The translations under genes were made by a program, and so were the position numbers. From the NCBI GenBank assembly GCA_020161755.1, contig JAIUOS010000022.1:1-64000 (forward strand): a stretch of 64,000 bases of DNA. Direction: 5' to 3'. Below are positions 1 to 64,000 of the stretch, piece after piece. Positions within the stretch are counted from its first letter, which is position 1. Every line of letters starts with the position of its first letter. This DNA comes from Actinomycetota bacterium (GTDB taxonomy: Bacteria > Actinomycetota > Actinomycetes > Propionibacteriales > Propionibacteriaceae). The notes beneath the pieces were generated by a model, which was not told the DNA's origin, did not search any database, and saw only the letters and a program-made list of their open reading frames with translations.

Positions 1-714
1 ATCATGACCTTCCGGGTGGTGATCAAGGAGGTCGCGGTGATGCAGAACCTGTTCGCGTCCTTCATGCCCAAGCCGCTGAGCGACCACCCCGGTTCCGGCA
101 TGCACACCCACGTCTCGCTGTTCGAGGGCGACACCAACGCGTTCTACGACGCGAGCGCGGAGTACCACCTGTCGAAGACCGGACGCCAGTTCATCGCCGG
201 CCTGCTCAAGCACGCCGGCGAGATCACCGCGGTCACGAACCCGTGGGTGAACTCCTACAAGCGGCTGGTGGCCGGCGCCGAGGCGCCCAGCTACATCTGC
301 TGGGGCCAGAACAACCGCTCCGCGCTCGTGCGGGTGCCGATGTACAAACCGAACAAGGGCGCGTCCGCACGGGTGGAGGTGCGCTCGATCGACTCGGCGG
401 CCAACCCCTACCTCGCCTACGCGATGGTGCTGGCCGCCGGCCTGGACGGGATCGAGAACGAGCTCGAGCTGCCCGAGGGTGCCGAGGACGACGTATGGTC
501 GCTGACCGACCGGCAGCGGCAGGCGCTGGGCATCTCGCCGCTGCCACGCAGCCTGGGCAACGCCATCGACCTGATGGAGAACTCCCAGCTGGTCGCCGAC
601 ACCCTCGGTGAGCACGTGTTCGACTTCTACCTGCGCAACAAGAAGGCCGAGTACGACTCCTACCGTGGCCACGTCAGCGAGTGGGAGCTGAAGAACTCCC
701 TGCCGACGCTGTAG
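1..714 (+). CDS. glnA2: Glutamine synthetase type I, GlnA2-like (5' truncated)
   Basis: This is the C-terminal half of a glutamine synthetase, which joins ammonia to glutamate using ATP in the cytoplasm. The reading frame is open at base 1, so the N-terminal half lies outside the window; about 237 residues remain, against roughly 450 for the family. The motif PGSGMHTHVSLFEG, the NRSALVRVP segment and the SIDSAANPYLAYA segment belong to the GS-I active site. Where adenylylated enzymes carry a Tyr in a LYDLPPEE-like loop, this protein reads EDDVWSLTDRQ, so GlnE should not modify it. This fits GlnA2, which in many actinobacteria sits beside glnE. Here glnE is 6 kb away, separated by an ABC operon on the other strand. 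Confidence 0.95.
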   Translation: MMTFRVVIKEVAVMQNLFASFMPKPLSDHPGSGMHTHVSLFEGDTNAFYDASAEYHLSKTGRQFIAGLLKHAGEITAVTNPWVNSYKRLVAGAEAPSYICWGQNNRSALVRVPMYKPNKGASARVEVRSIDSAANPYLAYAMVLAAGLDGIENELELPEGAEDDVWSLTDRQRQALGISPLPRSLGNAIDLMENSQLVADTLGEHVFDFYLRNKKAEYDSYRGHVSEWELKNSLPTL

Positions 715-1040
715 CCCCGGACCAAAAGGGGACTGTCCCCTTTTGGTCCACCCGGGTGAACGAAAGGGGACTGGGCCCTTTCATTTCGCGACCGTCCCGC
801 ACCGCCGTTTGGTCAGCGTTTGCGTGGGGACAGGGTGTCCGGAACTGTACGGACCTGCCGGAATCCCGTCCGGAGGGTGCGCGCGCCGGTTGAATGGTCG
901 CTACCTCCGGTCTCCGGGCCCTAGGCGGCTGCGGCGCTGGGACTGCTCTGATGGAGGGGGCAGACGTCCCCTGGCGTGACCGGTGAGCGGGCCCGCAGGA
1001 TCTCGCGATCCGTGCGGGCCCGCAGCCTTGCTCTCCCGGG
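715..1040. other. Intergenic region with a palindrome and a degenerate second copy
   Basis: No convincing gene is seen here. The region starts with a perfect palindrome at 719-749. A weaker related inverted repeat follows at 762-782 (GAAAGGG, 7-nt spacer, CCCTTTC). Genes converge from both sides, so the palindromes may end transcription in both directions. A GC-rich inverted stretch near 985-1020 (GGGCCCGCAGGATC with GATCCGTGCGGGCCC) could form another hairpin behind the leftward ABC operon. Confidence 0.6.
719..749. repeat. Intergenic palindrome, family A (copy 1)
   Basis: The arms GGACCAAAAGGGGAC and GTCCCCTTTTGGTCC are perfect 15-bp complements around one central T. The element begins 5 bp after the glnA2 stop codon. 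Near-identical copies lie at 20657-20687 and 37952-37990. It may act as a terminator or be a dispersed REP-like element. Confidence 0.85.
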
Positions 1041-2732
1041 TCAGCGGCTGGCGGTCGCCGTCGGCTGGGAGGAAGCGGACGCGGTCGCGCCCGCCGTGGG
1101 TGCCGCGGAGGCGGCCGCGGACGAACTCGACGAGGACGACGAGGTGGTCGACCGCCGGAAGTTCGACTGGTTGGACGGGATCTCCGCCGTGGTGTCGGCC
1201 AGCACGACGAGCTTGCCCGCCTCCAGGCCCTCGGTAATCTCCACCCAGCCGCCGCCGACCGCGCCGGTCTTCACCTGGACGGTGGACGCGGTGGTCGCGT
1301 TGGCGTTGTCGACCACCTGGACGGTGGCCGCCCCCGCCCCGGTCGGCGTCACCGCGGACGCCGGCACCCGGACCACACCGGTGGCCGACTTGACCGGGAT
1401 CTGCACCGATGCCTTGGCGCCGGTGGCCAGCAGCCCGGCCGCATCACTCACCGACACCTCGGTGGTGTAGGTGGGGGAGTCGCCGCTGGTGCCGCTGGTC
1501 TCCAGGTTGGCGATGCTGGTGATCTTGCCCGTCAGCGTCTTGGTCGACCCGGCCGGGGTCACCGTCACGGAGTCGCCCACCTTCACCAGCTGGCGAGTGG
1601 CCAGCGGCAGCTCGAAGGAGACCACCGCGCTGCCGGTGCCGACGACCGTGATCGACCCGCCGGAGGCGCTGCTGCCCTTGCTGAGGTCGACCAGCCCGAC
1701 CGTGCCGGAGATCGGGGCGATCAGCTCGGCCGCGTCCAGGTCGGCCTGGGCGGCGGCCAGGTCCTGGTTGGCCTCGAGCAGGTCGGCCTTCGCCGACGCC
1801 ACCTGGGACTTGCTCACCGAGCTCGAGCTGGACGAGCTGGAGGACGAGCTGGACTTCTTCTTGGTCGAGCCGCCCGGCACCTGCGGGTTCGTGAGCTGCG
1901 CCACCACCGTCTGCAGGTTCGTGTTGGCCAGCAGCACCTCGGCGCGCGCGTTCGCGCAGGCCTGGAGCTGGTCGTCGGTGAAGTCGCCCTCGGCGAGGGT
2001 CTTCGCCAGCTGCGACGGGCTCGACGTGGCCACCGCGTTGTCGTCCTTGGTGGACGCCGACTCGGTCTCCTTCGTGGTCGGGGTCGACTCGGTGGTGGCC
2101 TCCGCGCTCGCCGTCGGCGTCGAGCTCTCGGTCGCGGTGGCCGTGGCCGTGGCGGTCGACGTCGCGGTGGACGTGGCCGTCGGGCTCGTAGTCGGCTCGG
2201 CCTCCGGCAGGATCGCGTCGCACTTGTCGGCCTCGTCGAGGATCGCGAGGTTGATCCGCGACACCGCCTCGTTGAGGATCTTCGGGTCGATCGTGACGCC
2301 GGTGGTGGTGCCCGATCCGGTGCCACCGGACGCGCTGCCGCCGCTCGAACTCGACGAACTGGCCGGGTGCTGCGCGGAGTAGAGCGTCGCCTTCGCCCGG
2401 GCCACCGAGGTCTCGGCGTTCAGCACGGCGAGCTGTAGCGTGCCCTTGTCCAGGACGGCGAGGGTGTCGCCCACCTCGACCTCGTCGCCGACCGCGACGC
2501 TGACCTTCTTCACCGTGCCGCTGACCGTGAACGACGCCTCGGAGGTGTTCTTCCGGGTGATCGAACCGGTGGTGACGTAGGTCTGGGTCACGTCGCCGGT
2601 GCCGACGGTCGTGGTCACGTACTTCGCGGTGGCCGCGCTCGAGGACGACGCCACCCCGATGCCGATCCCGGCCACCACCGCCAGGGCGGTGCCGGCGCCC
2701 AGCACGGCGCGGATGCGGGGGTTCTTCAACAT
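1041..2732 (-). CDS. ABC exporter membrane-fusion (adaptor) protein, HlyD/MacA type, with low-complexity insert
   Basis: This is the extracytoplasmic adaptor of a MacB-type ABC exporter and the last gene of a four-gene operon. After a short basic N-terminus there is one hydrophobic anchor (about residues 8-32). A lipoyl/barrel-sandwich segment follows (VKKVSVAVGDEVEVGDTLAVL), then a hairpin region and a C-terminal beta-barrel domain. At 563 residues it is longer than the usual 350-420. The excess comes from a Ser/Thr/Glu-rich insert (about residues 185-245), a KKKSSSS tract near 290 and a Ser/Ala/Thr tail, all likely flexible wall-spanning linkers. ATG 2732 is chosen because GAGGAG lies 6 nt upstream; a GTG directly before it (2735) is possible. 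The start overlaps the permease stop codon, so translation is probably coupled. Confidence 0.88.
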   Translation of the reverse strand: MLKNPRIRAVLGAGTALAVVAGIGIGVASSSSAATAKYVTTTVGTGDVTQTYVTTGSITRKNTSEASFTVSGTVKKVSVAVGDEVEVGDTLAVLDKGTLQLAVLNAETSVARAKATLYSAQHPASSSSSSGGSASGGTGSGTTTGVTIDPKILNEAVSRINLAILDEADKCDAILPEAEPTTSPTATSTATSTATATATATESSTPTASAEATTESTPTTKETESASTKDDNAVATSSPSQLAKTLAEGDFTDDQLQACANARAEVLLANTNLQTVVAQLTNPQVPGGSTKKKSSSSSSSSSSSSVSKSQVASAKADLLEANQDLAAAQADLDAAELIAPISGTVGLVDLSKGSSASGGSITVVGTGSAVVSFELPLATRQLVKVGDSVTVTPAGSTKTLTGKITSIANLETSGTSGDSPTYTTEVSVSDAAGLLATGAKASVQIPVKSATGVVRVPASAVTPTGAGAATVQVVDNANATTASTVQVKTGAVGGGWVEITEGLEAGKLVVLADTTAEIPSNQSNFRRSTTSSSSSSSSAAASAAPTAGATASASSQPTATASR

Positions 2733-3964
2733 CACTCACTCCTCAGTGCGTCGATGGGTGCGAGCTTGGCCGCCCGCGTGGCGGGGTAGACGCCGGCCAC
2801 CAGGCCGATGCCCAGGGACACGGCCAGGGCGAGCAGCGTCGCCGGGATCGAGACTGCGACCGTGATCCCGATGATCGGGCTCAGGATGGCCGCCCCGATG
2901 ATGCCCAGCGCGACGCCGACCAGGCCGCCGAGGACGCCCAGGATGCCGGCCTCGACCAGGAACTGGCGGCGGATGACCGCCGGGGTGGCGCCGAGCGCCT
3001 TGCGCAGGCCGATCTCACGGACCCGCTCGCTCACCGACACCAGCATGATGTTCATCACGCCGATGCCACCGACGAGCAGCGAGATGCCCGCGATGCCGCC
3101 CAGCAGGACGGTCAGGATGCCGGTCACCGACGTGGCGGTCTCGACCAGGGACGCCTGCGTGCTGACCGTGAAGTCGGCGTCGCTGTCGGTCACCTGGTGC
3201 GAGGCCAAGAGCGCCGTCTTGACCTGCTGGTAGGCCGCCGAGAGGCTCTCGGCGTCCTTCCCGGACAGGTAGATCTGGGAGACGCTGTTGGCGCTGCTGG
3301 ACGTCGAGAGTCGCGCGGCGAACGTGGTGTTCGGGACCAGCACGGTGTCGTCCTGGTTGGACGTGCCGGAGGAGCCCTCCGACTCCAGGACGCCGATCAC
3401 GGTGAACGACTCGCCGTTGATGCTGAGCGTCTCGCCCACCGGTGACTCGGTGTCGAACAGCTCGGACGCGGTCTCGGAGCCGAGCACCGCCACGTTCGAG
3501 GAGGCGTCGACCTCTTCGCTGGTGAAGAAGCGGCCCGAGCCCATGGTGCGGGCGCGAACGGTCATCCACTCCGGCGTGGTGCCGACGACCGTGGATGTCC
3601 AGGTGGTGCTCGTCGACTGCAGCGAGCCCGACACCGACGAGGTCGGCGCGACGGCGGACACGTCGGGGGCGATCGCCGGATCGGCCAGCATGGCGGCGTC
3701 CTGGGTGGTCAGTGTCGAAACCGCGCCGCCGCCGCCCCGGAAGCCGCCGGACGAGGTCGACATGCTCGGGCTGACGATGATCAGGTTCGAGCCCAGCGAG
3801 TTGATCTGGTTGGTGATGGACGCCGAGGCGCCCTGGCCCAGCCCGACGGTCAGCATGACCGCCGCGATGCCGATCAGGATGCCGAGCATGGTCAACGCCG
3901 AACGCATCCGGCGCGCGTTGAGCGCGGCGATCGCCGTCCGGAGGGTTTCGGTCCAGCCCATCAT
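2732..3964 (-). CDS. ABC transporter permease, MacB/FtsX type
   Basis: This 410-residue integral membrane protein is the transmembrane subunit of a type VII (MacB-like) ABC transporter. It has an N-terminal membrane helix (about residues 20-45, ALTMLGILIGIAAVMLTVGL). A large extracytoplasmic domain follows (about 50-280, with a Gly-rich loop SGGFRGGGG). Three further helices lie in the C-terminal FtsX domain, which contains the ERVREIGLRKALGA coupling segment. Such proteins pass movement from the ATPase to the extracytoplasmic domain and the adaptor rather than carrying substrate through the membrane. The start ATG overlaps the end of the ATPase gene and the stop overlaps the next adaptor gene. 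The substrate cannot be read from the sequence; a peptide, lipid or antibiotic is typical for the family. Confidence 0.92.
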   Translation of the reverse strand: MMGWTETLRTAIAALNARRMRSALTMLGILIGIAAVMLTVGLGQGASASITNQINSLGSNLIIVSPSMSTSSGGFRGGGGAVSTLTTQDAAMLADPAIAPDVSAVAPTSSVSGSLQSTSTTWTSTVVGTTPEWMTVRARTMGSGRFFTSEEVDASSNVAVLGSETASELFDTESPVGETLSINGESFTVIGVLESEGSSGTSNQDDTVLVPNTTFAARLSTSSSANSVSQIYLSGKDAESLSAAYQQVKTALLASHQVTDSDADFTVSTQASLVETATSVTGILTVLLGGIAGISLLVGGIGVMNIMLVSVSERVREIGLRKALGATPAVIRRQFLVEAGILGVLGGLVGVALGIIGAAILSPIIGITVAVSIPATLLALAVSLGIGLVAGVYPATRAAKLAPIDALRSE

Positions 3965-4665
3965 CGTGTTGCTCCCGTCACCGCGATCGGCGTGGACTCA
4001 CGCAGCAGCCCGTCGTAGATGTGCACCAGGTGCCGTGCCCGCGCGCCGACGTCCGCCTCGTGGGTGATCACCACGATGGTGCGGCCGGCCGCGTTCAGGT
4101 CGTCGAACAGGTCGAGGATCTCGGCGGTGGAGCGCGAGTCGAGGGCGCCGGTCGGCTCGTCGGCGAGCAGCAGGGCCGGGTCGGTCACCAGCGCCCGCGC
4201 CACGGAGACGCGCTGCTGCTGGCCGCCGGACAGCTCACCGGGACGGTGCTGCACGCGGGCGCCCAGGCCGACCCGCTCCAGCGCGGCCATCGCCCGCTCC
4301 TTGCGCTCGGTGGCGTGGACGCCGGCGTAGACCAGCGGCAGCTCGACATTGCGCAGCGCGGTGAGGCTCGGCAGCAGGTTGAACTGCTGGAAGACGAACC
4401 CGATCTTGGCGTTGCGGACGTCGGCGAGCTGCTTCTCGGTCATCAAGCTCACGTCGGTGCCGTCGAGCTCGTAGGTGCCCGAGGTCGGCACGTCGAGGCA
4501 GCCGATGATGTGCATCAGGGTGGACTTCCCCGAACCGGAGGGACCCATGATCGCCAGGTACTCGCCCTCGTCGATCTCCAGGTCGATCCCGCGGAGGGCC
4601 TCGACCTTGACCGCGCCGGTGGCGTAGGTCTTGCGGACACCCTTCATGTTGAGCTGGTGGGTCAT
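3961..4665 (-). CDS. ABC transporter ATP-binding protein, MacB/LolD type
   Basis: This 234-residue cytoplasmic ATPase powers the neighbouring MacB-like permease. Walker A is GPSGSGKST (residues 41-49), the Q-loop is in FVFQQFNLLP (about 90-99), the signature is LSGGQ (145-149) and Walker B is LLLADEP (165-171), followed by a THEAD H-loop near 201. All catalytic residues are present and the length is normal for a one-domain LolD/MacB subunit. Its start codon overlaps the stop of the upstream adaptor gene by 4 nt, and its end overlaps the permease by 4 nt. The gene is thus embedded in one compact operon (5915 down to 1041). Confidence 0.95.
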   Translation of the reverse strand: MTHQLNMKGVRKTYATGAVKVEALRGIDLEIDEGEYLAIMGPSGSGKSTLMHIIGCLDVPTSGTYELDGTDVSLMTEKQLADVRNAKIGFVFQQFNLLPSLTALRNVELPLVYAGVHATERKERAMAALERVGLGARVQHRPGELSGGQQQRVSVARALVTDPALLLADEPTGALDSRSTAEILDLFDDLNAAGRTIVVITHEADVGARARHLVHIYDGLLRESTPIAVTGATR

Positions 4666-5915
4666 CGGTTGCCGCCGTTGCCGGTGCCTCCCGGAGCGGC
4701 GCCGCCGCCGGGCGGTGCCCCGCCGCCGAAGCCGCCGCCGAAGCCGCCGCCGCCGAAGCTGATCCCGCCGCCGTCCGAGGAGGTCGAGGTGCCGGTCGGC
4801 CGGGTGATCGTGATCCGGACGGTGTCGCTCTCGGAGACCCCGTCGGTGATCTGGGTGTAACTGCCGAACACCTTGCCGATCGTCACCTCGACGGTGCTGG
4901 CCTGGTTGTTGGTCACCTTGGTCACCACGGTCTTGCCGTCGGAGGTGGTGATCGCGGCCGTCGGGACGGTGATCACGTCCGGGTAGCTGCCGGTGGTGAT
5001 GACCGCCGTGGCGGTGGTGCCGGAGAACAGGTCGGTGTGCTTGCCGGAGAGCTTGACCACGACCGGGAAGGTCGCGGTGCCGTCGCTACTGGTGGCGGTT
5101 GACACGATGCCGACCGAGGTCACCGTGCCCTTGAGCGCGTCGGTGCTCGCGTCCGTCGTGACGCTGACCGCCTGGCCGGCCTTCACCGAGGCGAGGTCGG
5201 ACGCACCCACGGTGCCCTCGACCTTCCAGGTGGCCGTGCCGATGATGACGACCTCGGCGGAGCTCGTGGACGTGGTGGACGAGGTGGTGCTGGCCGAGGA
5301 GCTGCCCGAGCTGGAGGAGCCGACCGTGTCGCCGACCTCGATGCCGACGCTCGCGACGGTACCGGCGATCGGGGCGCGCAGGACGGCGTCCTTCAGGTCC
5401 TCCTTCGCGCTGGTCAGGGCGGCCTTGGCCGACCGCACCTGGGCGCTCGCGGACGTGATGGCCGCGCTGCTGCCGTCGTTGTCGACCACCTCGGTGTAGT
5501 TGGCCCGCGCGGTGGTCAGATTGGCCTCGGCCAGGTCGACCGCGTTCTGGAGGTCGTCGTCGTCGATGCGGGCGAGTTTCTGGCCCTTGGAGACCTTGTC
5601 GCCGGCCTTCACGTAGACCTTGGTCACCGTGCCGGAGACGCTGTAATTGACGTCGGACTCCTTGCGCGGGCTGAGCGTCCCGTCGAACGTCACGGTCTGG
5701 GTCTGGGTGCCCTTGGTCGCCTGCACGTCGCGGCTGAACGTGGTCGGCATGGTGTTCGACGGCCGGAGCAGGAGGAAGGTCCCCACACCGGCGCCGGCGA
5801 GCACGACGAAGCCGGCCACGCCGATGGCGAGCCATTTCTTCCAGGTCATGCGCCGCTTCGGCTTCGTCGGGGCATCCGGGCTGTCGACGGGGAAGCCCGT
5901 ATCATCGGTGGTCAT
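4662..5915 (-). CDS. ABC exporter membrane-fusion (adaptor) protein with glycine-rich tail
   Basis: This is the first gene of the exporter operon and a second, different adaptor of the HlyD/MacA family (417 residues). The N-terminus is charged and cytoplasmic (KPKRRMTWKKW), followed by one membrane anchor (about residues 31-52). A biotinyl/lipoyl-like segment (VTKVYVKAGDKVSKGQKLARI) and a short helical hairpin come next, then a second half-motif (PIAGTVASVGIEVGDTVG), a Ser/Thr linker and a beta-barrel. The last ~35 residues are almost all Gly, Pro and Ala. ATG 5915 is chosen: it starts the charged N-terminus and AGAGGAG lies about 11 nt upstream. An in-frame extension to 6047 has no family-like sequence. 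With the adaptor at 1041-2732 the operon encodes two adaptors for one ATPase/permease pair. Confidence 0.88.
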   Translation of the reverse strand: MTTDDTGFPVDSPDAPTKPKRRMTWKKWLAIGVAGFVVLAGAGVGTFLLLRPSNTMPTTFSRDVQATKGTQTQTVTFDGTLSPRKESDVNYSVSGTVTKVYVKAGDKVSKGQKLARIDDDDLQNAVDLAEANLTTARANYTEVVDNDGSSAAITSASAQVRSAKAALTSAKEDLKDAVLRAPIAGTVASVGIEVGDTVGSSSSGSSSASTTSSTTSTSSAEVVIIGTATWKVEGTVGASDLASVKAGQAVSVTTDASTDALKGTVTSVGIVSTATSSDGTATFPVVVKLSGKHTDLFSGTTATAVITTGSYPDVITVPTAAITTSDGKTVVTKVTNNQASTVEVTIGKVFGSYTQITDGVSESDTVRITITRPTGTSTSSDGGGISFGGGGFGGGFGGGAPPGGGAAPGGTGNGGNR

Positions 5916-6000
5916 TAGCGTGCGATCTCCTCTAGGGCGCAGTTCAACGCTCCCGACGCTATGACCCCTACCTGTGGCCGAAGCTGTGCGAACCTGTGGT

Positions 6001-6195
6001 TCAGCTGTGTGGTGCGGGTGAGTCCTGGGTGGACTCCTCCTGCGCAAGACTCTTCGGGATGCCGACGATGTGGGGCTCGTCCTCGGACGGGTCGTGCACC
6101 TCGTTGGAGAAGGTGTTGTCGTGGCGCATCTTCTCGATGACCGGCCCGAGGCTGACGTCCTGGCCGAAGGCGCCGCCGCCCTGCACTGGGCTCAT
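6001..6195 (-). CDS. Small hypothetical protein
   Basis: This 64-residue reading frame has a good ribosome site (AGGAG, 6-nt spacer, ATG). It encodes a hydrophilic, acidic protein without membrane segments or cysteines (…DNTFSNEVHDPSEDEPHIVGIP…). It is not recognised. It lies between the exporter operon and the sterol-carrier-like gene, all on the minus strand, 28 bp after the latter, and could be cotranscribed with either. The start is supported by the ribosome site and by the lack of any competing frame. Confidence 0.55.
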   Translation of the reverse strand: MSPVQGGGAFGQDVSLGPVIEKMRHDNTFSNEVHDPSEDEPHIVGIPKSLAQEESTQDSPAPHS

Positions 6196-6223
6196 GGCTT
6201 GCTCCTGTAGGTGAGTGGTGAGC

Positions 6224-6607
6224 TCAGGCTAGCTCGACGAGCGGCCACAGGTCGCCGAGATCGCTGAGAACGCCGGACGCCCGGACGGCGTGCCCGGCCA
6301 GCGCCTCGTCCCAGCCCAGGCTGCCCCCGGCCAGCCGGATCACGGTGACCGCGTCGGTCTGCACGACGTTCGGGGGAGTGCCGCGGGTGTGGCGTCCACG
6401 CTCGCCGAGGCCCAGCTGGACGGCGGCGAACGGCGGCACCCGGAGTTCGACGGTGCCCCCGGGGAAGCGGGCGCCGAGAAGCGCGCACACGGTGCGACTG
6501 CCGGACGCCAGTTGCGCCCTGGTCAGGGTCGCGGCGGGATCGGCGGCCAGGGCGGCGACGCTCGCCCGCAGCTCGGCCACTTCGGCGGCGGACACGGTTC
6601 GGGCCAC
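6224..6607 (-). CDS. Sterol-carrier-family-like protein (SCP2-like, small actinobacterial type)
   Basis: This protein of about 127 residues resembles a small family annotated in actinobacteria as 'sterol carrier family protein'. The recognisable part is VELRVPPFAAVQLG, then RHTRGTPPNVVQTDA and a C-terminal segment in which Trp-Asp-Glu-Ala is followed by a short helix ending in a hydrophobic DLWPLVELA. Family members fold like SCP2, but their ligand and role are not established. The start is uncertain: GTG 6607 is the farthest candidate that does not run into glnE on the other strand, and GTG 6595 is an alternative. No strong ribosome site is seen. The gene is divergent from glnE with about 24 bp between the start codons, so their promoters overlap. 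Confidence 0.7.
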   Translation of the reverse strand: MARTVSAAEVAELRASVAALAADPAATLTRAQLASGSRTVCALLGARFPGGTVELRVPPFAAVQLGLGERGRHTRGTPPNVVQTDAVTVIRLAGGSLGWDEALAGHAVRASGVLSDLGDLWPLVELA

Positions 6608-6618
6608 CTGCCAGACGC

Positions 6619-6624
6619 TAGCAT
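6619..6624 (+). promoter_or_regulatory. Likely -10 box for a leaderless glnE transcript
   Basis: TAGCAT lies 7 nt before the GTG start of glnE and no Shine-Dalgarno sequence is visible. In actinobacteria a TAnnnT box 6-8 nt before a start codon usually means that transcription begins at the start codon. Confidence 0.45.
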
Positions 6625-6631
6625 CGCCAGC

Positions 6632-9610
6632 GTGACTCGCATCGACAGCCGGTCCGGCCGCCTCGCCCGCCTGGGCTTCGCGGACGCGAGCGCTGCCGCT
6701 GCGCTCGTGGACTCCTGGCGCAGCCACGGCAGCGAGGACGAGATCGAGCAGGCACTCGGCGAGCTGACCCGCACCGCCGACCCCGACCTGGCGCTGGCCG
6801 GCTTCAACCGGCTGGTGCTGGCGCGTCCGGGACTGTTCGCCGAACTGGGCGCCGACCCCGACTTCGCCCGTCGGCTGATCGCGGTCCTCGGCGCCAGCGC
6901 CGCACTCAACCAGCACCTCGGCACGCACCCCGGCGACGCCTCCGCCGTGGCCGGCGACGTCGGACGACGCTCGTTGGCCGACCTGCGCGCCGAACTGCTG
7001 ACCGCCGTCGGCGCCGACCCGGCCGGCGATCTGCCGGTGGCCGACCCGAAACGTTCCGACGACCTGCGGCGGGCCTACCGCCGGGCCCTGCTGCGCCTCG
7101 CCGCCCGCGACCTGACCGTGGCCGATCCGCTGGCCGAGCTGCCCGACGTCGCCGCCGAGCTCGCCGACCTGGCCGACGCCACCGTGGAGACCGCGCTGGC
7201 GCTCGCCCGCGGCGAGGTGCCGGGCTGGGAGAAGTGCCGCATCGGCATCGTCGCGCTCGGCAAGACCGGCGCGGGGGAGCTCAACTACGTCAGCGACGTC
7301 GACGTGCTGTACCTGGCCGAGCCGGCGCTGGGGGCGGACGGGGAGCCGGTCTGCGCGTCGGGGGAGGCAGTCACGATCGCCACCCGGCTGGCCGGCGCGC
7401 TCACCCGGGTGTGCTCGGCCCACACCGCCGCCGGCACGATCTGGCAGATCGACGCCGCCCTGCGTCCGGAGGGCAAGGCAGGTCCGCTGGTGCGCACGCT
7501 CGCGTCCCACCGTGCCTACTACGAGAAGTGGGCGAAGAACTGGGAGTTCCAGGCGATGCTGAAGGCGCGGCCGATGGCCGGCGACCTCGGGCTCGCCCAG
7601 GAGTTCGTCGACATGGTGTGGCCGATGGTGTGGCGGGTGGCCGACAACGACCAGTTCGTCGGCGAGGTGCAGGCCATGCGCCGCCGGGTGATCTCGCTGC
7701 TGCCCGCGCGCGAGGCCACCACCGAGATCAAGCTGGGCGCCGGCGGCCTGCGCGACGTGGAGTTCAGCGTGCAGCTGCTCCAGCTGGTGCACGGCCGCTC
7801 GGACGAGCGGCTGCGGCTGCGCGGCACGTTCGAGGCCCTGACCGCACTCGTCGACCACGGGTACGTCGGACGCGGCGACGGGTTCGACCTGGGCACGGCC
7901 TACCGGCTCCAGCGGCTGCTCGAGCACCGCATCCAGCTGTACCGGCTGCGCCGCACCCACCTGATGCCCGAGGACGAGGAGAACCAGCGCTGGCTGGCGC
8001 GGACGATCGGGTTGCCCGACCCCAAGGAGCTGATGCACCTGTGGCGGTCGACCACGCGGCGGGTGCTCACCCTGCACCAGCGGCTGTTCTACTCCCCGCT
8101 GCTGGAGACGGTGGCGCGGATCCCGTCCGCGGAGGTGCGGTTGACGCCGGAGGCGGCCGAGACCCGGCTGCGGGCGCTGGGCTACGGCGACGCGAAGGCG
8201 GCCCTGCGGCACATCGAGGCGCTCAGCCACGGCATGTCGCGACAGGCGGAGATCCAGCGGCAACTGCTGCCGGCGATGCTGACCTGGTTCACCGCCGGGC
8301 CGAACCCCGACCACGGGCTGCTCGCGTTCCGACGGGTCTCCGAGGAGCTCGGTAGTACACCGTGGTACCTCCGGGCGCTGCGCGACGGGGACGCGATGGC
8401 CGAACACCTCGCCCGGATCCTGGCCTCGTCGCGGTACGCGGTCGACCTGCTGCTGAAGGCGCCGCAGAGCGCGGCGCTGCTCGGCGACCCGGAGGGCCTG
8501 GTGCCCCGGCCGGCCGCGGACGTGCTCGCCGAGATGCTCACCGCCGCCCGCCGCCACGAGGCGCCGGACGCGGCGATCGCCGCGGTGCGAGCGACGCGGC
8601 GCAACGAGTTGCTGCGGCTGGCGATGGCCGACCTGCTCGGCCAACTGGACATCCCCGCGCTCGGCGCAGCGCTCTCCGATCTGGCCTCGGCCACCCTCGA
8701 CGCCGCCCTCGAGGTCGCCGGGCGCGGCGTCAACGCGCCCCCGATCGCGGTGATCGCGATGGGTCGCTGGGGTGGGCGGGAGCTGTCCTACGCCTCCGAC
8801 GCCGACGCGATGTTCGTGTTCGCCGACAGCGACGACCCGGACGCGACCTCGGCGGCCGCCACCGTCGTCAGCCGGCTCCGCGCGCTGCTGGCCAAGCCCG
8901 GCCCCGACCCGGCGCTCGAGGTGGACATCGACCTGCGCCCCGAGGGCAAGGGCGGCGCCATGGTGCGCAGCCTCTCCTCCTACCGCAAGTACTACGAGCG
9001 CTGGTCGTCCACCTGGGAGGCGCAGGCGCTGCTGCGCGCGTCCGTCGGGGCCGGCGACCGGCAGCTCGGGGCCGAGTTGCTGGCCGCGATCGACCGCGTC
9101 CGCTATCCCTCCGGCGGCCTGGGCCACGCCCAGGTGCACGAGATCCGCAAGCTCAAGGCGCGCATGGAGGCCGAGCGGCTGCCCCGCGGCGGCGACCCGT
9201 CCCGGCATGTGAAGCTCGGCCTCGGCGGGCTCTCCGACGTGGAGTGGGTGGTGCAACTGCTGCAGCTCCACCACGCCGCCGGCACCCCCGCCCTGCGCAC
9301 CACCGGCACCCTCGAGGCGCTGGACGCGACCGTCGTGGCCGGCCTTCTCGACGAGACGGACGCGTCCGCGCTGCGCGCGGCCTGGCTGCTGGCCAGCCGC
9401 ATCCGCAACGCGATCATGTTGCTGCGCGGGCGCGCGGGCGACAGCCTGCCCACCGACGCGCGCGAGCTGTCCTCGCTGGCCGAGGTGCTCGGTTACGCGA
9501 AGGGCGAGTCGTCGCTGCTGGTCGAGGAGTACCGCCGGCGCACCCGGCTCGCCCGCCAGGTGATGGACCACGTCTTCTGGGGCGAGGCCCGCGCTCCCGA
9601 GAGCCCCTGA
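6632..9610 (+). CDS. glnE: Bifunctional glutamine synthetase adenylyltransferase/deadenylyltransferase
   Basis: This 992-residue protein attaches AMP to, and removes it from, a tyrosine of glutamine synthetase, tuning the enzyme to nitrogen supply. It has the two-domain GlnE layout. The N-terminal nucleotidyltransferase carries GKTGAGELNYVSDVDVLYL (about residues 210-230), and the C-terminal one carries GRWGGRELSYASDADAMFV (about 710-730). Each has the G-x-D-x-D metal site, followed by RPEGKAG or RPEGKGG and a nearby LGAGGLRDVEF or LGLGGLSDVEW segment. The length is normal. GTG 6632 is chosen from the family N-terminus and the upstream TAnnnT box; longer in-frame extensions overlap the divergent gene. 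The probable target in this window is GlnA1 (36337-37767), which keeps the modifiable Tyr. Confidence 0.95.
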   Translation: MTRIDSRSGRLARLGFADASAAAALVDSWRSHGSEDEIEQALGELTRTADPDLALAGFNRLVLARPGLFAELGADPDFARRLIAVLGASAALNQHLGTHPGDASAVAGDVGRRSLADLRAELLTAVGADPAGDLPVADPKRSDDLRRAYRRALLRLAARDLTVADPLAELPDVAAELADLADATVETALALARGEVPGWEKCRIGIVALGKTGAGELNYVSDVDVLYLAEPALGADGEPVCASGEAVTIATRLAGALTRVCSAHTAAGTIWQIDAALRPEGKAGPLVRTLASHRAYYEKWAKNWEFQAMLKARPMAGDLGLAQEFVDMVWPMVWRVADNDQFVGEVQAMRRRVISLLPAREATTEIKLGAGGLRDVEFSVQLLQLVHGRSDERLRLRGTFEALTALVDHGYVGRGDGFDLGTAYRLQRLLEHRIQLYRLRRTHLMPEDEENQRWLARTIGLPDPKELMHLWRSTTRRVLTLHQRLFYSPLLETVARIPSAEVRLTPEAAETRLRALGYGDAKAALRHIEALSHGMSRQAEIQRQLLPAMLTWFTAGPNPDHGLLAFRRVSEELGSTPWYLRALRDGDAMAEHLARILASSRYAVDLLLKAPQSAALLGDPEGLVPRPAADVLAEMLTAARRHEAPDAAIAAVRATRRNELLRLAMADLLGQLDIPALGAALSDLASATLDAALEVAGRGVNAPPIAVIAMGRWGGRELSYASDADAMFVFADSDDPDATSAAATVVSRLRALLAKPGPDPALEVDIDLRPEGKGGAMVRSLSSYRKYYERWSSTWEAQALLRASVGAGDRQLGAELLAAIDRVRYPSGGLGHAQVHEIRKLKARMEAERLPRGGDPSRHVKLGLGGLSDVEWVVQLLQLHHAAGTPALRTTGTLEALDATVVAGLLDETDASALRAAWLLASRIRNAIMLLRGRAGDSLPTDARELSSLAEVLGYAKGESSLLVEEYRRRTRLARQVMDHVFWGEARAPESP

Positions 9611-9628
9611 CCCTCGCAGACCGTGAGT

Positions 9629-12172
9629 TCAGTCGGAGAGCATCTGGGCGACGGTGGGCAGGCCGACGGTCACCTCGTCCGGGGTGGCGGGACGGCCGTG
9701 GATGAGCGGGATGCTGCCCTCGATGGTCGGCAGCAGCGGGCCCTGGCCGTCCAGCGGGACGTGCACCGGCTCGGGGGAGTCGATGACGACCTCGCAGCCG
9801 CGCACGGTGAGGGTGCCGCCCGGGCCGTCCTGGAGGGTCAGGACCAGCTCGGACGCGGTCAGCTCGGCGCGCACCCGTGAGCCCGACAGGCCGAAACCGA
9901 ACCGCAGCGTGCGCCAGCGCGACGGCAGCCGCGGGTCGAGGCTGATCCGGCCCCGGTAGTCGCGCAGGCCGCCGAACCCGTAGACCAACGCGTTCCACGC
10001 GCCGCCGGCCGAGGCGATGTGCACCCCGTCTGCGGTGTTGTGGTGCAGGTCGGCGAGGTCGACGAAGATCCCCTCCATGAACGAGGCCAGCGCCCGGTCC
10101 TGGTAGCCGACCTCGGCGGCGATGATCGACTGCACGACCGCCGACAGGGTCGAGTCCCCGGTCGTGATCGGGTCGTAGTACTCGTAGTCGGCCCGCTTCT
10201 GCTCGGGGGTGAACGCGTCACCGGCCATGAACAGCGCCAGGATCGCGTCCGCCTGCTTCAGCACCTGGAAGCGGTAGATCACCAGCGGGTGGTAGTGCAG
10301 CAGCAGCGGCATCCACTCCGGGGGAGTGTGGGCGAGGTCCCACACCTCGCGCTTGAGGAAGTCCTCGTCCTGGGGGTGCACGCCGAAGCCCTCGTCGAAG
10401 GGGATCGTCATCGCCGCGGCCGCCGCCTCCCAGCGCTCCACCTCGTCGTCGGTGAGGTGCAGTTCGGTGGCCGCGCGGGCGTGCGCGTCCGGGTCGGTGG
10501 CCGCGAGCGTCCGGACGGCGCGGGCCGCGCGTTCCAGGTTCGCCCGGGCCATCAGGTTCGTGTACAGGTTGTTGTTGACCACGGTGCTGTACTCGTCCGG
10601 GCCGGTCACGGAGTAGATGTTGAAGCGGCGCTCGGGCCCGCGGAAGAAGCCGAGGTCGGCCCACAGCCGGGCGGTCTCGACCAGGACCGGCAGCGCCTCG
10701 CCCAGCAGGAACCCGGGGTCGTCGCAGACGTCGGCGTACTTGCACATCGCCCAGGCCACGTCCGCGTCGATGTGGTACTGCGCGGTGCCGGCCGCGTAGT
10801 ACGCGGACGCCTCGAGGCCGTTGATCGTCCGCCACGGGAACAGCGCGCCGTCCTGGGACAGCTCGCGGGCGCGCTGGCGGGCGGCGTCGAGCATCGAGAT
10901 GCGGAACCGCAGCGCCCGGCGGGCGAGCTCGGGGTTGGTGTGGGTGAAGAACGGCACCAGGTACACCTCGGTGTCCCAGAAGTAGTGTCCGTGGTAGCCG
11001 GAGCCGGTCACGCCCTTGGCGGCGATGCCGCCGCCGTCCACCCGTCCGGCGGCCTGGGCGAGCTGGAACAGGCACCACCGCACCGCCTGCTGCAGCTCGG
11101 GCTGGCCGTCGAACTCGACGTCGGCGTTCGCCCAGTAGGTCTGGAGCCAGTCGCGCTGCTCGGCCTCGACCACCTCGCGTCCGACGGCCTCGGCGTCGTC
11201 GAGGGTCAGCCGGGCCAGCCCGACCAGGTCCTCGACGCCGACCTCCGCGGTGCCTTCGTGGTAGGCCACCCACTTCACCAGCAGCATCGGCTGGCCCTCG
11301 CTCGCGTCGACCCGGTAGGTGCGCCGGCCGAGGTCGGCGTTCATCCGGGTCTCGATCGCGACCGGGTCGGCGGTGTAGAGGTCGTGGTCGACGCACACCG
11401 CCAGGCCCAGTCCCGAGTGGGCGGCGCGGTAGCCCAGGGCGATGCGTCCCTGCTCCTCGAGGGTCAACTGGGACAGCAGCACGCGGTTCTCGAACTGGGA
11501 CGAACGTCGCGGGTCGAAGCCCACGACCGGGGCGCGTCCCTCCGGCGGCTCGTCCTGCCGGTTGCGCACGTCGGAGGTGATCACGACCTCGGCGTCGCCG
11601 TCCAGGACGGTCACCTCGAAGGTCATCAGCGCAAGGTTGCGGCGGGTGAACGACACCATCCGGGTGCTGCGGACCGACACCTGCCGTCCGGAGTCGGTCC
11701 GCCACAGCACGTCGCGCCGCAGGATGCCGTCGCGGAAGTCGATCGAACGCACGAACGTCTCCACGCCGGGGTCGGCCAGCCGCAGCGGCTGCCCGTCCAC
11801 GGTCAGCGCGATGGTCTTGGCGTCCGGCACGTTGACGATGGTCTGGCCGGTCCGGGCGAAGCCGGGGGCGTCCTCGGCGTGCTTGATGTCCCAGGTCTCG
11901 TGGAAGCCGTTGACGAAGGTGCCGTGCGCGTAGGCCTCGGCGCTGCCCTCCTCGTCGTTGCCGCGCAGGCCGAGGTAGCCGTTGGCCACCGAGAAGACGG
12001 TCTCCCGCTGCCCGATGCCGGCCAGGTCGTAGCGGATCTCGGTGAGACCCCATCCCTCGACGGGGAAGCGGGTGCGGTCGACGGGGTCGGACGCCGGCGC
12101 CCTCACGGCTGCCGGTCCGCGTGCTGGTGCGCGTTCATCGCGGACGATCGTAGGGCAGGGTGGAGCGGTCAT
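9629..12172 (-). CDS. Glycoside hydrolase family 65 (maltose/trehalose/kojibiose phosphorylase type)
   Basis: This cytoplasmic enzyme belongs to GH65, most of whose members split alpha-glucosides with phosphate to give beta-glucose 1-phosphate. It has the N-terminal super-sandwich domain (HETWDIKHAEDAPGFAR region), a central (alpha/alpha)6 barrel (KGVTGSGYHGHYFWDTEVY, then YHIDADVAWAM) and a small C-terminal sheet. The general acid is the Glu of VTGPDEYS, residue 527 from the chosen start. No HAD phosphatase domain is fused, unlike mycobacterial OtsB1. The substrate cannot be told from sequence alone. ATG 12172 gives 847 residues; GTG 12106 (825) is equally possible because neither has a clear ribosome site. 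The gene stands 18 bp from the convergent glnE and is divergent from dprE1 with 34 bp between start codons. Confidence 0.9.
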   Translation of the reverse strand: MTAPPCPTIVRDERAPARGPAAVRAPASDPVDRTRFPVEGWGLTEIRYDLAGIGQRETVFSVANGYLGLRGNDEEGSAEAYAHGTFVNGFHETWDIKHAEDAPGFARTGQTIVNVPDAKTIALTVDGQPLRLADPGVETFVRSIDFRDGILRRDVLWRTDSGRQVSVRSTRMVSFTRRNLALMTFEVTVLDGDAEVVITSDVRNRQDEPPEGRAPVVGFDPRRSSQFENRVLLSQLTLEEQGRIALGYRAAHSGLGLAVCVDHDLYTADPVAIETRMNADLGRRTYRVDASEGQPMLLVKWVAYHEGTAEVGVEDLVGLARLTLDDAEAVGREVVEAEQRDWLQTYWANADVEFDGQPELQQAVRWCLFQLAQAAGRVDGGGIAAKGVTGSGYHGHYFWDTEVYLVPFFTHTNPELARRALRFRISMLDAARQRARELSQDGALFPWRTINGLEASAYYAAGTAQYHIDADVAWAMCKYADVCDDPGFLLGEALPVLVETARLWADLGFFRGPERRFNIYSVTGPDEYSTVVNNNLYTNLMARANLERAARAVRTLAATDPDAHARAATELHLTDDEVERWEAAAAAMTIPFDEGFGVHPQDEDFLKREVWDLAHTPPEWMPLLLHYHPLVIYRFQVLKQADAILALFMAGDAFTPEQKRADYEYYDPITTGDSTLSAVVQSIIAAEVGYQDRALASFMEGIFVDLADLHHNTADGVHIASAGGAWNALVYGFGGLRDYRGRISLDPRLPSRWRTLRFGFGLSGSRVRAELTASELVLTLQDGPGGTLTVRGCEVVIDSPEPVHVPLDGQGPLLPTIEGSIPLIHGRPATPDEVTVGLPTVAQMLSD

Positions 12173-12192
12173 GGGAGAGGCTGCGACGCGAG

Positions 12193-12198
12193 TATCCT
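12193..12198 (+). promoter_or_regulatory. Likely -10 box for leaderless dprE1
   Basis: TATCCT lies 8 nt before the ATG of dprE1 without a Shine-Dalgarno sequence. On the opposite strand the overlapping bases read GATACT and could serve the divergent GH65 gene. Confidence 0.45.
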
Positions 12199-12206
12199 GA
12201 GCGTCG

Positions 12207-13640
12207 ATGAGTGCCACCCAGACCCCCGACCTGCCCACCGTCTCGACCAGCCTCTCGGGCTGGGGCCGGACCGCTCCGACCACGTCGCAGGTGCTGTCGA
12301 CGGCCGACCCCGAGGTGATCGCCGCCGCGGTCGCCGCGGTGGCCGACCACAACGCCGACTCGCCGTCCCACCTGCGCCGCGGCATCGTCGCGCGCGGCCT
12401 CGGACGCTCCTACGGCGACGTCGCCCAGAACGCCGGCGGGATCGTGGTCGACATGACCCCGCTGAACCGAATCCACGCCATCGACCCGGACGCGGGCACC
12501 GTCGACGTGGACGCCGGCGTCAGCCTCGACGCCCTGATGCGCGCGGCCCTGCCGTACGGGCTGTGGGTGCCGGTGCTGCCGGGCACCCGGCAGGTCACCG
12601 TCGGTGGGGCGATCGGGTGCGACGTGCACGGCAAGAACCACCACAGCGCCGGCTCGTTCGGCAACTACGTGGCCTCGATGCAGCTGCTGGTGGCGGACGG
12701 GCGCATCCTGACGCTCACCCCGTCCGGTTCGTCGGACGACCCGGACGCGAGCCTGTTCTGGGCCACGGTGGGCGGCGTCGGCCTGACCGGCATCATCCTG
12801 CGGGTGGTGCTGACCATGACCCGCACCGAGACCGCCTACTTCATCGCCGACGGCGTGGTCACGCACACCCTGGACGAGACGATCGCCGTCCACTCCGACG
12901 GGTCCGAGGCGAATTACGACTACTCCAGCGCGTGGTTCGACGCGATCTCGCCGGAGCCGAAGCTGGGACGCGCGGCGCTGTCGCGCGGCTCGCTGGCCAC
13001 CCTCGACCAGCTGCGCGAGAAGGCGCCGAAGCTGGCGTCCGACCCGTTGGCGTTCAACGCCAAGCCGCTGTTCGACCTGCCGGACGTGTTCCCCAACGGC
13101 CTGGCCAACAAGCTCACTTTCGGGTTGCTGGGCACGGCCTGGTACGCCAAGAGCGGCAACTACACCGGCAAGATCCAGAGCCTCACCGGCTTCTACCACC
13201 CGTTGGACATGTTCGGCGAGTGGAACCGCGCGTACGGCTCGCACGGGTTCCTGCAGTACCAGTTCGTGGTGCCGCCGGCGGCGGTGGGGGAGTTCAAGCA
13301 GCTGATCCGCGACATCCAGGCGTCCGGGCACTACTCGTTCCTGAACGTGTTCAAGCTGTTCGGGCCGGGCAACCGGGCGCCGCTGAGCTACCCGATGGCC
13401 GGCTGGAACGTGTGCGTCGACTTCCCGATCAAGGCGGGCCTGCACGAGTTCCTGCACGGCCTGGACGCGCGCATCCTGGAGTTCGGGGGACGGCTGTACA
13501 CCGCGAAGGACTCCCGGGTGACCGCGGCGACCTTCCACGCGATGTACCCCGAGATCGACTCCTGGATCGCCACCCGGCGCCGGATCGACCCGCACGGCGT
13601 GTTCGTCTCCGACCTGGCCCGCCGCCTCGACCTGAACTGA
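12207..13640 (+). CDS. dprE1: Decaprenylphosphoryl-beta-D-ribose oxidase (DprE1-like)
   Basis: This 477-residue FAD enzyme oxidises the 2'-OH of polyprenylphosphoryl-ribose. It is the first half of the epimerisation that makes decaprenylphosphoryl-arabinose, the donor for cell-wall arabinan. The FAD-binding part (about residues 60-200) contains [37 protein letters not shown] and [12 protein letters not shown], all typical of DprE1. The substrate domain keeps [16 protein letters not shown], and [12 protein letters not shown] places a Cys at residue 403. That Cys matches the mycobacterial Cys387 to which benzothiazinone drugs attach. Length and motif order are normal. dprE2 follows 69 bp downstream, so the pair is complete. 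Confidence 0.95.
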
Positions 13641-13709
13641 CCGACCCGCACCAACCTGCACCACCGTCATCCCGGGCAGGACCTGGGATCTCCCGAGGAG
13701 AAACGCAAA

Positions 13710-14471
13710 GTGATCGACGCGACCGGCAACCCCCAGACCGTGCTGCTGCTCGGTGGCACGTCCGAGATCGGGCTGGCCATCGTCGCCGAGTACCTGTCCA
13801 AGCTGCCGCTGCGGGTGGTGCTCGGCGTCCAGCCCGGCGACGAGCGGACGGGGGCGACCGTGGCCGACCTGACCGCGAAGGGCGCCACCGCTGTCGACGT
13901 GCTGGACTTCGACGCCACCGCCTTCGACACCCACCCCGGCGTGATCGACGCGGCCTGGCAGCTGGCCGACGTCGACGTGGCGATCGTGGCGTTCGGCCTG
14001 CTCGGTGACGCCGAGCAGCTGTGGCAGGACCAGGCGGCGGCCGTCCAGATCGCCCAGGTGAACTACACCGGCGCGGTCAGCGTCGGCGTCCTGCTCGGCC
14101 AGAAGATGAAGGCCCAGGGCTACGGCCAGATCATCGCGATGTCGACCGTGGCCGGCGAGCTGGTGCGGCGGACGAACTTCGTCTACGGCTCGACCAAGGC
14201 CGGCCTCGACGGCTTCTACCGGCTGCTCGGGGAGGCGCTGGCGCCGTTCGGGCCCAAGGTGCTCGTGGTGCGTCCCGGCCAGGTGCGCACCCGGATGTCC
14301 GCCCACGTCAAGGAAGCACCGCTAACGGTCGATCCCGACCAGCTGGCCACCCAGGTCGTGGACGCCGCCCGCAACGGCGAGAAGCTGATCTGGGTGCCCG
14401 CGCCGTTCCGCTTCGTGATGATCGTGCTCAAGCACATCCCGGGCCCGATCTTCCGCCTCCTCCCCCTCTGA
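13710..14471 (+). CDS. dprE2: Decaprenylphospho-beta-D-erythro-pentofuranosid-2-ulose 2-reductase (DprE2-like)
   Basis: This 253-residue short-chain dehydrogenase reduces the 2'-keto product of DprE1 with NADH to give polyprenylphosphoryl-arabinose. It begins with the nucleotide-binding loop GGTSEIG (about residues 15-21). An NYTG segment and the catalytic YGSTK (Tyr and Lys, about 158-162) follow. The C-terminal end is hydrophobic and basic ([21 protein letters not shown]), as in DprE2, and may bind the membrane where the lipid substrate lies. The start is GTG 13710, with GAGGAG 9 nt upstream. The gene directly follows dprE1. Confidence 0.93.
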
Positions 14472-14486
14472 TGTGACCCCCTCTCT

Positions 14487-14540
14487 CCGACTTGTCAGAA
14501 TCTCGTTGCGCTATAGCACCGTGAGGTTCTGACAACTCGG
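14487..14540. promoter_or_regulatory. 18-bp imperfect inverted repeat around a CTATAG core
   Basis: The arms CCGACTTGTCAGAATCTC (14487-14504) and GAGGTTCTGACAACTCGG (14523-14540) match as inverted repeats at 16 of 18 positions. The spacer contains GCTATAGC. The element lies between the dprE2 stop and the APH-like start. It could be a terminator for dprE2, an operator around a promoter (-10 like TATAGC), or both. Confidence 0.5.
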
Positions 14541-14564
14541 GGGGTGGGGGCGGAAGGCGGATCG

Positions 14565-15296
14565 ATGTCCGAAAGCCCGAACCTCCGGTTCGACGGCATC
14601 ACCGTGCCGGCGATCGTGCACGAGCTCGCGCGCGGGCGCGCGGTGGAGATCGTCTGGCGCAACGAGATCGGCGGGGTGACCTACCGGCTCGGCGACGGGG
14701 ACGAGTACGTCAAGTACGGGCCGCCGCACTGGGAGTTCGACGCCGATCCGGAGTTCGAGCGGCTGCGGTGGGTGAGTGCGTACGTCGCCGCACCGCGTCC
14801 GATCGACCACGGCGTGGACGACGCCGGCAACCGCTGGCTGCGCACGCAGGGCATCCCGGGGACGTCCGCGGTGGTGGACGGGTGGAACCGCCGTCCTGAG
14901 CTGGTGGTGCCTGAACTCGGACGGGCGCTGCGCCGCTTCCACGACACCGTGCCGGTGGCCGACTGCCCCTGGGAGTACTCGATCGCCGGACGGCTCGCCC
15001 GCAAGCGAGCGGCCGACGAGCCCGATCCGGCCACCTGGCCGGAGCTGGACGCCGTCGTCTGCCACGGCGACGCCTGCAACCCGAACTTCCTCCTCGACTC
15101 CGTCGGCGCCTGCGTCGGTTACGTCGACCTCGGCAAGCTCGGTGTCGGTGACCGCTGGGCCGACCTCGCGCCCGCCCTGCTCAGCCTCGGCTGGAACTTC
15201 GGCGACGGCTGGCAGGACACCCTCCTCGCCGCCTACGGCATCGAGCGGGACGCGGCCAAGCTCGACTTCTACACCTGGCTCTGGAACGCCACCTGA
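14565..15296 (+). CDS. APH(3')-family phosphotransferase
   Basis: This 243-residue kinase belongs to the aminoglycoside 3'-phosphotransferase fold family. The catalytic loop VVCHGDACNPNFLLD (about residues 165-179) carries the His-Gly-Asp and Asn of the Brenner motif. GYVDLGKLGVGDRWADLAPAL supplies the metal-binding Asp. Both are arranged as in APH(3') enzymes. Length is a little below the usual 260-270, with a short N-terminal lobe. Whether it inactivates an aminoglycoside or phosphorylates a housekeeping metabolite cannot be told; chromosomal homologues of unknown substrate are common in actinobacteria. ATG 14565 is chosen because of the GGAAGGCGG upstream. GTG 14544 would add 7 residues. 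Confidence 0.82.
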   Translation: MSESPNLRFDGITVPAIVHELARGRAVEIVWRNEIGGVTYRLGDGDEYVKYGPPHWEFDADPEFERLRWVSAYVAAPRPIDHGVDDAGNRWLRTQGIPGTSAVVDGWNRRPELVVPELGRALRRFHDTVPVADCPWEYSIAGRLARKRAADEPDPATWPELDAVVCHGDACNPNFLLDSVGACVGYVDLGKLGVGDRWADLAPALLSLGWNFGDGWQDTLLAAYGIERDAAKLDFYTWLWNAT

Positions 15297-15332
15297 GGTC
15301 GTTCCGCGTCGCGGGCGAACCAATCTGCACTG

Positions 15333-15356
15333 GATCGGGTTGTTTCTGGCCCGATC
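15333..15356. terminator. Possible hairpin terminator after the APH-like gene
   Basis: GATCGGG and CCCGATC form a 7-bp stem with a 10-nt loop, 37 bp after the stop codon. No T-run follows, so the call is tentative. Confidence 0.3.
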
Positions 15357-15430
15357 TGCCCACCCAGCGACTGGTCGAGGGCGAATCGTGTAACGGCCCG
15401 TCGTTCGGGTGGGACTATCCTCGGGGGCTT

Positions 15431-15471
15431 TAACGATACAGACGCAGGGTCGGTTGATCTCTGTAACGATA
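15431..15471 (+). promoter_or_regulatory. Two TAACGATA direct repeats upstream of the LacI-type regulator
   Basis: TAACGATA occurs at 15431-15438 and again at 15464-15471, 33 bp apart (about three helical turns). The second copy lies 44 bp before the regulator's ATG. They could be operators for autoregulation, or one could be a -10 region. Confidence 0.4.
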
Positions 15472-15514
15472 AAGTTCACCATTGAGGTACACGAAACGAA
15501 AGGAGGTGGGCGAG

Positions 15515-16573
15515 ATGGTGAGGATCACACAGCAGGACATCGCGAAGGTGATGGGCGTGTCGGTCATGACGGTCTCGAACGCCTTCAACCGTCCCGACCA
15601 GCTGTCGGCCGAGCTGCGGGAGAGGGTGCTCGCGCGGGCCGCGAAGATGGGCTACACCGGCCCGGACGCGCTCGCCCGCCAACTGCGCTCGGGGCGCACC
15701 AACACCTTCGCGGTCGCGTTCGAGGAGAAGCTCTCCTACGCGTTCTCCGACCCGTTCTCGGTCGCCTGGCTGGCGGCGTTCAGCGAGGTCATGGAGAAGC
15801 ACCGCGCCAGCATCACGCTGCTCAGCGTCCCGGCCGGGGACGCGGACGCCCTCGGCGCCATCCAGAACGCGGCGGTGGACGGCGTCGCCGGGCTGTGCGG
15901 CAACCAGCCGGCGATGGAACGGGCGCGCCAACGTGGCCTGCCCACCGTGTACTGCACGCTCAACCGGCGCGACGGCTCGCACGAGCCCGGCGACTACGTG
16001 GTGATCGACGACCACGCCGCCGGCAAGGAGCTGGCGCTCCACCTGCGCCGGCTCGGGCACCGCCGGATCTTCCTGCTGGCAGAGGCGGCCTACCCCACGC
16101 AGGCGATCCTCAAGGAGTACCGGCCCGCTGAGTTCGAGACCCTGGTCGACACCTACGCCGACTACGGGTTCGCCGACTACCTGCGGCTGAGCGGAATGGT
16201 CGAGGGGCTCGCCGGCCTCGACGTCACGATCGTGCCGGCCGGTACGAACTCCCGTCGCGCGGGCCACGTGGCCGGCACCCTGGTGCTCGACCGCAGTGAC
16301 CGTCCGACGGCGGTGGTGGCCATGAGTGACGTGATGGCCCTCGGGTTCATGGACGCGTGCCGCCAGCGCGGCCTCGAGCCGGGGGAGGACATCTCGATCG
16401 CGGGTTTCGACGGCCTGCCCGAGACCGCAGAGGCCGGCCTCACCACCGTCCGGCAGCCCGTCCGCGACAAGGGCCGCATCGCCGCCGAACTCCTGCTCGA
16501 CCCGACCCGGACGGCCCGCCGGATCATCCTTCCGCACGAGCTGATCGTGCGGCGCAGTACCCGCCCTGTGTGA
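15515..16573 (+). CDS. LacI-family transcriptional regulator
   Basis: This 352-residue DNA-binding regulator has an N-terminal LacI helix-turn-helix (residues 3-50, ITQQDIAKVMGVSVMTVSNAF) with the hinge helix sequence GPDALARQLRSGRT. A periplasmic-binding-like effector domain follows, with the typical end ISIAGFDGLPETAEAGLTTV. Such proteins repress sugar-use genes until an inducer binds. The start ATG 15515 has AGGAGG 8 nt upstream. No sugar genes adjoin, so the target is unclear; it may control only itself and the small gene downstream, or act elsewhere, for instance on the carbohydrate locus at 26.5 kb. Confidence 0.92.
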   Translation: MVRITQQDIAKVMGVSVMTVSNAFNRPDQLSAELRERVLARAAKMGYTGPDALARQLRSGRTNTFAVAFEEKLSYAFSDPFSVAWLAAFSEVMEKHRASITLLSVPAGDADALGAIQNAAVDGVAGLCGNQPAMERARQRGLPTVYCTLNRRDGSHEPGDYVVIDDHAAGKELALHLRRLGHRRIFLLAEAAYPTQAILKEYRPAEFETLVDTYADYGFADYLRLSGMVEGLAGLDVTIVPAGTNSRRAGHVAGTLVLDRSDRPTAVVAMSDVMALGFMDACRQRGLEPGEDISIAGFDGLPETAEAGLTTVRQPVRDKGRIAAELLLDPTRTARRIILPHELIVRRSTRPV

Positions 16574-16623
16574 CCCGCAGGGCTCGACCCCAACATGCAC
16601 TCAACCGATTCAAGGAGACAACC

Positions 16624-16830
16624 ATGTCCGCATATGTCAGCTTCGCGCCGATCCTGGAGCGCACCGCCGTCGAGAACACGTCCGCGTTCCCCGAGGCGCC
16701 GCAGGTCGTCGAGGCCGCCACTGCCCGTCCCCGGACGGCCCTGGCCGCCCTGCTCCGCCGGACCGCCGACCTCGAGCTCGCCCTCGCCGCTCGCCTGGAG
16801 CGGCGCCCGGCGCAGTGCCTCGCCGCCTGA
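16624..16830 (+). CDS. Small hypothetical protein
   Basis: This 68-residue gene has a strong ribosome site (CAAGGAG, 6 nt before ATG 16624) and follows the LacI regulator by 50 bp, so the two may be cotranscribed. The protein is Ala/Arg/Glu-rich, and its second half looks like one amphipathic helix (TALAALLRRTADLELALAA). There is no signal peptide or membrane segment. It is not recognised. The strength of the ribosome site is the main reason for calling it. Confidence 0.55.
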   Translation: MSAYVSFAPILERTAVENTSAFPEAPQVVEAATARPRTALAALLRRTADLELALAARLERRPAQCLAA

Positions 16831-16843
16831 CCGCTCCGACGGT

Positions 16844-17635
16844 TCAGAGCACGATCACCGAACCGTCGGCCAGGGCCTCGGCCCCGCACGCACCCAGGAC
16901 AACCCGCAGCTCAGCGAGCGGCGGGTTGTCGTGCGCCAGGTGGACGGCGACAACCCGCGTCCGGTCGTCGACCACCCCCGCCTCCCGGAGCCGGTCGACG
17001 GTGGCGGCGAACGTGGCGAAGTGCAGGTGGTGTTCGCCCTTGTCGGTGCGCGGTCCGAAGGTGTTCTCCAGCAGCACGAGGTCGACCCGGCGTCCGGCGA
17101 GCTGCTGCCACGTCGATTCCGGCAGCAGCCCGGTGTCGGTCGCGTACAGCAGGGACGCGTCCGCGTCCTCGACCAGGTAGCACAGCGCCTCGCCGAACGC
17201 CTCGTGGTTGGCGGCGAGCGCGGTCACCCGGTAGCCGGCGAGCTCGAACTCGTCCCCGGCGGTGACCGCGGAGAACCGGACGACCGACTGCTCGGGCGCG
17301 AGCCAGCGCCGGGACCACTCGACCACCGGGGCCGGCCCGACCACGCCCAGCGGCGCGGACGTCACCCACGAGCGGTGCAGGAGCACTGCCGGGTCGAGGT
17401 GGTCGTCATGGGCGTGGCCGGCGAGCACCGCCTCCAGCCCGACGAGGTCGCGGCCCAGCCGCGAGACCTGCCGGGGTGCCTCCGGTCCGGGGTCGATCAG
17501 CAGCCGCCCGTCCACGAGCACCGAGGTCGGCGTTCGCAGCTCGCCGCGATCACGGGCGTCGTCGCAGGTCGCGCAGCGGCAGAACGGGTTGGGGATGCCG
17601 TCCGCGGCGCCGGTGCCCAGCAGCAGCACCTCCAT
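16844..17635 (-). CDS. Metallo-beta-lactamase-fold hydrolase (PhnP-like)
   Basis: This 263-residue cytoplasmic hydrolase has a metallo-beta-lactamase fold. It opens with LLLGTGAADGIPNPFCRCATCDDA, a Cys-rich N-terminal segment seen in PhnP-like phosphodiesterases and in cobalamin-cluster MBL proteins. The metal motif is GHAHDDHLDP (His-x-His-x-Asp-His), a further ligand is the His of AANHEAFGE, the Asp lies in YATDTG and the last His in AVHLAHDN. All metal ligands appear to be present. The substrate is not known. ATG 17635 is taken because the beta-strand at residue 2 is the usual family start. No strong ribosome site is seen. Only 13 bp separate its end from the convergent small gene. Confidence 0.85.
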   Translation of the reverse strand: MEVLLLGTGAADGIPNPFCRCATCDDARDRGELRTPTSVLVDGRLLIDPGPEAPRQVSRLGRDLVGLEAVLAGHAHDDHLDPAVLLHRSWVTSAPLGVVGPAPVVEWSRRWLAPEQSVVRFSAVTAGDEFELAGYRVTALAANHEAFGEALCYLVEDADASLLYATDTGLLPESTWQQLAGRRVDLVLLENTFGPRTDKGEHHLHFATFAATVDRLREAGVVDDRTRVVAVHLAHDNPPLAELRVVLGACGAEALADGSVIVL

Positions 17636-17838
17636 CAGCGTCGTCCGCCCGTTGTCATGACCACAGGCTAGGGCAGGCGGACATGCCTGCGGCCCCGCCG
17701 GGGAAGGTGGGGCCGCGCTCACATGTTGGGGGAACTGGGCTCTGCGTCATCGACCTCCTGTGTGCTCGTTGGTGAGAACTACTCAACCCCCGCCGACTGT
17801 GGGTCGGGGAGCAGGTCCCTGTGGGTCAGCACAGAGTC

Positions 17839-17874
17839 CTTCGTGATATAGTTGAAGCATCAACTACCACGAAG
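17839..17874. promoter_or_regulatory. Nested inverted repeat, MarR-type operator candidate
   Basis: An inner repeat TAGTTGA-AGCA-TCAACTA (17849-17866) is framed by an outer repeat CTTCGTG (17839-17845) and CACGAAG (17868-17874). The site overlaps a TATAGT -10-like box and ends 8 bp before the VOC gene. Nested palindromes of this sort commonly bind MarR-family dimers that sense quinones or electrophiles. Confidence 0.65.
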
Positions 17875-17882
17875 GGCCCGCG

Positions 17883-18791
17883 GTGACCACCGAACTACTC
17901 CCCGCCGACACCCGGATGTCCCGGGTCGCACTTGACGTCGCCGACCTCGACCTGATGACCCGCTTCTACTCCGACGTGCTGCTGCTCGAGCCGCTCGCCC
18001 AGGGCGACGGACGGGTCTCGCTGGGCCGCAACGGCACCGAGCTGGTGGAGTTGCGCCACCGTCCCGACCTGCCGAAGGGGGAGCGACGGACGGCCGGGCT
18101 GTTCCACACCGCCCTGCTGCACCCCGACCAGGCGACGCTGGCGACCGTGCTGGCGTCCGTGGCCACGAACACGCCGCAGCTCTACACCGGCAGCGGCGAC
18201 CACCTCGTCTCCGAGGCCTTCTACCTCGACGATCCCGAGGGCAACGGGGTCGAGCTGTACGTCGACCGCCCGCGCACCGACTGGACATGGGACGGCGCTC
18301 AGGTGCGGATGGCCACGCTGTTCCTCGACCCCAACCGGTTCCTCGCCGATCACCTCACCGACGCCGCCCGCGACTACCTGGAGACCGCGCCCGACCACCG
18401 TCCGGCGTTGTCCGGTGCGGCGGCGCAGGTCGTCGGCCACGTCCACCTCAAGGTCGGCCAGACCGACCGGGCCAAGGACTTCTACGTCGACGGTCTCGGG
18501 TTCGAGGTGACCGCAGACATGCCCGGCGCGCTGTTCGTCTCGGCCGGCGGCTACCACCACCACATGGCGATGAACACCTGGCAGAGCGCGGGCGTGGGGC
18601 TGCGTGCCCCCGGCCTGGGCCTGGGCACGGTGTCGATCGAGGTCCCCGCGGTGGCGGACGTGCTCGCCGCCGCCGAGCGCCTGCGCGTCCGCGGCCTCGA
18701 CGTCGCCCTGGAGACCTCGGCGGACGCCGCCGCGCTCGGCGTCGACGACCCGTGGGGCAACCGAGTGCAGGTCGCCACCGCGTCCCGCTAA
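17883..18791 (+). CDS. VOC-family ring-cleaving dioxygenase-like protein (CatE/MhqO type)
   Basis: This 302-residue protein consists of two vicinal-oxygen-chelate repeats (about residues 12-130 and 170-300), the layout of CatE-type extradiol dioxygenases and of MhqO-like quinone-detoxifying proteins. Visible family features are DLMTRFYSDVLLLEPL, AFYLDDPEGNGVELYVDRP, VGHVHLKVGQTDRAKDFYVDGLGFE, GYHHHMAMNTW and DDPWGNRVQVA. A His that starts the first repeat in many homologues is Val here, and the last Glu ligand position reads Gln, so metal binding may differ. The start is GTG 17883. The operator-like palindrome just upstream supports induction by an aromatic or electrophile. No regulator gene is adjacent. 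Confidence 0.85.
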   Translation: MTTELLPADTRMSRVALDVADLDLMTRFYSDVLLLEPLAQGDGRVSLGRNGTELVELRHRPDLPKGERRTAGLFHTALLHPDQATLATVLASVATNTPQLYTGSGDHLVSEAFYLDDPEGNGVELYVDRPRTDWTWDGAQVRMATLFLDPNRFLADHLTDAARDYLETAPDHRPALSGAAAQVVGHVHLKVGQTDRAKDFYVDGLGFEVTADMPGALFVSAGGYHHHMAMNTWQSAGVGLRAPGLGLGTVSIEVPAVADVLAAAERLRVRGLDVALETSADAAALGVDDPWGNRVQVATASR

Positions 18792-18800
18792 CCCACTTCG

Positions 18801-18856
18801 CCACCGAAACGTCCCCTCGCGCCCGGAATTCCGGGCGCGAGGGGACAATTCGGTGG
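18801..18856. repeat. Intergenic palindrome, family B (copy 1)
   Basis: A perfect 36-bp palindrome (18811-18846) is centred on GGAATTCC and begins and ends with GTCCCC/GGGGAC. It is framed by outer arms CCACCGAA (18801-18808) and TTCGGTGG (18849-18856). It fills the gap between two convergent genes and touches the stop codon of the lyase. Copies occur at 30870-30929 and 45081-45140. Confidence 0.85.
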
Positions 18857-19720
18857 CTAAGCGGGACGGGGGAAGCCCGCCGTCGCCGCCAGGTGGGCGC
18901 TGAGCTCAGGATCGGTCGGCAGGCGGACGCCGTCCAGCTCGACCAGCGGCAGGACGCCGCGCACGGCCGACACCAGCCAGGCCCCGTCCGTGCCCGGCAG
19001 GTCGTCAGGACGGAACAGCGCCTGCCGCGTGCCGACGCCCTGGTCGCTCGCCGCGTCCATGATCACGTCGATCGTCACCGACTCCAGCACGCCGGTGGCG
19101 CCGAGCGGGGTCGTCCAGAGCTGGTCGTCCGCGGCCACCAGGAGGCCGGCGGTCGGACCCTCGAGCAGGTAGCCGTCGGTGGAGGTGAAGACCACCTCGT
19201 CCACGCCGCGCCGGGCGGCCTCGCGCTTGGCGGCCACGTTCACCGCGTAGGACAGCGTCTTGACCCCGCCCAGCAGCCACGGCGCGGCGGCGAACGCGTC
19301 GCTGGCGTAGCCGCGGCTGAGCGTGGCGCCGGTGACGCCCGTCCGGGCCCTGGTCGCGTCCGGGGCGGAGGTGATCGTCAGCAGCGCCGAGGCCCCGGAC
19401 GCGGCCAGCTCGGGTCCGCGGGTGAGCACCAGCTTCAGCACCGCCTCGCCGGGGGCGTCCCACTCGTCGAGGGCAGCGTCGATCAGTGCCCGCCAGGCGG
19501 TCTCGTCGGGCCGGGGCAGCTCGAGTGCGGCCGCCGAGCGCGCGAACCGGGCCAGGTGGCGGTCGAGGTGGTCGACGCGCGCGCGTCCGTCGGCGACCAC
19601 GACGCGAGCGGCATCGAAGCAGCCGTCGCCCCGGGTGAAGCCGAGGTCGTCGGCCACCAGCAGCGGGGTTTCCCGCGGGACGACGCCGCGTCCCAGCACG
19701 GCCACGACCTGTTGCGTCAC
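18857..19720 (-). CDS. Aminodeoxychorismate lyase-like / class IV aminotransferase
   Basis: This 287-residue PLP enzyme belongs to fold-type IV. Its layout fits aminodeoxychorismate lyase (PabC), which releases pyruvate to give p-aminobenzoate for folate. DLGFTRGDGCFDAARV near residue 25 is the family N-terminal signature. The PLP lysine is in GGVKTLSYAVN (about residue 153), and the phosphate loop is GVLESVTIDVIMD (about 205-217). Branched-chain or D-amino-acid aminotransferase activity cannot be excluded. The start is GTG 19720, preceded at 6 nt by TAGGGT (19732-19727), suggesting a leaderless transcript. It is divergent from the DUF6325 gene. Confidence 0.85.
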   Translation of the reverse strand: MTQQVVAVLGRGVVPRETPLLVADDLGFTRGDGCFDAARVVVADGRARVDHLDRHLARFARSAAALELPRPDETAWRALIDAALDEWDAPGEAVLKLVLTRGPELAASGASALLTITSAPDATRARTGVTGATLSRGYASDAFAAAPWLLGGVKTLSYAVNVAAKREAARRGVDEVVFTSTDGYLLEGPTAGLLVAADDQLWTTPLGATGVLESVTIDVIMDAASDQGVGTRQALFRPDDLPGTDGAWLVSAVRGVLPLVELDGVRLPTDPELSAHLAATAGFPRPA

Positions 19721-19726
19721 GGCTAC

Positions 19727-19732
19727 ACCCTA
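19727..19732 (-). promoter_or_regulatory. Likely -10 box for a leaderless lyase transcript
   Basis: On the minus strand TAGGGT ends 6 nt before GTG 19720, with no Shine-Dalgarno sequence between. Confidence 0.45.
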
Positions 19733-19852
19733 GTCAGGACCCGCGCTGGCGAAGGCAGCGGCGCGTCCGGCGTTGTCGCGTCCGGGGGCAGGCAATAGAT
19801 TCGAGGCAGGAGCGGGCAGCGACGGAGCGCCCGCGCCGGAAGGAGCTGGACC

Positions 19853-20278
19853 ATGACCATGGCGCCCGTCGAGGTCATCGCCGTCGCATTCCCGGGGAGC
19901 GCCTTCAACGGCGCGATCCTGCCGGAGCTGCGGCGGCTGATCGACACCTCGACCATCACGATCGTCGACGGGCTGTTCGTCCGCCGCGACCCCGACGGTG
20001 AGCTGTCCTGGCAGGAGCTCGCCGACCTCGACCCCGACCTCGCCGGCCTGCTCGAGCGGGTCGACGGGCTGCTCTCCGACGACGACGTCGAGGAGCTCGC
20101 CGCCGGCCTCGCACCGGGCAGTTCGGCGGCCGTGCTGGCGTTCGAGCACACCTGGATGAACCCGCTGCGGGAGGCCGTGGCCGGCTCCGGCGGGGTGCTG
20201 GTGGCCGACGTCCAGGTTCCGGGCGGGGTCGTCGAGGAGATCCTGAACACCGTCCCTGACGAGGAGGAACAGGCATGA
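19853..20278 (+). CDS. DUF6325-family protein
   Basis: This 141-residue acidic protein of unknown function resembles the DUF6325 family. It starts with a hydrophobic strand (VEVIAVAFPG), followed by a helix and an IVDGLFVRRDPDGELS strand-turn. Two acidic helices and a C-terminal AVLAFEHTWMNPLREAVAGSGG segment come next. A good ribosome site (GGAAGGAG) precedes ATG 19853. Its last 4 bases overlap the start of a SHOCT-domain gene. Proteins of this family commonly sit beside a SHOCT partner in actinobacteria, so the two probably work together, perhaps at the membrane, but no activity is known. Confidence 0.75.
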   Translation: MTMAPVEVIAVAFPGSAFNGAILPELRRLIDTSTITIVDGLFVRRDPDGELSWQELADLDPDLAGLLERVDGLLSDDDVEELAAGLAPGSSAAVLAFEHTWMNPLREAVAGSGGVLVADVQVPGGVVEEILNTVPDEEEQA

Positions 20279-20616
20279 GGCGCAGAGTCGGACGTCCCGG
20301 ACTGCTCGGCACGATGGCCCGCACCGCGGTGATCGCGGGTACCGCGAGCGCGGTGTCCGGGAGCGTGCAGCAGGCGCAGGCCCAGCGGCAGCAGCAGGTC
20401 GCCCAGCAGCAGGCCGCGCAGCAGCAGCAGGCGGCGGAGTTCGCCGCGATGCAGCAGCAGGTGGCCGCGATGCAGGCGCCACCGCCTCCGCCGGCGCCGC
20501 CCGCCGCTCCCGGCGGTGACCTGATGGGTCAGCTCCAGCAGCTGGCGGCCATGCACCAGGCCGGCGTCCTGAGCGACGCCGAGTTCAGCGCGGCGAAGGC
20601 GAAACTGCTGGGCTGA
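20275..20616 (+). CDS. SHOCT-domain protein with glutamine-rich linker
   Basis: This 113-residue protein has a short N-terminal hydrophobic stretch (TAVIAGTASAVSGSV), then a Gln/Ala-rich, probably helical linker (about residues 32-66) and a Pro run. It ends with a SHOCT domain (about 82-113, LMGQLQQLAAMHQAGVLSDAE…AAKAKLLG), a short module often found at protein ends and linked to oligomer formation or membrane association. The start ATG overlaps the stop of the DUF6325 gene (ATGA), so translation is coupled. The basic start (MRRRVGRPG) and Ala-rich stretch could be a membrane-interacting helix. Confidence 0.8.
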   Translation: MRRRVGRPGLLGTMARTAVIAGTASAVSGSVQQAQAQRQQQVAQQQAAQQQQAAEFAAMQQQVAAMQAPPPPPAPPAAPGGDLMGQLQQLAAMHQAGVLSDAEFSAAKAKLLG

Positions 20617-20656
20617 TCCCGCAGGAAGAGGGACCGTCGCCTTTCTGCGGCTGCCC

Positions 20657-20687
20657 GGACCGAAAGGGGACTGTCCCCTTTCGGTCC
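20657..20687. repeat. Intergenic palindrome, family A (copy 2)
   Basis: GGACCGAAAGGGGAC and GTCCCCTTTCGGTCC are perfect 15-bp arms around one T. Compared with copy 1 both arms carry the same A-to-G/T-to-C change, a compensatory pair that keeps the stem. It lies between convergent genes. A weaker stem, CCGCAG…CTGCGG, lies just upstream (about 20619-20651). Confidence 0.85.
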
Positions 20688-20699
20688 ACGTCAGCTGGG

Positions 20700-21005
20700 T
20701 CAGGCCTCGTCGTCCAGGCGGGTGATCTTCACGTGCCACTCGGTGGGGCCCTCGACCAGGTACTCGCAGGCGATCAGCGCGCGCGAGGCGAGCTGGTTCA
20801 GCAGCGGGACGGGGGCGTGCGGGGCCACGATCACCAGCGCGTTGCCCGGACGGATCGCGTCGAACGCGCCGAACACGGCGGCGTGACGGATCGCGTGCGG
20901 GATCTGGCGGACGTCCAGCGCCGGCACCTCCTCGTCATGGGCGCCGCACGCGCAGCCGCCGGCCTTCGGCGTGGACGGCGTCTCGAGGTGGACGAAGTTG
21001 GTCAT
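20700..21005 (-). CDS. DUF2249-domain protein
   Basis: This 101-residue protein carries a DUF2249 domain: LDVRQIPHAIRHAAVFGAFD (about residues 31-50), GNALVIVAPHAPVPLLNQL and a final strand ITRLDDE. The domain has a TusA-like fold and is often found with nitrate/nitrite and nitric oxide genes; its biochemical role is unsettled. The N-terminus has a CACGAHDEE segment with two Cys and a His that might bind a metal. ATG 21005 is chosen because GGAGATCCGC precedes it. The gene follows the copper nitrite reductase by 55 bp and is probably the last gene of that operon. Confidence 0.82.
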   Translation of the reverse strand: MTNFVHLETPSTPKAGGCACGAHDEEVPALDVRQIPHAIRHAAVFGAFDAIRPGNALVIVAPHAPVPLLNQLASRALIACEYLVEGPTEWHVKITRLDDEA

Positions 21006-21060
21006 GCGGATCTCCAATCGGTGTGTTCCCGGGGGTCCGGGAGGTCGGTGGGGGAGCAGT

Positions 21061-23658
21061 TCAGCGGGTGACCACCACAAACCCGTGGGCGCCGCGCTCG
21101 GCGTCCACCATCGCGTGGCTGACCAGCGGGTAGCGGCCGGCCTCGACGAACACGGTCTCGACGAAGCCGCCCTGCGCAGGTTGCAGGCCCAGGGCCTGCG
21201 AGCCGCCGCCGCGGCTGCCGAACGCGTCGCGTCCGCGTCGCAGCAGGTAGCCGCCCTCGCTGTAGACGGTGTCGAACTGGGCGCCGACGATGTGGAAGCT
21301 GCTGGCCCGGTTGGGCCCGGCGTCCAGCACCCAGAACCGGACGCGCTCGCCCACCTTCGCGGTCAGCGGCGCGGTGTCGTAGCCGTTGGCCACCCCGTTG
21401 AACGCCACGTAGCTGGGCTGCTCGGCGTTCACCGCGTCCGCGTTCACTTCGGTCGCGGCGGACGGGTCGGCGGCCGCGGTCTGCAGGTAGGTCTCGGACT
21501 GCACCAGCACGTAGGAGCGGTCGACCGGCGCCAGCCCGTCCGGCTCGATCACGACCGCGCCGAACATGCCGGCCGCGATGTGCGTCGACATCGGCATCGT
21601 CGAGCAGTGGTACATCCAGATGCCCGCGCGGGTGGCGGTGAACCGGTAGACCAGCGTCTCGCCGGGCTGGATGGTCCGCATCGGGCGGTCGGGCGCGAGC
21701 GCGCCGGCGTGGAAGTCGATCGAGTGCCCGATCGTCGCCGAGTTCACCAGCGTCACCTCGAAGATGTCGCCGATGCGTCCGTGAAGCGTGGGGCCGGGCG
21801 CGCGTCCGCCGAACGTCCAGCGGCGCTGCCACACCCCGGGCGCCACCTCGAGCGTGGTCTCCTGGGCGACCAGCGTGACCTTGTGCACCCGTGCCGCCTC
21901 CAGCGGCGGCAGGACGGGGTCGATCACCGCGGGCGCGGTGGGGTCGGCCGACGGCGACGTGCCGTGGTCCATCCCGCCCATGTCGTGGTCGGTGGGGGTG
22001 CTCGTCGGCGTGGCGGACGGGACGCTCCCGGCCACGACCACGTCGAAGACCATGCCCATCTGGCGGTGGCCGATCACCGAGCAGTAGCCCTGCGTGGACG
22101 CCGAGATGACCCCGGCGTCCAGTTCCACGGACGCGCCCGGGCCCAGCCGCGGGGTGTGCGCGGACCCGATCACCAGGTCGTGGGTGTTGGTGTCGGTGTT
22201 CGTCAGGGTCACGACCAGGCGGTCACCGGCGGCCACCGTCACCGAGCCGGGGTGGTACCGCATGCCGCGGATCTCGACCGCGACCGTGACGGTGTGCCCG
22301 GTCGCCGCCACGGTTCCGGCCTGGGACGCGGGCACCGCGCCGGCGGCCTGCGGGTCGAGCCCGACGCCCACCACGGTCGCGGTCACCAGGGCGGTCAGGC
22401 CCGCGATCAGCTGGCCCGCCGAGAACACGGGTGGACGGGCGGGCGCCTCGGGCAGCTCCTGCCCGGCGGCGACCGCGCGCCGGGCGGCCACCGAGGCCCG
22501 GACGCCGCCGACCATCAGGGGCAGGAACGCCACTGCACCGCCGAGGGCGAGCAGCGAGCCGGTCACCTTCACCCAGCTCGGCGTCGGCGCGAACCACAGC
22601 AGCAGTCCGCCGTTGATCGCGACCAGCCGGAACCCGGCGCCGGCATTGAACCAGCGCTGCCCGGCGCGCACCACGGCCGGTCCGCCGCCCAGCACGGACG
22701 GCAGCAGGTAGGACAGCGCCCCGGTGAGCAGCTGGACGGCGAAGCCGGCGCCCAACGCGGCCGCCGGCCAGATGAACTGCTCGCGGATCGCCTCCCAGTC
22801 GCCGGCGCTGACCAGCACCCAGCCTGCCCAGCCGAGGCCGGCCACCAGCCACAGCAGCGACGCGGCCACCGAGGCCGGGGCGAACTCGGTCGGCGGCTTG
22901 GTGCGCAGCGGCAGCCACAGGCCGCGTCCCCACACGCCGAGCCCGCCGAGGTACACCGCCAGCCCGGACGCGGCCAGCCACGGCAGCCCGACGAGGGCGC
23001 CCCCGGCCGCGACGCCGATACCGGCCAGCAGCACCGGCAGGGCCCGCCGGGTCCACAGCTCGGCGGACGCGTCCATCCTGGTCCGCAGCATGGTGGGCCA
23101 CAGGGTCAGCAGGGTGCCGGTGAGCGTCAGCCCGATCCAGCCGAGCACGTTGGTGAGCGCGTGCGCCACCAGCAGCCGGCCGTGCCAGGTGTCGTCCCAG
23201 CCCCACGCCAGCGTGATGCCGAGGCCGACGCCGACGGCCAGGCAGGCGGCCGCGGCCACGTAGTAGCGGACGCTGATCCGGAACCGGGCCGGCAGCGCCG
23301 TCCGCAACATCCGCACCAGCACCACCGCGTGCCAGCCGACCGCGGCTGCGACCAGCAGGCCGCCGGCCAGCGTGAGCGGCCACCAGGTGGTCGGCACGCC
23401 GACGAGCACGCACGCGCTCCCGGCGGTGAGTAGCCCGAGCCGGACGCCCTGGCGGGGAGGGGCCGGCAGGCGCAGCAGGGTGGAGGTGAAGTGGGTGCTC
23501 CACACCAGGATCGAGTGGGTGATCGCGCCGAGCAGGACGAGGTGCAGCAGCAGCCAGGACGAGTCGTCGATCCAGCGGTGGGCCAGCGCGACCACCACGG
23601 CGGCACCGAACCAGCCGATCAGTGGCCAGTCGCGCCACGGGGAGCGGCCGCCCCTCAT
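21061..23658 (-). CDS. Membrane-anchored copper nitrite reductase (NirK-like) fused to cupredoxin and multi-helix domain
   Basis: This 865-residue protein has three parts. Residues 1 to about 440 form a polytopic membrane region of roughly a dozen helices. A cupredoxin domain follows at about 445-550, with blue-copper ligands in THDLVIG and GYCSVIGHRQMGM, then a Met/His-rich linker (HDMGGMDHG). Residues about 580-865 are a two-domain copper nitrite reductase, with HSIDFHAG near 646 and MYHCSTMPMSTH near 683 supplying type 1 and type 2 copper ligands. The likely reaction is nitrite to nitric oxide outside the membrane, with the cupredoxin passing electrons. Other two-domain multicopper oxidases are possible, but the NnrS-like and DUF2249 neighbours favour nitrite. 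ATG 23658 overlaps the upstream stop (ATGA). Confidence 0.85.
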   Translation of the reverse strand: MRGGRSPWRDWPLIGWFGAAVVVALAHRWIDDSSWLLLHLVLLGAITHSILVWSTHFTSTLLRLPAPPRQGVRLGLLTAGSACVLVGVPTTWWPLTLAGGLLVAAAVGWHAVVLVRMLRTALPARFRISVRYYVAAAACLAVGVGLGITLAWGWDDTWHGRLLVAHALTNVLGWIGLTLTGTLLTLWPTMLRTRMDASAELWTRRALPVLLAGIGVAAGGALVGLPWLAASGLAVYLGGLGVWGRGLWLPLRTKPPTEFAPASVAASLLWLVAGLGWAGWVLVSAGDWEAIREQFIWPAAALGAGFAVQLLTGALSYLLPSVLGGGPAVVRAGQRWFNAGAGFRLVAINGGLLLWFAPTPSWVKVTGSLLALGGAVAFLPLMVGGVRASVAARRAVAAGQELPEAPARPPVFSAGQLIAGLTALVTATVVGVGLDPQAAGAVPASQAGTVAATGHTVTVAVEIRGMRYHPGSVTVAAGDRLVVTLTNTDTNTHDLVIGSAHTPRLGPGASVELDAGVISASTQGYCSVIGHRQMGMVFDVVVAGSVPSATPTSTPTDHDMGGMDHGTSPSADPTAPAVIDPVLPPLEAARVHKVTLVAQETTLEVAPGVWQRRWTFGGRAPGPTLHGRIGDIFEVTLVNSATIGHSIDFHAGALAPDRPMRTIQPGETLVYRFTATRAGIWMYHCSTMPMSTHIAAGMFGAVVIEPDGLAPVDRSYVLVQSETYLQTAAADPSAATEVNADAVNAEQPSYVAFNGVANGYDTAPLTAKVGERVRFWVLDAGPNRASSFHIVGAQFDTVYSEGGYLLRRGRDAFGSRGGGSQALGLQPAQGGFVETVFVEAGRYPLVSHAMVDAERGAHGFVVVTR

Positions 23659-24728
23659 CGCTTCCTCCCGGCGACCAGGACGACGCCCAGCGAGGTGAGC
23701 ACGAAGGCCAGCATCGCGATCACGGTCAGCATGCCGCCGACGCGCCAGTCGCCCAGCGCGGCACCAACGAACCGCACCACGAGCCCGACGTGCAGCGCGA
23801 CCAGCGGCACCCAGAGCACCGGGTGGTAGGGCAGCGGACGCCCGATCACCGCCGGCAGGATCACCGGCGCGTGCGCCATCACCATCGAGACCGCGAACCC
23901 GAGGAAGACACCGTGCACGATCACGTCGTAGGCGCCCGGCGAGGCCTCCAGGCCGACCACCGCGAGCACCGTCCCGGCGAGACCCAGGTGCAGGTAGCCG
24001 GCGAACAGGGCCGCGGCCTGGTAGCGGTGCTGGCCTTCCAGCCGCAGTTGGCGACGTACGACGTCGCGGCGCAGCAGCCACACCGCGACCCCCACCAGCG
24101 CGAGGCCGACCAGCCGCTGCCCGGGCACGCCGAGGGTGAGGGCCGCCAGGGCGCCGAGCGTGAGGGCGATCGCGAAGCCGACCAGCGTCCGTCCGGCGGT
24201 AGGCCCGAGGCTCAGCTGCGCCAGCTCCGCGCGCTCGGACGCGATCGTCAGCACCAGGAAGCCGAACAGGAACGGCAGGGACGCGGGGATGCCGACCAGC
24301 ACGACCACCACGGCGCCGGCCAGCGCGAGCACCGCCGACAGCACCTGCACCGCGACCAACGGACGCGGCGCGCGCCGGTACAGGGCGAGGTAGACGCCGA
24401 CGAACACCGCGCACCCCTCGATGAGCAGCAGCTCACCGAGCAGCAGGGGAGCGGGGGTGAGCAGCGCGAGCGCCCCGGCGCCGAGCAGCGCGGGCGCGGC
24501 GTACGCCCAGCGGCGTCCCAGCGACTGCGCGCGTTCCATGGCGATCAGGGTGCCGAGGAAACCGAGGACCATCACCAGCCCGTGCACGTCACCCGCGCGC
24601 TCGGACGCCACCGGCGCCCACACCTCCAGGCGCACCAGGCCGGCGTCGAGCCCGGCGATCAGGGACGCGCCGCCGAGAGCGAGGAGCGCGAGGCGTCCGC
24701 GGGCGGCGGGTGGCCGGGTCGTTCCCAC
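23655..24728 (-). CDS. NnrS-like polytopic membrane protein
   Basis: This protein of about 357 residues is almost entirely membrane helices (about ten to twelve). It resembles the haem-copper membrane protein family NnrS, which protects cells against nitric oxide stress. The helix starting HGLVMVLGFLGTLIAMERA (about residue 47) and the later HGVFLGFAVSMVMAHAPVIL carry His residues inside helices, as in that family. It precedes the nitrite reductase with a 4-nt overlap, so production of nitric oxide and its handling would be linked. GTG 24728 is chosen: GGGAGG lies 8-9 nt upstream, and a longer frame from 24797 would run through the palindrome at 24746-24771. Confidence 0.75.
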   Translation of the reverse strand: MGTTRPPAARGRLALLALGGASLIAGLDAGLVRLEVWAPVASERAGDVHGLVMVLGFLGTLIAMERAQSLGRRWAYAAPALLGAGALALLTPAPLLLGELLLIEGCAVFVGVYLALYRRAPRPLVAVQVLSAVLALAGAVVVVLVGIPASLPFLFGFLVLTIASERAELAQLSLGPTAGRTLVGFAIALTLGALAALTLGVPGQRLVGLALVGVAVWLLRRDVVRRQLRLEGQHRYQAAALFAGYLHLGLAGTVLAVVGLEASPGAYDVIVHGVFLGFAVSMVMAHAPVILPAVIGRPLPYHPVLWVPLVALHVGLVVRFVGAALGDWRVGGMLTVIAMLAFVLTSLGVVLVAGRKR

Positions 24729-24745
24729 GGCCGACACCTCCCGCG

Positions 24746-24771
24746 TTTTCTCCAACAGCACGTGGAGAAAA
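24746..24771. promoter_or_regulatory. Perfect 9-bp inverted repeat upstream of the nitrite-reduction operon
   Basis: TTTTCTCCA (24746-24754) and TGGAGAAAA (24763-24771) are exact inverted copies separated by 8 bp, 18 bp before the NnrS-like GTG. Position and symmetry suggest the operator of a dimeric regulator. It does not match the FNR/Dnr consensus (TTGAT-N4-ATCAA). Confidence 0.65.
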
Positions 24772-25018
24772 TACCGCACGCCGCGTCCGGCCACCAAACC
24801 TCGAACGGACTTCGCGGAATCGCGTCACATTCTCACCGCCGGAGTGTCCTAGAGGCAGAGCACGACGCAACCGGGGGGATTCGTCGAGGCTCGGCCGGAC
24901 GGACTGCTGGGGGGCTACTCGTCCGGCTCCAGATGTACCCAGAGGGGAACTGTCGCCGGACCCTGCGCACCGCGTAGGGTCCGGTGACGACGCATCCCCC
25001 CGACCCGACAGGAGCTTC

Positions 25019-26407
25019 ATGATCCTGCGTTCCGTGGAGCTGGAGCCCGACTCCGTCTCCTCCCTCGGCGAGCCTTCCGCGCTCGACGAGGCGACGCTCA
25101 TCGCCCTGAGCCGGGACGGTCATGCCGAAGCTTTCGCAGAACTCTTCCGCCGCCACCACGGCGTCGCGGTCCGGATCGCTGCCCGCACCACCCGCTCGCT
25201 GGACGCCGAGGACGTCGCGGCGGAGGCGTTCGCCCGGGTGTGGGCGGCGCTCGCCGAGGGCCGCGGCCCGGTGAACGCGTTCCGCCCCTACCTCGCCACC
25301 ACCGTGCGCAACATCGCCCTCAACGGGGTGCGGGCCGGCCGTGAGGTGCCCACCGACCCCGCCGATCTCGCCGACGCCGAAGCCGAAGCCGAGGACACGA
25401 CCGCGACCGGCATCGCCGAGGCGGACGCGGTCTGCGGCGCCTTCGCGACCCTGCCCGAGCGGTGGCGGCACGCGCTGTGGCTCACCGAGGTCGAGGGACG
25501 GCCGGTGGCCGAGCTGGCCCGCTCGATCGGGCTCTCGGTGAACGCCGCCTCGGCGCTGCTGCTGCGGGCGCGCGAAGGGCTGCGGATCGCCTGGTTGCAG
25601 TCCCACGTGAACCGCCACGACCAGCCCGCCGAGTGCCGCTGGGTGCTCGACCACCTCGGCGCCCACGTCCGGCACCGACTGCCGGCCGGCCAGCGTTCGC
25701 GGGCCGAGGCGCACCTGGCGGAGTGCGAGCGGTGCACGCGGACGGCGTCCCGGCTCGCGGTGATCGGCGGCACGCTAAAGGTGGCCACCCTCTTCGGCGG
25801 GAGCGCGGCGACGCTGCTGGCCGGGAAGGCCGCGCTCGCCGCGTCCGGTGCGGCCGCGACCACGGGCACCGTGCTGGCGTTCCCGTCGCTGGTCGCGCAG
25901 CAGCCGTCGCTGGTGGCCGGCCTGGCCGCTGCCGGTCACGGCGTGGCCGCGCTGCTCGCCCGCGGCGCGAAGCTCGTCACCCATCTGCCCCGGGTCGCGA
26001 TGTTCTCGGTCGGCACGACGGCCCTGGTCGCCGTTGCGGCCGTGGGGATCGCCGCCTCCGGGCCGGGACCCGCGCCCCAGCCGTCCACGCCGGCCGTGCT
26101 GACGCTCCCGGCGAGCAGCCCGACCCCCGAGCCGACGCCCACGGTGCCGACGCCCACGAAGACGCCGAAGCCGACGAAGACCCCGAAGCCGACGAAGAAG
26201 CCGACCAAGGCGCCGACGAAGGCGCCCGTGGTGACCCCGTCGAGCAAGCAGGTCGACCGTCCGTCGAAGAAGCACACGCCCAAGGCCGATCACACGCCCG
26301 CGCCGACCGTGCCCGAGCGGCCCCCGCGTCGGGGTCCGGTGGCGACCAAGCCCACGCGCGGGGTCCCGATTCCCAAGCTCCCGCCCTCGCCGGACGCCCG
26401 CGGCTGA
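25019..26407 (+). CDS. ECF-type sigma factor fused to zinc-finger, membrane helix and Pro/Thr/Lys-rich tail
   Basis: Residues about 20-195 form an extracytoplasmic-function sigma factor: region 2 ([17 protein letters not shown], then [17 protein letters not shown]) and region 4 ([23 protein letters not shown], then [18 protein letters not shown]). A putative anti-sigma zinc finger follows ([10 protein letters not shown], about 238-247, an H-x3-C-x2-C pattern), then a weakly hydrophobic stretch, one membrane helix (about 324-345, [19 protein letters not shown]) and about 110 residues rich in Pro, Thr and Lys, likely outside the cell. Normally the zinc finger is a separate anti-sigma protein; here sigma and tether are one chain, so release would need proteolysis or a conformational change. 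The start has AGGAG upstream. No separate anti-sigma gene adjoins. Confidence 0.88.
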
Positions 26408-26457
26408 ACCCCGTCCCCGGGTCTGGGGATCGTCTGCCTGTTCTTGCCAGTGGGTGC

Positions 26458-26480
26458 GTCAACATGCCATAGTTGACTAT
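26458..26480 (+). promoter_or_regulatory. Inverted repeat GTCAAC-N8-GTTGAC upstream of the carbohydrate operon
   Basis: GTCAAC (26458-26463) and GTTGAC (26472-26477) are inverted copies 8 bp apart. They overlap a second small palindrome, ATAGTTGACTAT (26469-26480). A GAATATTC palindrome follows at 26493-26500. The site lies 35 bp before the kinase start and could be the operator of a sugar-responsive repressor. Confidence 0.5.
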
Positions 26481-26514
26481 CCACACAGGTACGAATATTC
26501 ATGCGGAGAGCGAA

Positions 26515-27996
26515 ATGGCCGAGGTTGTCCTGTCGCTCGACCAGGGGACGACGAGCTCCAAGGCCCTCCTGGTCGAACCGGCTTCGCTGCGGGTGATCGC
26601 AGCGGCGTCGCGACCGGTGGCGATCCGCTCCCCGCGCCCGGGCTGGGTCGAGCAGGACGCCGCCGAACTGTGGGAGAGCACCCGCGCCGCCGCGGCCGAG
26701 GTGCTGGCCGCCCACCCCGACGCGCAGGTGGTCGGGATCGCGATCTCGAACCAGCGCGAGTCCGTGCTCGCCTGGGACGGAGCCACCGGGACGCCGCTCG
26801 CGCCGCTCGTGAGCTGGCAGGACCAGCGGGGCGTGGAGCTCTGCGCCACGCTCAGCACGCCGGAGACGGTGGCGCTGGTGGCCGCCCGCACCGGGCTGGA
26901 ACTCACCGCGATGTACTCGGCGGCCAAGCTGCGCTGGCTGGCCGACGCCACGGCGGGACGCCCCGGCGTCCGGCTGGGCACGGTCGACTCCTGGCTCGTC
27001 GACCGCCTCACCGGTGGCCGGGTGCACGCGATCGAGGCCGGCAATGCCGCCCGCACCCTGCTGTTCGACATCACCACCCTGGCCTGGGACGCCGACCTGT
27101 GCGCCCTGTTCGGCGTCCCGCGGGAGCTGCTGCCGCAGGTGCGGGCGTCGTCCGGGCCGTGGGGGACGACCTCCGGGGTGCCCGGGATCCCCGACGACAT
27201 CCCCGTCCTCGCCGTGCTCGGCGACTCGCACGCCGCGCTGTACGGCCACCAGGTGCTCGCCCCCGAACATGCCGGGGCGGGCAAGGCGACCTACGGCACC
27301 GGCTCGTCGGTGATGGTGCCCACCACGGACGCGTCCGCGCGGCGCGACGGCGTCTCCACCACCCTGGCCTGGCTCCTGGACACCCCGACCTGGGCGTACG
27401 AGGCGAACATCCTGTACTCCGGCGCCGGGCTCGACTGGCTCGGCCAGACCCTCGGGGTGGACGGCGGACGCGGGCTGTCCGAACTCGCCGCCGGCGCCTC
27501 CGACAGCGGCACCGTGGTGTTCGTCCCCGCCCTGAACGGGCTCGGCGCCCCGTGGTGGGAGCCGTCCGCGGTCGGCACCCTGACCGGGCTCACCGTGAAC
27601 AGCGGACGCGCCCAGATCGCGCGCGCCGGCCTGGAATCGGTCGCCCACCAGATCTGCGACGTGCTGGACGTGATGGATCCCGACCACCGGCTGGGCCTGC
27701 TGCACGCCGGCGGCGGCGCGACCGCGTCCGATGTGTTGATGCAGGCGCAGGCCGACCTGCTCGGCCGCGACCTGCTGGTGGCCCCGGTGCCCGACATCTC
27801 CCCGCTCGGTGCGGCGGCGCTGGCCGCCCGCGGCATCGGCTTCACGATCCAGCCCACGCTCCCGGCCGGGAACCTGTTCACCCCCGACCCCGCCTTCACC
27901 CCGGAACGCCGGACGGCCGAGCGCGCGCGCTGGCGCGACGCGCTGGTCCGCGCCGGCGTCCGTTCCGCAGCAACCCCACAACCCGCCCAACCCTAA
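26515..27996 (+). CDS. FGGY-family carbohydrate kinase
   Basis: This 493-residue sugar kinase has the FGGY two-domain actin-like fold. The N-terminal phosphate loop is [14 protein letters not shown] (about residues 6-19), [10 protein letters not shown] lies near 95-105 and a GTGSSVMV loop near 263-270; [13 protein letters not shown] and [16 protein letters not shown] follow. It transfers phosphate from ATP to a small sugar or polyol. The first motifs resemble glycerol and xylulose kinases, but the context (isomerase plus split transketolase) points to a ketose. ATG 26515 is chosen because GGAGAG lies just upstream; an in-frame TTG at 26473 lies inside the operator. The isomerase follows by 11 bp. 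Confidence 0.9.
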
Positions 27997-28007
27997 GGAA
28001 GAGATCC

Positions 28008-28994
28008 ATGACCGAGATCGAGTTCGGAGCAGGCCTCTGGAACTTCGCCACCTACCTGGACCGGTACGCCACCGACGGCTACGGCGAGCCGCGCAGCACG
28101 CTCGCCCAGATCGACCTGGCGGCGCGGGTGGGCGACATCAGGTGGGTGGACCTCAACTTCCCGTTCACCGACGGCGTGACCCTCGACGACGTGAAGGCGA
28201 AGCTGGCCGAGACCGGCATCAAGGCGATCGGCATCACCCCCGACATCTACCTGCGCGAGCACATGAAGGGCGCGTTCACCAACCCCGACCCGGCCAAGCG
28301 GGCGTCCGCGATGACGCGGATGAACGACGCGGCGAACGTGGTGCGCGAGCTCGGCGCCAAGTACGTGAAGATCTGGCCCGGCCAGGACGGGTTCGACTAC
28401 CCGTTCCAGGTCGACTACAAGGAGCTGAACCGGCTGGCGGTCGAGGGCATGCGCGAACTCGCGTCCGGCCACCCCGACCTGAAGTTCGTGATCGAGTACA
28501 AGCCGCGCGAGCCCCGCACCCACATGTACTGGGGGTCGGCGGCGAAGACGATCCTGGGCATCCAGCAGATGGGCGTGGACAACGTCGGCGTGCTGCTCGA
28601 CTTCGGCCACGCGCTGTTCGGCGGCGAGGCGCCGGCGGAGTCGGCGCAGCTGCTGATCGACCACGGCCTGCTGTGGGGCATGGACGTGAACGACAACTAC
28701 CGCGGCTGGGACGACGACATGATGGTCGGCTCGATCCACATGGTGGAGATCTTCGAGTACTTCCACGTGTTGAAGAAGAACGGCTGGGAGGGTGTCTGGA
28801 ACCTGGACCAGTTCCCGTTCCGGGAGGACGCGGTCGAGAACGCGCGGCTGTCGATCCGGTTCCTGAAGGCCGTCCACCGGGCCCTCGACCTGTTGGACGA
28901 GGACGCGCTCGCTGCCGCTCAGGCGAAGCAGGACGCGCTCGGTGCGCAGAAGGTCGTGCAGGAGGCCCTGCTGCAGTCCATGGCGGGCCAGTGA
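28008..28994 (+). CDS. TIM-barrel sugar isomerase/epimerase-like protein (xylose isomerase-like)
   Basis: This 328-residue protein belongs to the xylose-isomerase-like TIM-barrel superfamily (AP endonuclease 2 family). Beta-strands end in likely metal ligands: [10 protein letters not shown] (Glu, about residue 161), [15 protein letters not shown] (Asp/His, about 199-202), [16 protein letters not shown] (Asp) and [12 protein letters not shown] near the end. The enzyme would interconvert an aldose and ketose, or epimerise a ketose. A ribosome site (AAGGAAGAG) precedes ATG 28008. It lies between the FGGY kinase and the transketolase subunits, and its stop overlaps the next start, so it acts in the same pathway. 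In known D-apiose pathways an isomerase of this kind supplies the ketose for the kinase. Confidence 0.85.
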
Positions 28995-29878
28995 TGAATG
29001 ACACCTCGAAATGGGACTTCACCACCCCGGTGGTGGGCCGGATCGGACGCGACCGTCCCCGAGCGGAGGTGGTCGCGCACCTGAAGCGCGCGGCCACCGA
29101 ACTGCGGCGCCGCGACCCGATCATGATCGCCCACTCCGGCAACGGCCACATCGGCGGTGACTTCTCGATCGCCGACATCCTGGTGACGCTGGTGCTGCAC
29201 GAGCTGAACCTCGTCCCGTCCCAGCCCCTGATGCCCGAACGGGACCGGCTGATCCTGTCCAAGGGGCACACCGCGGGCGCGCTGTACATCGCGATGGCGC
29301 TGGCCGGCTACTTCGACGTGGACGAGCTGATGACGTTCATGGATTCTGGCTCGCGCCTCAACGGGCACCCGAACCGCAGCTACGTCCCCGGCGTGGAGGC
29401 CAACACCGGTCCGCTGGGCCACGGGCTGCCGATCGCGGTCGGCACCTCGATCGCCGCCAAGCTCGACGGCTCGCCGCGACGGACGGTGGTGCTGCTCGGC
29501 GACGGCGAGATGCAGGAGGGCTCGAACTGGGAGGCGATGATGTGCGCCGCCCACTACAAGCTCGACAACCTGACCGCGGTGGTCGACCGCAACCACCTCC
29601 AGCAGGGCGCCACCACCGAGGACACGATGGATCTCGAACCGCTCGCCGACAAGGCGCGGGCGTTCGGGTTCACCGTCCGCGAGATCGACGCCCACGACTA
29701 CGAGGAGATCCTCGACGTGTTCGCCGCCGCCCCCGAGCCGGGCCGTCCGACGATGGTCATCGCCCACTCCCACAAGGGCCACCCGATCTCGTTCATGAGC
29801 GACAACGTCGGCTGGCACCACCACGTGCCGACCGAGACCGAGATCGACGGGATCCTGTCCGAACTGGAGCGTGTGTGA
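28994..29878 (+). CDS. Transketolase N-terminal (TPP-binding) subunit
   Basis: This 294-residue protein is the N-terminal half of a split transketolase. It carries the thiamine diphosphate pyrophosphate-binding motif GDGEMQEGSNWEA, with the metal-binding Asn further on in VDRNHLQQG. The loops SGNGHIGGDFS (substrate-binding His), LSKGHTAGALY and GPLGHGLPIAVG are also present. It needs the C-terminal partner encoded next (1-nt overlap) to form the active site, which moves a two-carbon unit between sugar phosphates. Split transketolases are often pathway-specific rather than housekeeping. The start ATG 28994 shares its first base with the stop codon of the isomerase gene (TGATG). Confidence 0.93.
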   Translation: MNDTSKWDFTTPVVGRIGRDRPRAEVVAHLKRAATELRRRDPIMIAHSGNGHIGGDFSIADILVTLVLHELNLVPSQPLMPERDRLILSKGHTAGALYIAMALAGYFDVDELMTFMDSGSRLNGHPNRSYVPGVEANTGPLGHGLPIAVGTSIAAKLDGSPRRTVVLLGDGEMQEGSNWEAMMCAAHYKLDNLTAVVDRNHLQQGATTEDTMDLEPLADKARAFGFTVREIDAHDYEEILDVFAAAPEPGRPTMVIAHSHKGHPISFMSDNVGWHHHVPTETEIDGILSELERV

Positions 29879-30855
29879 TGGCCGCACAGGAGAAGTTCGA
29901 CTGCCGCGACACCTACACCGCGACCCTGCTCGACCTGGCCCGCGGCGACCGTGACGTGGTCGTGGTCGTGAACGACTCGGTCGGGTCGTCCAAGCTCGAC
30001 CGGTTGAAGGCCGAACTGCCCGGGCAGCTGGTGAACGTCGGCATCGCCGAGCAGGACATGGTGGGGGTCGCGGCCGGGCTCGAGAACGGCGGCAAGATCC
30101 CGTTCGTGTCCGGCGCCGGCAGCTTCCTGTCCGCCCGCGCGACCGAGCAGATCAAGGCCGACCTCGCCTACTCCGGACGCCACGTCGTGCTGTGTGCGCA
30201 GAGTCCCGGCGTCGCCTACGGCGCCCTCGGTGCCACCCACCACTCGATCGAGGACGTGGCGTGGATGCGGGTCCTGCCGGGCATGACCGTGTTGGTGCCG
30301 GCCGACCCGGCCGAAACCGAGCAGATGCTGCGCTGGGCCTACGGCCACGACGGCCCGGTGTACCTGCGGATCAGCCGCATGAAGGTGCCGGCCGTCCATG
30401 CCGAGAGCTACCGTTTCGAGCCGGGACGGGCGGTCGTCCTGCGCGACGGGGACGACGTCACGATCGCCGCGAACGGCACCGTGCTGCACCGCGCGCTGGC
30501 GGCGGCCGATCTGCTCGCCGCTCAGGGTGTTCGCGCCCGGGTGCTGTCGGTGGGTTCGGTCAAGCCGCTGGACGAGGACGCGATCCTCGCCGCCGCGCGG
30601 GAGACCAGCGGGATCGTGACGGTGGAGGAAGGGCTCTCCAGTGGTGGCCTGGGCGGCGCGGTCGCCGAGACGGTCAGCCGCCACCACCCGGCGCCGGTCA
30701 CCAGCCTCGGCCTGCCCGACACCTTCGCCCCGACCGGCTCGGCCGGCTGGATCCTCGACCACTTCGGCATGAGCCCGGAGGGCATCGCCGCGGCCGCGGC
30801 CGAGCTCGCCTCCCGCGCCACCAGCCGTCCGGCGCGGCTGGTGACTGCCGGCTAG
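29878..30855 (+). CDS. Transketolase C-terminal (pyrimidine-binding) subunit
   Basis: This 325-residue partner of the preceding protein contains the pyrimidine domain, with the catalytic Glu in VNVGIAEQDMVGVAAGL (about residue 61). The conserved SFLSARATEQIK and GATHHSIEDVAWMR segments follow, then the C-terminal Rossmann-like domain (ARVLSVGSVKPLDEDAI, then VTVEEGLSSGGLG). Together the two chains match one full transketolase. It begins one base before the N-subunit stop ends (TGATG) and is the last gene before a palindromic repeat. With the kinase and isomerase it probably feeds a phosphorylated ketose into the pentose phosphate pathway. Confidence 0.93.
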   Translation: MAAQEKFDCRDTYTATLLDLARGDRDVVVVVNDSVGSSKLDRLKAELPGQLVNVGIAEQDMVGVAAGLENGGKIPFVSGAGSFLSARATEQIKADLAYSGRHVVLCAQSPGVAYGALGATHHSIEDVAWMRVLPGMTVLVPADPAETEQMLRWAYGHDGPVYLRISRMKVPAVHAESYRFEPGRAVVLRDGDDVTIAANGTVLHRALAAADLLAAQGVRARVLSVGSVKPLDEDAILAAARETSGIVTVEEGLSSGGLGGAVAETVSRHHPAPVTSLGLPDTFAPTGSAGWILDHFGMSPEGIAAAAAELASRATSRPARLVTAG

Positions 30856-30869
30856 GGTCTTGCCAACTT

Positions 30870-30929
30870 CGCCACCGATTTGTCCCTTCGCCACCGGAAT
30901 TCCGGTGGCGAAGGGACAGTTCGGTGGCG
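30870..30929. repeat. Intergenic palindrome, family B (copy 2)
   Basis: The 36-bp core (30882-30917) is a perfect palindrome centred on GGAATTCC, with arms starting GTCCCTTCGCCACC. Outer arms CGCCACCGA (30870-30878) and TCGGTGGCG (30921-30929) frame it. It lies 15 bp after the transketolase stop, between the catabolic genes and the transporter genes. Confidence 0.85.
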
Positions 30930-31040
30930 AGGAGCGGGAGGGACGCCCTCCGGCGATGGCGAGGAGGGCAGGGGACGGCGTCCGACGCTGACAGAGGGCG
31001 AGGGCTGAACCGGGTCTGGTTCGGGGCGGGGAGCGAGAAC

Positions 31041-31046
31041 TAGGCT
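31041..31046 (+). promoter_or_regulatory. Likely -10 box for a leaderless sugar-permease transcript
   Basis: TAGGCT lies 6 nt before GTG 31053 without a Shine-Dalgarno sequence. This suggests that the transporter genes have their own promoter after the palindrome. Confidence 0.45.
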
Positions 31047-31052
31047 CCCTGC

Positions 31053-31952
31053 GTGCCCCCCGTCCGCGTCCGTCGCTCGCGGGGACCGCTGCGCCACGGA
31101 CGGACCGGCGCCCTGCTGCTGGCGCCGAGCCTGTTCGGGCTGGTGGTGTTCCTGCTGCTGCCGATCCTGGTGGTGATCTGGCTGTCGCTGAACCGCTGGG
31201 ACCTGCTCGCCCCGATGCGGTTCGTCGGCCTGGCCAATTACGCCGACGTCCTCACCGACCCGACGTTCGGCAACTCGATGCTGCGCACGGTGATCTTCGT
31301 GGTCTCGGTGATCCCGTTGCAGACGGCGCTGGGCCTGTTCCTGGCCGTGCTGCTTTTCCGTGGGCTGCCCGGCTCGGCGGTGTTCCGGGTGATCTACGTG
31401 GTGCCGTGGATCTGCGCGCCGCTGGCCCTCGGCGTGGTGTGGAAGTGGATCCTGGCCCCCTACGACGGCGCCCTGAACACCCTGCTCGGGCTGAACATGG
31501 AGTGGCTCTCCGACCCCGCGTGGGCGATGCCGGCGGTGGCGGGGGTGACGATCTGGTCGCAGGTCGGCTACACCACCCTGTTCTTCCTGGCCGGGCTGGC
31601 CGCCATCCCCGACACCCTCATCGAGGCCGCTCAGCTCGACGGCGCGTCCGGCTGGCAGACGTTCTGGCAGATCCGGGTGCCGCTGCTGGGCCCGACCCTG
31701 TTCTTCGTGCTGGTCACCGGGGTCATCTCCGCCTTCCAGGCGTTCGACCAGATCTACGCGCTGACGCCCAACGGCGGCCCTGAGGGCACCACGGACGTGA
31801 TCGCGTCCCGGATCTACCTGGAGGCGTTCCAGGGCGGCTTCAACCTGGGCCGCGCGTCGGTGATGGCGCTGGTGCTGTTCGCCATCCTGGTCGTGGTCAC
31901 GCTGGTGCAGCAGCGGTTCCTCTCCCACAGGATCACCTATGACCTCAGCTGA
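31053..31952 (+). CDS. Sugar ABC transporter permease, CUT1 MalF/UgpA type
   Basis: This 299-residue inner-membrane protein is one of two permease subunits of a CUT1 carbohydrate importer. About six helices are visible. The first, LLAPSLFGLVVFLLLPILVVIWL, is followed by an external FVGLANYADVL segment as in MalF/UgpA. The ATPase-contact (EAA) loop is EAAQLDGASGWQTFWQIRVP (about residues 190-209). It starts at GTG 31053 and overlaps the next permease by 14 nt. No ATPase gene is present, so a shared CUT1 ATPase (MsmK-like) encoded elsewhere probably drives it. Its position next to the kinase–isomerase–transketolase genes suggests that it imports their sugar. Confidence 0.92.
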   Translation: MPPVRVRRSRGPLRHGRTGALLLAPSLFGLVVFLLLPILVVIWLSLNRWDLLAPMRFVGLANYADVLTDPTFGNSMLRTVIFVVSVIPLQTALGLFLAVLLFRGLPGSAVFRVIYVVPWICAPLALGVVWKWILAPYDGALNTLLGLNMEWLSDPAWAMPAVAGVTIWSQVGYTTLFFLAGLAAIPDTLIEAAQLDGASGWQTFWQIRVPLLGPTLFFVLVTGVISAFQAFDQIYALTPNGGPEGTTDVIASRIYLEAFQGGFNLGRASVMALVLFAILVVVTLVQQRFLSHRITYDLS

Positions 31953-32814
31953 GACGAGCGCGCCCCGCGTCCGCCCGCTCGGACGCCGGCGCCGCAACCC
32001 CGCCGCCGACCTGGTCACCTACCTGGTGCTGGTGGCCGGCGCGCTGCTCACCCTGGGCCCCTTCGTGCTGAGCGTGATGACGGCGTTCAAGTCGCCGCAG
32101 CAGTTCGCGTCCGAACCCGCGCTGAGCCTGCCGAACCCGTTCACGACGGAGAACTTCGACAAGCTGTTCACCGGCAGCTACAGCTTCGTGTCGCCGATCG
32201 CGGTCACCGCGCAGATGGTCGTGGTGATCCTCGTCGGCCAGCTGGTGTTCTCGATCATGGCCGCCTACGCCTTCGCCAAGCTGCGGTTCCGCGGACGCGA
32301 CGCGCTGTTCTGGGTCTACCTGGCGACGCTGATGATCCCGCAGGTGGTGATCGTCATCCCGCTGTACGTGATGATGGTGCAGGCGGGGCTGCGCAACACC
32401 TTCTGGGCCCTCGTGCTGCCGTTCATGTTCGGCTCCCCGTACGCGGTGTTCCTGCTGCGCGAACACTTCCGCAGCATCCCGGACGACCTGGTCGACGCCG
32501 CCCGCATCGACGGCGCCGGCGACTGGCGCATCCTGTGGCAGATCGTGGTGCCGCTGTCGCGCGGGATCGTCTCGACCCTGGCGATCATCACCGTCGTCAG
32601 CCACTGGAACAACTTCATGTGGCCGCTGATCATCACCACCGGACGCGACTGGCAGGTGATCACCGTCGCGACCGCGAACCTGCAGAGCCAGTACAACGCG
32701 AACTGGACGCTGGTGATGGCCGCCACCACGGTGGCGATGGCGCCGCTGCTCGTGCTGTTCGGCATCTTCCAGCGCACGATCGTCGAATCCATCTCGCTTA
32801 CTGGCTTCAAGTGA
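31939..32814 (+). CDS. Sugar ABC transporter permease, CUT1 MalG/UgpE type
   Basis: This 291-residue second permease subunit of the CUT1 importer has about six helices: the first, LVTYLVLVAGALLTLGPFVLSVMTAFK, is followed by a periplasmic FTTENFDKLF segment. The EAA loop reads DAARIDGAGDWRILWQIVVP (about residues 186-205), and TVVSHWNNFMWPLIIT is typical of MalG-like proteins. The start ATG 31939 lies inside the end of the preceding permease gene, so translation is coupled. The binding protein gene follows 58 bp downstream with its own ribosome site. As for its partner, the ATPase must come from elsewhere. Confidence 0.92.
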   Translation: MTSAETSAPRVRPLGRRRRNPAADLVTYLVLVAGALLTLGPFVLSVMTAFKSPQQFASEPALSLPNPFTTENFDKLFTGSYSFVSPIAVTAQMVVVILVGQLVFSIMAAYAFAKLRFRGRDALFWVYLATLMIPQVVIVIPLYVMMVQAGLRNTFWALVLPFMFGSPYAVFLLREHFRSIPDDLVDAARIDGAGDWRILWQIVVPLSRGIVSTLAIITVVSHWNNFMWPLIITTGRDWQVITVATANLQSQYNANWTLVMAATTVAMAPLLVLFGIFQRTIVESISLTGFK

Positions 32815-32872
32815 GACGGACGGCGCCCGATGGAGTGAGTATTGCCTTAGCCCTACGTCGAAGGAGAACACC

Positions 32873-34234
32873 GTGACACCCCCTCTGAGTCGTCGTACGT
32901 TCATGACCGGCCTCGCCGGCGCGGCCCTGCTCGGGGCCGCCGGCTGCTCCCCGGCCCAGCAGCAGGCCAGCTCTTCGGCGTCCGCGTCCGGGTCCGGGGC
33001 TGCCGGCAGCGTCACCGTCCGTCTCTGGGACGAGCAGGTGCAGAAGGCGTACGACGCGTCGTTCGCGGAGTTCACCAAGCAGAACCCGGGCATCACGGTG
33101 AAGACGGTGCTGGTGCCGTGGGCGGACTACTTCACCAAGCTGCGCACCGACGTCAGCGGCGGCAACGCCGACGACATCTTCATGATGAACGGCTCCTACC
33201 TCCAGCCGTACGTGACCTCGAGCTCGCTGCTCGAGATCGGCTCCGACTTCGATGCGCTCAAGAGCGACTGGGTACCGGCCGCGGTCGAGCAGTACACCCG
33301 GGACGGCAAGCTGTGGGGCGTCCCGCAGCTCACCGACGGCGGCATCGCCGTGTACTACAACAAGAAGCTGCTGGACGACGCCGGCATCACCCCCGAACAG
33401 CTCACCGGGCTGGTGTGGGCGCCGGGCGGCGGCAGCGGCGACACCCTGCTTCCGATCCTGAAGAAGCTCACCATCGACGCCGCCGGCAAGCGCGGCGACG
33501 AGAGCGGCTTCAACGGCGCCAAGCCCAAGCAGTGGGGCTACTCGGCCGCGCAGGACCTGCAGGGCATCTACTACAACTTCATCGGCTCCAACGGCGGGCA
33601 GTTCCAGGACGACACCGGCAAGTTCGTGTTCGCCTCGGACGCGTCCGCGGCGGCGTTCCAGTACATCGTCGACCTGATCAACAAGTACAAGGTGTCGCCG
33701 GCGGCGTCCAACACCAACGACAACGGCGACTTCACCCGCGACCAGTTCCTGCAGGGCAAGATCGCGCTGTTCCAGTCCGGCGTCTACAACCTGAAGAACG
33801 TCTCCGACGGCGCCAAGTTCGAGTGGGGCATCGCGCCGCTGCCGGCCGGCCCGGCGGGTGCGGTGTCGGTGGTCAACTCGGTGATCGTCTCGGGCAACGC
33901 CAAGAGCAAGAACCTGGAGGCCACCAAGGCCGTGCTGAAGTGGCTGGGCTCGGGCGACGGAGCGAAGTTCATCGGCTCCAGTGGTGCGGCGATGCCGGCC
34001 GTGACGAGCGCCCAGCAGGCCTTCACCGACTACTGGTCGAGCCAGAAGGTCGACCCTTCGCAGTTCGCGAAGCAGGGCGGGATGGCCTCGATCTCGGCGC
34101 CGGCCGGCGAGAACTACGGTGCGGCGTTCAACGCCTGGAAGCCGACCTTCAACGAGATCTTCCTCGGACGGACGGACGTCGCCGCGGGCCTGCAGAAGGC
34201 CCAGGACGCGGCGAACAAGGCGGCCGGGTCGTAG
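32873..34234 (+). CDS. Sugar-binding lipoprotein of the CUT1 importer (family 1 SBP)
   Basis: This 453-residue extracellular solute-binding protein starts with a twin-arginine-like lipoprotein signal (LSRRTFMTGLAGAALLGAAGC, lipid-modified Cys at residue 25), followed by a Ser/Ala-rich linker. The mature part shows the family 1 fold: VTVRLWDEQVQKAYDASFAEF, then YFTKLRTDVSGGNADDIFMMN, GVPQLTDGGIAVYYNK and a C-terminal lobe. GTG 32873 is chosen because GAAGGAG lies 7 nt upstream. It captures the sugar for the two permeases just upstream. Its ligand is not evident; the adjacent catabolic genes suggest a pentose or similar small sugar or polyol. Confidence 0.92.
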   Translation: MTPPLSRRTFMTGLAGAALLGAAGCSPAQQQASSSASASGSGAAGSVTVRLWDEQVQKAYDASFAEFTKQNPGITVKTVLVPWADYFTKLRTDVSGGNADDIFMMNGSYLQPYVTSSSLLEIGSDFDALKSDWVPAAVEQYTRDGKLWGVPQLTDGGIAVYYNKKLLDDAGITPEQLTGLVWAPGGGSGDTLLPILKKLTIDAAGKRGDESGFNGAKPKQWGYSAAQDLQGIYYNFIGSNGGQFQDDTGKFVFASDASAAAFQYIVDLINKYKVSPAASNTNDNGDFTRDQFLQGKIALFQSGVYNLKNVSDGAKFEWGIAPLPAGPAGAVSVVNSVIVSGNAKSKNLEATKAVLKWLGSGDGAKFIGSSGAAMPAVTSAQQAFTDYWSSQKVDPSQFAKQGGMASISAPAGENYGAAFNAWKPTFNEIFLGRTDVAAGLQKAQDAANKAAGS

Positions 34235-34294
34235 TTCGAAGGCCGGTGGGTACGAGTCACGCATGACCGACAGGCCGACCGTGGCTCGGGGCTG

Positions 34295-35290
34295 ATGCCG
34301 CGCCTTCGCCGGGTGTCCCCGGCGTCACCGGGGTGGACGCGCCGTCGCGCCGGACGGGGTTTCCGCTACGCCGACGAGTACGGCGGTCCGTTGGCGGACG
34401 GCCAGGTGCAGCGCGTCCGTGACCTGGTGATCCCGCCGGCCTGGCGGGACGTGTGGATCTGCCCGGATCCCCGCGGACACCTCCAGGCCACCGGGCTGGA
34501 CGTCGCGGGCCGGCGCCAGTACCTGTATCACCCGCAGTGGCGGGAGAAGCGTGACCGGCTGAAGTTCGACCGGGTCGCCGCTGCTGCGCGGCGGCTTCCG
34601 CAGGCGCGCACCGAGGTGGCGGCCGACCTGGCGCGCGCCGGCATGCCGCTCGAACGGGCGGCGGCCACCGCCGTCCGGTTGCTCGACCTGGGCTGCTTCC
34701 GGATCGGCAGCGACTGCTACGCGGACGCCAACGGCTCGTACGGCCTGACGACGCTCGAGCGGCGGCACGCCCGGCTCCGTGGCGGCGGTCTGGCGTTCCG
34801 GTTCGTGGGCAAGTCGGGTGTCGAGCACCGGGTCGTGGTCGACGACCCGGAGGTGGTCGCGGCGGTCCGGGCCATGCGGCGGCGGCGTGGGGGAGAGCGC
34901 CTGCTGGCCTACCGCAACGGCTCGGGCTGGGCCGACCTGCCGGCAGCGCTGGTCAACGAGTACCTGGCGGAGTTGCTCGGCGGCGACTTCACGGCGAAGG
35001 ACTTCCGCACCTGGCACGCCACCGTCCTCGCGGCCGAGTCGCTGGCCCTGTCCGCCGAGCCGGGGACGTCGTCGGCGTCACGGAAGCGCGCTGAGCGGGC
35101 AGCAGTGGCCGAGGTCGCGGAGTACCTCGGCAACACGGTGGCGGTCGCGAGGGCGTCCTACGTCGATCCTCGGGTGATCGACCGGTACGAGTCGGGTTCG
35201 ACGATCGCTGCCGTGGCGTCGCGCCGCTACGCGTCCGCCGAGGCACGCCGCGCGGCGCTCGAGGCGGCCGTCCTCGACCTGCTCGCCTAG
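34295..35290 (+). CDS. DNA topoisomerase IB (poxvirus-type)
   Basis: This 331-residue enzyme relaxes DNA through a 3'-phosphotyrosyl link. The N-terminal beta domain has VIPPAWRDVWICPDPRGHLQATG. The catalytic domain contains GSYGLTTLERRHARL, FVGKSGVEHR (catalytic Lys), KDFRTWHATV (Arg and His) and GNTVAVARASYVDPRVID, with the nucleophile Tyr at residue 289. Length and motifs are normal for the short bacterial type. ATG 34295 has no clear ribosome site but matches the family N-terminus. Its last 4 bases overlap the end of the convergent gene at 35287. Bacterial enzymes of this group are accessory topoisomerases. Confidence 0.92.
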   Translation: MPRLRRVSPASPGWTRRRAGRGFRYADEYGGPLADGQVQRVRDLVIPPAWRDVWICPDPRGHLQATGLDVAGRRQYLYHPQWREKRDRLKFDRVAAAARRLPQARTEVAADLARAGMPLERAAATAVRLLDLGCFRIGSDCYADANGSYGLTTLERRHARLRGGGLAFRFVGKSGVEHRVVVDDPEVVAAVRAMRRRRGGERLLAYRNGSGWADLPAALVNEYLAELLGGDFTAKDFRTWHATVLAAESLALSAEPGTSSASRKRAERAAVAEVAEYLGNTVAVARASYVDPRVIDRYESGSTIAAVASRRYASAEARRAALEAAVLDLLA

Positions 35291-35664
35291 AGCTCGTGCC
35301 GTTCCCGCGCCTTGCGGGCGAGTTCCTCGTACGGCTCCCGGATCTTGTCGATGGCCTTGTCATCGAGCTGTTCGAGGTCGAGCAGGGCGTCGTCCGCGTT
35401 CTCGATGGCGCGGATCAGCTCGTCCAGCTTGGTCTGGATCGCGGCCGTGTCGCGGTTCTGGGTGTTCTGGATCAGGAAGACCATCAGGAACGTGATGATC
35501 GTCGTGGACGTGTTGATCACCAGCTGCCAGGTGTCGCTGAACCCGAACATCGGGCCGAGCACGGCCCACACGAGCACGATCAGGATCGCGCCCACGAAGG
35601 TAGCCGCGTGCCCGGCGAAGGCGGCCAGGACGTTGGCGACCTTCAGGAACCAACTCCTCTTCAC
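35287..35664 (-). CDS. Low-affinity iron permease family protein
   Basis: This 125-residue membrane protein matches the small 'low affinity iron permease' family. Two helices are visible (about residues 13-36, FAGHAATFVGAILIVLVWAVLG; and about 45-66, QLVINTSTTIITFLMVFLIQ), followed by NTQNRDTAAIQTKLDELIRAI and a charged C-terminal helix. The family name comes from a fungal protein; in bacteria the function is not established. GTG 35664 is chosen because a GGAAGGGGGG ribosome site precedes it. The gene converges with topoisomerase IB (4-bp overlap) and is divergent from the DUF6328 gene. Confidence 0.85.
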   Translation of the reverse strand: MKRSWFLKVANVLAAFAGHAATFVGAILIVLVWAVLGPMFGFSDTWQLVINTSTTIITFLMVFLIQNTQNRDTAAIQTKLDELIRAIENADDALLDLEQLDDKAIDKIREPYEELARKARERHEL

Positions 35665-35785
35665 GCGTCCCCCCTTCCGGCGAGCGTCTCCCTCTGCTGG
35701 TACCCGCTGGGGGCAGCGCTCAAGCCACCGTCTGATTGGCGCCGGGCCTGCCTGGGTACTTCCGCCACGAGAGGACGGCGCACGC

Positions 35786-36268
35786 ATGGAGCAGGGGAGC
35801 GGGACCGAGCCGGAGCGGGACGAGACGGCCGCCGAGCGCAGTGACCGCAACTGGAGCGAGTTGCTCCAGGAACTGCGGGTCACCCAGACCGGCATCCAGA
35901 TCCTGTCCGGGTTCCTGCTCACGATCCCGTTCCAGCCCCGTTTCGCCGACCTCGAGCCGGCGATGGTGGGGGTCTATCTGGCCGCGGTCGCGTCCGCCAC
36001 GCTGTCCACCGTCCTGATCGTGGCGCCGGTGGCCGCGCACCGCAGGCTGTTCCGTCGTCACGCCAAGCGCGAGCTGGTGGACGCGGCCGACGCGATGGCG
36101 AAGGCGGGACTGGCGGCGCTCGCGGTCACGGTGGTGCTCGTGACGGTGCTGGTGTTCGGCTTCGTGCTCGGCAGCGCCGCGGGCCTGGTCGCCGGTGGGC
36201 TGGCCGCCCTCGTGTTCGTCACGGCCTGGCTCGTCGTGCCGCTGACGCTGCGCCGCCGCGCGGCGTAG
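35786..36268 (+). CDS. DUF6328-family membrane protein
   Basis: This 160-residue protein starts with an acidic, Arg-containing segment (about residues 1-30) and WSELLQELRVTQTGIQILSGFLL, the family signature. Four membrane helices follow (about 40-55, 63-85, 108-130 and 132-153), with a basic RRLFRRHAKRELVDAADAM loop between the second and third. The role is unknown; the family is common in actinobacteria. ATG 35786 has GAGAGGA about 11 nt upstream. A bidirectional hairpin at 36275-36304 separates it from convergent glnA1. Confidence 0.8.
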   Translation: MEQGSGTEPERDETAAERSDRNWSELLQELRVTQTGIQILSGFLLTIPFQPRFADLEPAMVGVYLAAVASATLSTVLIVAPVAAHRRLFRRHAKRELVDAADAMAKAGLAALAVTVVLVTVLVFGFVLGSAAGLVAGGLAALVFVTAWLVVPLTLRRRAA

Positions 36269-36274
36269 ATGCGA

Positions 36275-36304
36275 CGAGGCCCCCTCCCGAAGGAGAGGGC
36301 CTCG
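36275..36304. terminator. Bidirectional hairpin between convergent genes
   Basis: CGAGGCCC…GGGCCTCG with inner CCTC/GGAG pairs forms a stable stem between the DUF6328 and glnA1 stop codons. It contains one mismatch and a short CCGAA loop. Confidence 0.6.
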
Positions 36305-36336
36305 ATGTACGACGTACTACACGTGATCGGAAACGA

Positions 36337-37767
36337 TCACATGTCGAAGTACATCTCGAACTCGTGCGGGTGCGGACGGAGCCGGATGGCGTCGATGTCG
36401 GCACGCTTCATGTCGATCCAGGTCTCGATGAGGTCCGGGGTGAACACGTCGCCGGCGAGCAGGTAGTCGTGATCGGCTTCCAGCGCGTCCAGCACGCCAC
36501 CGAGGTCGGCCGGGACGGTCGGGACCAGGGCGTGCTCCTCGGGGGGCAGCTCGTAGAGGTCCTTGTCGACCGGCGGCAGCGGCTCGATCTTGTTCTGGAT
36601 GCCGTCGAGGCCGGCCAGCAGGCACGCGGCGAACGCCAGGTACGGGTTGGACGACGGGTCGGGGCAGCGGAACTCGAGGCGCTTGGCCTTCGGGTTGGAG
36701 CCGGTGATCGGGATGCGGATGCAGGCCGAACGGTTGCGGGCGCTGTAGACCAGGTTGGTCGGGGCCTCGAAGCCGGGCACCAGGCGGTGGTAGGAGTTCA
36801 CCGTCGGGTTGGTGAACGCCAGCAGGGACGGCGCGTGCTTGAGCAGGCCACCGATGTACCAGCGGGCCAGGTCGGACAGGCCGCCGTAGCCGGCCTCGTC
36901 GTAGAACAGCGGCTCGCCGTTCGCCCACAGCGACTGGTGCACGTGCATGCCCGAGCCGTTGTCACCGAAGATCGGCTTCGGCATGAAGGTGACGGTCTTG
37001 CCGGCCTCCCACGCGGTGTTCTTGATGATGTACTTGAACTTCATCACGTCGTCCGCGGCGTGCAGCATGGTGTTGAACCGGTAGTTGATCTCGGCCTGGC
37101 CGGCGGTGCCCACCTCGTGGTGCGCGCGCTCGACCTCGAGGCCGACGGTCTCCAGGTTGCGCACCATGTCGTCGCGCAGGTCGGTGAAGTGGTCCATCGG
37201 GGCCACCGGGAAGTAGCCACCCTTGTACTTGACCTTGTAGCCGCGGTTCGCGCGTCCGTCGCTGTCGTTCTCCGCACCGGTGTTCCAGGCGCCGGCCTCG
37301 GAGTCGATGTAGTAGAAGGACGAGTTCTGCTTGGTCTCGAACCGGGCGGAGTCGAAGATGTAGAACTCGGCCTCGGGCGCGAAGAACGCGGTGTCACCGA
37401 TGCCGGAGGCGGCGAGGTAGTTCTCGGCCTTCCGGGCGATGTTGCGCGGGTCGCGGCTGTAGGGCTCCTTGGTGAGCGGGTCGTGGACGAAGAACGTCAC
37501 GGCCAGCGTCTTGGAGCGACGGAACGGGTCGATGAACGCGGTGGTCGGGTCCGGCAGCAGGGCCATGTCCGACTCGTGGATCTTCTGGAAGCCGCGGATC
37601 GAGGAACCGTCGAAGGCGAGACCGTCCTCGAACACCTCCGGACCGAAGGCGGTGGCGGGCACCGTGAAGTGCTGCATCACGCCGGGAAGATCGCAGAAGC
37701 GGATGTCGATGGTCTCGACACCCTCGTCCTTGATGAAGGCCAACAGGTCGTCGGCGCCTTGGAACAT
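36337..37767 (-). CDS. glnA: Glutamine synthetase type I (GlnA1), adenylylatable
   Basis: This complete 476-residue main glutamine synthetase forms a dodecamer in the cytoplasm and assimilates ammonia. Features in order: [18 protein letters not shown], the active-site [12 protein letters not shown] (about residues 131-142), [20 protein letters not shown] and RSACIRIP. The regulatory loop reads [12 protein letters not shown], with Tyr at residue 405 as the site that GlnE adenylylates. A GGAGG site precedes ATG 37767 by 5 nt; further in-frame sequence upstream is not family-like. It lies divergent from an RDD-family gene, a pairing seen in other actinobacteria. Confidence 0.97.
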
Positions 37768-37951
37768 CTTGCCTCCACACGTAAGGGGATTGAACGGATC
37801 ACACGCTAGGCACCACCCGTAACCGTCGAGTTGCGCATTTGTTTCAGCGCGGTAACACCGCGTCCCACAGCGCTGCGACGGGCACGAGCTGGTCCGCGCT
37901 GCCAAGGATGGCACCGGCCGCCGGCCCCGCGCGGGGCGTCCACAACCGCGG

Positions 37952-37990
37952 GGGTGGACCAAAAGGGGACAGTCCCCTTTTGGTCCACCC
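37952..37990. repeat. Intergenic palindrome, family A (copy 3)
   Basis: The arms GGGTGGACCAAAAGGGGAC and GTCCCCTTTTGGTCCACCC are perfect 19-bp complements around one A. Unlike the other copies it lies between divergent genes (glnA1 and the RDD gene) and ends 8 bp before a likely -10 box, so a terminator role would not explain this copy. Confidence 0.85.
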
Positions 37991-37997
37991 ACCCGGT

Positions 37998-38003
37998 TAA
38001 GCT
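37998..38003 (+). promoter_or_regulatory. Likely -10 box for a leaderless RDD transcript
   Basis: TAAGCT lies 7 nt before ATG 38011 without a clear Shine-Dalgarno sequence. Confidence 0.4.
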
Positions 38004-38010
38004 CGGCGGC

Positions 38011-38436
38011 ATGGCCGAGGACGAGGTGGACGCCTACCCTGGCGCGACGCTCGGCCTTCCCGAGAGCGGACGCGGCTCGCTGGCGTCCTGGTGGGCGCGG
38101 ATCGCCGCCCTGGTGCTCGACTGGGGCGCCTGCATGATCGTGGCGGTGCTGCTGTTCGGCGCCGGCGTCCTGCGTGAGGGCGGGTGGCGCGCCTGGATGG
38201 TGCTGGCCACCTACTTCGTGCAGAGCGCGGTGCTCACCGCGCTCACCGGGAGCAGTTTCGGCCAGCTGCTGGCGCGCATCGTGGTCGTCAGGCTGGACGG
38301 CGAACCGCTGGGCTGGGGACGGGCGATCGCGCGCGCCGCGATGATCTGCCTGGTGCTGCCCACGGTGGTGATCGGAGCCGAAAGGCGCGCGTTGAACGAC
38401 CTTGTTCTGGGTACTGCCGTAGTCAATCGACGATAA
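38011..38436 (+). CDS. RDD-family membrane protein
   Basis: This 141-residue membrane protein has an acidic N-terminus ([20 protein letters not shown]). The RDD domain follows, with [20 protein letters not shown] (Arg and Asp in the first helix), [21 protein letters not shown] and a third helix ending [12 protein letters not shown]. The family is of uncertain function; some members take part in ion movement. It is divergent from glnA1, and an RDD gene next to glnA1 is a recurrent arrangement in actinobacteria. ATG 38011 is the only good start, close behind the palindrome at 37952-37990. Confidence 0.85.
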
Positions 38437-38587
38437 ACCGCAGATTGCTCTTCGATAACGAACTGGCGCTCGGCACGGGTGCCGCGTTGCCCGCCGAAGG
38501 GCTCACGGGTACGTTGGTCGAAGCTCACCACGTTCGGTGCGACGAGACCCGTTGTCGCCGGGCGTCTATCTCACTGGAGGAATTACA

Positions 38588-40399
38588 TTGGGCACCAAGA
38601 AGCTGCTCGCAGCCGCTGCGGGCGTGATTGCCGGAGCACTGGCGATCACGGCGTGCACGCCGGCGCCGCAGGCCACCCAGACCAATATCTCGACCGCCTC
38701 GGTCGCGACGGTGGCGTGGAACCAGGCGTTCTACTCGTACAACAACGCGACCTCTTTCGGTAACGCCGTTGCGAACACGAACATCACCTACCTCACGAAC
38801 GACTCCTTCAACTATTACGACAAGGAGTTGAAGCTCGTTCAGAACAAGGGCTTCGGGTCGTACGAGAAGGTCTCCGACTCCCCGCTGACCGTCAAGCAGA
38901 CCATCGCGGACACCGCGACCTGGTCGGACGGCACCCCGGTGACCGCCGCTGACCTGATCCTGGCCTACGGTGCCCAGAGCGGTGCGTTCAACAACTACGA
39001 CGCGAAGCTGAACGAGGACACCGGTGACGTCGACAAGGCGAACTCCGGCAACAACGTCTTCTTCAACTCCTCCAACACCGGCTGGAGCCTGATCAAGGAG
39101 TTCCCGAAGGTCGAGGGCAAGACGGTCACCTACACCTACTCCAAGCCGTTCGTCGACTGGGAGATCGACCTGATGAACCCGGGCGTCCCGGCTCACGTCG
39201 TGGGCAAGCGCGCGCTCGGCATCGAGGATCCCACCCAGGCTGCGCAGGCCGTCCTCGACGCGTTCACCAACAAGGACAACGCGAAGCTGGCGAAGATCTC
39301 CAACGTGTGGAACTCCGACTTCAACTTCAAGACGATGCCGTCGGACAAGAGCCTGGTCCTGGGCACCGGTCCCTACACGATCACCGACCTGAACGAGCAG
39401 TTCGTCACCGTCAGCAAGAACCCCAACTACAAGGGTGAGCACAAGCCGACGATCGACACCATCACCACCCGTATCATCGCCGACCCGCAGGCCTCCGTGC
39501 AGGCCCTGCAGAACGGTGAGGTGCTCGCCACCCAGCCGCAGGCCACCGCGGACATCCTCAAGCAGCTCCAGGCGCTCCAGGGCGTCACGGTGCTGAACGA
39601 GACCGGCGGCACGTACGAGCACGTCGACATGGCACAGAACAACAAGGGCCCGTTCGACCCGGCCAGCTACGGCGGCGACGCCAACAAGGCCAAGCTCGTC
39701 CGTCAGGCCTGGCTGCAGACGATTCCGCGTCAGAAGATCATCGACACGATCATCAAGCCGCTGAACCCGGACGCCGCGATCCGCAACTCCTTCCTGGTGG
39801 TTCCGGGCAGCCCGATGTACGACGGTGTCGCAGCCGCCAATGGCATGGAGTCCACCTTCGGCGCCGGTGACAACACCGACAAGGCCAAGGAGTTGCTCGC
39901 CCAGGCCGGCGTCACCTCGCCGACCGTCCGCTTCCTGTACGACAACACCAACACGCGTCGCGTGCAGGAGTTCCAGCTGATCAAGGAGTCCGCCGAGAAG
40001 GCCGGCTTCAAGGTCGTCGACGCTGGTAACAAGGACTGGGGCAGCATGCTGCAGTCGACCTCGAAGTACGATTCCTGCCTCTTCGGCTGGCAGTCCGTGT
40101 CGACCGGTTTCGCCGAGTCCGACCCGACCTACCGCACCAAGGGAATCAACAACTTCTACGGCTACTCCAGCAAGACCGTTGACGGCCTGCTCGATGAGCT
40201 GATCGTGGCGACCGACACGGCCAAGCAGCAGGACCTCGTCAACCAGATCGAGAAGAACCTGGTCGACGACGCCTTCAGCATCACGATCTTCCAGTTCCCG
40301 CAGCCGACGGGCGTCAGCAACAAGCTCCAGAACATGAGCTCGATGGCGCTGGCCCCGACGTTCTACTGGAACTTCTGGGAGTGGAAGCTCGCGGGCTAA
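38588..40399 (+). CDS. ABC transporter substrate-binding lipoprotein, family 5 (peptide/nickel type)
   Basis: This 603-residue binding protein has a lipoprotein signal (GTKKLLAAAAGVIAGALAITAC, lipid-modified Cys at residue 23). Family 5 features follow: QTIADTATWSDGTPVTAADLILAY near residue 115, VTYTYSKPFVDWEIDL, LGTGPYTITDLNEQF, a second lobe, and a long C-terminal domain. The start is TTG 38588, with a strong GGAGG site 8 nt upstream; no ATG or GTG fits better. It delivers an oligopeptide or similar ligand to the permeases at 40510-43235. A strong hairpin separates it from them, as expected for a binding protein made in excess. Its codons are notably uniform (AAC, AAG, ACC), a sign of high expression. 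Confidence 0.9.
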   Translation: MGTKKLLAAAAGVIAGALAITACTPAPQATQTNISTASVATVAWNQAFYSYNNATSFGNAVANTNITYLTNDSFNYYDKELKLVQNKGFGSYEKVSDSPLTVKQTIADTATWSDGTPVTAADLILAYGAQSGAFNNYDAKLNEDTGDVDKANSGNNVFFNSSNTGWSLIKEFPKVEGKTVTYTYSKPFVDWEIDLMNPGVPAHVVGKRALGIEDPTQAAQAVLDAFTNKDNAKLAKISNVWNSDFNFKTMPSDKSLVLGTGPYTITDLNEQFVTVSKNPNYKGEHKPTIDTITTRIIADPQASVQALQNGEVLATQPQATADILKQLQALQGVTVLNETGGTYEHVDMAQNNKGPFDPASYGGDANKAKLVRQAWLQTIPRQKIIDTIIKPLNPDAAIRNSFLVVPGSPMYDGVAAANGMESTFGAGDNTDKAKELLAQAGVTSPTVRFLYDNTNTRRVQEFQLIKESAEKAGFKVVDAGNKDWGSMLQSTSKYDSCLFGWQSVSTGFAESDPTYRTKGINNFYGYSSKTVDGLLDELIVATDTAKQQDLVNQIEKNLVDDAFSITIFQFPQPTGVSNKLQNMSSMALAPTFYWNFWEWKLAG

Positions 40400-40420
40400 G
40401 CACTAAGCAGAAACCGCACA

Positions 40421-40450
40421 GTGGGGCGCCAGGTTCGCCTGGCGCCCCAC
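40421..40450 (+). terminator. Hairpin between binding protein and permease genes
   Basis: GTGGGGCGCCAGG and CCTGGCGCCCCAC form a perfect 13-bp stem with a TTCG tetraloop, 21 bp after the stop codon. It may partly end transcription or protect the upstream mRNA, giving more binding protein than permease. Confidence 0.7.
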
Positions 40451-40509
40451 TCGTCTGTCTAGAGCCGGGTATCTCCGCTACCGTGTAGCCCCGTGACCGA
40501 AGGTGTTCG

Positions 40510-42036
40510 ATGATCAGATTCATAGCGCGACGGTTGGCCATCGCCATCGGCCTGCTGCTGGTCCTTTCCGCGATCGTGTACTGGATGCTCGATCTGGCGG
40601 TGGATCCACTGGACGACCTGCGAGTCTCCCCGGCGCCGAACAAGGCGGAGTTGATTGCGCACCGGGTGGCGCTCCTCGGCCTCGACCAACCGTGGTACGA
40701 GCGGTACTTCCGCTGGCTCATCCACTTCGTCCAGGGTGACCTGGGCGTCGCCTGGCGGTCCGGTATCAAGGTCTCCGAACTGCTCGGCAGCGCGATCTGG
40801 ACGTCCATCCAGCTGATCTTCGGGGCGACCTGCATCGCCCTCATCCTCGGCGTCACGATCGGCGTGATCAGCGCCCTGCGCCAGTACACGACCTTCGACT
40901 ACGCCATCACCTTCATCTCGTTCGTGCTCTACGCACTGCCGGTGTTCTGGGTGGCCGTCCTGCTCAAGCAGTTCCTGGCCATCGGGGTGAACGACTACCT
41001 CAACCACCCGGTGATGAACTGGCCGGTGGTGATCGCGATATCGATCGTCTCCGGCCTGTTCTGGGCCGGCGCCACGGCCGTCGGCCTCAAGCGCCAGCTG
41101 GTGGTGTTCGCCGCAGCCACCCTGATCACCCTCGGCGTGCTGGCCTACGCGCTGCTCAGCGGCTGGGTGCTCAACCCGCAGCTCGGCATCGTCGGCGTCG
41201 GCGTCATCGCCCTCGCCACCGCCGTCGCCATCACGATGATCTTCGCGGGCCTTTCCAATCGCCTGGCCCTCTACTCGGCACTGACCACCGCGGTGGTCGG
41301 CATCGCCCTCTACGCCCCGTTGCAGTGGCTGTTCTACCTGGTCCCGATGGACATCTGGTGGATGCTCGGCCTGCTGGTGGTCGCCATCGGTATCGCCCTG
41401 GGCATCGGCTGGCTGTGGGGCGGCCCCGACCGTGGCGTCTCGATGCGCGGCGCGGCCATCGTCGCGGTGCTCACCTCGATCGTCGTCTTCGTCGACCGGG
41501 TCATGCAGGGCTGGAGCCTCTACATGCACGCCAGTGCCATCAACGGACGCCCGATCGCGACGATCGGCCCGTCCACCCCGAATCTCGGCGGCGACTTCTG
41601 GATCTCCCAACTCGACCGCTGGACGCACCTGCTGCTGCCGACGATCGCCCTGGTGCTGATCTCGTTCGCCGCGTACACCCGCTACCAGCGCGGGTCGACG
41701 CTGGAGGTGCTCAGCCAGGACTACATCCGCACGGCGCGGGCCAAGGGCCTCTCCGAGCGGGTGGTGATCGTCCGCCACGCGCTGCGCAACGCACTGCTGC
41801 CGCTGGCCTCGATCGTGCCGGTCGACTTCATCGCGATGATCGGCGGTGCGGTGATCACCGAGTCGATCTTCAGCTGGTCGGGTGCCGGCGCCCTGTTCGT
41901 CACGTCCCTGCGACAGAGCGAGATGGATCCGGTGATGGCGTACGTGATGCTCACCGGTTTCCTCGCGATCATCGCCAACATCGTGGCCGACTTCCTCTAC
42001 GGCCTCCTCGACCCACGGATCCGGGTGAACGCATGA
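40510..42036 (+). CDS. Peptide-type ABC transporter permease, DppB-like, with large internal membrane insertion
   Basis: This 508-residue permease is much longer than the usual 310-340. It starts with MIRFIARRLAIAIGLLLVLS and a periplasmic PWYERYFRWLIHFVQGDLGVAW segment, as in DppB. The ATPase-contact loop near the end is YIRTARAKGLSERVVIVRHALRN (about residues 405-427), and FSWSGAGALFVTSL follows. Between the conserved halves, about residues 165-340 add roughly six extra hydrophobic helices of unknown purpose. ATG 40510 has AAGGTG just upstream. The gene overlaps the DppC-like gene by 4 nt. Confidence 0.9.
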   Translation: MIRFIARRLAIAIGLLLVLSAIVYWMLDLAVDPLDDLRVSPAPNKAELIAHRVALLGLDQPWYERYFRWLIHFVQGDLGVAWRSGIKVSELLGSAIWTSIQLIFGATCIALILGVTIGVISALRQYTTFDYAITFISFVLYALPVFWVAVLLKQFLAIGVNDYLNHPVMNWPVVIAISIVSGLFWAGATAVGLKRQLVVFAAATLITLGVLAYALLSGWVLNPQLGIVGVGVIALATAVAITMIFAGLSNRLALYSALTTAVVGIALYAPLQWLFYLVPMDIWWMLGLLVVAIGIALGIGWLWGGPDRGVSMRGAAIVAVLTSIVVFVDRVMQGWSLYMHASAINGRPIATIGPSTPNLGGDFWISQLDRWTHLLLPTIALVLISFAAYTRYQRGSTLEVLSQDYIRTARAKGLSERVVIVRHALRNALLPLASIVPVDFIAMIGGAVITESIFSWSGAGALFVTSLRQSEMDPVMAYVMLTGFLAIIANIVADFLYGLLDPRIRVNA

Positions 42037-43235
42037 GCTTCGACAACAACCTCCGCCCTGGGCAGGGCTCGTCCGACAGCTTCGACGACCTTCCGGTCAC
42101 ATCCGATCCCGAAGTGCTTCCCGGCGCTCAGTCCACCATCGGTGGCGGCGGTGCGCAGGGACGGGGTGAGGGCGTCGGCGAACTGAAGGAGGTCGAAGGC
42201 CTCAGCCAGAGCCAGCTGGTCTGGCGCCGGTTCATCCGCCACAAGGGCGCCATCTTCGGCATCGTGATGCTGGCGCTGATCGCGGCGCTGTCGCTGTCGG
42301 CGATGGGTGTGTTCGGCATGCCGGGCTGGTGGAAGTACCAGAACTACGCGAGCAGCCACGACATCGTGAACGGCGCCGCCCCGACGATGACGCTGCCGAA
42401 GTGGCTCGGCGGCCCCGGCTTCGCCATCGGCGACCACCCGTTCGGCCAGGACAACATCGGACGCGACAACTTCGCGCTGGTGATGAAGGGCGCACAGACG
42501 TCCCTGCTGGTCATGGTCGTGCTCGGCCTGATCACGCTGATCCTCGGCACCACGGTGGGCGCGTTCGCCGGCTACTACCGCGGCAAGGTCGACACCGTCC
42601 TGATGCGGACCACCGACCTGGTGATCACCCTGCCGGTACTCGTGCTCGGCGCGGTGCTGGGCAAGCTGTTGGCCACGCTGCCGGTGAAGCTGGACGCGTC
42701 CCAGGAGGTCAAGGAGGCGATCGTCGCCAACACGCCGCTGCTGCTGGCCGTGGTGCTCGGCTTCATCCTCTGGCCGGGCCTGGCCCGTCTGGTGCGCAGT
42801 GAGTTCCTGACCCTGCGCGAGCGGGAGTTCGTCGACTCGGCACGGGTCGCCGGCGCCACCGACTGGCGGATCATCACCAAGCACGTGCTGCCGAACGCGG
42901 TGGGCGTGATCATCGTCAACACCACCCTGGTGATGTCGCAGGCCGTGGTGCTGGAGGCGGCGCTGAGCTTCCTCGGCTTCGGCGTCGTCGACCCCAATGT
43001 CAGCCTCGGCAAGCTGATCAGCGACTACCAGGGCGCGTTCGCGACCCGTCCGTGGCTGTTCTGGTGGCCCGGCCTGTTCATCATCCTGATCGCGCTGAGC
43101 GTGAACTTCATCGGTGACGGCCTGCGCGACGCCTTCGACCCGCGCACGAAGCGCATCCCGTCCAAGCGGGAGATGGACAAGGCGCTGGCACGGATCACCG
43201 CCACCCCGGCCACCGAGAGCGAGGGCGCGCGATGA
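42033..43235 (+). CDS. Peptide-type ABC transporter permease, DppC-like
   Basis: This 400-residue partner permease has a hydrophilic Gly-rich N-terminal extension (about residues 1-55), followed by SQLVWRRFIRHKGAIFGIVML, the typical DppC start. The segment HPFGQDNIGRDNFALVMKGAQTSL is a family hallmark. The EAA loop is FVDSARVAGATDWRIITKHVLPN (about 269-291), and LSFLGFGVVDPNVSLGKLI follows. An internal stretch (about 205-245) is longer than usual. Its start overlaps the upstream stop (ATGA), and its end overlaps the ATPase gene in the same way, so the three genes are translationally linked. Confidence 0.92.
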   Translation: MSFDNNLRPGQGSSDSFDDLPVTSDPEVLPGAQSTIGGGGAQGRGEGVGELKEVEGLSQSQLVWRRFIRHKGAIFGIVMLALIAALSLSAMGVFGMPGWWKYQNYASSHDIVNGAAPTMTLPKWLGGPGFAIGDHPFGQDNIGRDNFALVMKGAQTSLLVMVVLGLITLILGTTVGAFAGYYRGKVDTVLMRTTDLVITLPVLVLGAVLGKLLATLPVKLDASQEVKEAIVANTPLLLAVVLGFILWPGLARLVRSEFLTLREREFVDSARVAGATDWRIITKHVLPNAVGVIIVNTTLVMSQAVVLEAALSFLGFGVVDPNVSLGKLISDYQGAFATRPWLFWWPGLFIILIALSVNFIGDGLRDAFDPRTKRIPSKREMDKALARITATPATESEGAR

Positions 43236-45025
43236 CCCCGAAGTCCGTTGAGACCAGCCTTGAGGGCGCCGTCCGGCTGTCCCGCCGCATCGGCGACGGC
43301 GAGATCAAGCGTGGCGACACCATCCTCGAGGTGCGTGACCTGGGCGTGAAGTTCTGGGTGAACGGCGACTGGTTCGACGCCGCCGACCACGTCGACTACG
43401 ACCTGAAGGCCGGCGAGGTGCTGGCGATCGTGGGCGAGTCCGGCTCGGGCAAGACCCAGTCGTCCATGAGCCTGATCGGCCTGCTCCCGTCCAACGGACG
43501 CGCGACCGGCTCGGCGAAGCTGAAGGGCGTGGAACTGATCGGGCTGTCCGGCTCGCAGCTGCGGGAGGTGCGCGGCAACGAGATCGCGGTCATCTTCCAG
43601 GAGCCGATGACCGCGCTGAACCCGGTGTACACGGTGGGCTTCCAGATCGTGGAGACCCTGCGGACGCACTTCGTGATGGCGCCGAGCCAGGCGAAGGCCC
43701 GCGCGCTGGAGCTGATGCGTCTGGTCGAGATCCCCGATCCCGAGGGCAGCTTCGACAAGTACCCGCACCAGCTGTCCGGTGGCCAGCGGCAGCGCATCAT
43801 GATCGCCCAGTCGCTCGCCTGCGACCCGAAGCTGCTGATCGCCGACGAGCCCACCACGGCGCTCGACGTGACCGTGCAGGCCGAGATCCTGAAGCTGATG
43901 CGCGAGTTGCGCGAGCGGGTGGACGCGGCGATCATCCTGATCACCCACGACATGGGCGTGGTGGCCGACATGGCCGACCGGATCGTGGTGATGAAGGACG
44001 GACGCGTCGTCGAGCACGGCACGGCCGACCAGATCTTCAACAGCCCCCAGCACCCCTACACCCAGTCGCTGCTGGCCGCGGTGCCGCACCTCGGGTCGCA
44101 GACCGACGAGTCGCACATCACGGTGCGCGAGTCGCTGGTCTCCGACGGTGAGCACCCGCTGCCGATGATCGCCGGCAACCCGGACGTCACCCCGGCGCTG
44201 CTGATGGAGAACGTCTGCATCGACTACCCGAAGCAGGGGCGGCGTCCGGTGTTCCGGGCCGCGCACAACGTGAACCTGCGGGTCGACCCGGGCGAGGTCG
44301 TGGGTCTGGTGGGGGAGTCCGGTTCGGGCAAGACCACCATCGGACGCGCCGCGGTGGCGCTGCTGCCGGTGGCCGACGGCACCCTGCACATCGCCGGTCG
44401 CGACATCACGCACGCGAAGAACGCCGACCTGTACCCGTTCCGGCGTGACGTCGGGATCGTGTTCCAGGACCCGGGGTCGTCGCTGAACCCCCGGCTGCCC
44501 GTGGGCGAGTCGATCGGGGAGCCGCTGTACCTGCACGAGAAGCTGCGCGGACCGGACCTGTCGAAGCGGGTGGAGGCGCTGCTGGACAGCGTCGAGCTGC
44601 CGCGCGCGATGCGCAACCGCTACCCGCACGAGCTGTCCGGCGGCCAGCGGCAGCGGATCGGCATCGCCCGTTCGCTGGCCCTGGAGCCCAAGCTGCTGAT
44701 CGCGGACGAGCCCACCTCGGCCCTGGACGTGTCGGTGCAGGCCCGGGTGCTGAAGCTGTTCGCCGACCTGCAGGAGCGGTACGGCTTCGCCTGCCTGTTC
44801 ATCAGCCACGACCTCGCGGTGGTGGAGATGCTGTCCAGCCGCATCGCGGTGATGAAGGACGGCCGGCTGGTGGAGTTCGGCCCGACCGCCGAGATCGTGA
44901 ACTCTCCGCAGCACGCGTACACCCAGCGGCTCCTGGCCGCCGTCCCCGTGCCCGACCCGGCCGAGCAGAAGAAGCGCCGCGAGGTCCGCGACGCCATCCT
45001 GGAAGCGGAGAACATCGTCTCCTGA
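43232..45025 (+). CDS. Peptide-type ABC transporter ATP-binding protein, fused DppD-DppF
   Basis: This 597-residue protein contains two complete ATPase domains. The first has GESGSGKTQ (about residues 68-76), LSGGQRQRIMIAQ and LLIADEPTTALDVTVQ. The second has GESGSGKTTIG (about 360), GIVFQDPGSSLNPRLPVGES, LSGGQRQRIGIAR and LLIADEPTSALDVSVQ. Each is followed by a YTQSLLAAVP or YTQRLLAAVP tail typical of oligopeptide ATPases. Thus one gene supplies both ATPases of the importer at 38588-43235. In the first Walker A the residue after GKT is Gln instead of the common Thr or Ser, a change seen in Dpp-type proteins. The gene ends the operon and is followed by a family B palindrome. Confidence 0.95.
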   Translation: MTPKSVETSLEGAVRLSRRIGDGEIKRGDTILEVRDLGVKFWVNGDWFDAADHVDYDLKAGEVLAIVGESGSGKTQSSMSLIGLLPSNGRATGSAKLKGVELIGLSGSQLREVRGNEIAVIFQEPMTALNPVYTVGFQIVETLRTHFVMAPSQAKARALELMRLVEIPDPEGSFDKYPHQLSGGQRQRIMIAQSLACDPKLLIADEPTTALDVTVQAEILKLMRELRERVDAAIILITHDMGVVADMADRIVVMKDGRVVEHGTADQIFNSPQHPYTQSLLAAVPHLGSQTDESHITVRESLVSDGEHPLPMIAGNPDVTPALLMENVCIDYPKQGRRPVFRAAHNVNLRVDPGEVVGLVGESGSGKTTIGRAAVALLPVADGTLHIAGRDITHAKNADLYPFRRDVGIVFQDPGSSLNPRLPVGESIGEPLYLHEKLRGPDLSKRVEALLDSVELPRAMRNRYPHELSGGQRQRIGIARSLALEPKLLIADEPTSALDVSVQARVLKLFADLQERYGFACLFISHDLAVVEMLSSRIAVMKDGRLVEFGPTAEIVNSPQHAYTQRLLAAVPVPDPAEQKKRREVRDAILEAENIVS

Positions 45026-45080
45026 TCCGGGCCTGACGAAGGGCCTTCCGGCACCCGGTTTGGCTCCCGAAGTGTCCCCG

Positions 45081-45140
45081 CGCCACCGAATTGGCCCTTC
45101 GCCACCGGAATTCCGGTGGCGAAGGGACAATTCGGTGGCG
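45081..45140. repeat. Intergenic palindrome, family B (copy 3)
   Basis: The central 28 bp (45097-45124) is a perfect palindrome centred on GGAATTCC. Outer arms are CGCCACCGAATT and AATTCGGTGGCG. The left inner arm reads GGCCC where the other copies have GTCCC, so one position is unpaired. It lies between the importer operon and convergent tRNA-Phe. Confidence 0.85.
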
Positions 45141-45164
45141 AAGTTCGGGTTCGGGAGCGAAGGG

Positions 45165-45238
45165 TGGCCAGGGCCGGGATCGAACCGGCGACCTTTCACT
45201 TTTCAGGCGAACGCTACTACCATCTGAGCTACCTGGCC
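45165..45238 (-). tRNA. tRNA-Phe (GAA)
   Basis: On the minus strand the acceptor arms GGCCAGG and CCTGGCC pair fully. The anticodon stem TTCGC/GTGAA encloses loop CTGAAAA (anticodon GAA), and the T arm GCCGG-TTCGATC-CCGGC is intact. The discriminator is A, and CCA is not encoded. It lies 23 bp downstream of tRNA-Asp on the same strand, so the two are probably cotranscribed. Confidence 0.95.
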
Positions 45239-45261
45239 GAAGAAGCAATAGCACGCTTCAG

Positions 45262-45335
45262 CGACCCCGACGGGACTCGAACCCGCGACCTCCGCCGTGA
45301 CAGGGCGGCGCGCTAACCAACTGCGCTACGGGGCC
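45262..45335 (-). tRNA. tRNA-Asp (GTC)
   Basis: On the minus strand the acceptor arms GGCCCCG and CGGGGTC pair with one G-T. The anticodon stem CCGCC/GGCGG encloses CTGTCAC (anticodon GTC). The T arm GCGGG-TTCGAGT-CCCGT is normal and the discriminator is G. It precedes tRNA-Phe; an Asp-Phe pair is common in actinobacteria, often after tRNA-Glu, which is absent here. Confidence 0.95.
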
Positions 45336-45433
45336 AGATGAGTGGCCTCACCGGCCGTTACCCGGCCAGCCCGGAAACTATAACGTACCCGCTCGCCCGC
45401 GCGAAAATCGGCCCGGGCCCGCCCTCGTTCGCC

Positions 45434-45439
45434 TACCCT
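45434..45439 (+). promoter_or_regulatory. Likely -10 box for a leaderless glycosyltransferase transcript
   Basis: TACCCT lies 7 nt before ATG 45447 without a Shine-Dalgarno sequence. Confidence 0.45.
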
Positions 45440-45446
45440 GAGCGGC

Positions 45447-46868
45447 ATGGGACGACGCGTCATGATCCTCGCGGCCGGGGTCGGATCCGGTCACAACCAG
45501 GCAGCCAGCGCGGTCGAAGCCGGTGTCGCGGAGATCGAGCCGGACGCCGAGGTGCGGCGCCTGGACATCCTCGAAACCACCAACGAACTGTTCAACCGGG
45601 TCTACGACGACGCCTACTTCCAGCTGGTGTCGGCGGCCCCCTGGCTGGTCGGCTGGGGCTACGACAACGCCGACCCGCCGTTCAAGCTGAGCGCCTCCCC
45701 GATGCAGTGGATGGAGCAGCTGAACACGATCCAGTTCGTGCGCGAGGTGAAGGACTACAACCCCGACACCGTGATCTGCACGCATTTCCTCCCGGCGCGA
45801 TTGATCTCGCTGTTGATCGCGCGACGCCAATTGACGGCCAGCCTCACCATCGTGACCACCGATTACGACATCCAGGGATTGTGGTTCACCTCGCCGTTGT
45901 CGCATTTCTTCGCGGCGCGCGAGGAGAGCCGTGAGTACCTGACCAGCGTCGGCCTGCCCGCCGACCGGGTGAGCGCGTCCGGCATCCCGGTGCGTTCGGG
46001 GCTGACCGGGCCGATGGACGGCGGGGCCGTCCGGGCGTCGTTCGGGTTGCGGCCGGACGTGCCGGTGGTGCTGATCTCGGCCGGGGCGGCCGGCGGCTCG
46101 TACACGCTCCAGGTCGTCCGGCAGGCGATGCGGATGACCCACCCGTTCCAGGCCGTGATCGTGTGCGGGCGGAACGCCGAACTGAAGGCCGAGGTGGACG
46201 CGCTGGTCGCGGGCCGGGACGAGTTCGTCGTGCTGGGCTTCACCGACCGGATGGCCGAGCTGATGCGGGTCTCGAGCCTGTTCGTGGGCAAGCCGGGCGG
46301 GTTGTCGTCCTCGGAGTGCATGGCCGCCGGGCTGCCGATGGTGATCGTCAACCCGATCCCCGGCCAGGAGGTGCGCAACGCCGACTACCTGCTGGAGGAG
46401 GGCGCGGCCGTCCGCTGCAACTACGCGACCACGGTCGGTTTCAAGATCGACGCCTTGTTGGCCGATCCGGAGCGGCTGGCCCGGATGGCCGCCGCGGCCG
46501 CGCGGGTGGGGCGTCCGGACGCGGGACGCGAGGTCGCGCGCACGTCGCTGGCCCTGGGCACCGAGCCGCTGTGGATCAGCCGGGACGCCCAGAAGGCGAT
46601 CATGCAGGCGGTCGAGGAGGGCGTGGCGGCCGCCGACCAGGTGGGGGAGCGGAAGGTGCGGACGCTGAGCGACGCGTCCACCGGCCGCTCGCTGGCGCTC
46701 GTCACGCAGGAGGAGGCGGAGGCGCTCGGCGTGTCGTGGGCCTCCACGGTGACCCTCTCCCGGATCCAGGTCACCGCCCTGCGCTGGCAGCCGGAGACGT
46801 TCGACCTGGCCGCCGCCGCGCGGTGGCTGCTGCGCGACGCCGAGGAACGCCAGGTCACCGTCCACTGA
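45447..46868 (+). CDS. GT28-family glycosyltransferase (MGDG synthase/UgtP-like)
   Basis: This 473-residue enzyme resembles monogalactosyl- and glucosyl-diacylglycerol synthases, which build membrane glycolipids at the inner leaflet. The N-terminal domain starts MILAAGVGSGHNQAASAVEA (about residues 6-25), the family signature for acceptor binding, and contains VICTHFLPARL and TIVTTDYDIQGLW. The C-terminal donor domain has VLISAGAAGGSYTL, GFTDRMAELMRVSSLFVGKPGGLSSSECMAAGLPMV (GT28 nucleotide-sugar motif) and NPIPGQEVRNADYL. A further ~100 residues at the C-terminus are not recognised. The nucleotide sugar is unknown. ATG 45447 fits the domain start and the -10 spacing. A strong hairpin ends the gene. 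Confidence 0.88.
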   Translation: MGRRVMILAAGVGSGHNQAASAVEAGVAEIEPDAEVRRLDILETTNELFNRVYDDAYFQLVSAAPWLVGWGYDNADPPFKLSASPMQWMEQLNTIQFVREVKDYNPDTVICTHFLPARLISLLIARRQLTASLTIVTTDYDIQGLWFTSPLSHFFAAREESREYLTSVGLPADRVSASGIPVRSGLTGPMDGGAVRASFGLRPDVPVVLISAGAAGGSYTLQVVRQAMRMTHPFQAVIVCGRNAELKAEVDALVAGRDEFVVLGFTDRMAELMRVSSLFVGKPGGLSSSECMAAGLPMVIVNPIPGQEVRNADYLLEEGAAVRCNYATTVGFKIDALLADPERLARMAAAAARVGRPDAGREVARTSLALGTEPLWISRDAQKAIMQAVEEGVAAADQVGERKVRTLSDASTGRSLALVTQEEAEALGVSWASTVTLSRIQVTALRWQPETFDLAAAARWLLRDAEERQVTVH

Positions 46869-46885
46869 GGCCGGGGCAGGACGAA

Positions 46886-46918
46886 GGCCCGGCGCCGGCG
46901 AGGAGCCGGCGCCGGGCC
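46886..46918. terminator. Strong bidirectional hairpin between convergent genes
   Basis: GGCCCGGCGCCGGC and GCCGGCGCCGGGCC are perfect 14-bp arms around a 5-nt loop. The hairpin lies 17 bp after the glycosyltransferase stop and 8 bp before the end of the convergent gene. Confidence 0.75.
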
Positions 46919-46926
46919 GTCCGCTC

Positions 46927-47397
46927 TCAGGCGGCCGCGACGGTCGAGCTGTAGGTGGCCTTGGCCGCCGTGTCGGGGTCGCTGTGGGCGATCAGCGGGT
47001 GGTCGAAGTCGGTGTCCCAGTCGCCGACGGTGACGCTGACCAGGTCTTTCGCGGTGCTCCAGGCCCGGTTCGCCTTGAAGTGCAGCGGGCTGCCGGTCAT
47101 CACCACCGGCGTGTTGGGCTGGTGGGCCGGCACCAGGTCGAACGGGTTGCTGTCCGCCTCGGTGCCCCACGGGGCGGCTGCGCCCGGTGCCTTGACCTGC
47201 GTCCCGTTGAGCCCAGTGACGGTGAGCGTCAGGTCACGGACGTTCAGCGGCCCGGAGTTCGACACCTGGACGGTGAAGGTGACGTCCTCGTTCACGTTGA
47301 TCGCCGAGCCCGGCGGGTTGACGTCGATGATCTCGATCGTCAGGTAGGTGTGCGGATACGACTCGATCTCGGTCACGAGATCCTGCAGAACGGACAT
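46927..47397 (-). CDS. Hypothetical protein with CARDB/Ig-like beta-sandwich
   Basis: This 156-residue protein has no signal peptide or membrane helix. The central part looks like an Ig/CARDB-type beta-sandwich: INVNEDVTFTVQVSNSGPLNVRDLTLTVTG (about residues 34-63), with the N-S-G-P and DLTLTV pattern of such repeats. FKANRAWSTAKDLVSVTVGDWD follows. Proteins with single domains of this type often bind other proteins; the function here is not known. ATG 47397 has GAGGGGG about 9 nt upstream. It is divergent from the LuxR-type regulator and may be one of its targets. Confidence 0.7.
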   Translation of the reverse strand: MSVLQDLVTEIESYPHTYLTIEIIDVNPPGSAINVNEDVTFTVQVSNSGPLNVRDLTLTVTGLNGTQVKAPGAAAPWGTEADSNPFDLVPAHQPNTPVVMTGSPLHFKANRAWSTAKDLVSVTVGDWDTDFDHPLIAHSDPDTAAKATYSSTVAAA

Positions 47398-47546
47398 GTG
47401 GTGATCCCCCTCGGGTGTTGTCGGCGGGCCCCCTGCCCGCCTGCCATTGACGGTACGAGTGGGACGCCCGGGACGGCGACCGGGGAACCTGCACACCGGA
47501 CCCCACACCGGCGGAAGTGCCCATTGGGGGTCCGGGGCGCGCGCAC

Positions 47547-47552
47547 TAGGGT
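47547..47552 (+). promoter_or_regulatory. Likely -10 box for the leaderless LuxR-type regulator
   Basis: TAGGGT lies 6 nt before GTG 47559. This spacing also decides between two overlapping GTG codons (47557 and 47559). Confidence 0.45.
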
Positions 47553-47558
47553 TCGCGT

Positions 47559-50231
47559 GTGGAGCCGACCACGGTTCGACCTGAGCGACGCCTCGTCGGG
47601 AGGGACGCCGCACGGCGCCGCGTCGACAGCCTGCTGGAGCGGATCCAGGAGCATCCCGAACACCTCGTGATCGTCGGCGAGGCAGGCATCGGCAAGACCA
47701 CGCTGTGGCAGTACGGGCTCGCCGAAGCCCGCGCCCGTGGGTACCGGACGCTGACCAGCCGGCCCGGCGAGGACGACTGGGCTCGGCCGGACATGCTGAT
47801 CCGGGACGTGGCGGCGGACGGGGTCGACCTGACCGACCGGCTGGGGGAGCCGGCGGACCCGAACGCGGTGGCCGCGGCCCTGTTGGCCGCCGTGCGGGAG
47901 CTGGCCGCCACGACGCCGGTGGTGCTGGCCGTCGACGACCTGCCGTGGCTCGACCAGGCGAGCGTGCACCACCTGCGGTTCCTGCTGCGCCGGGTGGCCG
48001 ACCTGCCGGTAGCGCTGCTGGCGACGGCGCGGACGTGGGACCCCGCCGGCGATGAGGACGGCGGCGTCCGGCAGATCCGGGAGGTGCGCGAGCTCGAGCT
48101 GGGCCCGATGCCGGCGTCCGAGCTGCGGGCGGTGCTCACCGAGGAGGTGGACGCGCTGCCGCGCACCGAGCTGGAGCGCCTGCACCGGGAGAGCGGCGGC
48201 AACCCGCTGTTCGCCCTCGAACTGGCCCGGGCGGGCGGAACCGGGCGTCCGACGTCGGCGCAGGCGGCCGTGCAGGCCCGGCTCGCGGACGTCTCGCCCG
48301 GCGTGCGGACGCTGCTCGAACTGGTCGCGGTCGGTGGCCCGGCGAGCCTGTCGCGGCTGGCGGGCGTGCTCGGCCCGGACGCGGAGGCGTCCGCCCGGGA
48401 GGCGGTCCAGCGGCGGCTGGCCGTGGTCGAGGAGGACTTCACCGTCCGTTGCATCCACCCGCTGGTGGCCAGCGCGGTCGTCGCCGCGCTGGACCCGCTC
48501 ACCCGGCGGGACGTGCACCGGCGATGCCTGGAGCTCAGCACCGACCCGCTGGAGCGGGCCGTCCACCTGGCGCTGGGCACGGCGTCCGTCGACGCGGTGG
48601 CTGCGGGTGACCTCCACCGTGCTGCGCAGCTGGCCGCGCGGCGGGGTTCCGCGCACCTGGCCGCCGCGCTCTCGGGGCACGCGGTGCGGCTGAGCCCGGA
48701 CGGCGACCCGGAGCTGGACGCTCGGATCGCGCGGCACCTGATCGCGCTGGCCGCGTGCGGGCAGGCCGGTCCGGCGCGGGCGCTGGCGGAGGAGCGGCTG
48801 CGCGTCCTCGAACCGGGGCCGGCGCGCACCGAGGTGGTGACGCTGCGGATCCTGCTGGACTTCGTCGGGGCCGAGGGCTACCTGCGGGACGCCCTGCGCG
48901 CCGACGGCCTCGACCCGGGCGCGCGGCAGCAGCTGCTGGAGCTGCTCGGCTGGCAGCTGGGCCTGTTCAAGGGGCGGCTGGCGGAGGGCCTGGAGGTGAG
49001 CGCGCAGGCGTTCGAGGCCGCTCAACGGCGGGGTGGTGGGCCGAGGGCCGCCCGCGCGGCCGCGATCCTGGCGACGACGTCGATGATGGCGGGGCACCCG
49101 CGGCGGGAGCTGGCTGTCCAAGCCACGCTCGACGCGGGCGACATCGACGCGGCCGGGGCGGGGCTGCTGGGAATCTGGCCGGCGGTGCTCGAGGCGCGGC
49201 AGTTCGTCTGGGACGGCCGGATCGAGGACGCCCGGCGGGTGATGGAGCAGATGTACCGGCGGGCGGTGACCCTGGGCACCGAGTTCCAGCGGCCGTACCG
49301 GCTGCGGGACGTGGCGGTGGTGGAACTCTGGGCGGGGGAGCCCGACCGCGCCGCGGAGCTGCTGGCGGAGGGGCTGGACGCGGCCCGCGACGCGGGGAAC
49401 CGGCAGGTGGAGGCGTGGCTCGCGCAGCCGTTCGGGCAGCTGTGCGCACTGCGTGGGGACGCGGCCGGCGCGGACTGGGCGGTGCGGGTGCTGGAGGCGT
49501 GGGGAGAGTTGGCCGACGAGCCGCCGCGCCGGGTGATGGCGCGCCACGTGCAGGGGCTGGCGGCGGCGACGCGCGGGGAGTGGGCGGTGGCGTCCGACCA
49601 CTTCGCGGCGGCGCTGGAGCTGTTGGACGCCCTCGGCTACGGCCATCCCGGCGTCCACCGGGTGGTGCCGGACGCGGTGGTCGCGGCCGGGTCGGCGAAC
49701 GACGGGGAGCGGGCCCGCGTCCTGGCCGCGGACCTGGCGGAGGCCGCCGGACGCCTGGACTCGCCGTGGGTGTCGGCCTGGTCGCGGGCGGCGGACGGGA
49801 CGGTCGCGCTGCTGGACGCGGACGCGTCCGCGGGTCCGTTGCTGGAGCAGGCGGTGGACGAGCTGACCGGAATGGGGTGCCGGCTGGACGCCGTCGAACT
49901 CTCCTGGCTGCTGGGGGCGGCGCGGATCCGGGCCGGACAGCGGGTGGTGGCGCGTCGCGACCTGCTCGCTGCCTACGAGCAGGCCGACGCGTGGGGGTTC
50001 GAGGGCTGGGTCGCGCAACTGCGTCCGCTGCTGGACCGGCTCGGGGAGGGCACGGACGTGCTGACCGCCACCGAGGACCGGGTGGTCGAGCTGGTGCGCG
50101 CCGGCCTGCGGAACCGGGAGATCGCCGCCGAGCTGTACGTGACCGCGTCGACGGTGGAGGCGCACCTCACCCGCATCTACCGCAAGCTCGGCGTCCGCAG
50201 CCGGGCGGAGTTGCTGGCGCTGGGCGGCTGA
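47559..50231 (+). CDS. Large ATP-binding LuxR-family regulator (LAL type)
   Basis: This 890-residue STAND-type regulator has an N-terminal ATPase with Walker A GEAGIGKTT (residues 40-48) and Walker B VVLAVDDLPWLD (about 119-130), then ESGGNPLFALELARA. A long helical-repeat (TPR-like) region follows (about 330-800). The C-terminal LuxR helix-turn-helix (about 828-888) reads VVELVRAGLRNREIAAELYVTASTVEAHLTRIYRKLGVRSRAEL. LAL proteins activate genes after binding ATP and an inducer, often for maltose use or secondary metabolism. The target is unknown; the divergent gene and the SDR 53 bp downstream are the nearest candidates. The start at GTG 47559 fits the -10 spacing. Confidence 0.92.
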   Translation: MEPTTVRPERRLVGRDAARRRVDSLLERIQEHPEHLVIVGEAGIGKTTLWQYGLAEARARGYRTLTSRPGEDDWARPDMLIRDVAADGVDLTDRLGEPADPNAVAAALLAAVRELAATTPVVLAVDDLPWLDQASVHHLRFLLRRVADLPVALLATARTWDPAGDEDGGVRQIREVRELELGPMPASELRAVLTEEVDALPRTELERLHRESGGNPLFALELARAGGTGRPTSAQAAVQARLADVSPGVRTLLELVAVGGPASLSRLAGVLGPDAEASAREAVQRRLAVVEEDFTVRCIHPLVASAVVAALDPLTRRDVHRRCLELSTDPLERAVHLALGTASVDAVAAGDLHRAAQLAARRGSAHLAAALSGHAVRLSPDGDPELDARIARHLIALAACGQAGPARALAEERLRVLEPGPARTEVVTLRILLDFVGAEGYLRDALRADGLDPGARQQLLELLGWQLGLFKGRLAEGLEVSAQAFEAAQRRGGGPRAARAAAILATTSMMAGHPRRELAVQATLDAGDIDAAGAGLLGIWPAVLEARQFVWDGRIEDARRVMEQMYRRAVTLGTEFQRPYRLRDVAVVELWAGEPDRAAELLAEGLDAARDAGNRQVEAWLAQPFGQLCALRGDAAGADWAVRVLEAWGELADEPPRRVMARHVQGLAAATRGEWAVASDHFAAALELLDALGYGHPGVHRVVPDAVVAAGSANDGERARVLAADLAEAAGRLDSPWVSAWSRAADGTVALLDADASAGPLLEQAVDELTGMGCRLDAVELSWLLGAARIRAGQRVVARRDLLAAYEQADAWGFEGWVAQLRPLLDRLGEGTDVLTATEDRVVELVRAGLRNREIAAELYVTASTVEAHLTRIYRKLGVRSRAELLALGG

Positions 50232-50284
50232 GGGCCGTTTCACCGCGATACTGCACGTAGGGCGGCTCGGGAAGGAACACCAGC

Positions 50285-51052
50285 ATGGCTTTCGTGAACA
50301 CCAGCGTGGCGGGCGATGTGGCGATCGTGACCGGGGCGGCGAGCGGGATCGGGCAGGCGATCGCGGTGGCGCTGGCCGAGGCCGGCGCGAGGGTCGGCTG
50401 CGCCGATCTGGCGGCGAGCAGCATGGACGAGACCCTCGCCCGGGTCGCCGAGGTGGGCGGTGAGGGCGTCGCGATCGCCTGGGACGTCACCGACCCCGCG
50501 GACGCGACCCGCGCGGTCGCCGAGGTCGAGGCGCGGTTCGGGCCGCTGGCGCTGGCGGTGAACGCGGCGGGCATCGCCAACGCGGCACCGGCGACGGAGC
50601 TGGGCCTGGAGCAGTGGCAGCGCATGTACGACGTGGACGCGACCGGGGTGTTCCTCGCCTGCCAGGCGGAGGGACGGGCGATGCTGGGCCACGGCCGGGG
50701 CTCGATCGTGAACATCGCCTCGATGTCGGGGTCGATCGCGAACCGTGGGCTGACGCAGGTGCACTACAACAGCGCGAAGGCGGCGGTGATCCACCTGACC
50801 AGGTCGCTGGCGGTGGAGTGGATCCGGGACGGGGTGCGGGTCAACTCGCTGAGCCCGGGCTACACCTGGACGCCGATGAACAAGCGCCCGGAGGTGGCCG
50901 ATCAGGTGGTGGAGTTCGCCGCGTCCACGCCGATCGGCCGGCTCGCCGAGCCGGTCGAGATCGCCGGGCCGGCACTGTTCCTGCTCAGCCCGGCGGCGTC
51001 CTTCGTGACCGGTGTCGACCTGCTGGTCGACGGGGGCTTCTGCTGCTGGTGA
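50285..51052 (+). CDS. Short-chain dehydrogenase/reductase (polyol/sugar type)
   Basis: This 255-residue NAD(P)-dependent oxidoreductase has the cofactor loop TGAASGIG (about residues 16-23), NAAG (about 92-95), the catalytic Ser of NIASMSGS and YNSAK (Tyr about 161, Lys about 165). The C-terminal PGYTWTPMNKRPE segment and the DGGFCCW end resemble SDRs that oxidise sugar alcohols such as threitol or sorbitol; the substrate is not proven. The Asp in GCADLAA after the second strand favours NAD over NADP. ATG 50285 has GGAAGGA upstream. It follows the LAL regulator and is convergent with the DUF488 gene (1-bp gap). Confidence 0.9.
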   Translation: MAFVNTSVAGDVAIVTGAASGIGQAIAVALAEAGARVGCADLAASSMDETLARVAEVGGEGVAIAWDVTDPADATRAVAEVEARFGPLALAVNAAGIANAAPATELGLEQWQRMYDVDATGVFLACQAEGRAMLGHGRGSIVNIASMSGSIANRGLTQVHYNSAKAAVIHLTRSLAVEWIRDGVRVNSLSPGYTWTPMNKRPEVADQVVEFAASTPIGRLAEPVEIAGPALFLLSPAASFVTGVDLLVDGGFCCW

Positions 51053-51053
51053 G

Positions 51054-51398
51054 TCAGCCGAGCAGGTCCTGGAGGACGACCGCTTCGTTGTGTTCGACGT
51101 CCCTCGCTGCATAGAGCAGGGTCACGACATCGTGCTGGGCGCATGTGCTGCGCAGGGCGGTCAGCGCGGGGGAGCCGTCCAGTTCGGCGCGGTACCGCTG
51201 GGTGAACTCGGCGAACTTCGCGGGGTCGTGCCCGAACCAGGTGCGCAGGGCGGTGGACGGGGCGACGTCCTTGTCCCATTCGTCGATGCCGGCCTCCGCC
51301 TTCGAGACCCCGCGCGGCCAGAGCCGGTCGACCAGGACGCGGTAGCCGTCCGTCACGTCGCGGGGTTCGTACACGCGCTTGAGCTTGAGGGTGCCCAT
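51054..51398 (-). CDS. DUF488-family protein
   Basis: This 114-residue protein has the DUF488 signature: LKRVYEPRDVTDGYRVLVDRLWPRGVSKAEA (about residues 4-34) with invariant RLWPRG, WDKDVAPSTALRTWFGHDPAKFAEF and TLLYAARDVEHNEAVVL. The short type is widespread, and its function is unknown. ATG 51398 is the family start; a longer frame to 51491 adds atypical sequence. It is convergent with the SDR gene and divergent from the Gfo/Idh/MocA gene. Confidence 0.88.
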   Translation of the reverse strand: MGTLKLKRVYEPRDVTDGYRVLVDRLWPRGVSKAEAGIDEWDKDVAPSTALRTWFGHDPAKFAEFTQRYRAELDGSPALTALRSTCAQHDVVTLLYAARDVEHNEAVVLQDLLG

Positions 51399-51524
51399 GC
51401 GGCTACCGTAGTCCGGGAGGCGCTCGGGGCCCAGACGTGGCGATATTGACGCGTGTAGATGAAAGCCCATCGGCTTCCCATCGAACTCCACCTGTTCGCA
51501 GTCGCGAGGCGCTTGCCGTCCGCG

Positions 51525-51542
51525 AATCTACAGGCGTAGATT
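51525..51542. promoter_or_regulatory. Inverted repeat AATCTAC-AGGC-GTAGATT upstream of the Gfo/Idh/MocA gene
   Basis: The 7-bp arms are perfect around a 4-bp spacer, 43 bp before GTG 51585, and the right arm overlaps a TAGATT -10-like box. A related TGTAGAT lies at about 51454-51460. It is likely an operator for a repressor of this gene. Confidence 0.55.
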
Positions 51543-51584
51543 AGTGGCCCTGCGCACCTCACCCCTCGAAAGGACGGACGACCC

Positions 51585-52805
51585 GTGAAGATCGGCGTCA
51601 TCGGAACGGGCCAATTCGCCCGCAGCTTCATCAGCCTGTGGCAGCTCCACCCCGCGGTGGAGGCGGTGTACGTCACCGACCTGGTCGCCGAGCGCGCCGC
51701 GCAGCACGTGGAACAGTACGGCCTGGCCGGGAGCTTCCCGGACGTCGACGCGATGCTGGCGTCCGACGTCGATTCGGTCGCGATCATGACGCAGCGCTGG
51801 ACGCACGGCGAGCTGGCGCTGAAGGCGCTCGAGGCGGGCAAGAACGTCTACTCGGCGGTGCCGATGGCGATCAGCGCCGAAGAGATCGCCGCGATCGTGG
51901 CGAAGGTCGAGCAGACCGGGCTGATCTACATGATGGGGGAGACCAGCTACTACAACCCGGCCGTGATCTTCGCCCGGCAGAAGATCGCCGCGGGGGAGTT
52001 CGGACGCGTCTTCTACTCCGAGGGCGACTACGTGCACGACATGGACAACGGCTTCTCCGCCGCCTACCGGTTCAGCGGCGGGGACGACTGGAAGTCGACG
52101 GCCAGCTACCCGCCCATGCTGTACCCGACGCACGCCATCGGCGGGGTGCTCGGCGCCCTGCCCACCCACGCCACCTCGGTGTCGTGCATCGGCATCCACG
52201 ACAGCGGCACCGACGGCATCTTCGACCGTGCCATTTCGGCCTGGGACAACGACTTCTCGAACATGTCCGCACTGTTCGAACTCGCGGACGGCGGCGCGAT
52301 GCGCACCAACGAGTTCCGCCGGGTGGGCTACTGGAAGGGCCACGAGTCCCGGTTCCGCTTCTACGGCACCGAGCAGGTCTTCGAGCAGACCGGGGACGGG
52401 GCGAGCCTGAGCGTGAAGACCGAGGGCGAGGACTACGCCAAGGGCGCCACCCTCGACATCAGCGAGCTGTTCTACACCGGCGAGGGAGCCGTCCCCGAGG
52501 GCTTCGGCGACGTCGACCCCGCGCTGATGCAGAGCTTCGCGTCCGGCTCCGCCCAGGTGCAGGACCGCTCCCGGCTGCCGCGCGAGTTCGACGGCGCCCA
52601 CAACGGGCACGAGGGCAGCCACCACTACCTCGCCGACGACTTCGTCCGCGCCGTCACCACTCGCACCCAGCCGCCGGTCAACGCGTGGCGGGCCGCCCGC
52701 TTCACCCTGCCCGGCGTGATCGCCTTCGAGTCGGCACGCCAGGGCGGTGCGAGGCTGCCCGTGCCCGACCACGGCGACGGCCCGGCCGATCCCCGCTGGG
52801 ACTGA
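51585..52805 (+). CDS. Gfo/Idh/MocA-family oxidoreductase
   Basis: This 406-residue NAD(P)-dependent sugar or inositol dehydrogenase-like protein starts with the Rossmann motif MKIGVIGTGQFARS. VAIMTQRWTHGELALKALEAGKNVYSAVPM follows at about residues 65-95. Most family members have E-K-P at the last position, with a catalytic Lys; here it reads Ala-Val-Pro, so the proton relay must differ. The C-terminal beta-sheet domain includes YPPMLYPTHAIGGVLGAL, where His about 185 may act instead. The start GTG 51585 has GAAAGGA upstream. It stands alone with an operator-like palindrome before it. The hairpin-capable stretch at 52836-52863 (CGGCAC…GTGCCG) may end it. Confidence 0.88.
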   Translation: MKIGVIGTGQFARSFISLWQLHPAVEAVYVTDLVAERAAQHVEQYGLAGSFPDVDAMLASDVDSVAIMTQRWTHGELALKALEAGKNVYSAVPMAISAEEIAAIVAKVEQTGLIYMMGETSYYNPAVIFARQKIAAGEFGRVFYSEGDYVHDMDNGFSAAYRFSGGDDWKSTASYPPMLYPTHAIGGVLGALPTHATSVSCIGIHDSGTDGIFDRAISAWDNDFSNMSALFELADGGAMRTNEFRRVGYWKGHESRFRFYGTEQVFEQTGDGASLSVKTEGEDYAKGATLDISELFYTGEGAVPEGFGDVDPALMQSFASGSAQVQDRSRLPREFDGAHNGHEGSHHYLADDFVRAVTTRTQPPVNAWRAARFTLPGVIAFESARQGGARLPVPDHGDGPADPRWD

Positions 52806-52982
52806 GCGGACGGCACTCAGCACGTCCACCTATACACGGCACTGCTTATAGGAGCTTGTGCCGGGAGGCGACGGACACGACAGACCCGTCTGAGGAGGTG
52901 CCAACTCCGAACCCCACGCTCAGCACCCCTGTGACGAGTGAAGTTGTCCTGGTTTGTCCCACCCATGCGGGCTGACCTCGAT
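52806..52982. other. Intergenic region left of the island boundary
   Basis: No gene is seen. The stretch holds a possible hairpin, CGGCAC…GTGCCG (52836-52863). That segment (52831-52864) also resembles the region before the island ATPase at 58962-58995 (24 of 34 positions identical). The chromosome ends, and the tRNA-Glu remnant begins, at 52983. Confidence 0.5.
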
Positions 52983-53026
52983 TGGCATCCCCAACGGGAT
53001 TCGAACCCGCGCTGCCGCCTTGAAAG
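52983..53026 (-). other. 3' half of a tRNA-Glu gene: attachment-site remnant of an integrated element
   Basis: On the minus strand the sequence runs from anticodon loop bases CTTTCAA (anticodon TTC), through the 3' anticodon stem GGCGG and the T arm GCGGG-TTCGAAT-CCCGT, to acceptor TGGGGAT, G and an encoded CCA. The bases that should pair on the 5' side are missing: CTTTCAA is preceded by GGGCCCAA instead of CCGCC. Thus this is only the 3' half, as left when a tyrosine integrase inserts an element into a tRNA gene. The chromosome lies to the left, the element to the right. Confidence 0.8.
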
Positions 53027-53467
53027 TTGGGCCCGGGCCTAAAGTGGGGTGTTCGGAGGGCCCTCGTGAGCGTCTTTGAGCGTGCGGAGCAACCTCTCAA
53101 ACGGCCTTCAAGGGCCTGATCTGGCGACAACTGTGTTGAGAATGTGTTGAGTCCAGGCTCGACGACGGGCTGCTTGTCGGCGACGGTTGAAGACCAGGAC
53201 CCCCGGTCGTTTCGACCTCAGATTCGGCCTTCGCCCACACAGCCTCACCGAACCCGAGCGCCAGCTTGGCCTGCATCTCTCCCCAGCCGCCGTTGACGAA
53301 GCCGCCGGCCGGTGTCATCCGCGGCTGTGGCACCTAGGATGCAGCTGTCAGGGCCGCGGGGCAAGTGCGGATGCGCCCTCGGCGCCACCGGCGAATCGCT
53401 TGTCGAACGCGATCGCTCACCGCTCGGCAAGGCGGATGTCGTCGGACTCTGTGCCACTCTTCCTGGT
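53027..53467. other. Element end without clear genes
   Basis: No reading frame here has a recognisable product or good start. A tandem pair TGTGTTGAG lies at 53132-53140 and 53143-53151, within 130 bp of the attachment site; such short repeats can be arm-type integrase sites. The rest may be decayed coding sequence. Base composition is less GC-rich than the chromosome to the left. Confidence 0.45.
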
Positions 53468-53786
53468 GTGAACGTCCTCGATGCTGTTGTGCCGATACTC
53501 GCCCTCGGCGGTACTGCGATCCAGGCGACTCAGAGCCTGCGGCGACTCAAGGAGGCGGACCCCGAAGCCCACCGCGCGTTCGTTGCAAGTCGACGACCTC
53601 AAGATCGAGTACGCCCTCACGAGACATCCCGTGCGCTGGAATGAACGCCGGCGCGAGATGGCGCAGTTGCTTCGAGAATCGCCGGCAGAAGCGAAGCTGT
53701 ACAAACGGGTGCGATCGCAGTTGGTGGCATGGCTAATGCTCTTCTTCGCCGCTGTCCTTGCGGTCGTCGCTGCCTTCATGGGCTGA
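53468..53786 (+). pseudogene. Small membrane protein gene with probable frameshift
   Basis: From GTG 53468 one frame encodes a start with a hydrophobic stretch and a charged helix (VLDAVVPILALGGTAIQATQSLRRLKEADPEAHRAF) and then loses character. In the next frame, from about 53590, the sequence continues sensibly with VDDLKIEYALTRHPVRW, NERRREMAQLL and a C-terminal membrane helix (LVAWLMLFFAAVLAVVAAFMG), ending at 53786. Joined, the parts give about 105 residues with one hydrophobic stretch near each end. A one-base change near 53580 would explain the break, whether by mutation or sequencing error. The two parts could also be separate small genes. The protein is not recognised. Confidence 0.4.
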
Positions 53787-53823
53787 GCGCATAGACCCGT
53801 CTGGATGCGATCGCGGTGACGAC

Positions 53824-54672
53824 TCAGTCGCTGAGGCGACGCAGGATGTTCGCGAGCAAGATCACAGCGTCGGCAGCGATTCCGGAGGACGTTCGGTCGG
53901 CTCGCGGTGAGTGCTTCATCTTGTGAGAGAGCGCGGAGGCCTTCTTCACCAGGCCGCGCAACTCCTCGTTCGCCGATCCGGGAAGGCGCCGGTCGATGTA
54001 GGCGCCGATGCGCAGGTCGGTCTTTTCGACGGGCAGCGGCTTGACGCCGTCCGGGCAGTCCAGGTCAGGGTCGTACACCAGCGCGCTGAGTGCTTCGATG
54101 ACACCGACACATCGGTTACCTACATCCTTATAGTCGACCGGCGTCGACGCGGTGGCGAACCGGTGCCGCAGCTGCTCGATCTGGTCGTCTACCAGTGGCC
54201 AGCCCAGGTGATTGCGCGGTGACACGCCACGAGAGAGCTCGTTGGCCGATGCCTGATCCTGAACTGACTCGAGGGCCTTCAAGACCGGCTCGAACTGCTC
54301 CGCCAGCATGTCCCGTCGCGCTTGCCAGCTGTCTCGACCCTCATGTGCAAGCCAGTAGGTACGAAACGAAGGGAAGTCGCTCCACGGCGGATCGAAGGCG
54401 ACCCCCTGACGACGGAGGACAGCCTGTAGCGACCGGTTGGCTTCACGGGACGTGACATCATCGAGCTGCTGCGACCGATCGGTGCCATACGCCTGATACT
54501 GACCTCGCACGAACTGAGTGAGTGCAATCGCGGTCTCCAATGCATCGTCGCCGGGAACCGGTCCGAGGGCGAGTCGGCGGACGATGTCCATTCGAACGGT
54601 CCTGCTGGGGTGCGTCGCCGCCCATGAACCAGCGGGGGCGAACTCCTCCTCGAACAGGTCGCCAAACCTCAT
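53824..54672 (-). CDS. Hypothetical protein with HEPN-like C-terminal helical domain
   Basis: This 282-residue cytoplasmic protein is not assigned to a named family. The N-terminal two thirds contain several Trp-rich helical stretches (PWSDFPSFRTYWLAHEGRDSW). The last ~100 residues (NRCVGVIEALSALVYDPD, then GAYIDRRLPGSANEELRGLVKKASALSHKMKHSP, then a final helix AADAVILLANILRRL) resemble the helical tails of abortive-infection-type proteins. An R-x4-6-H motif of HEPN RNases is not clear, so activity is uncertain. ATG 54672 is chosen; TTG 54702 is possible. It lies beside a Shedu-like gene and an integrase, which makes a defence role plausible but unproven. Confidence 0.6.
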   Translation of the reverse strand: MRFGDLFEEEFAPAGSWAATHPSRTVRMDIVRRLALGPVPGDDALETAIALTQFVRGQYQAYGTDRSQQLDDVTSREANRSLQAVLRRQGVAFDPPWSDFPSFRTYWLAHEGRDSWQARRDMLAEQFEPVLKALESVQDQASANELSRGVSPRNHLGWPLVDDQIEQLRHRFATASTPVDYKDVGNRCVGVIEALSALVYDPDLDCPDGVKPLPVEKTDLRIGAYIDRRLPGSANEELRGLVKKASALSHKMKHSPRADRTSSGIAADAVILLANILRRLSD

Positions 54673-54884
54673 GCGACGATGATCCCAGCTAAGCGGCGAC
54701 AACGTCCGAGTCGACAGACTCGCTGCAAGCGGGGCAAGCGGGTCGCGCGGGCGGCATTCTGCGCGTGCGGTCTTCGAGGGATTTGCGGGGTACGGGTGTC
54801 ACCTACCTTGCGAAGGCCAGCAAGTCGCTGATCTGCAGCTCAGGTCGAGCAGTAGACCTACTCTCGCTCTGCTAGCTTCGATGG

Positions 54885-55814
54885 GTGCATGGCACAGAGA
54901 CCGATCCAGACTGGCTGACGCATCGATCGGCGGATTCCAACCCTGACCGCCCCAAAGCAATGGCTTGGCAGGAGTATCACGACCGCGCGCTCAGTGACTG
55001 GTGTGCGCTGCTCGCTCAGGATCCCGAGGAGGACCGAGTACAGGAGTTCCTTGAGCTACACCCGGCGATGATCCCGGGCGGGAGTGGCGACATCGGTCCC
55101 GGGGGCCATCACAATTCGGAGATGGGCCTCGTGTTTCGTCAACCCCAGCTTCGTGGGATGGATCGGTCCTTTCTGCCGGACTTCATGTGGGTAACCCAGT
55201 CCTCATCGCTGGCGACTCCAATTCTGATCGAGATTGAGAAGCCCTCCCGGCGGTGGTTTCGACGTGATGAGCGACCGACGGCCCACTTCACCGCGGCTCA
55301 CGACCAATTGGCGGAGTGGAAGGCTTGGTTTGCTAACGAGCGGAACGTCGGGACGTTTCGGCAGCGCTACCTGTTCGGCGAGCGGTACGAAAGGCGACGA
55401 TTCCTACCCCAGTACCTGCTTGTGTACGGTCGCAGTCACGAGTTTGAGTTGGGGGGAGGACACCTCAACCCCGACTTCCTCAATCACAAGCGCGACCACA
55501 TGCGGCGCGACGATGAGCACTTCATGACCTTTGACTCGTTGCGGCCACGCCATGACCACAGCAACTCCATCACGGCGACGATGACAGCAACCGGCCCGGC
55601 GCCTTTCGCGTTCTCCCCGGTGTACGGGACGGGACCTCGCACCGGAGAGACCGCGTTGATGTTGGGGTCGCCGCTGGATGCGCTAGGAAGGAGCGTGATG
55701 ATGTCCGACGAGAGGCGCCAGTATCTTGCGGCTCGATGGCGCTTCTGGGCCGAGCGACATGAGGACGACCTACGTCTTCGAAGACGCATCACATACAGAT
55801 CTGGGCTGGAGTAG
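54885..55814 (+). CDS. Shedu-like (DUF4263) nuclease candidate
   Basis: This 309-residue protein shows the layout of Shedu anti-phage proteins: a short helical N-terminus, EDRVQEFLELHPAMIPGG (about residues 49-66), then a probable PD-(D/E)xK nuclease core. In the core, FLPDF gives Asp99, LIEIEKPSRRWF gives Glu116/Glu118 and Lys119, and HDQLAEW gives Gln141. LPQYLLVYGR then forms a strand and FMTFDSLRP a later motif. Shedu uses one protein, SduA, to block phage. The (D/E)xK spacing is slightly unusual (E-I-E-K), so catalytic competence is not certain. GTG 54885 is taken; ATG 54960 is an alternative without a better ribosome site. Composition is clearly less GC-rich than in chromosomal genes, which suggests transfer. 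Confidence 0.65.
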   Translation: MHGTETDPDWLTHRSADSNPDRPKAMAWQEYHDRALSDWCALLAQDPEEDRVQEFLELHPAMIPGGSGDIGPGGHHNSEMGLVFRQPQLRGMDRSFLPDFMWVTQSSSLATPILIEIEKPSRRWFRRDERPTAHFTAAHDQLAEWKAWFANERNVGTFRQRYLFGERYERRRFLPQYLLVYGRSHEFELGGGHLNPDFLNHKRDHMRRDDEHFMTFDSLRPRHDHSNSITATMTATGPAPFAFSPVYGTGPRTGETALMLGSPLDALGRSVMMSDERRQYLAARWRFWAERHEDDLRLRRRITYRSGLE

Positions 55815-55970
55815 CGGACGAGTTGGAGACCCCCGCGCCGCAGCGGCGGGGAAGCGCACCCGGGTCGAGACCCCGAAAGACAGCGCCGTGTAGCAGGACG
55901 GGGGTGCAGGTTCGCCCGACGGCGGCAATCCCCTTGGTTGCTCGTGCTGATCGTGGATCGGAGCCGAGGA

Positions 55971-57140
55971 TCAGTGGTCCGGTAGCGCGAGTTCCTCGCG
56001 GGCAGTGAGTTCGGCCCGCCGGGCGGCGTCGAGGGCGTCGGCGACGGTGTCGAGCCTGTCGGCGAAAAGGTGACCGTACAGGTCGAGAGTCATGGTGGCG
56101 GACTTGTGGCCGAGCATGCGCTGGACGACCTTCACGTCGGCCCCCGCGGCGATGGCCAGCGAGGCTGCGGTGTGGCGGAACTCGTGCGGATGGAAGTGCT
56201 TGGTGAACACCGGGATCTTGATCCCGCCGGGCCCGGTCGTGCTGACGGGCTGGCCGCCGGCGTCGAGCTTGCGGATGCACAGGCCCATCTCCTCGGCTGC
56301 AGGCGTTAACGCGGCGCGCTGGAAGGTCTGAGCGCGGAGCACGCCACCGCGTGGGCCTTGGAAGAGAAGGTCGTTGGCCTGCCGGCCGCGGACGGCGGTC
56401 TCCAGGTCGGCGATGAGGAAGCGGGGGAGTGCGACTTCGCGTCGTTCGTGTCCTTTCGTGGCGCCCCAGACCATGACGCCCCTCACCGGCGAGACCGATT
56501 CGGCGACTACCACCCGGCGGCGTGTCAGGTCGACGCGCGATACGCGAAGGGCAGCCACCTCGCCCCACCGCAGTCCGGTGTAGGCCAGGAAGAGGACCAA
56601 GAGCCTCCAATAGGGCCCGACCAGTGACGCCATGTCTTCGACCTGGGCGTGGGAGAGGAACCGCTTCTCGGTTGCGTGGACGCGGGGCAGGGAGATGTCC
56701 TCGGCGACGTTGCGTGCCAGGCGCCCGTCGCGGACAGCGGTCGCCAGGACTTGGGAGAACACACGGTGAATCTTGCGAACGGAGGCTGGCGCGAGCTTGA
56801 TGCCGGCGATCCACTTCTGGACGTCACCGTGGGTGACCTGAGCGAGCTGAACCTCGCCCCACCGCGGCTTGATGTGCGCCTCGATCGCATCGCCGTATCG
56901 CTCACGCGTCTTGGGTGTGAGGTTGGTCTTGCCTGCGAGCCACTGGTCTGCCCACGGTCCGACCTTGACCCGCGCGCGGGAGGGATCGATGTAGCCGCCG
57001 TTGATCTTGGTGCCTTCGACGTTGACCAGGTGCCCCTCTGCGTCCTTCTTGCGCGTGAACGACTTGCTTCGGCTCTTTCCTTCCGGCGTCCGCCAACGGG
57101 CGTAGTAGCGTCCGTTGGCCATCTTGTCGATGGTGCCCAT
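55971..57140 (-). CDS. int: Tyrosine-type site-specific integrase
   Basis: This 389-residue recombinase has an N-terminal arm-binding domain (about residues 1-60, ANGRYYARWRTPEGKSRSKSF), a core-binding SAM-like domain (about 62-145) and a catalytic domain. The active-site residues are all present: Arg191 (TGLRWGE), Lys229 (ATKGHER), His319 and Arg322 (HPHEFRHTAAS), His345 (LGHKS) and Tyr355 (LDLYGHL). It would integrate and excise the element at the tRNA-Glu site found 2.9 kb away. ATG 57140 is the family-like start. The excisionase-like gene lies 19 bp upstream, the usual xis-int order in actinobacterial integrative elements. Confidence 0.93.
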   Translation of the reverse strand: MGTIDKMANGRYYARWRTPEGKSRSKSFTRKKDAEGHLVNVEGTKINGGYIDPSRARVKVGPWADQWLAGKTNLTPKTRERYGDAIEAHIKPRWGEVQLAQVTHGDVQKWIAGIKLAPASVRKIHRVFSQVLATAVRDGRLARNVAEDISLPRVHATEKRFLSHAQVEDMASLVGPYWRLLVLFLAYTGLRWGEVAALRVSRVDLTRRRVVVAESVSPVRGVMVWGATKGHERREVALPRFLIADLETAVRGRQANDLLFQGPRGGVLRAQTFQRAALTPAAEEMGLCIRKLDAGGQPVSTTGPGGIKIPVFTKHFHPHEFRHTAASLAIAAGADVKVVQRMLGHKSATMTLDLYGHLFADRLDTVADALDAARRAELTAREELALPDH

Positions 57141-57159
57141 GCGTAATCCGGTCTGTGCT

Positions 57160-57444
57160 CTAGCCGGCCACGCCGTACTGCCGGTCGAGCCAGGTGAGCA
57201 CGTCGCTCTTCTTGTAGCGGATGCCGCGCGGGCCGAGGTGGAAGGAGCGTGGTCCGATGCCCTGGTACCTCCACGTGCGCAAGGTGGCGTTGGGCGTGCG
57301 GAGCATGAGCGCGACCTCGGCGGTAGTGAGGAGCTGATCCTCATCAAATGCTGAGGCGTTCGAGGGCGCGCTGGCACCGGGTGGTGCGTCGCGGTGGTCC
57401 GGGCCGGGCCGGTCGTCGAATCCGGGCGTGTAGCTGGCGGTCAT
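57160..57444 (-). CDS. xis: Excisionase-like helix-turn-helix protein
   Basis: This 94-residue DNA-binding protein has a C-terminal winged helix of the MerR/AlpA type: LLTTAEVALMLRTPNATLRTWRYQGIGPRSFHLGPRGIRYKKSDVLTWLDRQY spans about residues 38-90, and its Trp-Arg-x-x-Gly-Ile-Gly-Pro turn is typical of excisionases. Such proteins bend DNA at attachment sites and steer the integrase toward excision. The N-terminus (YTPGFDDRPG) is probably disordered and resembles the start of the ATPase encoded upstream. A very good ribosome site (AGGAGG, 8 nt) fixes ATG 57444. Confidence 0.85.
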   Translation of the reverse strand: MTASYTPGFDDRPGPDHRDAPPGASAPSNASAFDEDQLLTTAEVALMLRTPNATLRTWRYQGIGPRSFHLGPRGIRYKKSDVLTWLDRQYGVAG

Positions 57445-57659
57445 GGCGTCGTCCTCCTTGTGGGTGCCGATTGACGTCCTGACCCACTAAGCCGACGGCT
57501 AAGGCCGATCCGGACAAACTCCGTGATCGTTCTTCCGCGAAGTTGTACCTCCCGAGCGGCGACGGCGTCCGCGCACGAAGAGCACCTGTCACCTGCAAGC
57601 GGCAACGCGGGCGTGAAGCTGGAGGCTCTCTGCCCGCGCAGCAACCCCGGGCGGATGCA

Positions 57660-58943
57660 CTACGTGTGCGCCGGCGGCAAATCGCGGGAGCCAGCTGCGC
57701 GGCGCGTGGCCCGGGGGCTGGAGCCCGTCGGCAGCGCGGCTTGGGGCTGGCCTAGATAGAGTCGCCGGCTCTGGGTGGCGGCGAGGACGAAGTCGGCGAA
57801 GCCGGGCATGGCGTAGCGGAGGAGTCCGGTTCCGGCGGATTCGATGATCCCCTTGTCGATGAGGGCCTTCCGGGTGCCGCTGAGTTGCGGGGTGGTTCGG
57901 TCGAGCAGTGCGGTGATGTCGCGGGTGCGGGCGATGCCGTAGTTGTCAGCGACCTGTGCGATCGCAGTCAGCAGCGCCCGCTCGGCGGAGGTCGCTTTGG
58001 CCCACCGGCCACGGAACATGCCGGCGTCGAGTCCGTCGCGGACCTGGGTTATGGCTGCGGTCACGGCGGCGAGTTCGATCGCCGTGTCTGGCTCGGGGTC
58101 GGCGGAGAGCCATGCCTCGTCGCCGTACTTCTGGATCAGGTAGGGCGATCCTGCCGCGGCGGTGAGGGCGGCGTCAGCGGCGTCGGTGTCCCAAGTGACG
58201 TGGAGTTGGAGGCTGGGCTCGAGGAGGGCTCGTTCGGCGGCCGTCTGGTCGAGGCGGTCGAGGGTGTGGAAGTCGAACCGTTCGGTGAATGAGGCGGCCT
58301 CCATCACCTTCTCAGGTGTCGTGGGCAGGCCGGCGGCGAAGATCACGATCGGGATCTTGCCGGGGGTGGTGAGAGCGTCCTGGATCGCGTTGAACAGCAC
58401 CACCAGCTGAGTCCGGGGGGCTTCTTGCAACTCGTCCAGGAGCAGGACGAGCCCGGGCTGGTCGTGTTCGGCGACGATCTCGGCGGCTCTGGCGAGCAGT
58501 TCGCCGAGGGCTTGGCGGGCCGAGGTTTCGGTGTCCGTTCCACGCGAGTGCGGCTCGCTTGTGACCTTGACGACGCCAGCGTTGAGTTCGACCGAGAGGG
58601 TGCCAAGCCGGCGGACGAACCGATCCCACAAGGGTGCTGCGCGGCTCTGGAGCGGGGAGATCGCCTCGGCGATTCGTCCGGCGAGGAGCTGGATGTTGTC
58701 GGACACGCTGTCGAGGGACAGCGAGCAGGTGACGAACCCGCGGGCACGGGCGGTGGTGGCGATCTCACCGAGCGTCACTGTCTTGCCCATGCCCCTGGTG
58801 CCGGTCAGCACGGTGACCTGGGTCGCGGACCGTCCAGAGTTCGCCACCCGGGTGAGCGTGGCAGCCGCACGCGAAAGCACCTGGTCGCGGCCGACCAGCA
58901 CGGACGGGCGAGCGCCGAACCCCGGTGTGTACGGACTCTCCAT
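57660..58943 (-). CDS. AAA ATPase (ORC/Cdc6-like, STAND family)
   Basis: This 427-residue P-loop ATPase starts with SPYTPGFGARPSVLVGRDQVL, then has Walker A GTRGMGKT (residues 48-55), a Walker B-type LVLLLDELQEA (about 163-173), the sensor-like IVIFAAGLPTTPEKV and the lid GSPYLIQKYGDEAW. A winged-helix-like C-terminus includes TSAERALLTAIAQVADNYGIARTRDITALLDR (about 313-345). Proteins of this type are frequent on actinobacterial mobile elements and are often labelled replication-initiator- or regulator-like; the exact role is unclear. ATG 58943 is chosen (AGGTGA 5 nt upstream); GTG 58952 is possible. It precedes xis and int on the same strand, with a 215-bp gap holding no clear gene. Confidence 0.85.
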   Translation of the reverse strand: MESPYTPGFGARPSVLVGRDQVLSRAAATLTRVANSGRSATQVTVLTGTRGMGKTVTLGEIATTARARGFVTCSLSLDSVSDNIQLLAGRIAEAISPLQSRAAPLWDRFVRRLGTLSVELNAGVVKVTSEPHSRGTDTETSARQALGELLARAAEIVAEHDQPGLVLLLDELQEAPRTQLVVLFNAIQDALTTPGKIPIVIFAAGLPTTPEKVMEAASFTERFDFHTLDRLDQTAAERALLEPSLQLHVTWDTDAADAALTAAAGSPYLIQKYGDEAWLSADPEPDTAIELAAVTAAITQVRDGLDAGMFRGRWAKATSAERALLTAIAQVADNYGIARTRDITALLDRTTPQLSGTRKALIDKGIIESAGTGLLRYAMPGFADFVLAATQSRRLYLGQPQAALPTGSSPRATRRAAGSRDLPPAHT

Positions 58944-59255
58944 CGACTTCACCTAACTATCTATAAACAGGGCGTCTTATACGAGCTTATACGGGAGCGC
59001 GTAGGTTCGGGTCCGCCCGATCGGCCTTCCCCGGCAGTGTCAGTTGGGCCATTGACGGCCGGAGTTATGCTGATTCTGCCCCACCCCCTCGGGCTGATCG
59101 GCCTTCCCGGGTGACTCGTCTCGTTGGTGTCGGGCTTACAACTGAAGCCGCGATCGCGCTCCACGGTCTACTTCTGATGTAGCAACTTCTGTCTGTCTGT
59201 CCGGATCGACCCCTCTTCATCGGCTTAGTGGGCTAGAGAGAAGAAGGGTGCCCAC
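58944..59255. promoter_or_regulatory. Divergent promoter region with CTTATACG repeats
   Basis: This 312-bp region lies between the leftward ATPase and the rightward secretion-type genes. It has two direct repeats CTTATACG (58976-58983 and 58986-58993, one helical turn apart) and an AT-rich TATAGATAG just before the ATPase, which reads as its -10. No gene is seen. The repeats could be operators or protein-binding iterons. An AGAAGAAGG ribosome site lies at the right end for the lipoprotein gene. Confidence 0.5.
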
Positions 59256-59855
59256 ATGACCGAACCCCGCCGGCTCCCCCTGGGCGGCTGCGTGCTCGCG
59301 GTCGTGCTGCTCGCTGGTTGTACGCCCGGAACGGCCTCCCCGCAGACCACGCCGACCCCGACCACCGCGACGACATCGAGCATCGCAGCCCCGTCCGTGT
59401 CGGCCACTCCGACCCCGACTCCGACAGCCACTTGGAACGCCACCCAGTCGGCAGCGATCAAGGTCGTCGAGGACTACTTCGCCGCAGGCGAGCGACTGTT
59501 CGCCGATCCCTCCCGCTACTCCAAGACGGAGGCGAAGAGCGCGCTGGAGCCACTGACCGGGAAGGACATGCTCGCCGGAAACCTGGCGCTGTTTCAGAAG
59601 CTGAAGGCGGAAGGAAAGCGCTACGAGGGCGCCGCTCGGATCAGCTGGATCAGCGCCTCGGGCATCTTCGGCAGCGGACTTGGGGAGTCCGTCAACATCA
59701 CCATCTGCCGTGACCCGCAGGGCCAGGCCCTACTAGACAAGAACGGCGAGGTCCTATCCAAGGTTCCTTCGGCGATCCGAGAGTTCGAGGTCCGCAACCA
59801 GTCCGGATTCCGGATCGTGGGTGAGAAGGAAGGGTTCGGTGCGCCATGTCCATAG
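59256..59855 (+). CDS. Hypothetical lipoprotein
   Basis: This 199-residue exported lipoprotein has the signal GGCVLAVVLLAGC (lipid-modified Cys at residue 22), followed by a Thr/Pro-rich linker (about 25-58) that could span the wall. A globular part of about 140 residues with IKVVEDYFAAGERLFADPSRYSK and a final GFRIVGEKEGFGAPCP follows. The layout resembles small actinobacterial lipoproteins with an NTF2/SnoaL-like fold, though the match is not certain. It is the first gene of a run of six on the plus strand and overlaps the next by 10 bp. Confidence 0.8.
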   Translation: MTEPRRLPLGGCVLAVVLLAGCTPGTASPQTTPTPTTATTSSIAAPSVSATPTPTPTATWNATQSAAIKVVEDYFAAGERLFADPSRYSKTEAKSALEPLTGKDMLAGNLALFQKLKAEGKRYEGAARISWISASGIFGSGLGESVNITICRDPQGQALLDKNGEVLSKVPSAIREFEVRNQSGFRIVGEKEGFGAPCP

Positions 59856-60625
59856 TCGCACGGGCGCTCTCGATTCTGCTGGCCGCAACGACACTGGCCG
59901 GGGTTCTCGCGCCGACCACCGCCCGAGCCGATGTCGTGTGCGACGAGGTGACCCGCATGTGCACCATCGAGGACGGCGGTGGCGGCGGTGGTGGTGGCGG
60001 TGGTGAGCCGCCGAAGGTGCCGTTGTGTTCGTCGTTCCCGCCGGTGGCGGTGCCGGAGGACCCGCCGGAGCCTGACTGGATCTTCATCGAGTGTCGGTTG
60101 TCGTCGACGGAGGAGGACACGATCGGGTTGTGGGTGCCGCCGCGGGAGAGCGCGGAGCAGCTGGCCTGGTTGTTGATTGCCCGGTTGCAGTTGAAGCCGG
60201 TGGAGATCGGCCTGACGCCGCTGGATCCGGATGTGATGACGGCGGTGGGTATCCCGGTGTGGTTGTGGGTGGATAACCCGTCGCGGACGAGTTGGGGGCC
60301 GGCGTCGATCAGCGCCGGTGGGATCTCGCTGACCGCGAAGGTGACCTCGGTCACCTGGACATTGGGGGATGGCACCTCGTTGCGGTGCGGGCGGGGCACC
60401 GAGTGGCGCCCCTCGATGGTGGACCGGAACGGCATGGTCGGTGAGTCCCCGACGTGCGGCCACATCTATCAGCAGCAGGGCCGGTATGCCGTGCGGGCGG
60501 TGGCGCATTGGGCTGCTGAGTGGCAGGGCTATGGCGAGTCGGGGACGATCCGGCTCGATGTGGGTTCCACCCGCCAGCTGCGGGTGGGGGAGATCCAGGT
60601 GATCGTGACCCGGGGCGGCAGGTAG
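59846..60625 (+). CDS. Secreted PKD-domain-like protein
   Basis: This 259-residue protein has a Sec signal (ARALSILLAATTLAGVLAPTTARA, cleavage near residue 28). A CDEVTRMCTIED segment with two Cys and a run of ten Gly follow, then an unknown middle region and a PKD/Ig-like domain (about 165-235). The PKD pattern is SVTWTLGDGTSLRCGRGT, then PTCGHIYQQQGRYAVRAVAHW. Proteins of this shape commonly lie upstream of SAF-domain and CpaF genes on actinobacterial elements; they may be surface or pseudopilus components. It starts inside the lipoprotein gene and ends 10 bp before the SAF gene. Confidence 0.75.
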   Translation: MSIVARALSILLAATTLAGVLAPTTARADVVCDEVTRMCTIEDGGGGGGGGGGEPPKVPLCSSFPPVAVPEDPPEPDWIFIECRLSSTEEDTIGLWVPPRESAEQLAWLLIARLQLKPVEIGLTPLDPDVMTAVGIPVWLWVDNPSRTSWGPASISAGGISLTAKVTSVTWTLGDGTSLRCGRGTEWRPSMVDRNGMVGESPTCGHIYQQQGRYAVRAVAHWAAEWQGYGESGTIRLDVGSTRQLRVGEIQVIVTRGGR

Positions 60626-60635
60626 GAGTGAGCCG

Positions 60636-61292
60636 ATGAAGACCGTTGAGACCTCACCCGGCACCGGCAGCCCGGCTGTGTCGCCGGCGCCGGTGCCGGA
60701 GACGACGAAGTTGCAGCGGCGGCCCAGCGCGGTGGTGCTGGCGCTGGTGTTGGTGTGCCTGGGCGGCGTGACCGGGCTGTGGTTGTGGACGTCGTCCTCG
60801 GCGGCGACCGAGGTGGTCGCGGTCCGGACACCGGTCGAACGCGGTCAGCTGATCGAGCTGGCCGACCTGACAACGGTCCGGGTGACGCTGGATCCTGCGT
60901 TGCGCACGATTCCCGCGTCCGGGATCGATTCGGTGGTGGGTCGGCGTGCGGCCACGGATCTGGCGGTGGGCACTTTGGTCGCGCCGGAGCAGGTGAGTGA
61001 TGCGGTGGTTCCGGCTGCGGGGTTCGCGGTGGTGGCGGTGCCGATCGCGCCGGGTCTGATCCCGACGGAGCCGCTGAAGGCGGGTGACACGGTGCGGCTG
61101 GTGCAGGCACCCGCGCAGGGGGTGGAGGTGACCGGTGCCCCTGCGGAGATCACCGGGACGGTGTTGAACGTCACGGCGGGGGACACCGAGACGGTGGTGG
61201 ATGTGCTGGTGGCCGACAACCGGGCCGGGGAACTGGCTGCGAGGGCGGCGTCGGGTGAGCTGGCGTTGGTGTTGGCGAGCCGGGAGCGGTGA
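60636..61292 (+). CDS. SAF-domain protein, CpaB-like
   Basis: This 218-residue protein has a cytoplasmic Pro-rich N-terminus and one membrane helix (about residues 32-53, SAVVLALVLVCLGGVTGLWLW). A SAF domain follows (about 62-122, VRTPVERGQLIELADLTTVRV, then AATDLAVGTLVAPEQV), as in CpaB/RcpC, which help assemble Flp pili across the wall. The C-terminal beta domain ends with VVDVLVADNRAGELAARAASGELALVL. It has a good ribosome site (TAGGAG). It lies 3 bp before the ParA-like gene and supports a Tad-type machine. Confidence 0.82.
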   Translation: MKTVETSPGTGSPAVSPAPVPETTKLQRRPSAVVLALVLVCLGGVTGLWLWTSSSAATEVVAVRTPVERGQLIELADLTTVRVTLDPALRTIPASGIDSVVGRRAATDLAVGTLVAPEQVSDAVVPAAGFAVVAVPIAPGLIPTEPLKAGDTVRLVQAPAQGVEVTGAPAEITGTVLNVTAGDTETVVDVLVADNRAGELAARAASGELALVLASRER

Positions 61293-61295
61293 GTC

Positions 61296-62132
61296 ATGGC
61301 TTTGATCACGCTGGCATCGGCGGGCGGTGCGCCGGGGGTGACGTCGACGGGGTTGGCGTTGGCGTCGTGCTGGCCGCGCCGGTGCTTGTTGGTGGAGGCT
61401 GACCCGTCCGGCTCGTCGGCGCTGTTGGCGGGGTTCTGGCGGGGCACCCGGGACCACACCGGGGTGGTGGATCTGGTGAAGGCGCACCGGGCCGGGGTGT
61501 TGGCCGATGCGTTGTTGCGGATGGCGATGCAGGTGGACGGCACCCAGGCGACGGTGATTATCGGGTCCCGCTCGCACGAGCAGGCCGCCGGGCTGGCCCG
61601 GTTGTGGGAACCGCTGGCCGGAGTGTTGCGGGATCTCGCCGCCCGCGACCAGGACGTGATCGTGGACGCCGGCCGGCTCGGCCTGGAGGGCTCACCCACA
61701 CCGCTGATCGAGCAGGCGGATGTCACGGTGCTGGTCAGCCGCACCCGGCTCGCCTCTGTTGCGGCGGCCCGGTCGTGGGCGCTCACCCTGGGCGAGGCGG
61801 CGTTGCCGAGCCACGAGGTGCGGCTGTTGCTGGTCGGCGCGGGCCGCCCGTACAGCGCCGGCGAGGTGGGTCGTGCGCTCGGGTTGGCGGTGGTCGGCTC
61901 GATCGGTTGGGACCCGGAGCGGGCTGCGGTGTTCTCCGACGGTGCGCCGCTCCCGCCGCCGCGGGGGGTGCGTCGCCTGTTCGGTGGGAGCGCGGCGGCG
62001 GCGTTTGCCGGGTCGGGCTATCAGCGCAGTGTGCAGGCGGCCGGGGAGGCGTTGCGGGCGTTGGTGGACCGCTCCGAGCAGGAGCGGGCCCGGTGGATCG
62101 CACCACCGCGCAGGGAGGAGACCGGGTCATGA
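61296..62132 (+). CDS. ParA/CpaE-like P-loop protein with degenerate Walker A
   Basis: This 278-residue protein looks like a MinD/ParA-type ATPase of the CpaE group, which places pilus machinery in the cell. The N-terminal loop reads SAGGAPGVTST (about residues 7-17), where active proteins have KGGxGKT; both signature Lys residues are absent. The Walker A' strand is CLLVEADPSGSSAL, and a later DVIVDAGRLG resembles Walker B. No receiver domain precedes the ATPase fold. Such degenerate versions may bind but not hydrolyse nucleotide. The stop overlaps the CpaF start by 4 nt (ATGA), so the two are made together. Confidence 0.75.
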   Translation: MALITLASAGGAPGVTSTGLALASCWPRRCLLVEADPSGSSALLAGFWRGTRDHTGVVDLVKAHRAGVLADALLRMAMQVDGTQATVIIGSRSHEQAAGLARLWEPLAGVLRDLAARDQDVIVDAGRLGLEGSPTPLIEQADVTVLVSRTRLASVAAARSWALTLGEAALPSHEVRLLLVGAGRPYSAGEVGRALGLAVVGSIGWDPERAAVFSDGAPLPPPRGVRRLFGGSAAAAFAGSGYQRSVQAAGEALRALVDRSEQERARWIAPPRREETGS

Positions 62133-63673
62133 GTGAGCTGGAAGAGCGCGAGTTGATGGATCTGCCGATGTTCGGTAGCGACAAGCCGGCCGGCGCCCGT
62201 CGGCCTGGCCGGGTGCGGGGCGGTTTCCGTGTCCCGGGCGAGCCGGAGCCGCCCGTGCCGGCGTCGGTGTCGCGGGTGGTGCCGATCCGGCCCGCGCACG
62301 CCACCGCGCCCCGCCCGGCCGGAGATGTGGATTGGGCGGAGGTGGCCCGGTTCCGTGGTGATGTGGCCAAGCGCCTTCCGGGCCGGGTGGGTGGTGGTGT
62401 GGCTGACCGGGCCGAGGAGGAAGCGGCGGGCTGGTCGGTGATCCGGCAGTTGCTGGAGGAGGACACCGCCACGTCGGTGGCCCGTACGGGCGAGTTGCGT
62501 TCACCGGAGGCGCAGGAGGCGTTGGCGCAGGCGATCTTCGACAGTGTGTTCCGGCTGGGCCGGTTGCAGCCGTTGGTGGACGACCCGCGGGTGGAGAACA
62601 TCCTGGTGTACGGCTGTGACCGGGTGGTGGTGGAGTACGCCGACGGGTCGATGCGGCAGCTGCTGCCGGTGGCCGACAGTGACGCCGACCTGGTCGGGTT
62701 CATCGCGTTCGTCGCCTCCCGAGCCGACAACCCGCGTTCCTTCACCCCAGCCCACCCGTCGCTGAACTTGACGTTGGCGGACGGGTCCCGGTTGGCGGCC
62801 TCGCTGGAGACCGGCCGGGTGTCGTTGGTGATCCGCCGGCACCGGATCCGCAGGGTCACCTTGGCTGATCTGGTCGAGTGGGGGTCGCTGTCGGAGGTGA
62901 TGGCGGACTTCCTGCGGGCGGCGGTGCGGGCCCGGAAGTCGATCGTGGTGTCCGGGGCGCAGGGTGCGGGCAAGACCACCCTGGTGCGGGCGTTGTGTGC
63001 GGAGATCCCGCGGATGGAGATCGTGGGCACGTTCGAGTCGGAGCGGGAGTTGTTCCTGCCGGAGATCGAGGGGCAGCACGCGGTGGTGTTCGACTGGGAG
63101 ATGCGGGCCGGGTCTGGGGAGCGCAGCGAGGACGGCAGCCTGGCTGGGCAGCGGACCACCGGGTCGCAGGTGACCAGCAGCTTCCGGTTCCGCGCCGACC
63201 GGCAGATCGTCGGTGAGGTCCTGGGCGCTGAGGCGATGGACATGATCAAGGTGATGGAGTCGGGCACCGGCTCGATCTCAACCACCCATGCGGCGAACGC
63301 CCGGCTGGCGGTGCACAAGCTGATCACCTGCGCGATGGAAGCCGGGCCGCACGTCAGCCACGACCTGGTCTCCGCGAAGCTGGCCGCCACCCTCGACTTG
63401 GTGGTGCAGATGCATTCGGAGATCACCCCGATCGACGACTTCGGCCAGGTCGCCCAGAAACGCCGCTACGTCTCCGAGATCGTCGAGGTCACTCCGGGGG
63501 AGTGGCCGCGCGGCATCTCGTTCACCACCGTGTTCCGCCGTGTGCCCGGCCAGTGTGGGGTGGCCGACACCCGGCCCGACAGCATCTGGGACGACCTGGT
63601 CGCCGCCGGCCTGGACGATGTCGCCTTCGAACGCGAAGCCGCCGAGCACCACCCGCCGGGAGGGCTGCGATGA
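62129..63673 (+). CDS. CpaF/TadA-family secretion ATPase
   Basis: This 514-residue ATPase of the type II/IV secretion superfamily would power a Tad-type (Flp) pilus or a related conjugation apparatus. An N-terminal Pro-rich region precedes the family N-domain (about residues 130-230, FRLGRLQPLVDDPRVENILVYG). The P-loop is SGAQGAGKTTL (about 274-284), the Asp box is in VGTFESERELFLPEI, the Walker B-like segment is RQIVGEVLGAEAMDMIKVM and the His box is ISTTHAANARLAVHKL. All nucleotide-binding residues are present. The stop overlaps the TadB start by 4 nt. CpaF lookalikes occur both in Tad loci and in actinobacterial conjugative elements. Confidence 0.9.
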   Translation: MSELEERELMDLPMFGSDKPAGARRPGRVRGGFRVPGEPEPPVPASVSRVVPIRPAHATAPRPAGDVDWAEVARFRGDVAKRLPGRVGGGVADRAEEEAAGWSVIRQLLEEDTATSVARTGELRSPEAQEALAQAIFDSVFRLGRLQPLVDDPRVENILVYGCDRVVVEYADGSMRQLLPVADSDADLVGFIAFVASRADNPRSFTPAHPSLNLTLADGSRLAASLETGRVSLVIRRHRIRRVTLADLVEWGSLSEVMADFLRAAVRARKSIVVSGAQGAGKTTLVRALCAEIPRMEIVGTFESERELFLPEIEGQHAVVFDWEMRAGSGERSEDGSLAGQRTTGSQVTSSFRFRADRQIVGEVLGAEAMDMIKVMESGTGSISTTHAANARLAVHKLITCAMEAGPHVSHDLVSAKLAATLDLVVQMHSEITPIDDFGQVAQKRRYVSEIVEVTPGEWPRGISFTTVFRRVPGQCGVADTRPDSIWDDLVAAGLDDVAFEREAAEHHPPGGLR

Positions 63674-64000
63674 CCGGCGCTCTGCTGTCCATGCTGGCCG
63701 GGGCGATGATCACCGCCGGCGTGATCCTCGGCATCTATGGGATGACACCCGGCCCGGCCCGTGAGCGGCGCCCGCGTCCGCGTCCGGCATGGCTGGTGCG
63801 GGCGGCCCGGATGCCGACCTGGCAGCGCTGGGCGCTGGTGGCCGCCACGGTGGCGGGGTTGGTGGCGAGCGTGTTCGGGGTGCCGCTGGTGGTGGCGGTG
63901 TTGTTGCCGTTGGCGGTGCTCGGCCTGCCCGTGCTGCTGGTGACCTCGGATGGGGGCCGGCGGATCGCCCGGCTGGACGCGATCAGTGAGTGGACCCGGA
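63670..64000 (+). CDS. TadB-like type II secretion F-family membrane protein (3' truncated)
   Basis: Only the first 110 residues lie in the window; the frame is open at base 64,000. It has two or three membrane segments (about residues 3-24; 53-72 and 75-92), a basic loop between them (RERRPRPRPAWLVRAARMP) and then RRIARLDAISEWTR. That last segment matches the start of the cytoplasmic F domain in TadB proteins. TadB and TadC form the inner-membrane platform on which the CpaF ATPase acts. Start ATG 63670 overlaps the CpaF stop (ATGA). TadC, pilins and TadE-like genes would be expected beyond the window. Confidence 0.82.
   Translation, partial: MTGALLSMLAGAMITAGVILGIYGMTPGPARERRPRPRPAWLVRAARMPTWQRWALVAATVAGLVASVFGVPLVVAVLLPLAVLGLPVLLVTSDGGRRIARLDAISEWTR

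Follow-up and report, generated by a model that had tools for sequence, protein, structure and literature searches.

A probable MobF-relaxase conjugative element with Tad pilus genes in a tRNA-Glu gene of a Micropruina-like bacterium

The right-hand part of the window (the whole 64,000-nucleotide stretch analysed, which is the first part of contig C22) very probably belongs to an integrative and conjugative element (ICE) of the MobF-relaxase/type IV secretion system (T4SS) kind, inserted in the tRNA-Glu(UUC) gene of a Micropruina-like bacterium. In this model C22 would hold the integrase/Tad end and a second contig, C9, the relaxase end. A preliminary description had recognised a mobile island at the same gene, but missed its probable ICE nature (MobF, type IV secretion genes), its other end on another contig, its defence cargo and its apparently inverted body. 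Features are listed in Table 1.

Table 1. Features of the tRNA-Glu locus and of the integrase/Tad end (window coordinates unless stated)
Feature	Position	Strand	Basis or remark
tRNA-Phe and tRNA-Asp, which natively follow tRNA-Glu in this genus	45163..45335	-	gene order in relatives
MGDG-synthase-like glycosyltransferase (named by inspection), native flank	45447..46868	+	kept between tRNA-Glu and tRNA-Asp
Accessory genes separating native flank from fragment	46927..52805		LuxR-type regulator, SDR, DUF488-like, GFO/IDH/MocA oxidoreductase
attR core, displaced host 3′ half of tRNA-Glu(TTC)	52983..53026	-	sequence comparison, joined-flank reconstruction
Element-side arm next to core	53027..53226	-	direct repeats CTCAACACA TT CTCAACACA ~110 bp from core
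292-aa protein, cargo	53824..54702	-	no family assignment
Shedu SduA-like protein, apparently full length, cargo	54885..55814	+	PADLOC SduA E 7e-94; Pfam SduA_C E 4e-17
Tyrosine integrase, 389 aa	55971..57140	-	start at conserved ATG; Pfam Phage_integrase E 3e-21
Excisionase-like HTH_17 protein	57160..57444	-	HTH_17; PHROGs phrog_66 excisionase
AAA_16 ATPase in Xis/Tad cargo slot	57660..58952	-	domain match
Putative lipoprotein and PKD-domain protein, start of Tad operon	59256..60625	+	domain search, synteny
SAF-domain (CpaB-like) protein and TadZ-like ATPase	60636..62132	+	TadZ by position and synteny only, without family match
TadA/CpaF ATPase	62129..63673	+	Pfam T2SSE E 2e-18
TadB	63670..64000	+	cut by window; end at contig position 64533
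lmuC and truncated lmuB	after 71958 to ~74235 of contig		PADLOC

The attachment site and its native locus

The attR core reads CTTTCAAGGCGGCAGCGCGGGTTCGAATCCCGTTGGGGATGCCA, 44 bp that span the 3′ half of a tRNA-Glu(TTC) from the anticodon loop as far as CCA. The core matches the intact tRNA-Glu at C9:73876-73951 at 43 of 44 positions (E 1e-14) and the tRNA-Glu of relatives G015, G017, G021, G024 and G033 at all 44. ARAGORN called no tRNA at the fragment and Rfam found only tRNA-Asp and tRNA-Phe on C22; therefore the 5′ half is absent, and nothing matching it lies directly left of 52983, in agreement with the preliminary description. That description also predicted an intact tRNA-Glu(TTC) at the far end. 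Such a gene exists, but on a different contig: none was found across C22 (to 75459), and the C9 copy is the sole intact tRNA-Glu(UUC) of the draft assembly. The intact tRNA at one end and the displaced 3′ fragment at the other thus stand on two contigs. A tRNA-His(atg) call at 27211-27301 had no Rfam support and was set aside as spurious.

Joining the 5′ half of the C9 tRNA-Glu to the window fragment, the only displaced one in the assembly, restores a tRNA identical at 76/76 positions to that of four relatives; the present copy on C9 departs from it at a single base, with A73 in place of G73. Beyond the tRNA on C9, the sequence is similar to element ends (z 9-14) but not to the flanks native to tRNA-Glu(TTC) genes (z -0.6 to 2). 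The arm beside the core resembles that of a displaced core in G027 (contig C184; z 17), and its CTCAACACA repeat type is common to the window end, the C9 end and the ends of a closed element in Micropruina sp. SSC1. Both element ends were fixed in this way from sequence alone.

In most relatives examined, tRNA-Glu, variable genes, tRNA-Asp and tRNA-Phe follow one another on one strand without an island, and the sequences upstream of tRNA-Glu on C9 and downstream of the fragment on C22 are the two sides of this one conserved locus. The glycosyltransferase occupies the same place in 10 relatives (62-79% identity). The accessory genes, named by inspection except for the GFO/IDH/MocA oxidoreductase, lie outside the present ICE and are absent from the corresponding place in relatives; they may represent an earlier layer of insertion. 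No relative examined has the 53-64 kb genes in the interval from tRNA-Glu to tRNA-Asp, so the synteny that would have spoken against the preliminary description is not seen.

On insertion, the element would have brought a new tRNA 3′ half (A73, terminator hairpin, CTCAACACA arm repeats), now on C9, pushing the host’s own 3′ half to 52983-53026. Excision is predicted to leave an attB consisting of the 76-nt tRNA with G73 followed by ATCGAGGTCAGCC, and an attP of GGGCCCAA-core-ACCAGGTGAAACCCC.

Genes of the integrase end

The site-specific recombinase expected of a tRNA-inserted island is encoded within it, as the preliminary description had recognised: the tyrosine integrase retains every catalytic residue (R191, K229, H319-x-x-R322, H345, Y355) and is accompanied by the excisionase-like (Xis) gene, which is conserved beside it at 65% identity. 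The integrase reading frame as listed starts at 57377 (468 aa) and overlaps the Xis gene; alignment favours the start at 57140. The integrase shares 79% identity with those that G026 and G015 carry at tRNA-Glu(CTC) and 75% with that of SSC1, and in all three the same integrase, Xis and Tad genes stand beside that tRNA. A distant likeness to Tn1549-type integrases lies in the C-terminal catalytic region (E 3e-7 to the Int of PDB 6emy, which we take to be Tn1549 Int), the integrase here being site-specific for tRNA-Glu. No canonical integrase-side arm was found between SduA and the integrase (55815-55970).

The Tad-like set noted earlier is indeed present, and extends past 64000 to ~69.9 kb of the contig. 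After TadB come TadC, a Flp-like pilin (identified only by its size, its position and a run of hydrophobic residues), three TadE-like genes, a LysM protein, an HTH protein and a sigma factor, up to 71958. With TadA/CpaF, which is 83-89% identical in homologous elements, and a prepilin peptidase in the relaxase end on C9, the parts of a Tad pilus cluster are represented: TadA ATPase, TadB/TadC, Flp pilin, TadE-like pseudopilins and prepilin peptidase. A phage origin was considered and rejected, the only phage matches being distant ones to TadA in 12 records.

The cargo points to anti-phage defence. The predicted SduA (DUF4263) protein covers PADLOC profile positions 3-275 of 289, as would be expected of a Shedu system, and the 292-aa protein beside it has no match in Pfam, NCBIfam, PADLOC or PHROGs. 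In G026, AbiE genes sit in the Xis/Tad cargo slot that holds the AAA_16 ATPase here. Further along C22, only LmuC and a truncated LmuB (profile positions 5-469 of 657) were detected, with no LmuA directly upstream of LmuC, which falls short of a Lamassu system; at ~74.2 kb the interrupted LmuB passes into what is probably a cation-efflux tail, a junction that is either a rearrangement or a misjoin. Cargo slots of different copies thus hold different anti-phage systems (Shedu, Lamassu, AbiE, CBASS-type), which marks the element family as a carrier of defence genes.

Conjugative machinery and related elements

A MobF relaxase (C9:109968-115451; TrwC E 3e-84) lies between the att end of C9 and the end of that contig, which also encodes a type IV prepilin peptidase and ArdC. 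This relaxase end, beyond the intact tRNA, is collinear with SSC1 in reverse, and its linkage to C22 would make the whole an ICE. C9 and C22 are unjoined in the assembly, and neither carries the T4SS genes of the present copy; both observations speak against a single element. The VirB4 ATPase, coupling protein and channel genes occur in the homologous elements of SSC1, G021 and G026 and on the genome’s own contig C41, which has a Tad set of its own (87% identical DNA). For the G021 element, no displaced tRNA-Pro fragment was found within ~50 kb.

The closest complete counterpart is the 72.2-kb SSC1 element (CP059261.1, ~1535707-1607917), in tRNA-Glu(CUC) with 42-bp repeats. On that closed chromosome, intact tRNA-Glu, integrase, Tad, T4SS, VirD4, MobF, ArdC and cargo follow one another, and the 42-bp att repeat recurs 72.2 kb on. 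It shares with the present element the integrase, Xis (59%), all Tad genes (55-83%), LysM, the use of a tRNA-Glu 3′ half as att site and CAACACA-type arm repeats, and its T4SS, VirD4, restriction-methylase, MobF and ArdC genes are collinear with contigs C41, C48 and C9. It differs in its tRNA (CTC rather than TTC), its metal-resistance cargo, the integrase adjoining the intact tRNA and both att sites being on one molecule. The preliminary description held all genes from 53,027 onward, Tad included, to be mobile; in SSC1 integrase and Tad genes do travel together, and present mobility here would be an extension of this.

Two other classes were rejected. An FtsK/TraB-type AICE, which would move double-stranded DNA by an FtsK/SpoIIIE-type protein rather than by a relaxase and T4SS, does not fit the MobF at the C9 end or the VirD4, VirB4-like, TrbL and SCO6880-family proteins of the homologous elements, and the genes annotated in 53-75 kb include no capsid, terminase, portal or tail gene such as a prophage would have. 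A section of Ghinet et al. (2011, PMC3218068) on actinobacterial ICEs of the T4SS/MobF type gives as search criteria int, MobF (TrwC) relaxase, VirD4-like coupling protein and VirB4-like ATPase; that section describes no Tad pilus set, and the T4SS genes of the element here would be on another contig.

Tad and transfer genes also occur together on plasmids (Nocardioides QY071 pCHL, Pimelobacter simplex plasmids, Xylanimonas pXCEL01). pCHL and pXCEL01 have the order SAF, TadZ-like, CpaF, TadB, TadC, pilin-sized gene, three TadE and LysM seen here, and pCHL and the Pimelobacter plasmids encode a VirB4-like ATPase (60%) and MobF (64%); all differ in being circular plasmids with TadA only 43-48% identical. 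Propionibacterium acnes 15.1.R1, of the same family, has a mobile 54-kb TAD element with tadZABC and a ParA gene (PMC3316620); by its description it is comparable, though apparently extrachromosomal and without a core-genome insertion boundary. A limited literature search found no paper combining ICE, Tad pilus and Actinobacteria.

Orientation, origin and role of the element

Here the integrase adjoins the displaced fragment (~3 kb away), whereas in SSC1, G026 and G015 it adjoins the intact tRNA. The body is therefore either inverted relative to the att site, compared with these three relatives, or composite, with misassembly as an alternative. Under a composite origin, which is unlikely though far from negligible, the 44-bp fragment and its arm would be the end of one tRNA-Glu element, and the integrase and Tad genes part of a second ICE, inserted into or recombined with the first in reverse. 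The opposite orientation of integrase to core fits this, as does the end of homology to the three relatives at 56007, just inside the integrase, with a 3-kb Shedu segment between integrase and core; SSC1 has tandem elements at tRNA-Glu, G015 and G026 show signs of them, and the genome has at least two further relaxases of this family. Against it, both contigs are reversed together (relaxase end on C9, integrase end on C22), for which a single inversion suffices, the arm repeats at both ends are of one type and the assembly holds a single displaced fragment.

It is improbable that a misjoin between 53.2 and 56.0 kb or near 74.2 kb has left only part of 53-75 kb at tRNA-Glu. The draft does comprise 61 contigs, which end at repeats common to ICE copies, C9 and C48 have terminal bases in common, and the LmuB/cation-efflux chimera would be of this kind; however, the arm-core junction at 53026 matches the independent G027 junction over ~100 bp, so the end itself is no chimera. 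A resident, non-mobile Tad cluster beside a chance or relic tRNA fragment is hardly credible. Distant TadA homologues (~35-40% identity) in many relatives may be resident clusters, but the genes are at this locus in none of those examined, the subtype elsewhere lies within att-bounded or plasmid-borne conjugative backbones, and the restored empty site contradicts a chance fragment.

For a single inserted ICE, the reading we prefer, the tyrosine integrase and HTH_17 excisionase would excise the element, the MobF relaxase would nick it, and a VirD4-like coupling protein would pass the DNA to a secretion machine of the SCO6880/TrbL/VirB4 type for export. The Tad pilus genes would be a conserved part of the backbone, perhaps serving contact between mating cells.

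Insertion in tRNA genes is an ordinary route for such elements, and tRNA-Glu genes are an integration hotspot in Micropruina, a genus of activated sludge (PMC5974061); the pairing of pilus and DNA-transfer genes is poorly described. It is possible, and we propose it tentatively, that the Tad systems of Actinobacteria include a dedicated mating-pair pilus, in a class of conjugation that combines MobF, a SCO6880/VirB4-type channel and a full Tad set equipped with a prepilin peptidase of its own, and that has spread on plasmids as well as in tRNA-integrated ICEs. A Tad set, usually read as an adhesion system, here sits in a conjugative backbone common to ICEs and plasmids, and mating contact in high-GC Gram-positive bacteria thereby becomes directly testable.

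One tRNA-Glu locus divided between two contigs

The genome is a draft (4.08 Mb in 61 contigs, completeness 96%), in which contig C22 measures 75459 bases, the first 64000 of which form the window. A BLAST search of bases 52900–53100 against it returned three places: the query itself, an intact tRNA-Glu(TTC) on contig C9 (73876–73951; 43/44 to the fragment, E 1e-14) and a tRNA-Glu(CTC) on contig C56. ARAGORN and Rfam detected no 5′ half adjoining the fragment on C22, which confirms the tRNA-Glu 3′ half without a 5′ half reported in the preliminary description. The intact, matching tRNA-Glu(TTC) anticipated there does exist, but on C9 and not rightward on C22. Elsewhere in the window, an ARAGORN call of tRNA-His(atg) (27211–27301, 91 bases) lacks Rfam support and is probably spurious.

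Features of the C22 side of the locus
Feature	Position	Strand	Basis or remark
tRNA-Glu(TTC) 3′ half, anticodon loop to CCA	52983–53026	minus	sequence
Glycosyltransferase	45447–46868		same gene as in 10 relatives
tRNA-Asp and tRNA-Phe	45335–45163		

Most of the relatives examined have tRNA-Glu, tRNA-Asp and tRNA-Phe in succession on a single strand; the first two are separated by variable genes spanning 0.07 to 11.6 kb, and ten relatives keep the glycosyltransferase gene directly before tRNA-Asp. Upstream of its tRNA-Glu, C9 carries an SH3-like-domain protein and a metallopeptidase-like gene (named by inspection), as found before tRNA-Glu in relatives. Given these shared flanks, the parts of C9 and C22 that lie left of the tRNA and of 52983, respectively, are opposite sides of a single ancestral locus. 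When C9:73876–73907 is joined to the fragment, the result is a tRNA identical (76/76) to that of relatives G015, G017, G021 and G024, from which the present C9 gene differs by a single change, A73. This identifies the fragment as the host's own 3′ half and the C9 3′ half as one brought in by the element. The discriminator (C9:73948; L005/L006) is G73 in most relatives and likewise A73 in G026.

The genes at 46927–52805, between glycosyltransferase and fragment, are absent at the same place in relatives, and thus may date from an earlier round of insertion at this hotspot; the oxidoreductase among them finds a 90% match at another place in G017.

Ends and orientation of the element

Past the C9 tRNA, 200 bp comprising a terminator hairpin and then CTCAACACA repeats resemble the element ends of G026 and Micropruina sp. 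SSC1, and the tRNA-Glu(CTC) flank on C56 (z 9 to 14), as against z −0.6 to 2 for native tRNA-Glu(TTC) flanks. The 200 bp right of the fragment match the sequence beside a displaced 3′ half in G027:C184 (z 17) and contain direct repeats common to stretches before other displaced halves. By sequence, both ends look like element ends. A ~39-bp stretch (53202–53240) recurs in G026:C17, G021:C4 and C10, and own contig C44, and may belong to the tail end of a common gene.

In SSC1, G026 and G015 it is the integrase end that adjoins the intact tRNA. In the present genome the tRNA side, on C9, has the relaxase end, and the fragment side, on C22, has the integrase end. Both contigs are explained if the element body inverted once; the reversal may instead come from two elements combined into a composite, or from a misjoin. 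Homology with the canonical integrase end ceases at 56007, within the integrase's last codons.

Gene content and comparison with SSC1

Rightward from the fragment lie a 292-aa gene without assigned function, Shedu SduA, integrase, Xis, an AAA ATPase and a Tad operon reaching 69.9 kb, followed by HTH and sigma factor genes, lmuC, a cut lmuB that continues into what is probably a cation-efflux tail (only E 0.014) and, at the contig edge, a CDF transporter. The integrase, previously described as a catalytically complete tyrosine recombinase, indeed retains R191, K229, H319/R322, H345 and Y355; the same set of integrase (79%), Xis and Tad genes also adjoins tRNA-Glu(CTC) in G026 and G015.

The closed SSC1 chromosome shows how the whole element is laid out: tRNA-Glu(CTC), integrase, Tad, LysM, transfer genes, VirD4, restriction-methylase, MobF, ArdC and metal-resistance cargo, closed by an att repeat 72.2 kb on, with a second 8.2 kb further. 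This homologue, the intact tRNA-Glu(TTC) on C9 and the rebuilt ancestral tRNA support the proposed mobile island. C9 carries the ArdC, MobF, prepilin peptidase and restriction-methylase end, collinear with SSC1 but reversed, and terminates in sequence common to contig C48, as expected of repeat-broken assembly. Contig C41 holds transfer genes (TrbL, SCO6880 family, VirB4-like) and another Tad set. Between tRNA and relaxase ends, C9:75766–104000 (L006, L147) is dense in transposase genes (IS110-, IS21-, IS1380-, ISL3- and IS3-like, by inspection) and includes a catabolic operon, one gene of which is RuBisCO-like.

A large type IIG-like restriction-methylase gene precedes MobF in C9, G021, G026 and SSC1. 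Anti-phage genes vary by copy: the present one has Shedu and a broken Lamassu, G026 has AbiE, and G021 has a CBASS-type cyclase with 2TM effector. Units of ~9.3 kb in G015 and G026 (L135 3751–13074; L136 5001–14329), flanked by two tRNA-Glu 3′ halves and lacking an integrase, encode a giant repeat-rich surface-type protein (2333–2849 aa); they may be passengers that the ICE integrase mobilises.

Wider distribution

Among named genomes, the closest TadA kin belong to Micropruina sp. SSC1, a Propionibacteriaceae bacterium and actinobacterial MAGs, suggesting that the host is probably Micropruina or closely related to it. Relatives of TadA are also encoded by 183 plasmids, chiefly of Streptomyces and Rhodococcus. 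Nocardioides QY071 pCHL and two Pimelobacter simplex plasmids also encode a VirB4-like ATPase and MobF, and Tad gene order is kept in pCHL and Xylanimonas pXCEL01.

In G021 and G015, related Tad elements adjoin tRNA-Pro(GGG), and in the present genome contig C2 carries this tRNA close to a further Tad set (L141 3218–4101, L146 4876–7073, L169 11187–11261), which suggests a second tRNA target.

Actinobacterial T4SS/MobF ICEs were described in 2011 (PMC3218068), and a Tad-bearing mobile element of P. acnes in 2012 (PMC3316620). The integration mechanism is the classical one; the Tad-plus-conjugation backbone is under-described, and its Tad pilus may play a role in mating.

Follow-up and report, generated by a model that had tools for sequence, protein, structure and literature searches.

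The window analysed here, a stretch of 64,000 nucleotides, comprises positions 1 to 64,000 of contig C22 and ends within an operon of twelve genes for a Tad (type IVc) pilus, which begins at position 59256 and extends past the window edge on the same contig to contig position 69928. The genes encode, in order, an NTF2-fold lipoprotein, a PKD protein, a SAF/CpaB protein, a TadZ-like protein, CpaF, TadB, TadC, a Flp-like prepilin, three TadE/G-like proteins and a LysM protein, and as predicted from its sequence the C22 locus is a complete monoderm-type Tad operon. The array of six plus-strand genes described in the first-pass annotation is present, with neighbouring genes overlapping or separated by at most 10 bp.

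The core parts follow one another on the plus strand. A SAF-domain protein (CpaB/RcpC-like; 60636..61292; Pfam SAF: 4.5e-9) precedes a TadZ/CpaE-like (ParA-like) P-loop protein (61296..62132), which has no Pfam match and is assigned by its position and family conservation. The predicted CpaF/TadA ATPase (62129..63673; T2SSE: 1.9e-18) also matches the TadA model TIGR03819 at 9.8e-35, below the cut-off of that model. The two platform proteins, TadB (63670..64533, the window ending at 64000) and TadC (64530-65432), match T2SSF at 1.9e-8 and 4.4e-5, the latter just under the Pfam cut-off. Outside the window, TadC is followed by a Flp-like prepilin of 66 amino acids without a Pfam match (65451-65651), by three TadE/G-like proteins (65747-66953), two of which match the TadE profile above the cut-off (2.6e-7 and 1.1e-6) and the third below it (9.2e-4), and by a 990 amino acid LysM protein (66956-69928). 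In the leader of the Flp-like prepilin the glutamate falls at +5 with cleavage after Ala and at +6 with cleavage after Gly; the prepilin motif is clear in some relatives (GATTVE in the copy on contig C2), while a pattern search gave no match in others. No prepilin peptidase is encoded on C22 itself, and a predicted one (Peptidase_A24: 6.9e-10) is located beside a MobF relaxase gene on contig C9. The outer-membrane secretin RcpA belongs to Tad systems of two-membrane hosts and would not be expected in a single-membrane host.

The first two genes encode the predicted partners of this Tad type. The lipoprotein (59256..59855, plus strand) lacks a Pfam match and is recognized by its lipobox, in which Cys22 is invariant across an alignment of 51 sequences, and by its predicted structure (pLDDT 85), the fold of which matches NTF2/VirB8-like proteins. 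The NTF2-like fold is common and indicates no function for the lipoprotein. The second gene (59846..60625, plus strand) encodes a putatively secreted PKD-domain protein, for which an alignment of 48 sequences was available and the Pfam PKD match (6e-5) lies just under the cut-off; the PKD fold was confirmed by the predicted structure (Z: 10.8; 85 residues; 1.6 Å) against the PKD domain of a collagenase. Among 27 scanned loci of this Tad type, the PKD gene is present in 26 and the lipoprotein gene in 25 in conserved order, and the array is therefore not due to chance. The proposal that these two genes are not standard Tad parts was borne out, as both are absent from all 20 chromosomal-type Tad loci examined and from the chromosomal-type locus of the same genome on contig C27, the loci to which this absence pertains. 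Gene calls suggested that the pair is restricted to mobile elements. This was rejected, since a six-frame scan recovered divergent forms in two genomes (G099 and G108), in loci lying amid ordinary housekeeping genes of the chromosome with no T4SS seen within 20 kb; the pilus can therefore occur apart from conjugation. Relatives of the PKD gene are furthermore found on five Cutibacterium plasmid records.

Integration at a tRNA-Glu gene

The presumed left end (attL) of an element harboring the operon is formed by the 3′ half of a tRNA-Glu(ttc) gene, 44 bp in length (52983..53026, minus strand), which was located by pattern search and blastn. A second copy, 97.7% identical (blastn), lies inside a complete tRNA-Glu gene at 73908-73951 of contig C9, and the pattern search placed the 44 bp repeat at two places in the genome, the presumed ends of the element. 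ARAGORN identified a complete tRNA-Glu on C9 only and called no tRNA on L009 or L010, the attL fragment having been spotted by eye. Two minus-strand genes lie between attL and the operon. The first encodes the predicted tyrosine integrase of the element (55971..57140; Phage_integrase: 2.9e-21, scored on the longer open reading frame 55971-57377, with the start taken from the gene call), while the second is an open reading frame with its translation for a small HTH protein (57160..57444), putatively excisionase-like from its position and motif.

An empty site could be observed in relatives. In one genome (G137), the homologue of the window gene 45462-46868 and the tRNA-Glu end are 70 bp apart. 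Seven relatives carry an intact tRNA-Glu together with the homologue of the C9 gene 72354-73739 on a single stretch. The left-flank gene 51585-52805 was unusable as an empty-site marker, being present in only two of 30 genomes of the genus. The 44 bp att repeats in tRNA-Glu, the integrase and the empty site support the earlier suggestion of a mobile element. A standard chromosomal Tad locus with conserved synteny, which had been named as the finding that would speak against mobility, was not what the continuation held; the chromosomal-type locus is a separate one, that on C27 without the lipoprotein and PKD genes.

Transfer genes and their linkage to the Tad operon

Downstream of the operon, C22 (74159-74239) overlaps contig C50 (1-82) over 82 bp at 98.8% identity, and joining the two contigs restores a broken gene to an uninterrupted one for a 660 amino acid ABC protein. 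Through this overlap the Tad operon leads into a T4SS gene cluster (SCO6880, VirB4, lytic transglycosylase and VirD4). Beside the other tRNA end, on C9, the MobF relaxase (TrwC/MOBF: 3.3e-84) is encoded next to the A24 prepilin peptidase. Relaxase, VirB4 and VirD4 were thus all found, the latter two joined by contig overlap and the relaxase by synteny only. We infer the linkage of C22/C50 to the MobF and A24 genes of C9 from synteny rather than from assembled sequence, and the assembly of the element across contigs is likewise a predicted one. A second copy, on contig C41, combines a Tad operon (86.7% nucleotide identity) and a T4SS on one contig, including TrbL/VirB6 (1.9e-7) and SCO6880 (2.1e-126); TrbL/VirB6 is present in sister copies. 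The third copy incorporates Tad, T4SS, VirD4, MobF and integrase genes on the single contig C2, on which no A24 peptidase was found. The first-pass annotation had posed a choice between a pilus and a hybrid conjugation apparatus, and proposed annotating the continuation for markers of each. Both sets were recovered, namely prepilins and the A24 prepilin peptidase for the pilus and MobF, VirB4 and VirD4 for conjugation, and the either/or choice fell away, since pilus and conjugation genes coexist.

In a survey of 197 genomes of the family, the matches listed comprised 96 element-type and 52 chromosomal-type CpaF (Tad) loci. Among these listed matches, VirB4 is encoded within 60 kb of 30/96 element-type loci and 0/52 chromosomal-type loci, in every linked case (30/30) downstream and on the same strand, while MobF is encoded within 60 kb of 24 element-type loci, on the opposite strand in 23 of them, and of 0/52 chromosomal-type loci. 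These counts leave out relaxase matches below about E 1e-130 (one was kept) and two second-fragment CpaF matches, and some VirB4 fragments were merged; when VirB4 matches of ~30% identity are added, the values among the matches listed are 31/96 and 0/52 at 60 kb. No VirB4 was seen within 60 kb of 66/96 element-type loci; many of these lie on short contigs, the 96 being limited by contig ends, and some (G099 and G108) are set amid ordinary chromosomal genes. An A24 gene lies 0-3.5 kb from MobF in ten of 20 sampled loci, with none found nearby in the other ten. Among 80 named loci, 21 have MobF and the lipoprotein gene arranged head to head and divergent. Where genomes with MobF-Tad loci were searched, a VirB4 relative was located 20-68 kb from the PKD gene, on the same strand by coordinates, in 18/19, a shared contig being confirmed for L154 (a complete chromosome) and the other genomes being placed by coordinates alone; a class of MobF-Tad loci without any T4SS was rejected on these grounds. 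Tad identity between elements is bimodal (75-87% or about 50%). A clean swap of Tad modules between elements is not claimed, as VirD4 and MobF identity drops too, and the elements are mosaic by these sequence comparisons.

A proposed role in mating contact

We suggest that the locus is probably the pilus module of an ICE integrated in tRNA-Glu, with the Tad pilus serving mating contact. The A24 peptidase would trim the Flp and TadE/G-like prepilins, CpaF would polymerise a thin pilus together with TadB/TadC, this pilus would hold or pull the recipient against the donor, and the single strand bound by MobF would be passed by VirD4 and a VirB4/VirB6 T4SS. The lipoprotein, presumably membrane-anchored on the outside, and the PKD protein would be external components peculiar to this type of pilus, and may provide a wall-side anchor, make contact, or connect the pilus with the T4SS. 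The module would work in the manner of the R64 thin pilus, with a Tad pilus and a single-membrane host in its place. A bolder and rather doubtful proposal is that the Tad pilus is obligatory in the transfer apparatus of a widespread actinobacterial ICE/plasmid class, a single-membrane counterpart of PAPI-1, in which the lipoprotein and PKD protein connect pilus retraction with the T4SS channel or mediate recognition of recipient cells.

The operon may instead be adhesive or biofilm cargo on the ICE, which aids the host in sticking to surfaces without a role in transfer, although we consider this unlikely. In the accessible portion of PMC5696575, adhesion is a known function of Tad pili and the authors call the functional link of a Cutibacterium acnes plasmid pilus to conjugation unclear; divergent relatives in chromosomal settings point in the same direction. 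Cargo would, however, be expected to vary in position, and the fixed placement counts against it: order and strand relative to VirB4 are constant in the 30/30 linked loci among the matches listed, the prepilin peptidase lies beside MobF in 10/20 loci and MobF diverges from the lipoprotein gene in 21/80. Competence-like uptake of DNA by the pilus, as with the tad genes of Micrococcus luteus that are required for transformation (PMC4322843, accessible portion), would fit the dprA gene on plasmid pCHL but is improbable, given that the genes linked to the operon serve DNA export and that no ComEA or ComEC gene stood out among the gene calls of the element. A hybrid machine, in which Tad parts carry the DNA themselves and replace the T4SS, is suggested by the directly divergent MobF gene of 21/80 named loci and is nevertheless very improbable, since the element has its own T4SS and the Tad parts are therefore not needed for DNA movement, and since 18/19 of the MobF-Tad genomes searched have the VirB4 relative on the same strand by coordinates, 20-68 kb from PKD. 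An ordinary, non-mobile chromosomal locus is hardly tenable even though the core Tad parts are all of the usual actinobacterial kind: the empty site in relatives already contradicts it, and the att repeats, the closely related copy on C41 and the location of the chromosomal-type locus elsewhere, on C27, speak against it too.

A mating-contact pilus of this kind would stand beside known systems, as the combination of a type IV or Tad pilus and transfer genes on one element has precedents in R64, PAPI-1 and a C. acnes plasmid. According to the accessible portion of a review (PMC12857230), R64 (IncI) likewise combines a DNA-transfer T4SS with a separate type IV pilus for mating contact on one element, but has T2SS-like pilus machinery, a Dot/Icm-like T4SS, a MOBP relaxase (NikB) and a two-membrane host, whereas the element described here combines a Tad pilus with a T4SS of the SCO6880 type in a single-membrane host, and its relaxase is TrwC/MOBF (3.3e-84) and not of the MOBP class. 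In the same portion, the PAPI-1 island of Pseudomonas aeruginosa, also an integrated element, similarly encodes a type IV pilus of its own together with VirB4 and VirD4; there VirB4 and VirD4 are the only clear T4SS parts and the pilus is essential, whereas the present element differs from such a chimera in additionally encoding SCO6880 and, in sister copies, TrbL/VirB6. The word "Tad" does not occur in this review. The linear plasmids of C. acnes are likewise actinobacterial elements on which a tad locus occurs alongside VirB4- and TcpC-like genes; mass spectrometry identified the pilin, and appendages were seen on the cells (PMC5696575, accessible portion). They differ in being linear plasmids with an FtsK-like translocase, and the word "relaxase" is absent from the text of that paper. 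The actinobacterial T4SS-type ICEs surveyed in 2011 share the same three transfer parts (T4CP, VirB4 and MOBF), and the accessible text of the survey names no Tad module (PMC3218068).

The same Tad module is also carried, on a single replicon, by the circular plasmids pCHL (Nocardioides), pINDO-MA30-4 (Ornithinimicrobium) and pXCEL01, which are autonomous in contrast to the integrated element. The first two further carry SCO6880, VirB4-like and MobF genes, pCHL holding Tad, T4SS and MobF on a circle of 110 kb. These plasmids are classed as non-mobilizable by PLSDB/MOB-suite. In the passages covered by a full-text literature search, which included few subscription journals, no actinobacterial T4SS-type ICE with a Tad module is described. 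To our knowledge, donor-recipient contact for single-strand conjugation in single-membrane bacteria is poorly known. If many actinobacterial elements keep the Tad module in a constant place next to VirB4 and MobF, it would provide a concrete, deletable candidate for mating contact. The lipoprotein and PKD genes would serve as markers that set this Tad type apart from the chromosomal-type loci examined. Plasmids such as pCHL, which carries resistance genes and is typed as non-mobilizable, would be marked as possibly transmissible.

Insertion of a complete Tad operon at tRNA-Glu

The six plus-strand genes that the first-pass annotation placed from position 59256 onward, encoding a lipoprotein, a PKD-like protein, SAF/CpaB, a ParA/TadZ-like protein, CpaF and TadB, are all present there in the gene calls of contig C22, which totals 75,459 bp and extends past the window end. 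Beyond the window, the operon encodes TadC, a 66 amino acid Flp-like protein, three TadE/G-like proteins and a 990 amino acid LysM protein, followed by an XRE-type regulator and then a sigma-like factor. The operon therefore encodes the components of a monoderm Tad (type IVc) pilus, and both the complete operon and its element are well supported.

The proposed mobile element is borne out by a tRNA-Glu fragment, an integrase (55971-57140) and an empty site in relatives. The presumed left end carries the 3′ half of tRNA-Glu(ttc) (52983-53026), while the complete tRNA-Glu lies on contig C9, with 44-bp stretches of the two matching at 97.7%. Relatives without the insert have an intact tRNA-Glu flanked by a homologue of C9:72354-73739 and by the left-side genes of the window (45462-46868, tRNA-Asp and tRNA-Phe); 70 bp separates it from the 45462-46868 homologue, the nearest left-side gene, in relative G137. 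Since the intact tRNA-Glu lies between both flanks, C22 right of 53,026 and C9 beyond 73,951 presumably represent the two ends of one insert. With contig C50 counted in, its size would be at least ~86 kb, a sum which, like the link to C9, is inferred from synteny. A Shedu-type SduA defence gene (54885-55814; SduA_C: 4e-17), likely cargo of the element, is located between the tRNA fragment and the integrase. A further ~6 kb (46955-52805), which separates the tRNA-Glu fragment from the conserved gene next to tRNA-Asp/Phe, is absent from this position in G137 and may represent an earlier insertion into this site.

Conjugation genes associated with the operon

An 82-base overlap (98.8%) connects the end of C22 with C50, and reading from C22 into C50 yields a single unbroken 660 amino acid ABC protein. 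The last 1.2 kb of C22 (74240-75459, outside the window), which carries a cation-efflux-like gene, interrupts the ABC protein gene, the other half of which opens C50. Because the join restores this protein and the tail breaks it, C50 is likely the true continuation and the tail probably an assembly misjoin. C50 encodes an SCO6880-like protein, VirB4, a lytic transglycosylase-like protein and VirD4, and shares 84.6% identity with C41, a single contig on which these genes lie downstream of a second Tad operon. The C41 copies match the TrbL/VirB6 (e-value: 1.9e-7), SCO6880 (2.1e-126), VirB4-like (6e-14), SLT (1.5e-19) and VirD4 (1.7e-18) families. An 1,825 amino acid MobF relaxase (TrwC: 3.3e-84), which also includes primase-like and Toprim regions, is encoded on C9, directly adjoined by an A24 prepilin peptidase gene, and a second such pair is found on C48. 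A third element, on the 240-kb contig C2, combines Tad, T4SS, VirD4, MobF and integrase genes; an A24 peptidase was not found on this contig. The genome (3.66% contamination) has the element-type gene set in four Tad modules (C22, C41, C2 and C26), two of them 86.7% identical, reflecting either several related elements or mixed strains.

The positions of CpaF, VirB4 and MobF were compared in 197 family genomes, comprising 96 element-type (E ≤ 1e-80) and 52 chromosomal-type CpaF loci. Within 60 kb of element-type CpaF, VirB4 occurs at no fewer than 30/96 loci, in all 30 downstream on the same strand, and MobF at a minimum of 24/96, on the opposite strand in 23 of these and downstream in 20 (upstream in four); at least 23 loci have both. 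By contrast, neither gene lies within this distance of any of the 52 chromosomal-type loci, among the matches listed. Including weaker VirB4 relatives gives at least 31/96 against 0/52, again among the matches listed. As the counts cover listed matches and many contigs are short, they are lower bounds. In 20 sampled loci, A24 is found within 3.5 kb of MobF in ten and directly adjacent in eight.

The lipoprotein and PKD genes

The PKD and lipoprotein genes occur in 26 and 25, respectively, of 27 scanned element-type loci, while both are absent from all 20 chromosomal-type loci examined and from the chromosomal-type locus on C27 of the window's own genome. When the collection was scanned with the PKD family, 80 of 354 loci were retained, and within 10 kb of PKD the lipoprotein is encoded in 75/80 and CpaF in 61/80. 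In 21/80 loci, mainly in Nocardioides, MobF and the lipoprotein gene diverge head to head. In N. daeguensis, TrbL, SCO6880 and VirB4 follow on from the Tad operon and its lipoprotein and PKD genes. Divergent copies of both genes amid ordinary chromosomal genes in relatives G099 and G108 count against their strict mobility.

The predicted lipoprotein structure is NTF2-like (pLDDT: 85; core: >90), with the ARC6 intermembrane domain as best fold match (Z: 13.6; 126 residues; 2.5 Å). Just below in score are conjugation proteins of the same fold, namely pIP501 TraH (Z: 11.4; 120 residues; 3.0 Å), a TraM fragment (10.8; 124; 3.2 Å), pCF10 PrgL (10.3; 119; 3.5 Å) and VirB8 (10.2; 120; 3.4 Å). As many unrelated NTF2-like proteins score alike, this modelled resemblance to conjugation proteins is a mere hint. 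Fold comparison of the predicted PKD protein structure indicates a true PKD fold.

A putative role for the Tad pilus in mating

The best plasmid matches of CpaF, VirB4, MobF and the LysM protein include common records, namely Nocardioides pCHL, two Pimelobacter plasmids and Ornithinimicrobium pINDO-MA30-4. On the 110-kb pCHL (NZ_CP124682.1), Tad, T4SS and MobF genes accompany resistance genes (sul1, qacEdelta1, aadA2, cmx and an erm gene); despite its MobF and T4SS genes, the plasmid is typed as non-mobilizable. In pINDO-MA30-4, the MobF and SCO6880 genes seem broken into several reading frames (3301-8964 and 25742-27221), through either decay or sequencing errors. A Tad operon and an A24 gene are also found on pXCEL01, pCPRO01 and the linear pAL1, the last of which has been called conjugative (PMC3534580). 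Plasmids of C. acnes carry tad, VirB4- and TcpC-like genes, and a pilin was found by mass spectrometry; their authors considered the link of tad to conjugation unclear (PMC5696575). A 2011 survey of actinobacterial ICEs lists T4CP, VirB4 and MOBF, and its text does not mention Tad (PMC3218068).

A live alternative is that the Tad pilus serves DNA uptake, as reported for the Tad genes of M. luteus (PMC4322843). Our best inference, which we regard as fairly probable, is that the pilus has a role in mating, whereby it would give contact and the T4SS would carry the DNA. The same split is seen in IncI plasmids such as R64, with a contact pilus and a DNA-carrying T4SS, while PAPI-1 represents an obligatory version of this division of labour, as described in a recent review (PMC12857230). 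Pilus-assisted conjugation as such is known; what would be new is the use of a Tad pilus for it in single-membrane hosts, together with two added secreted parts.
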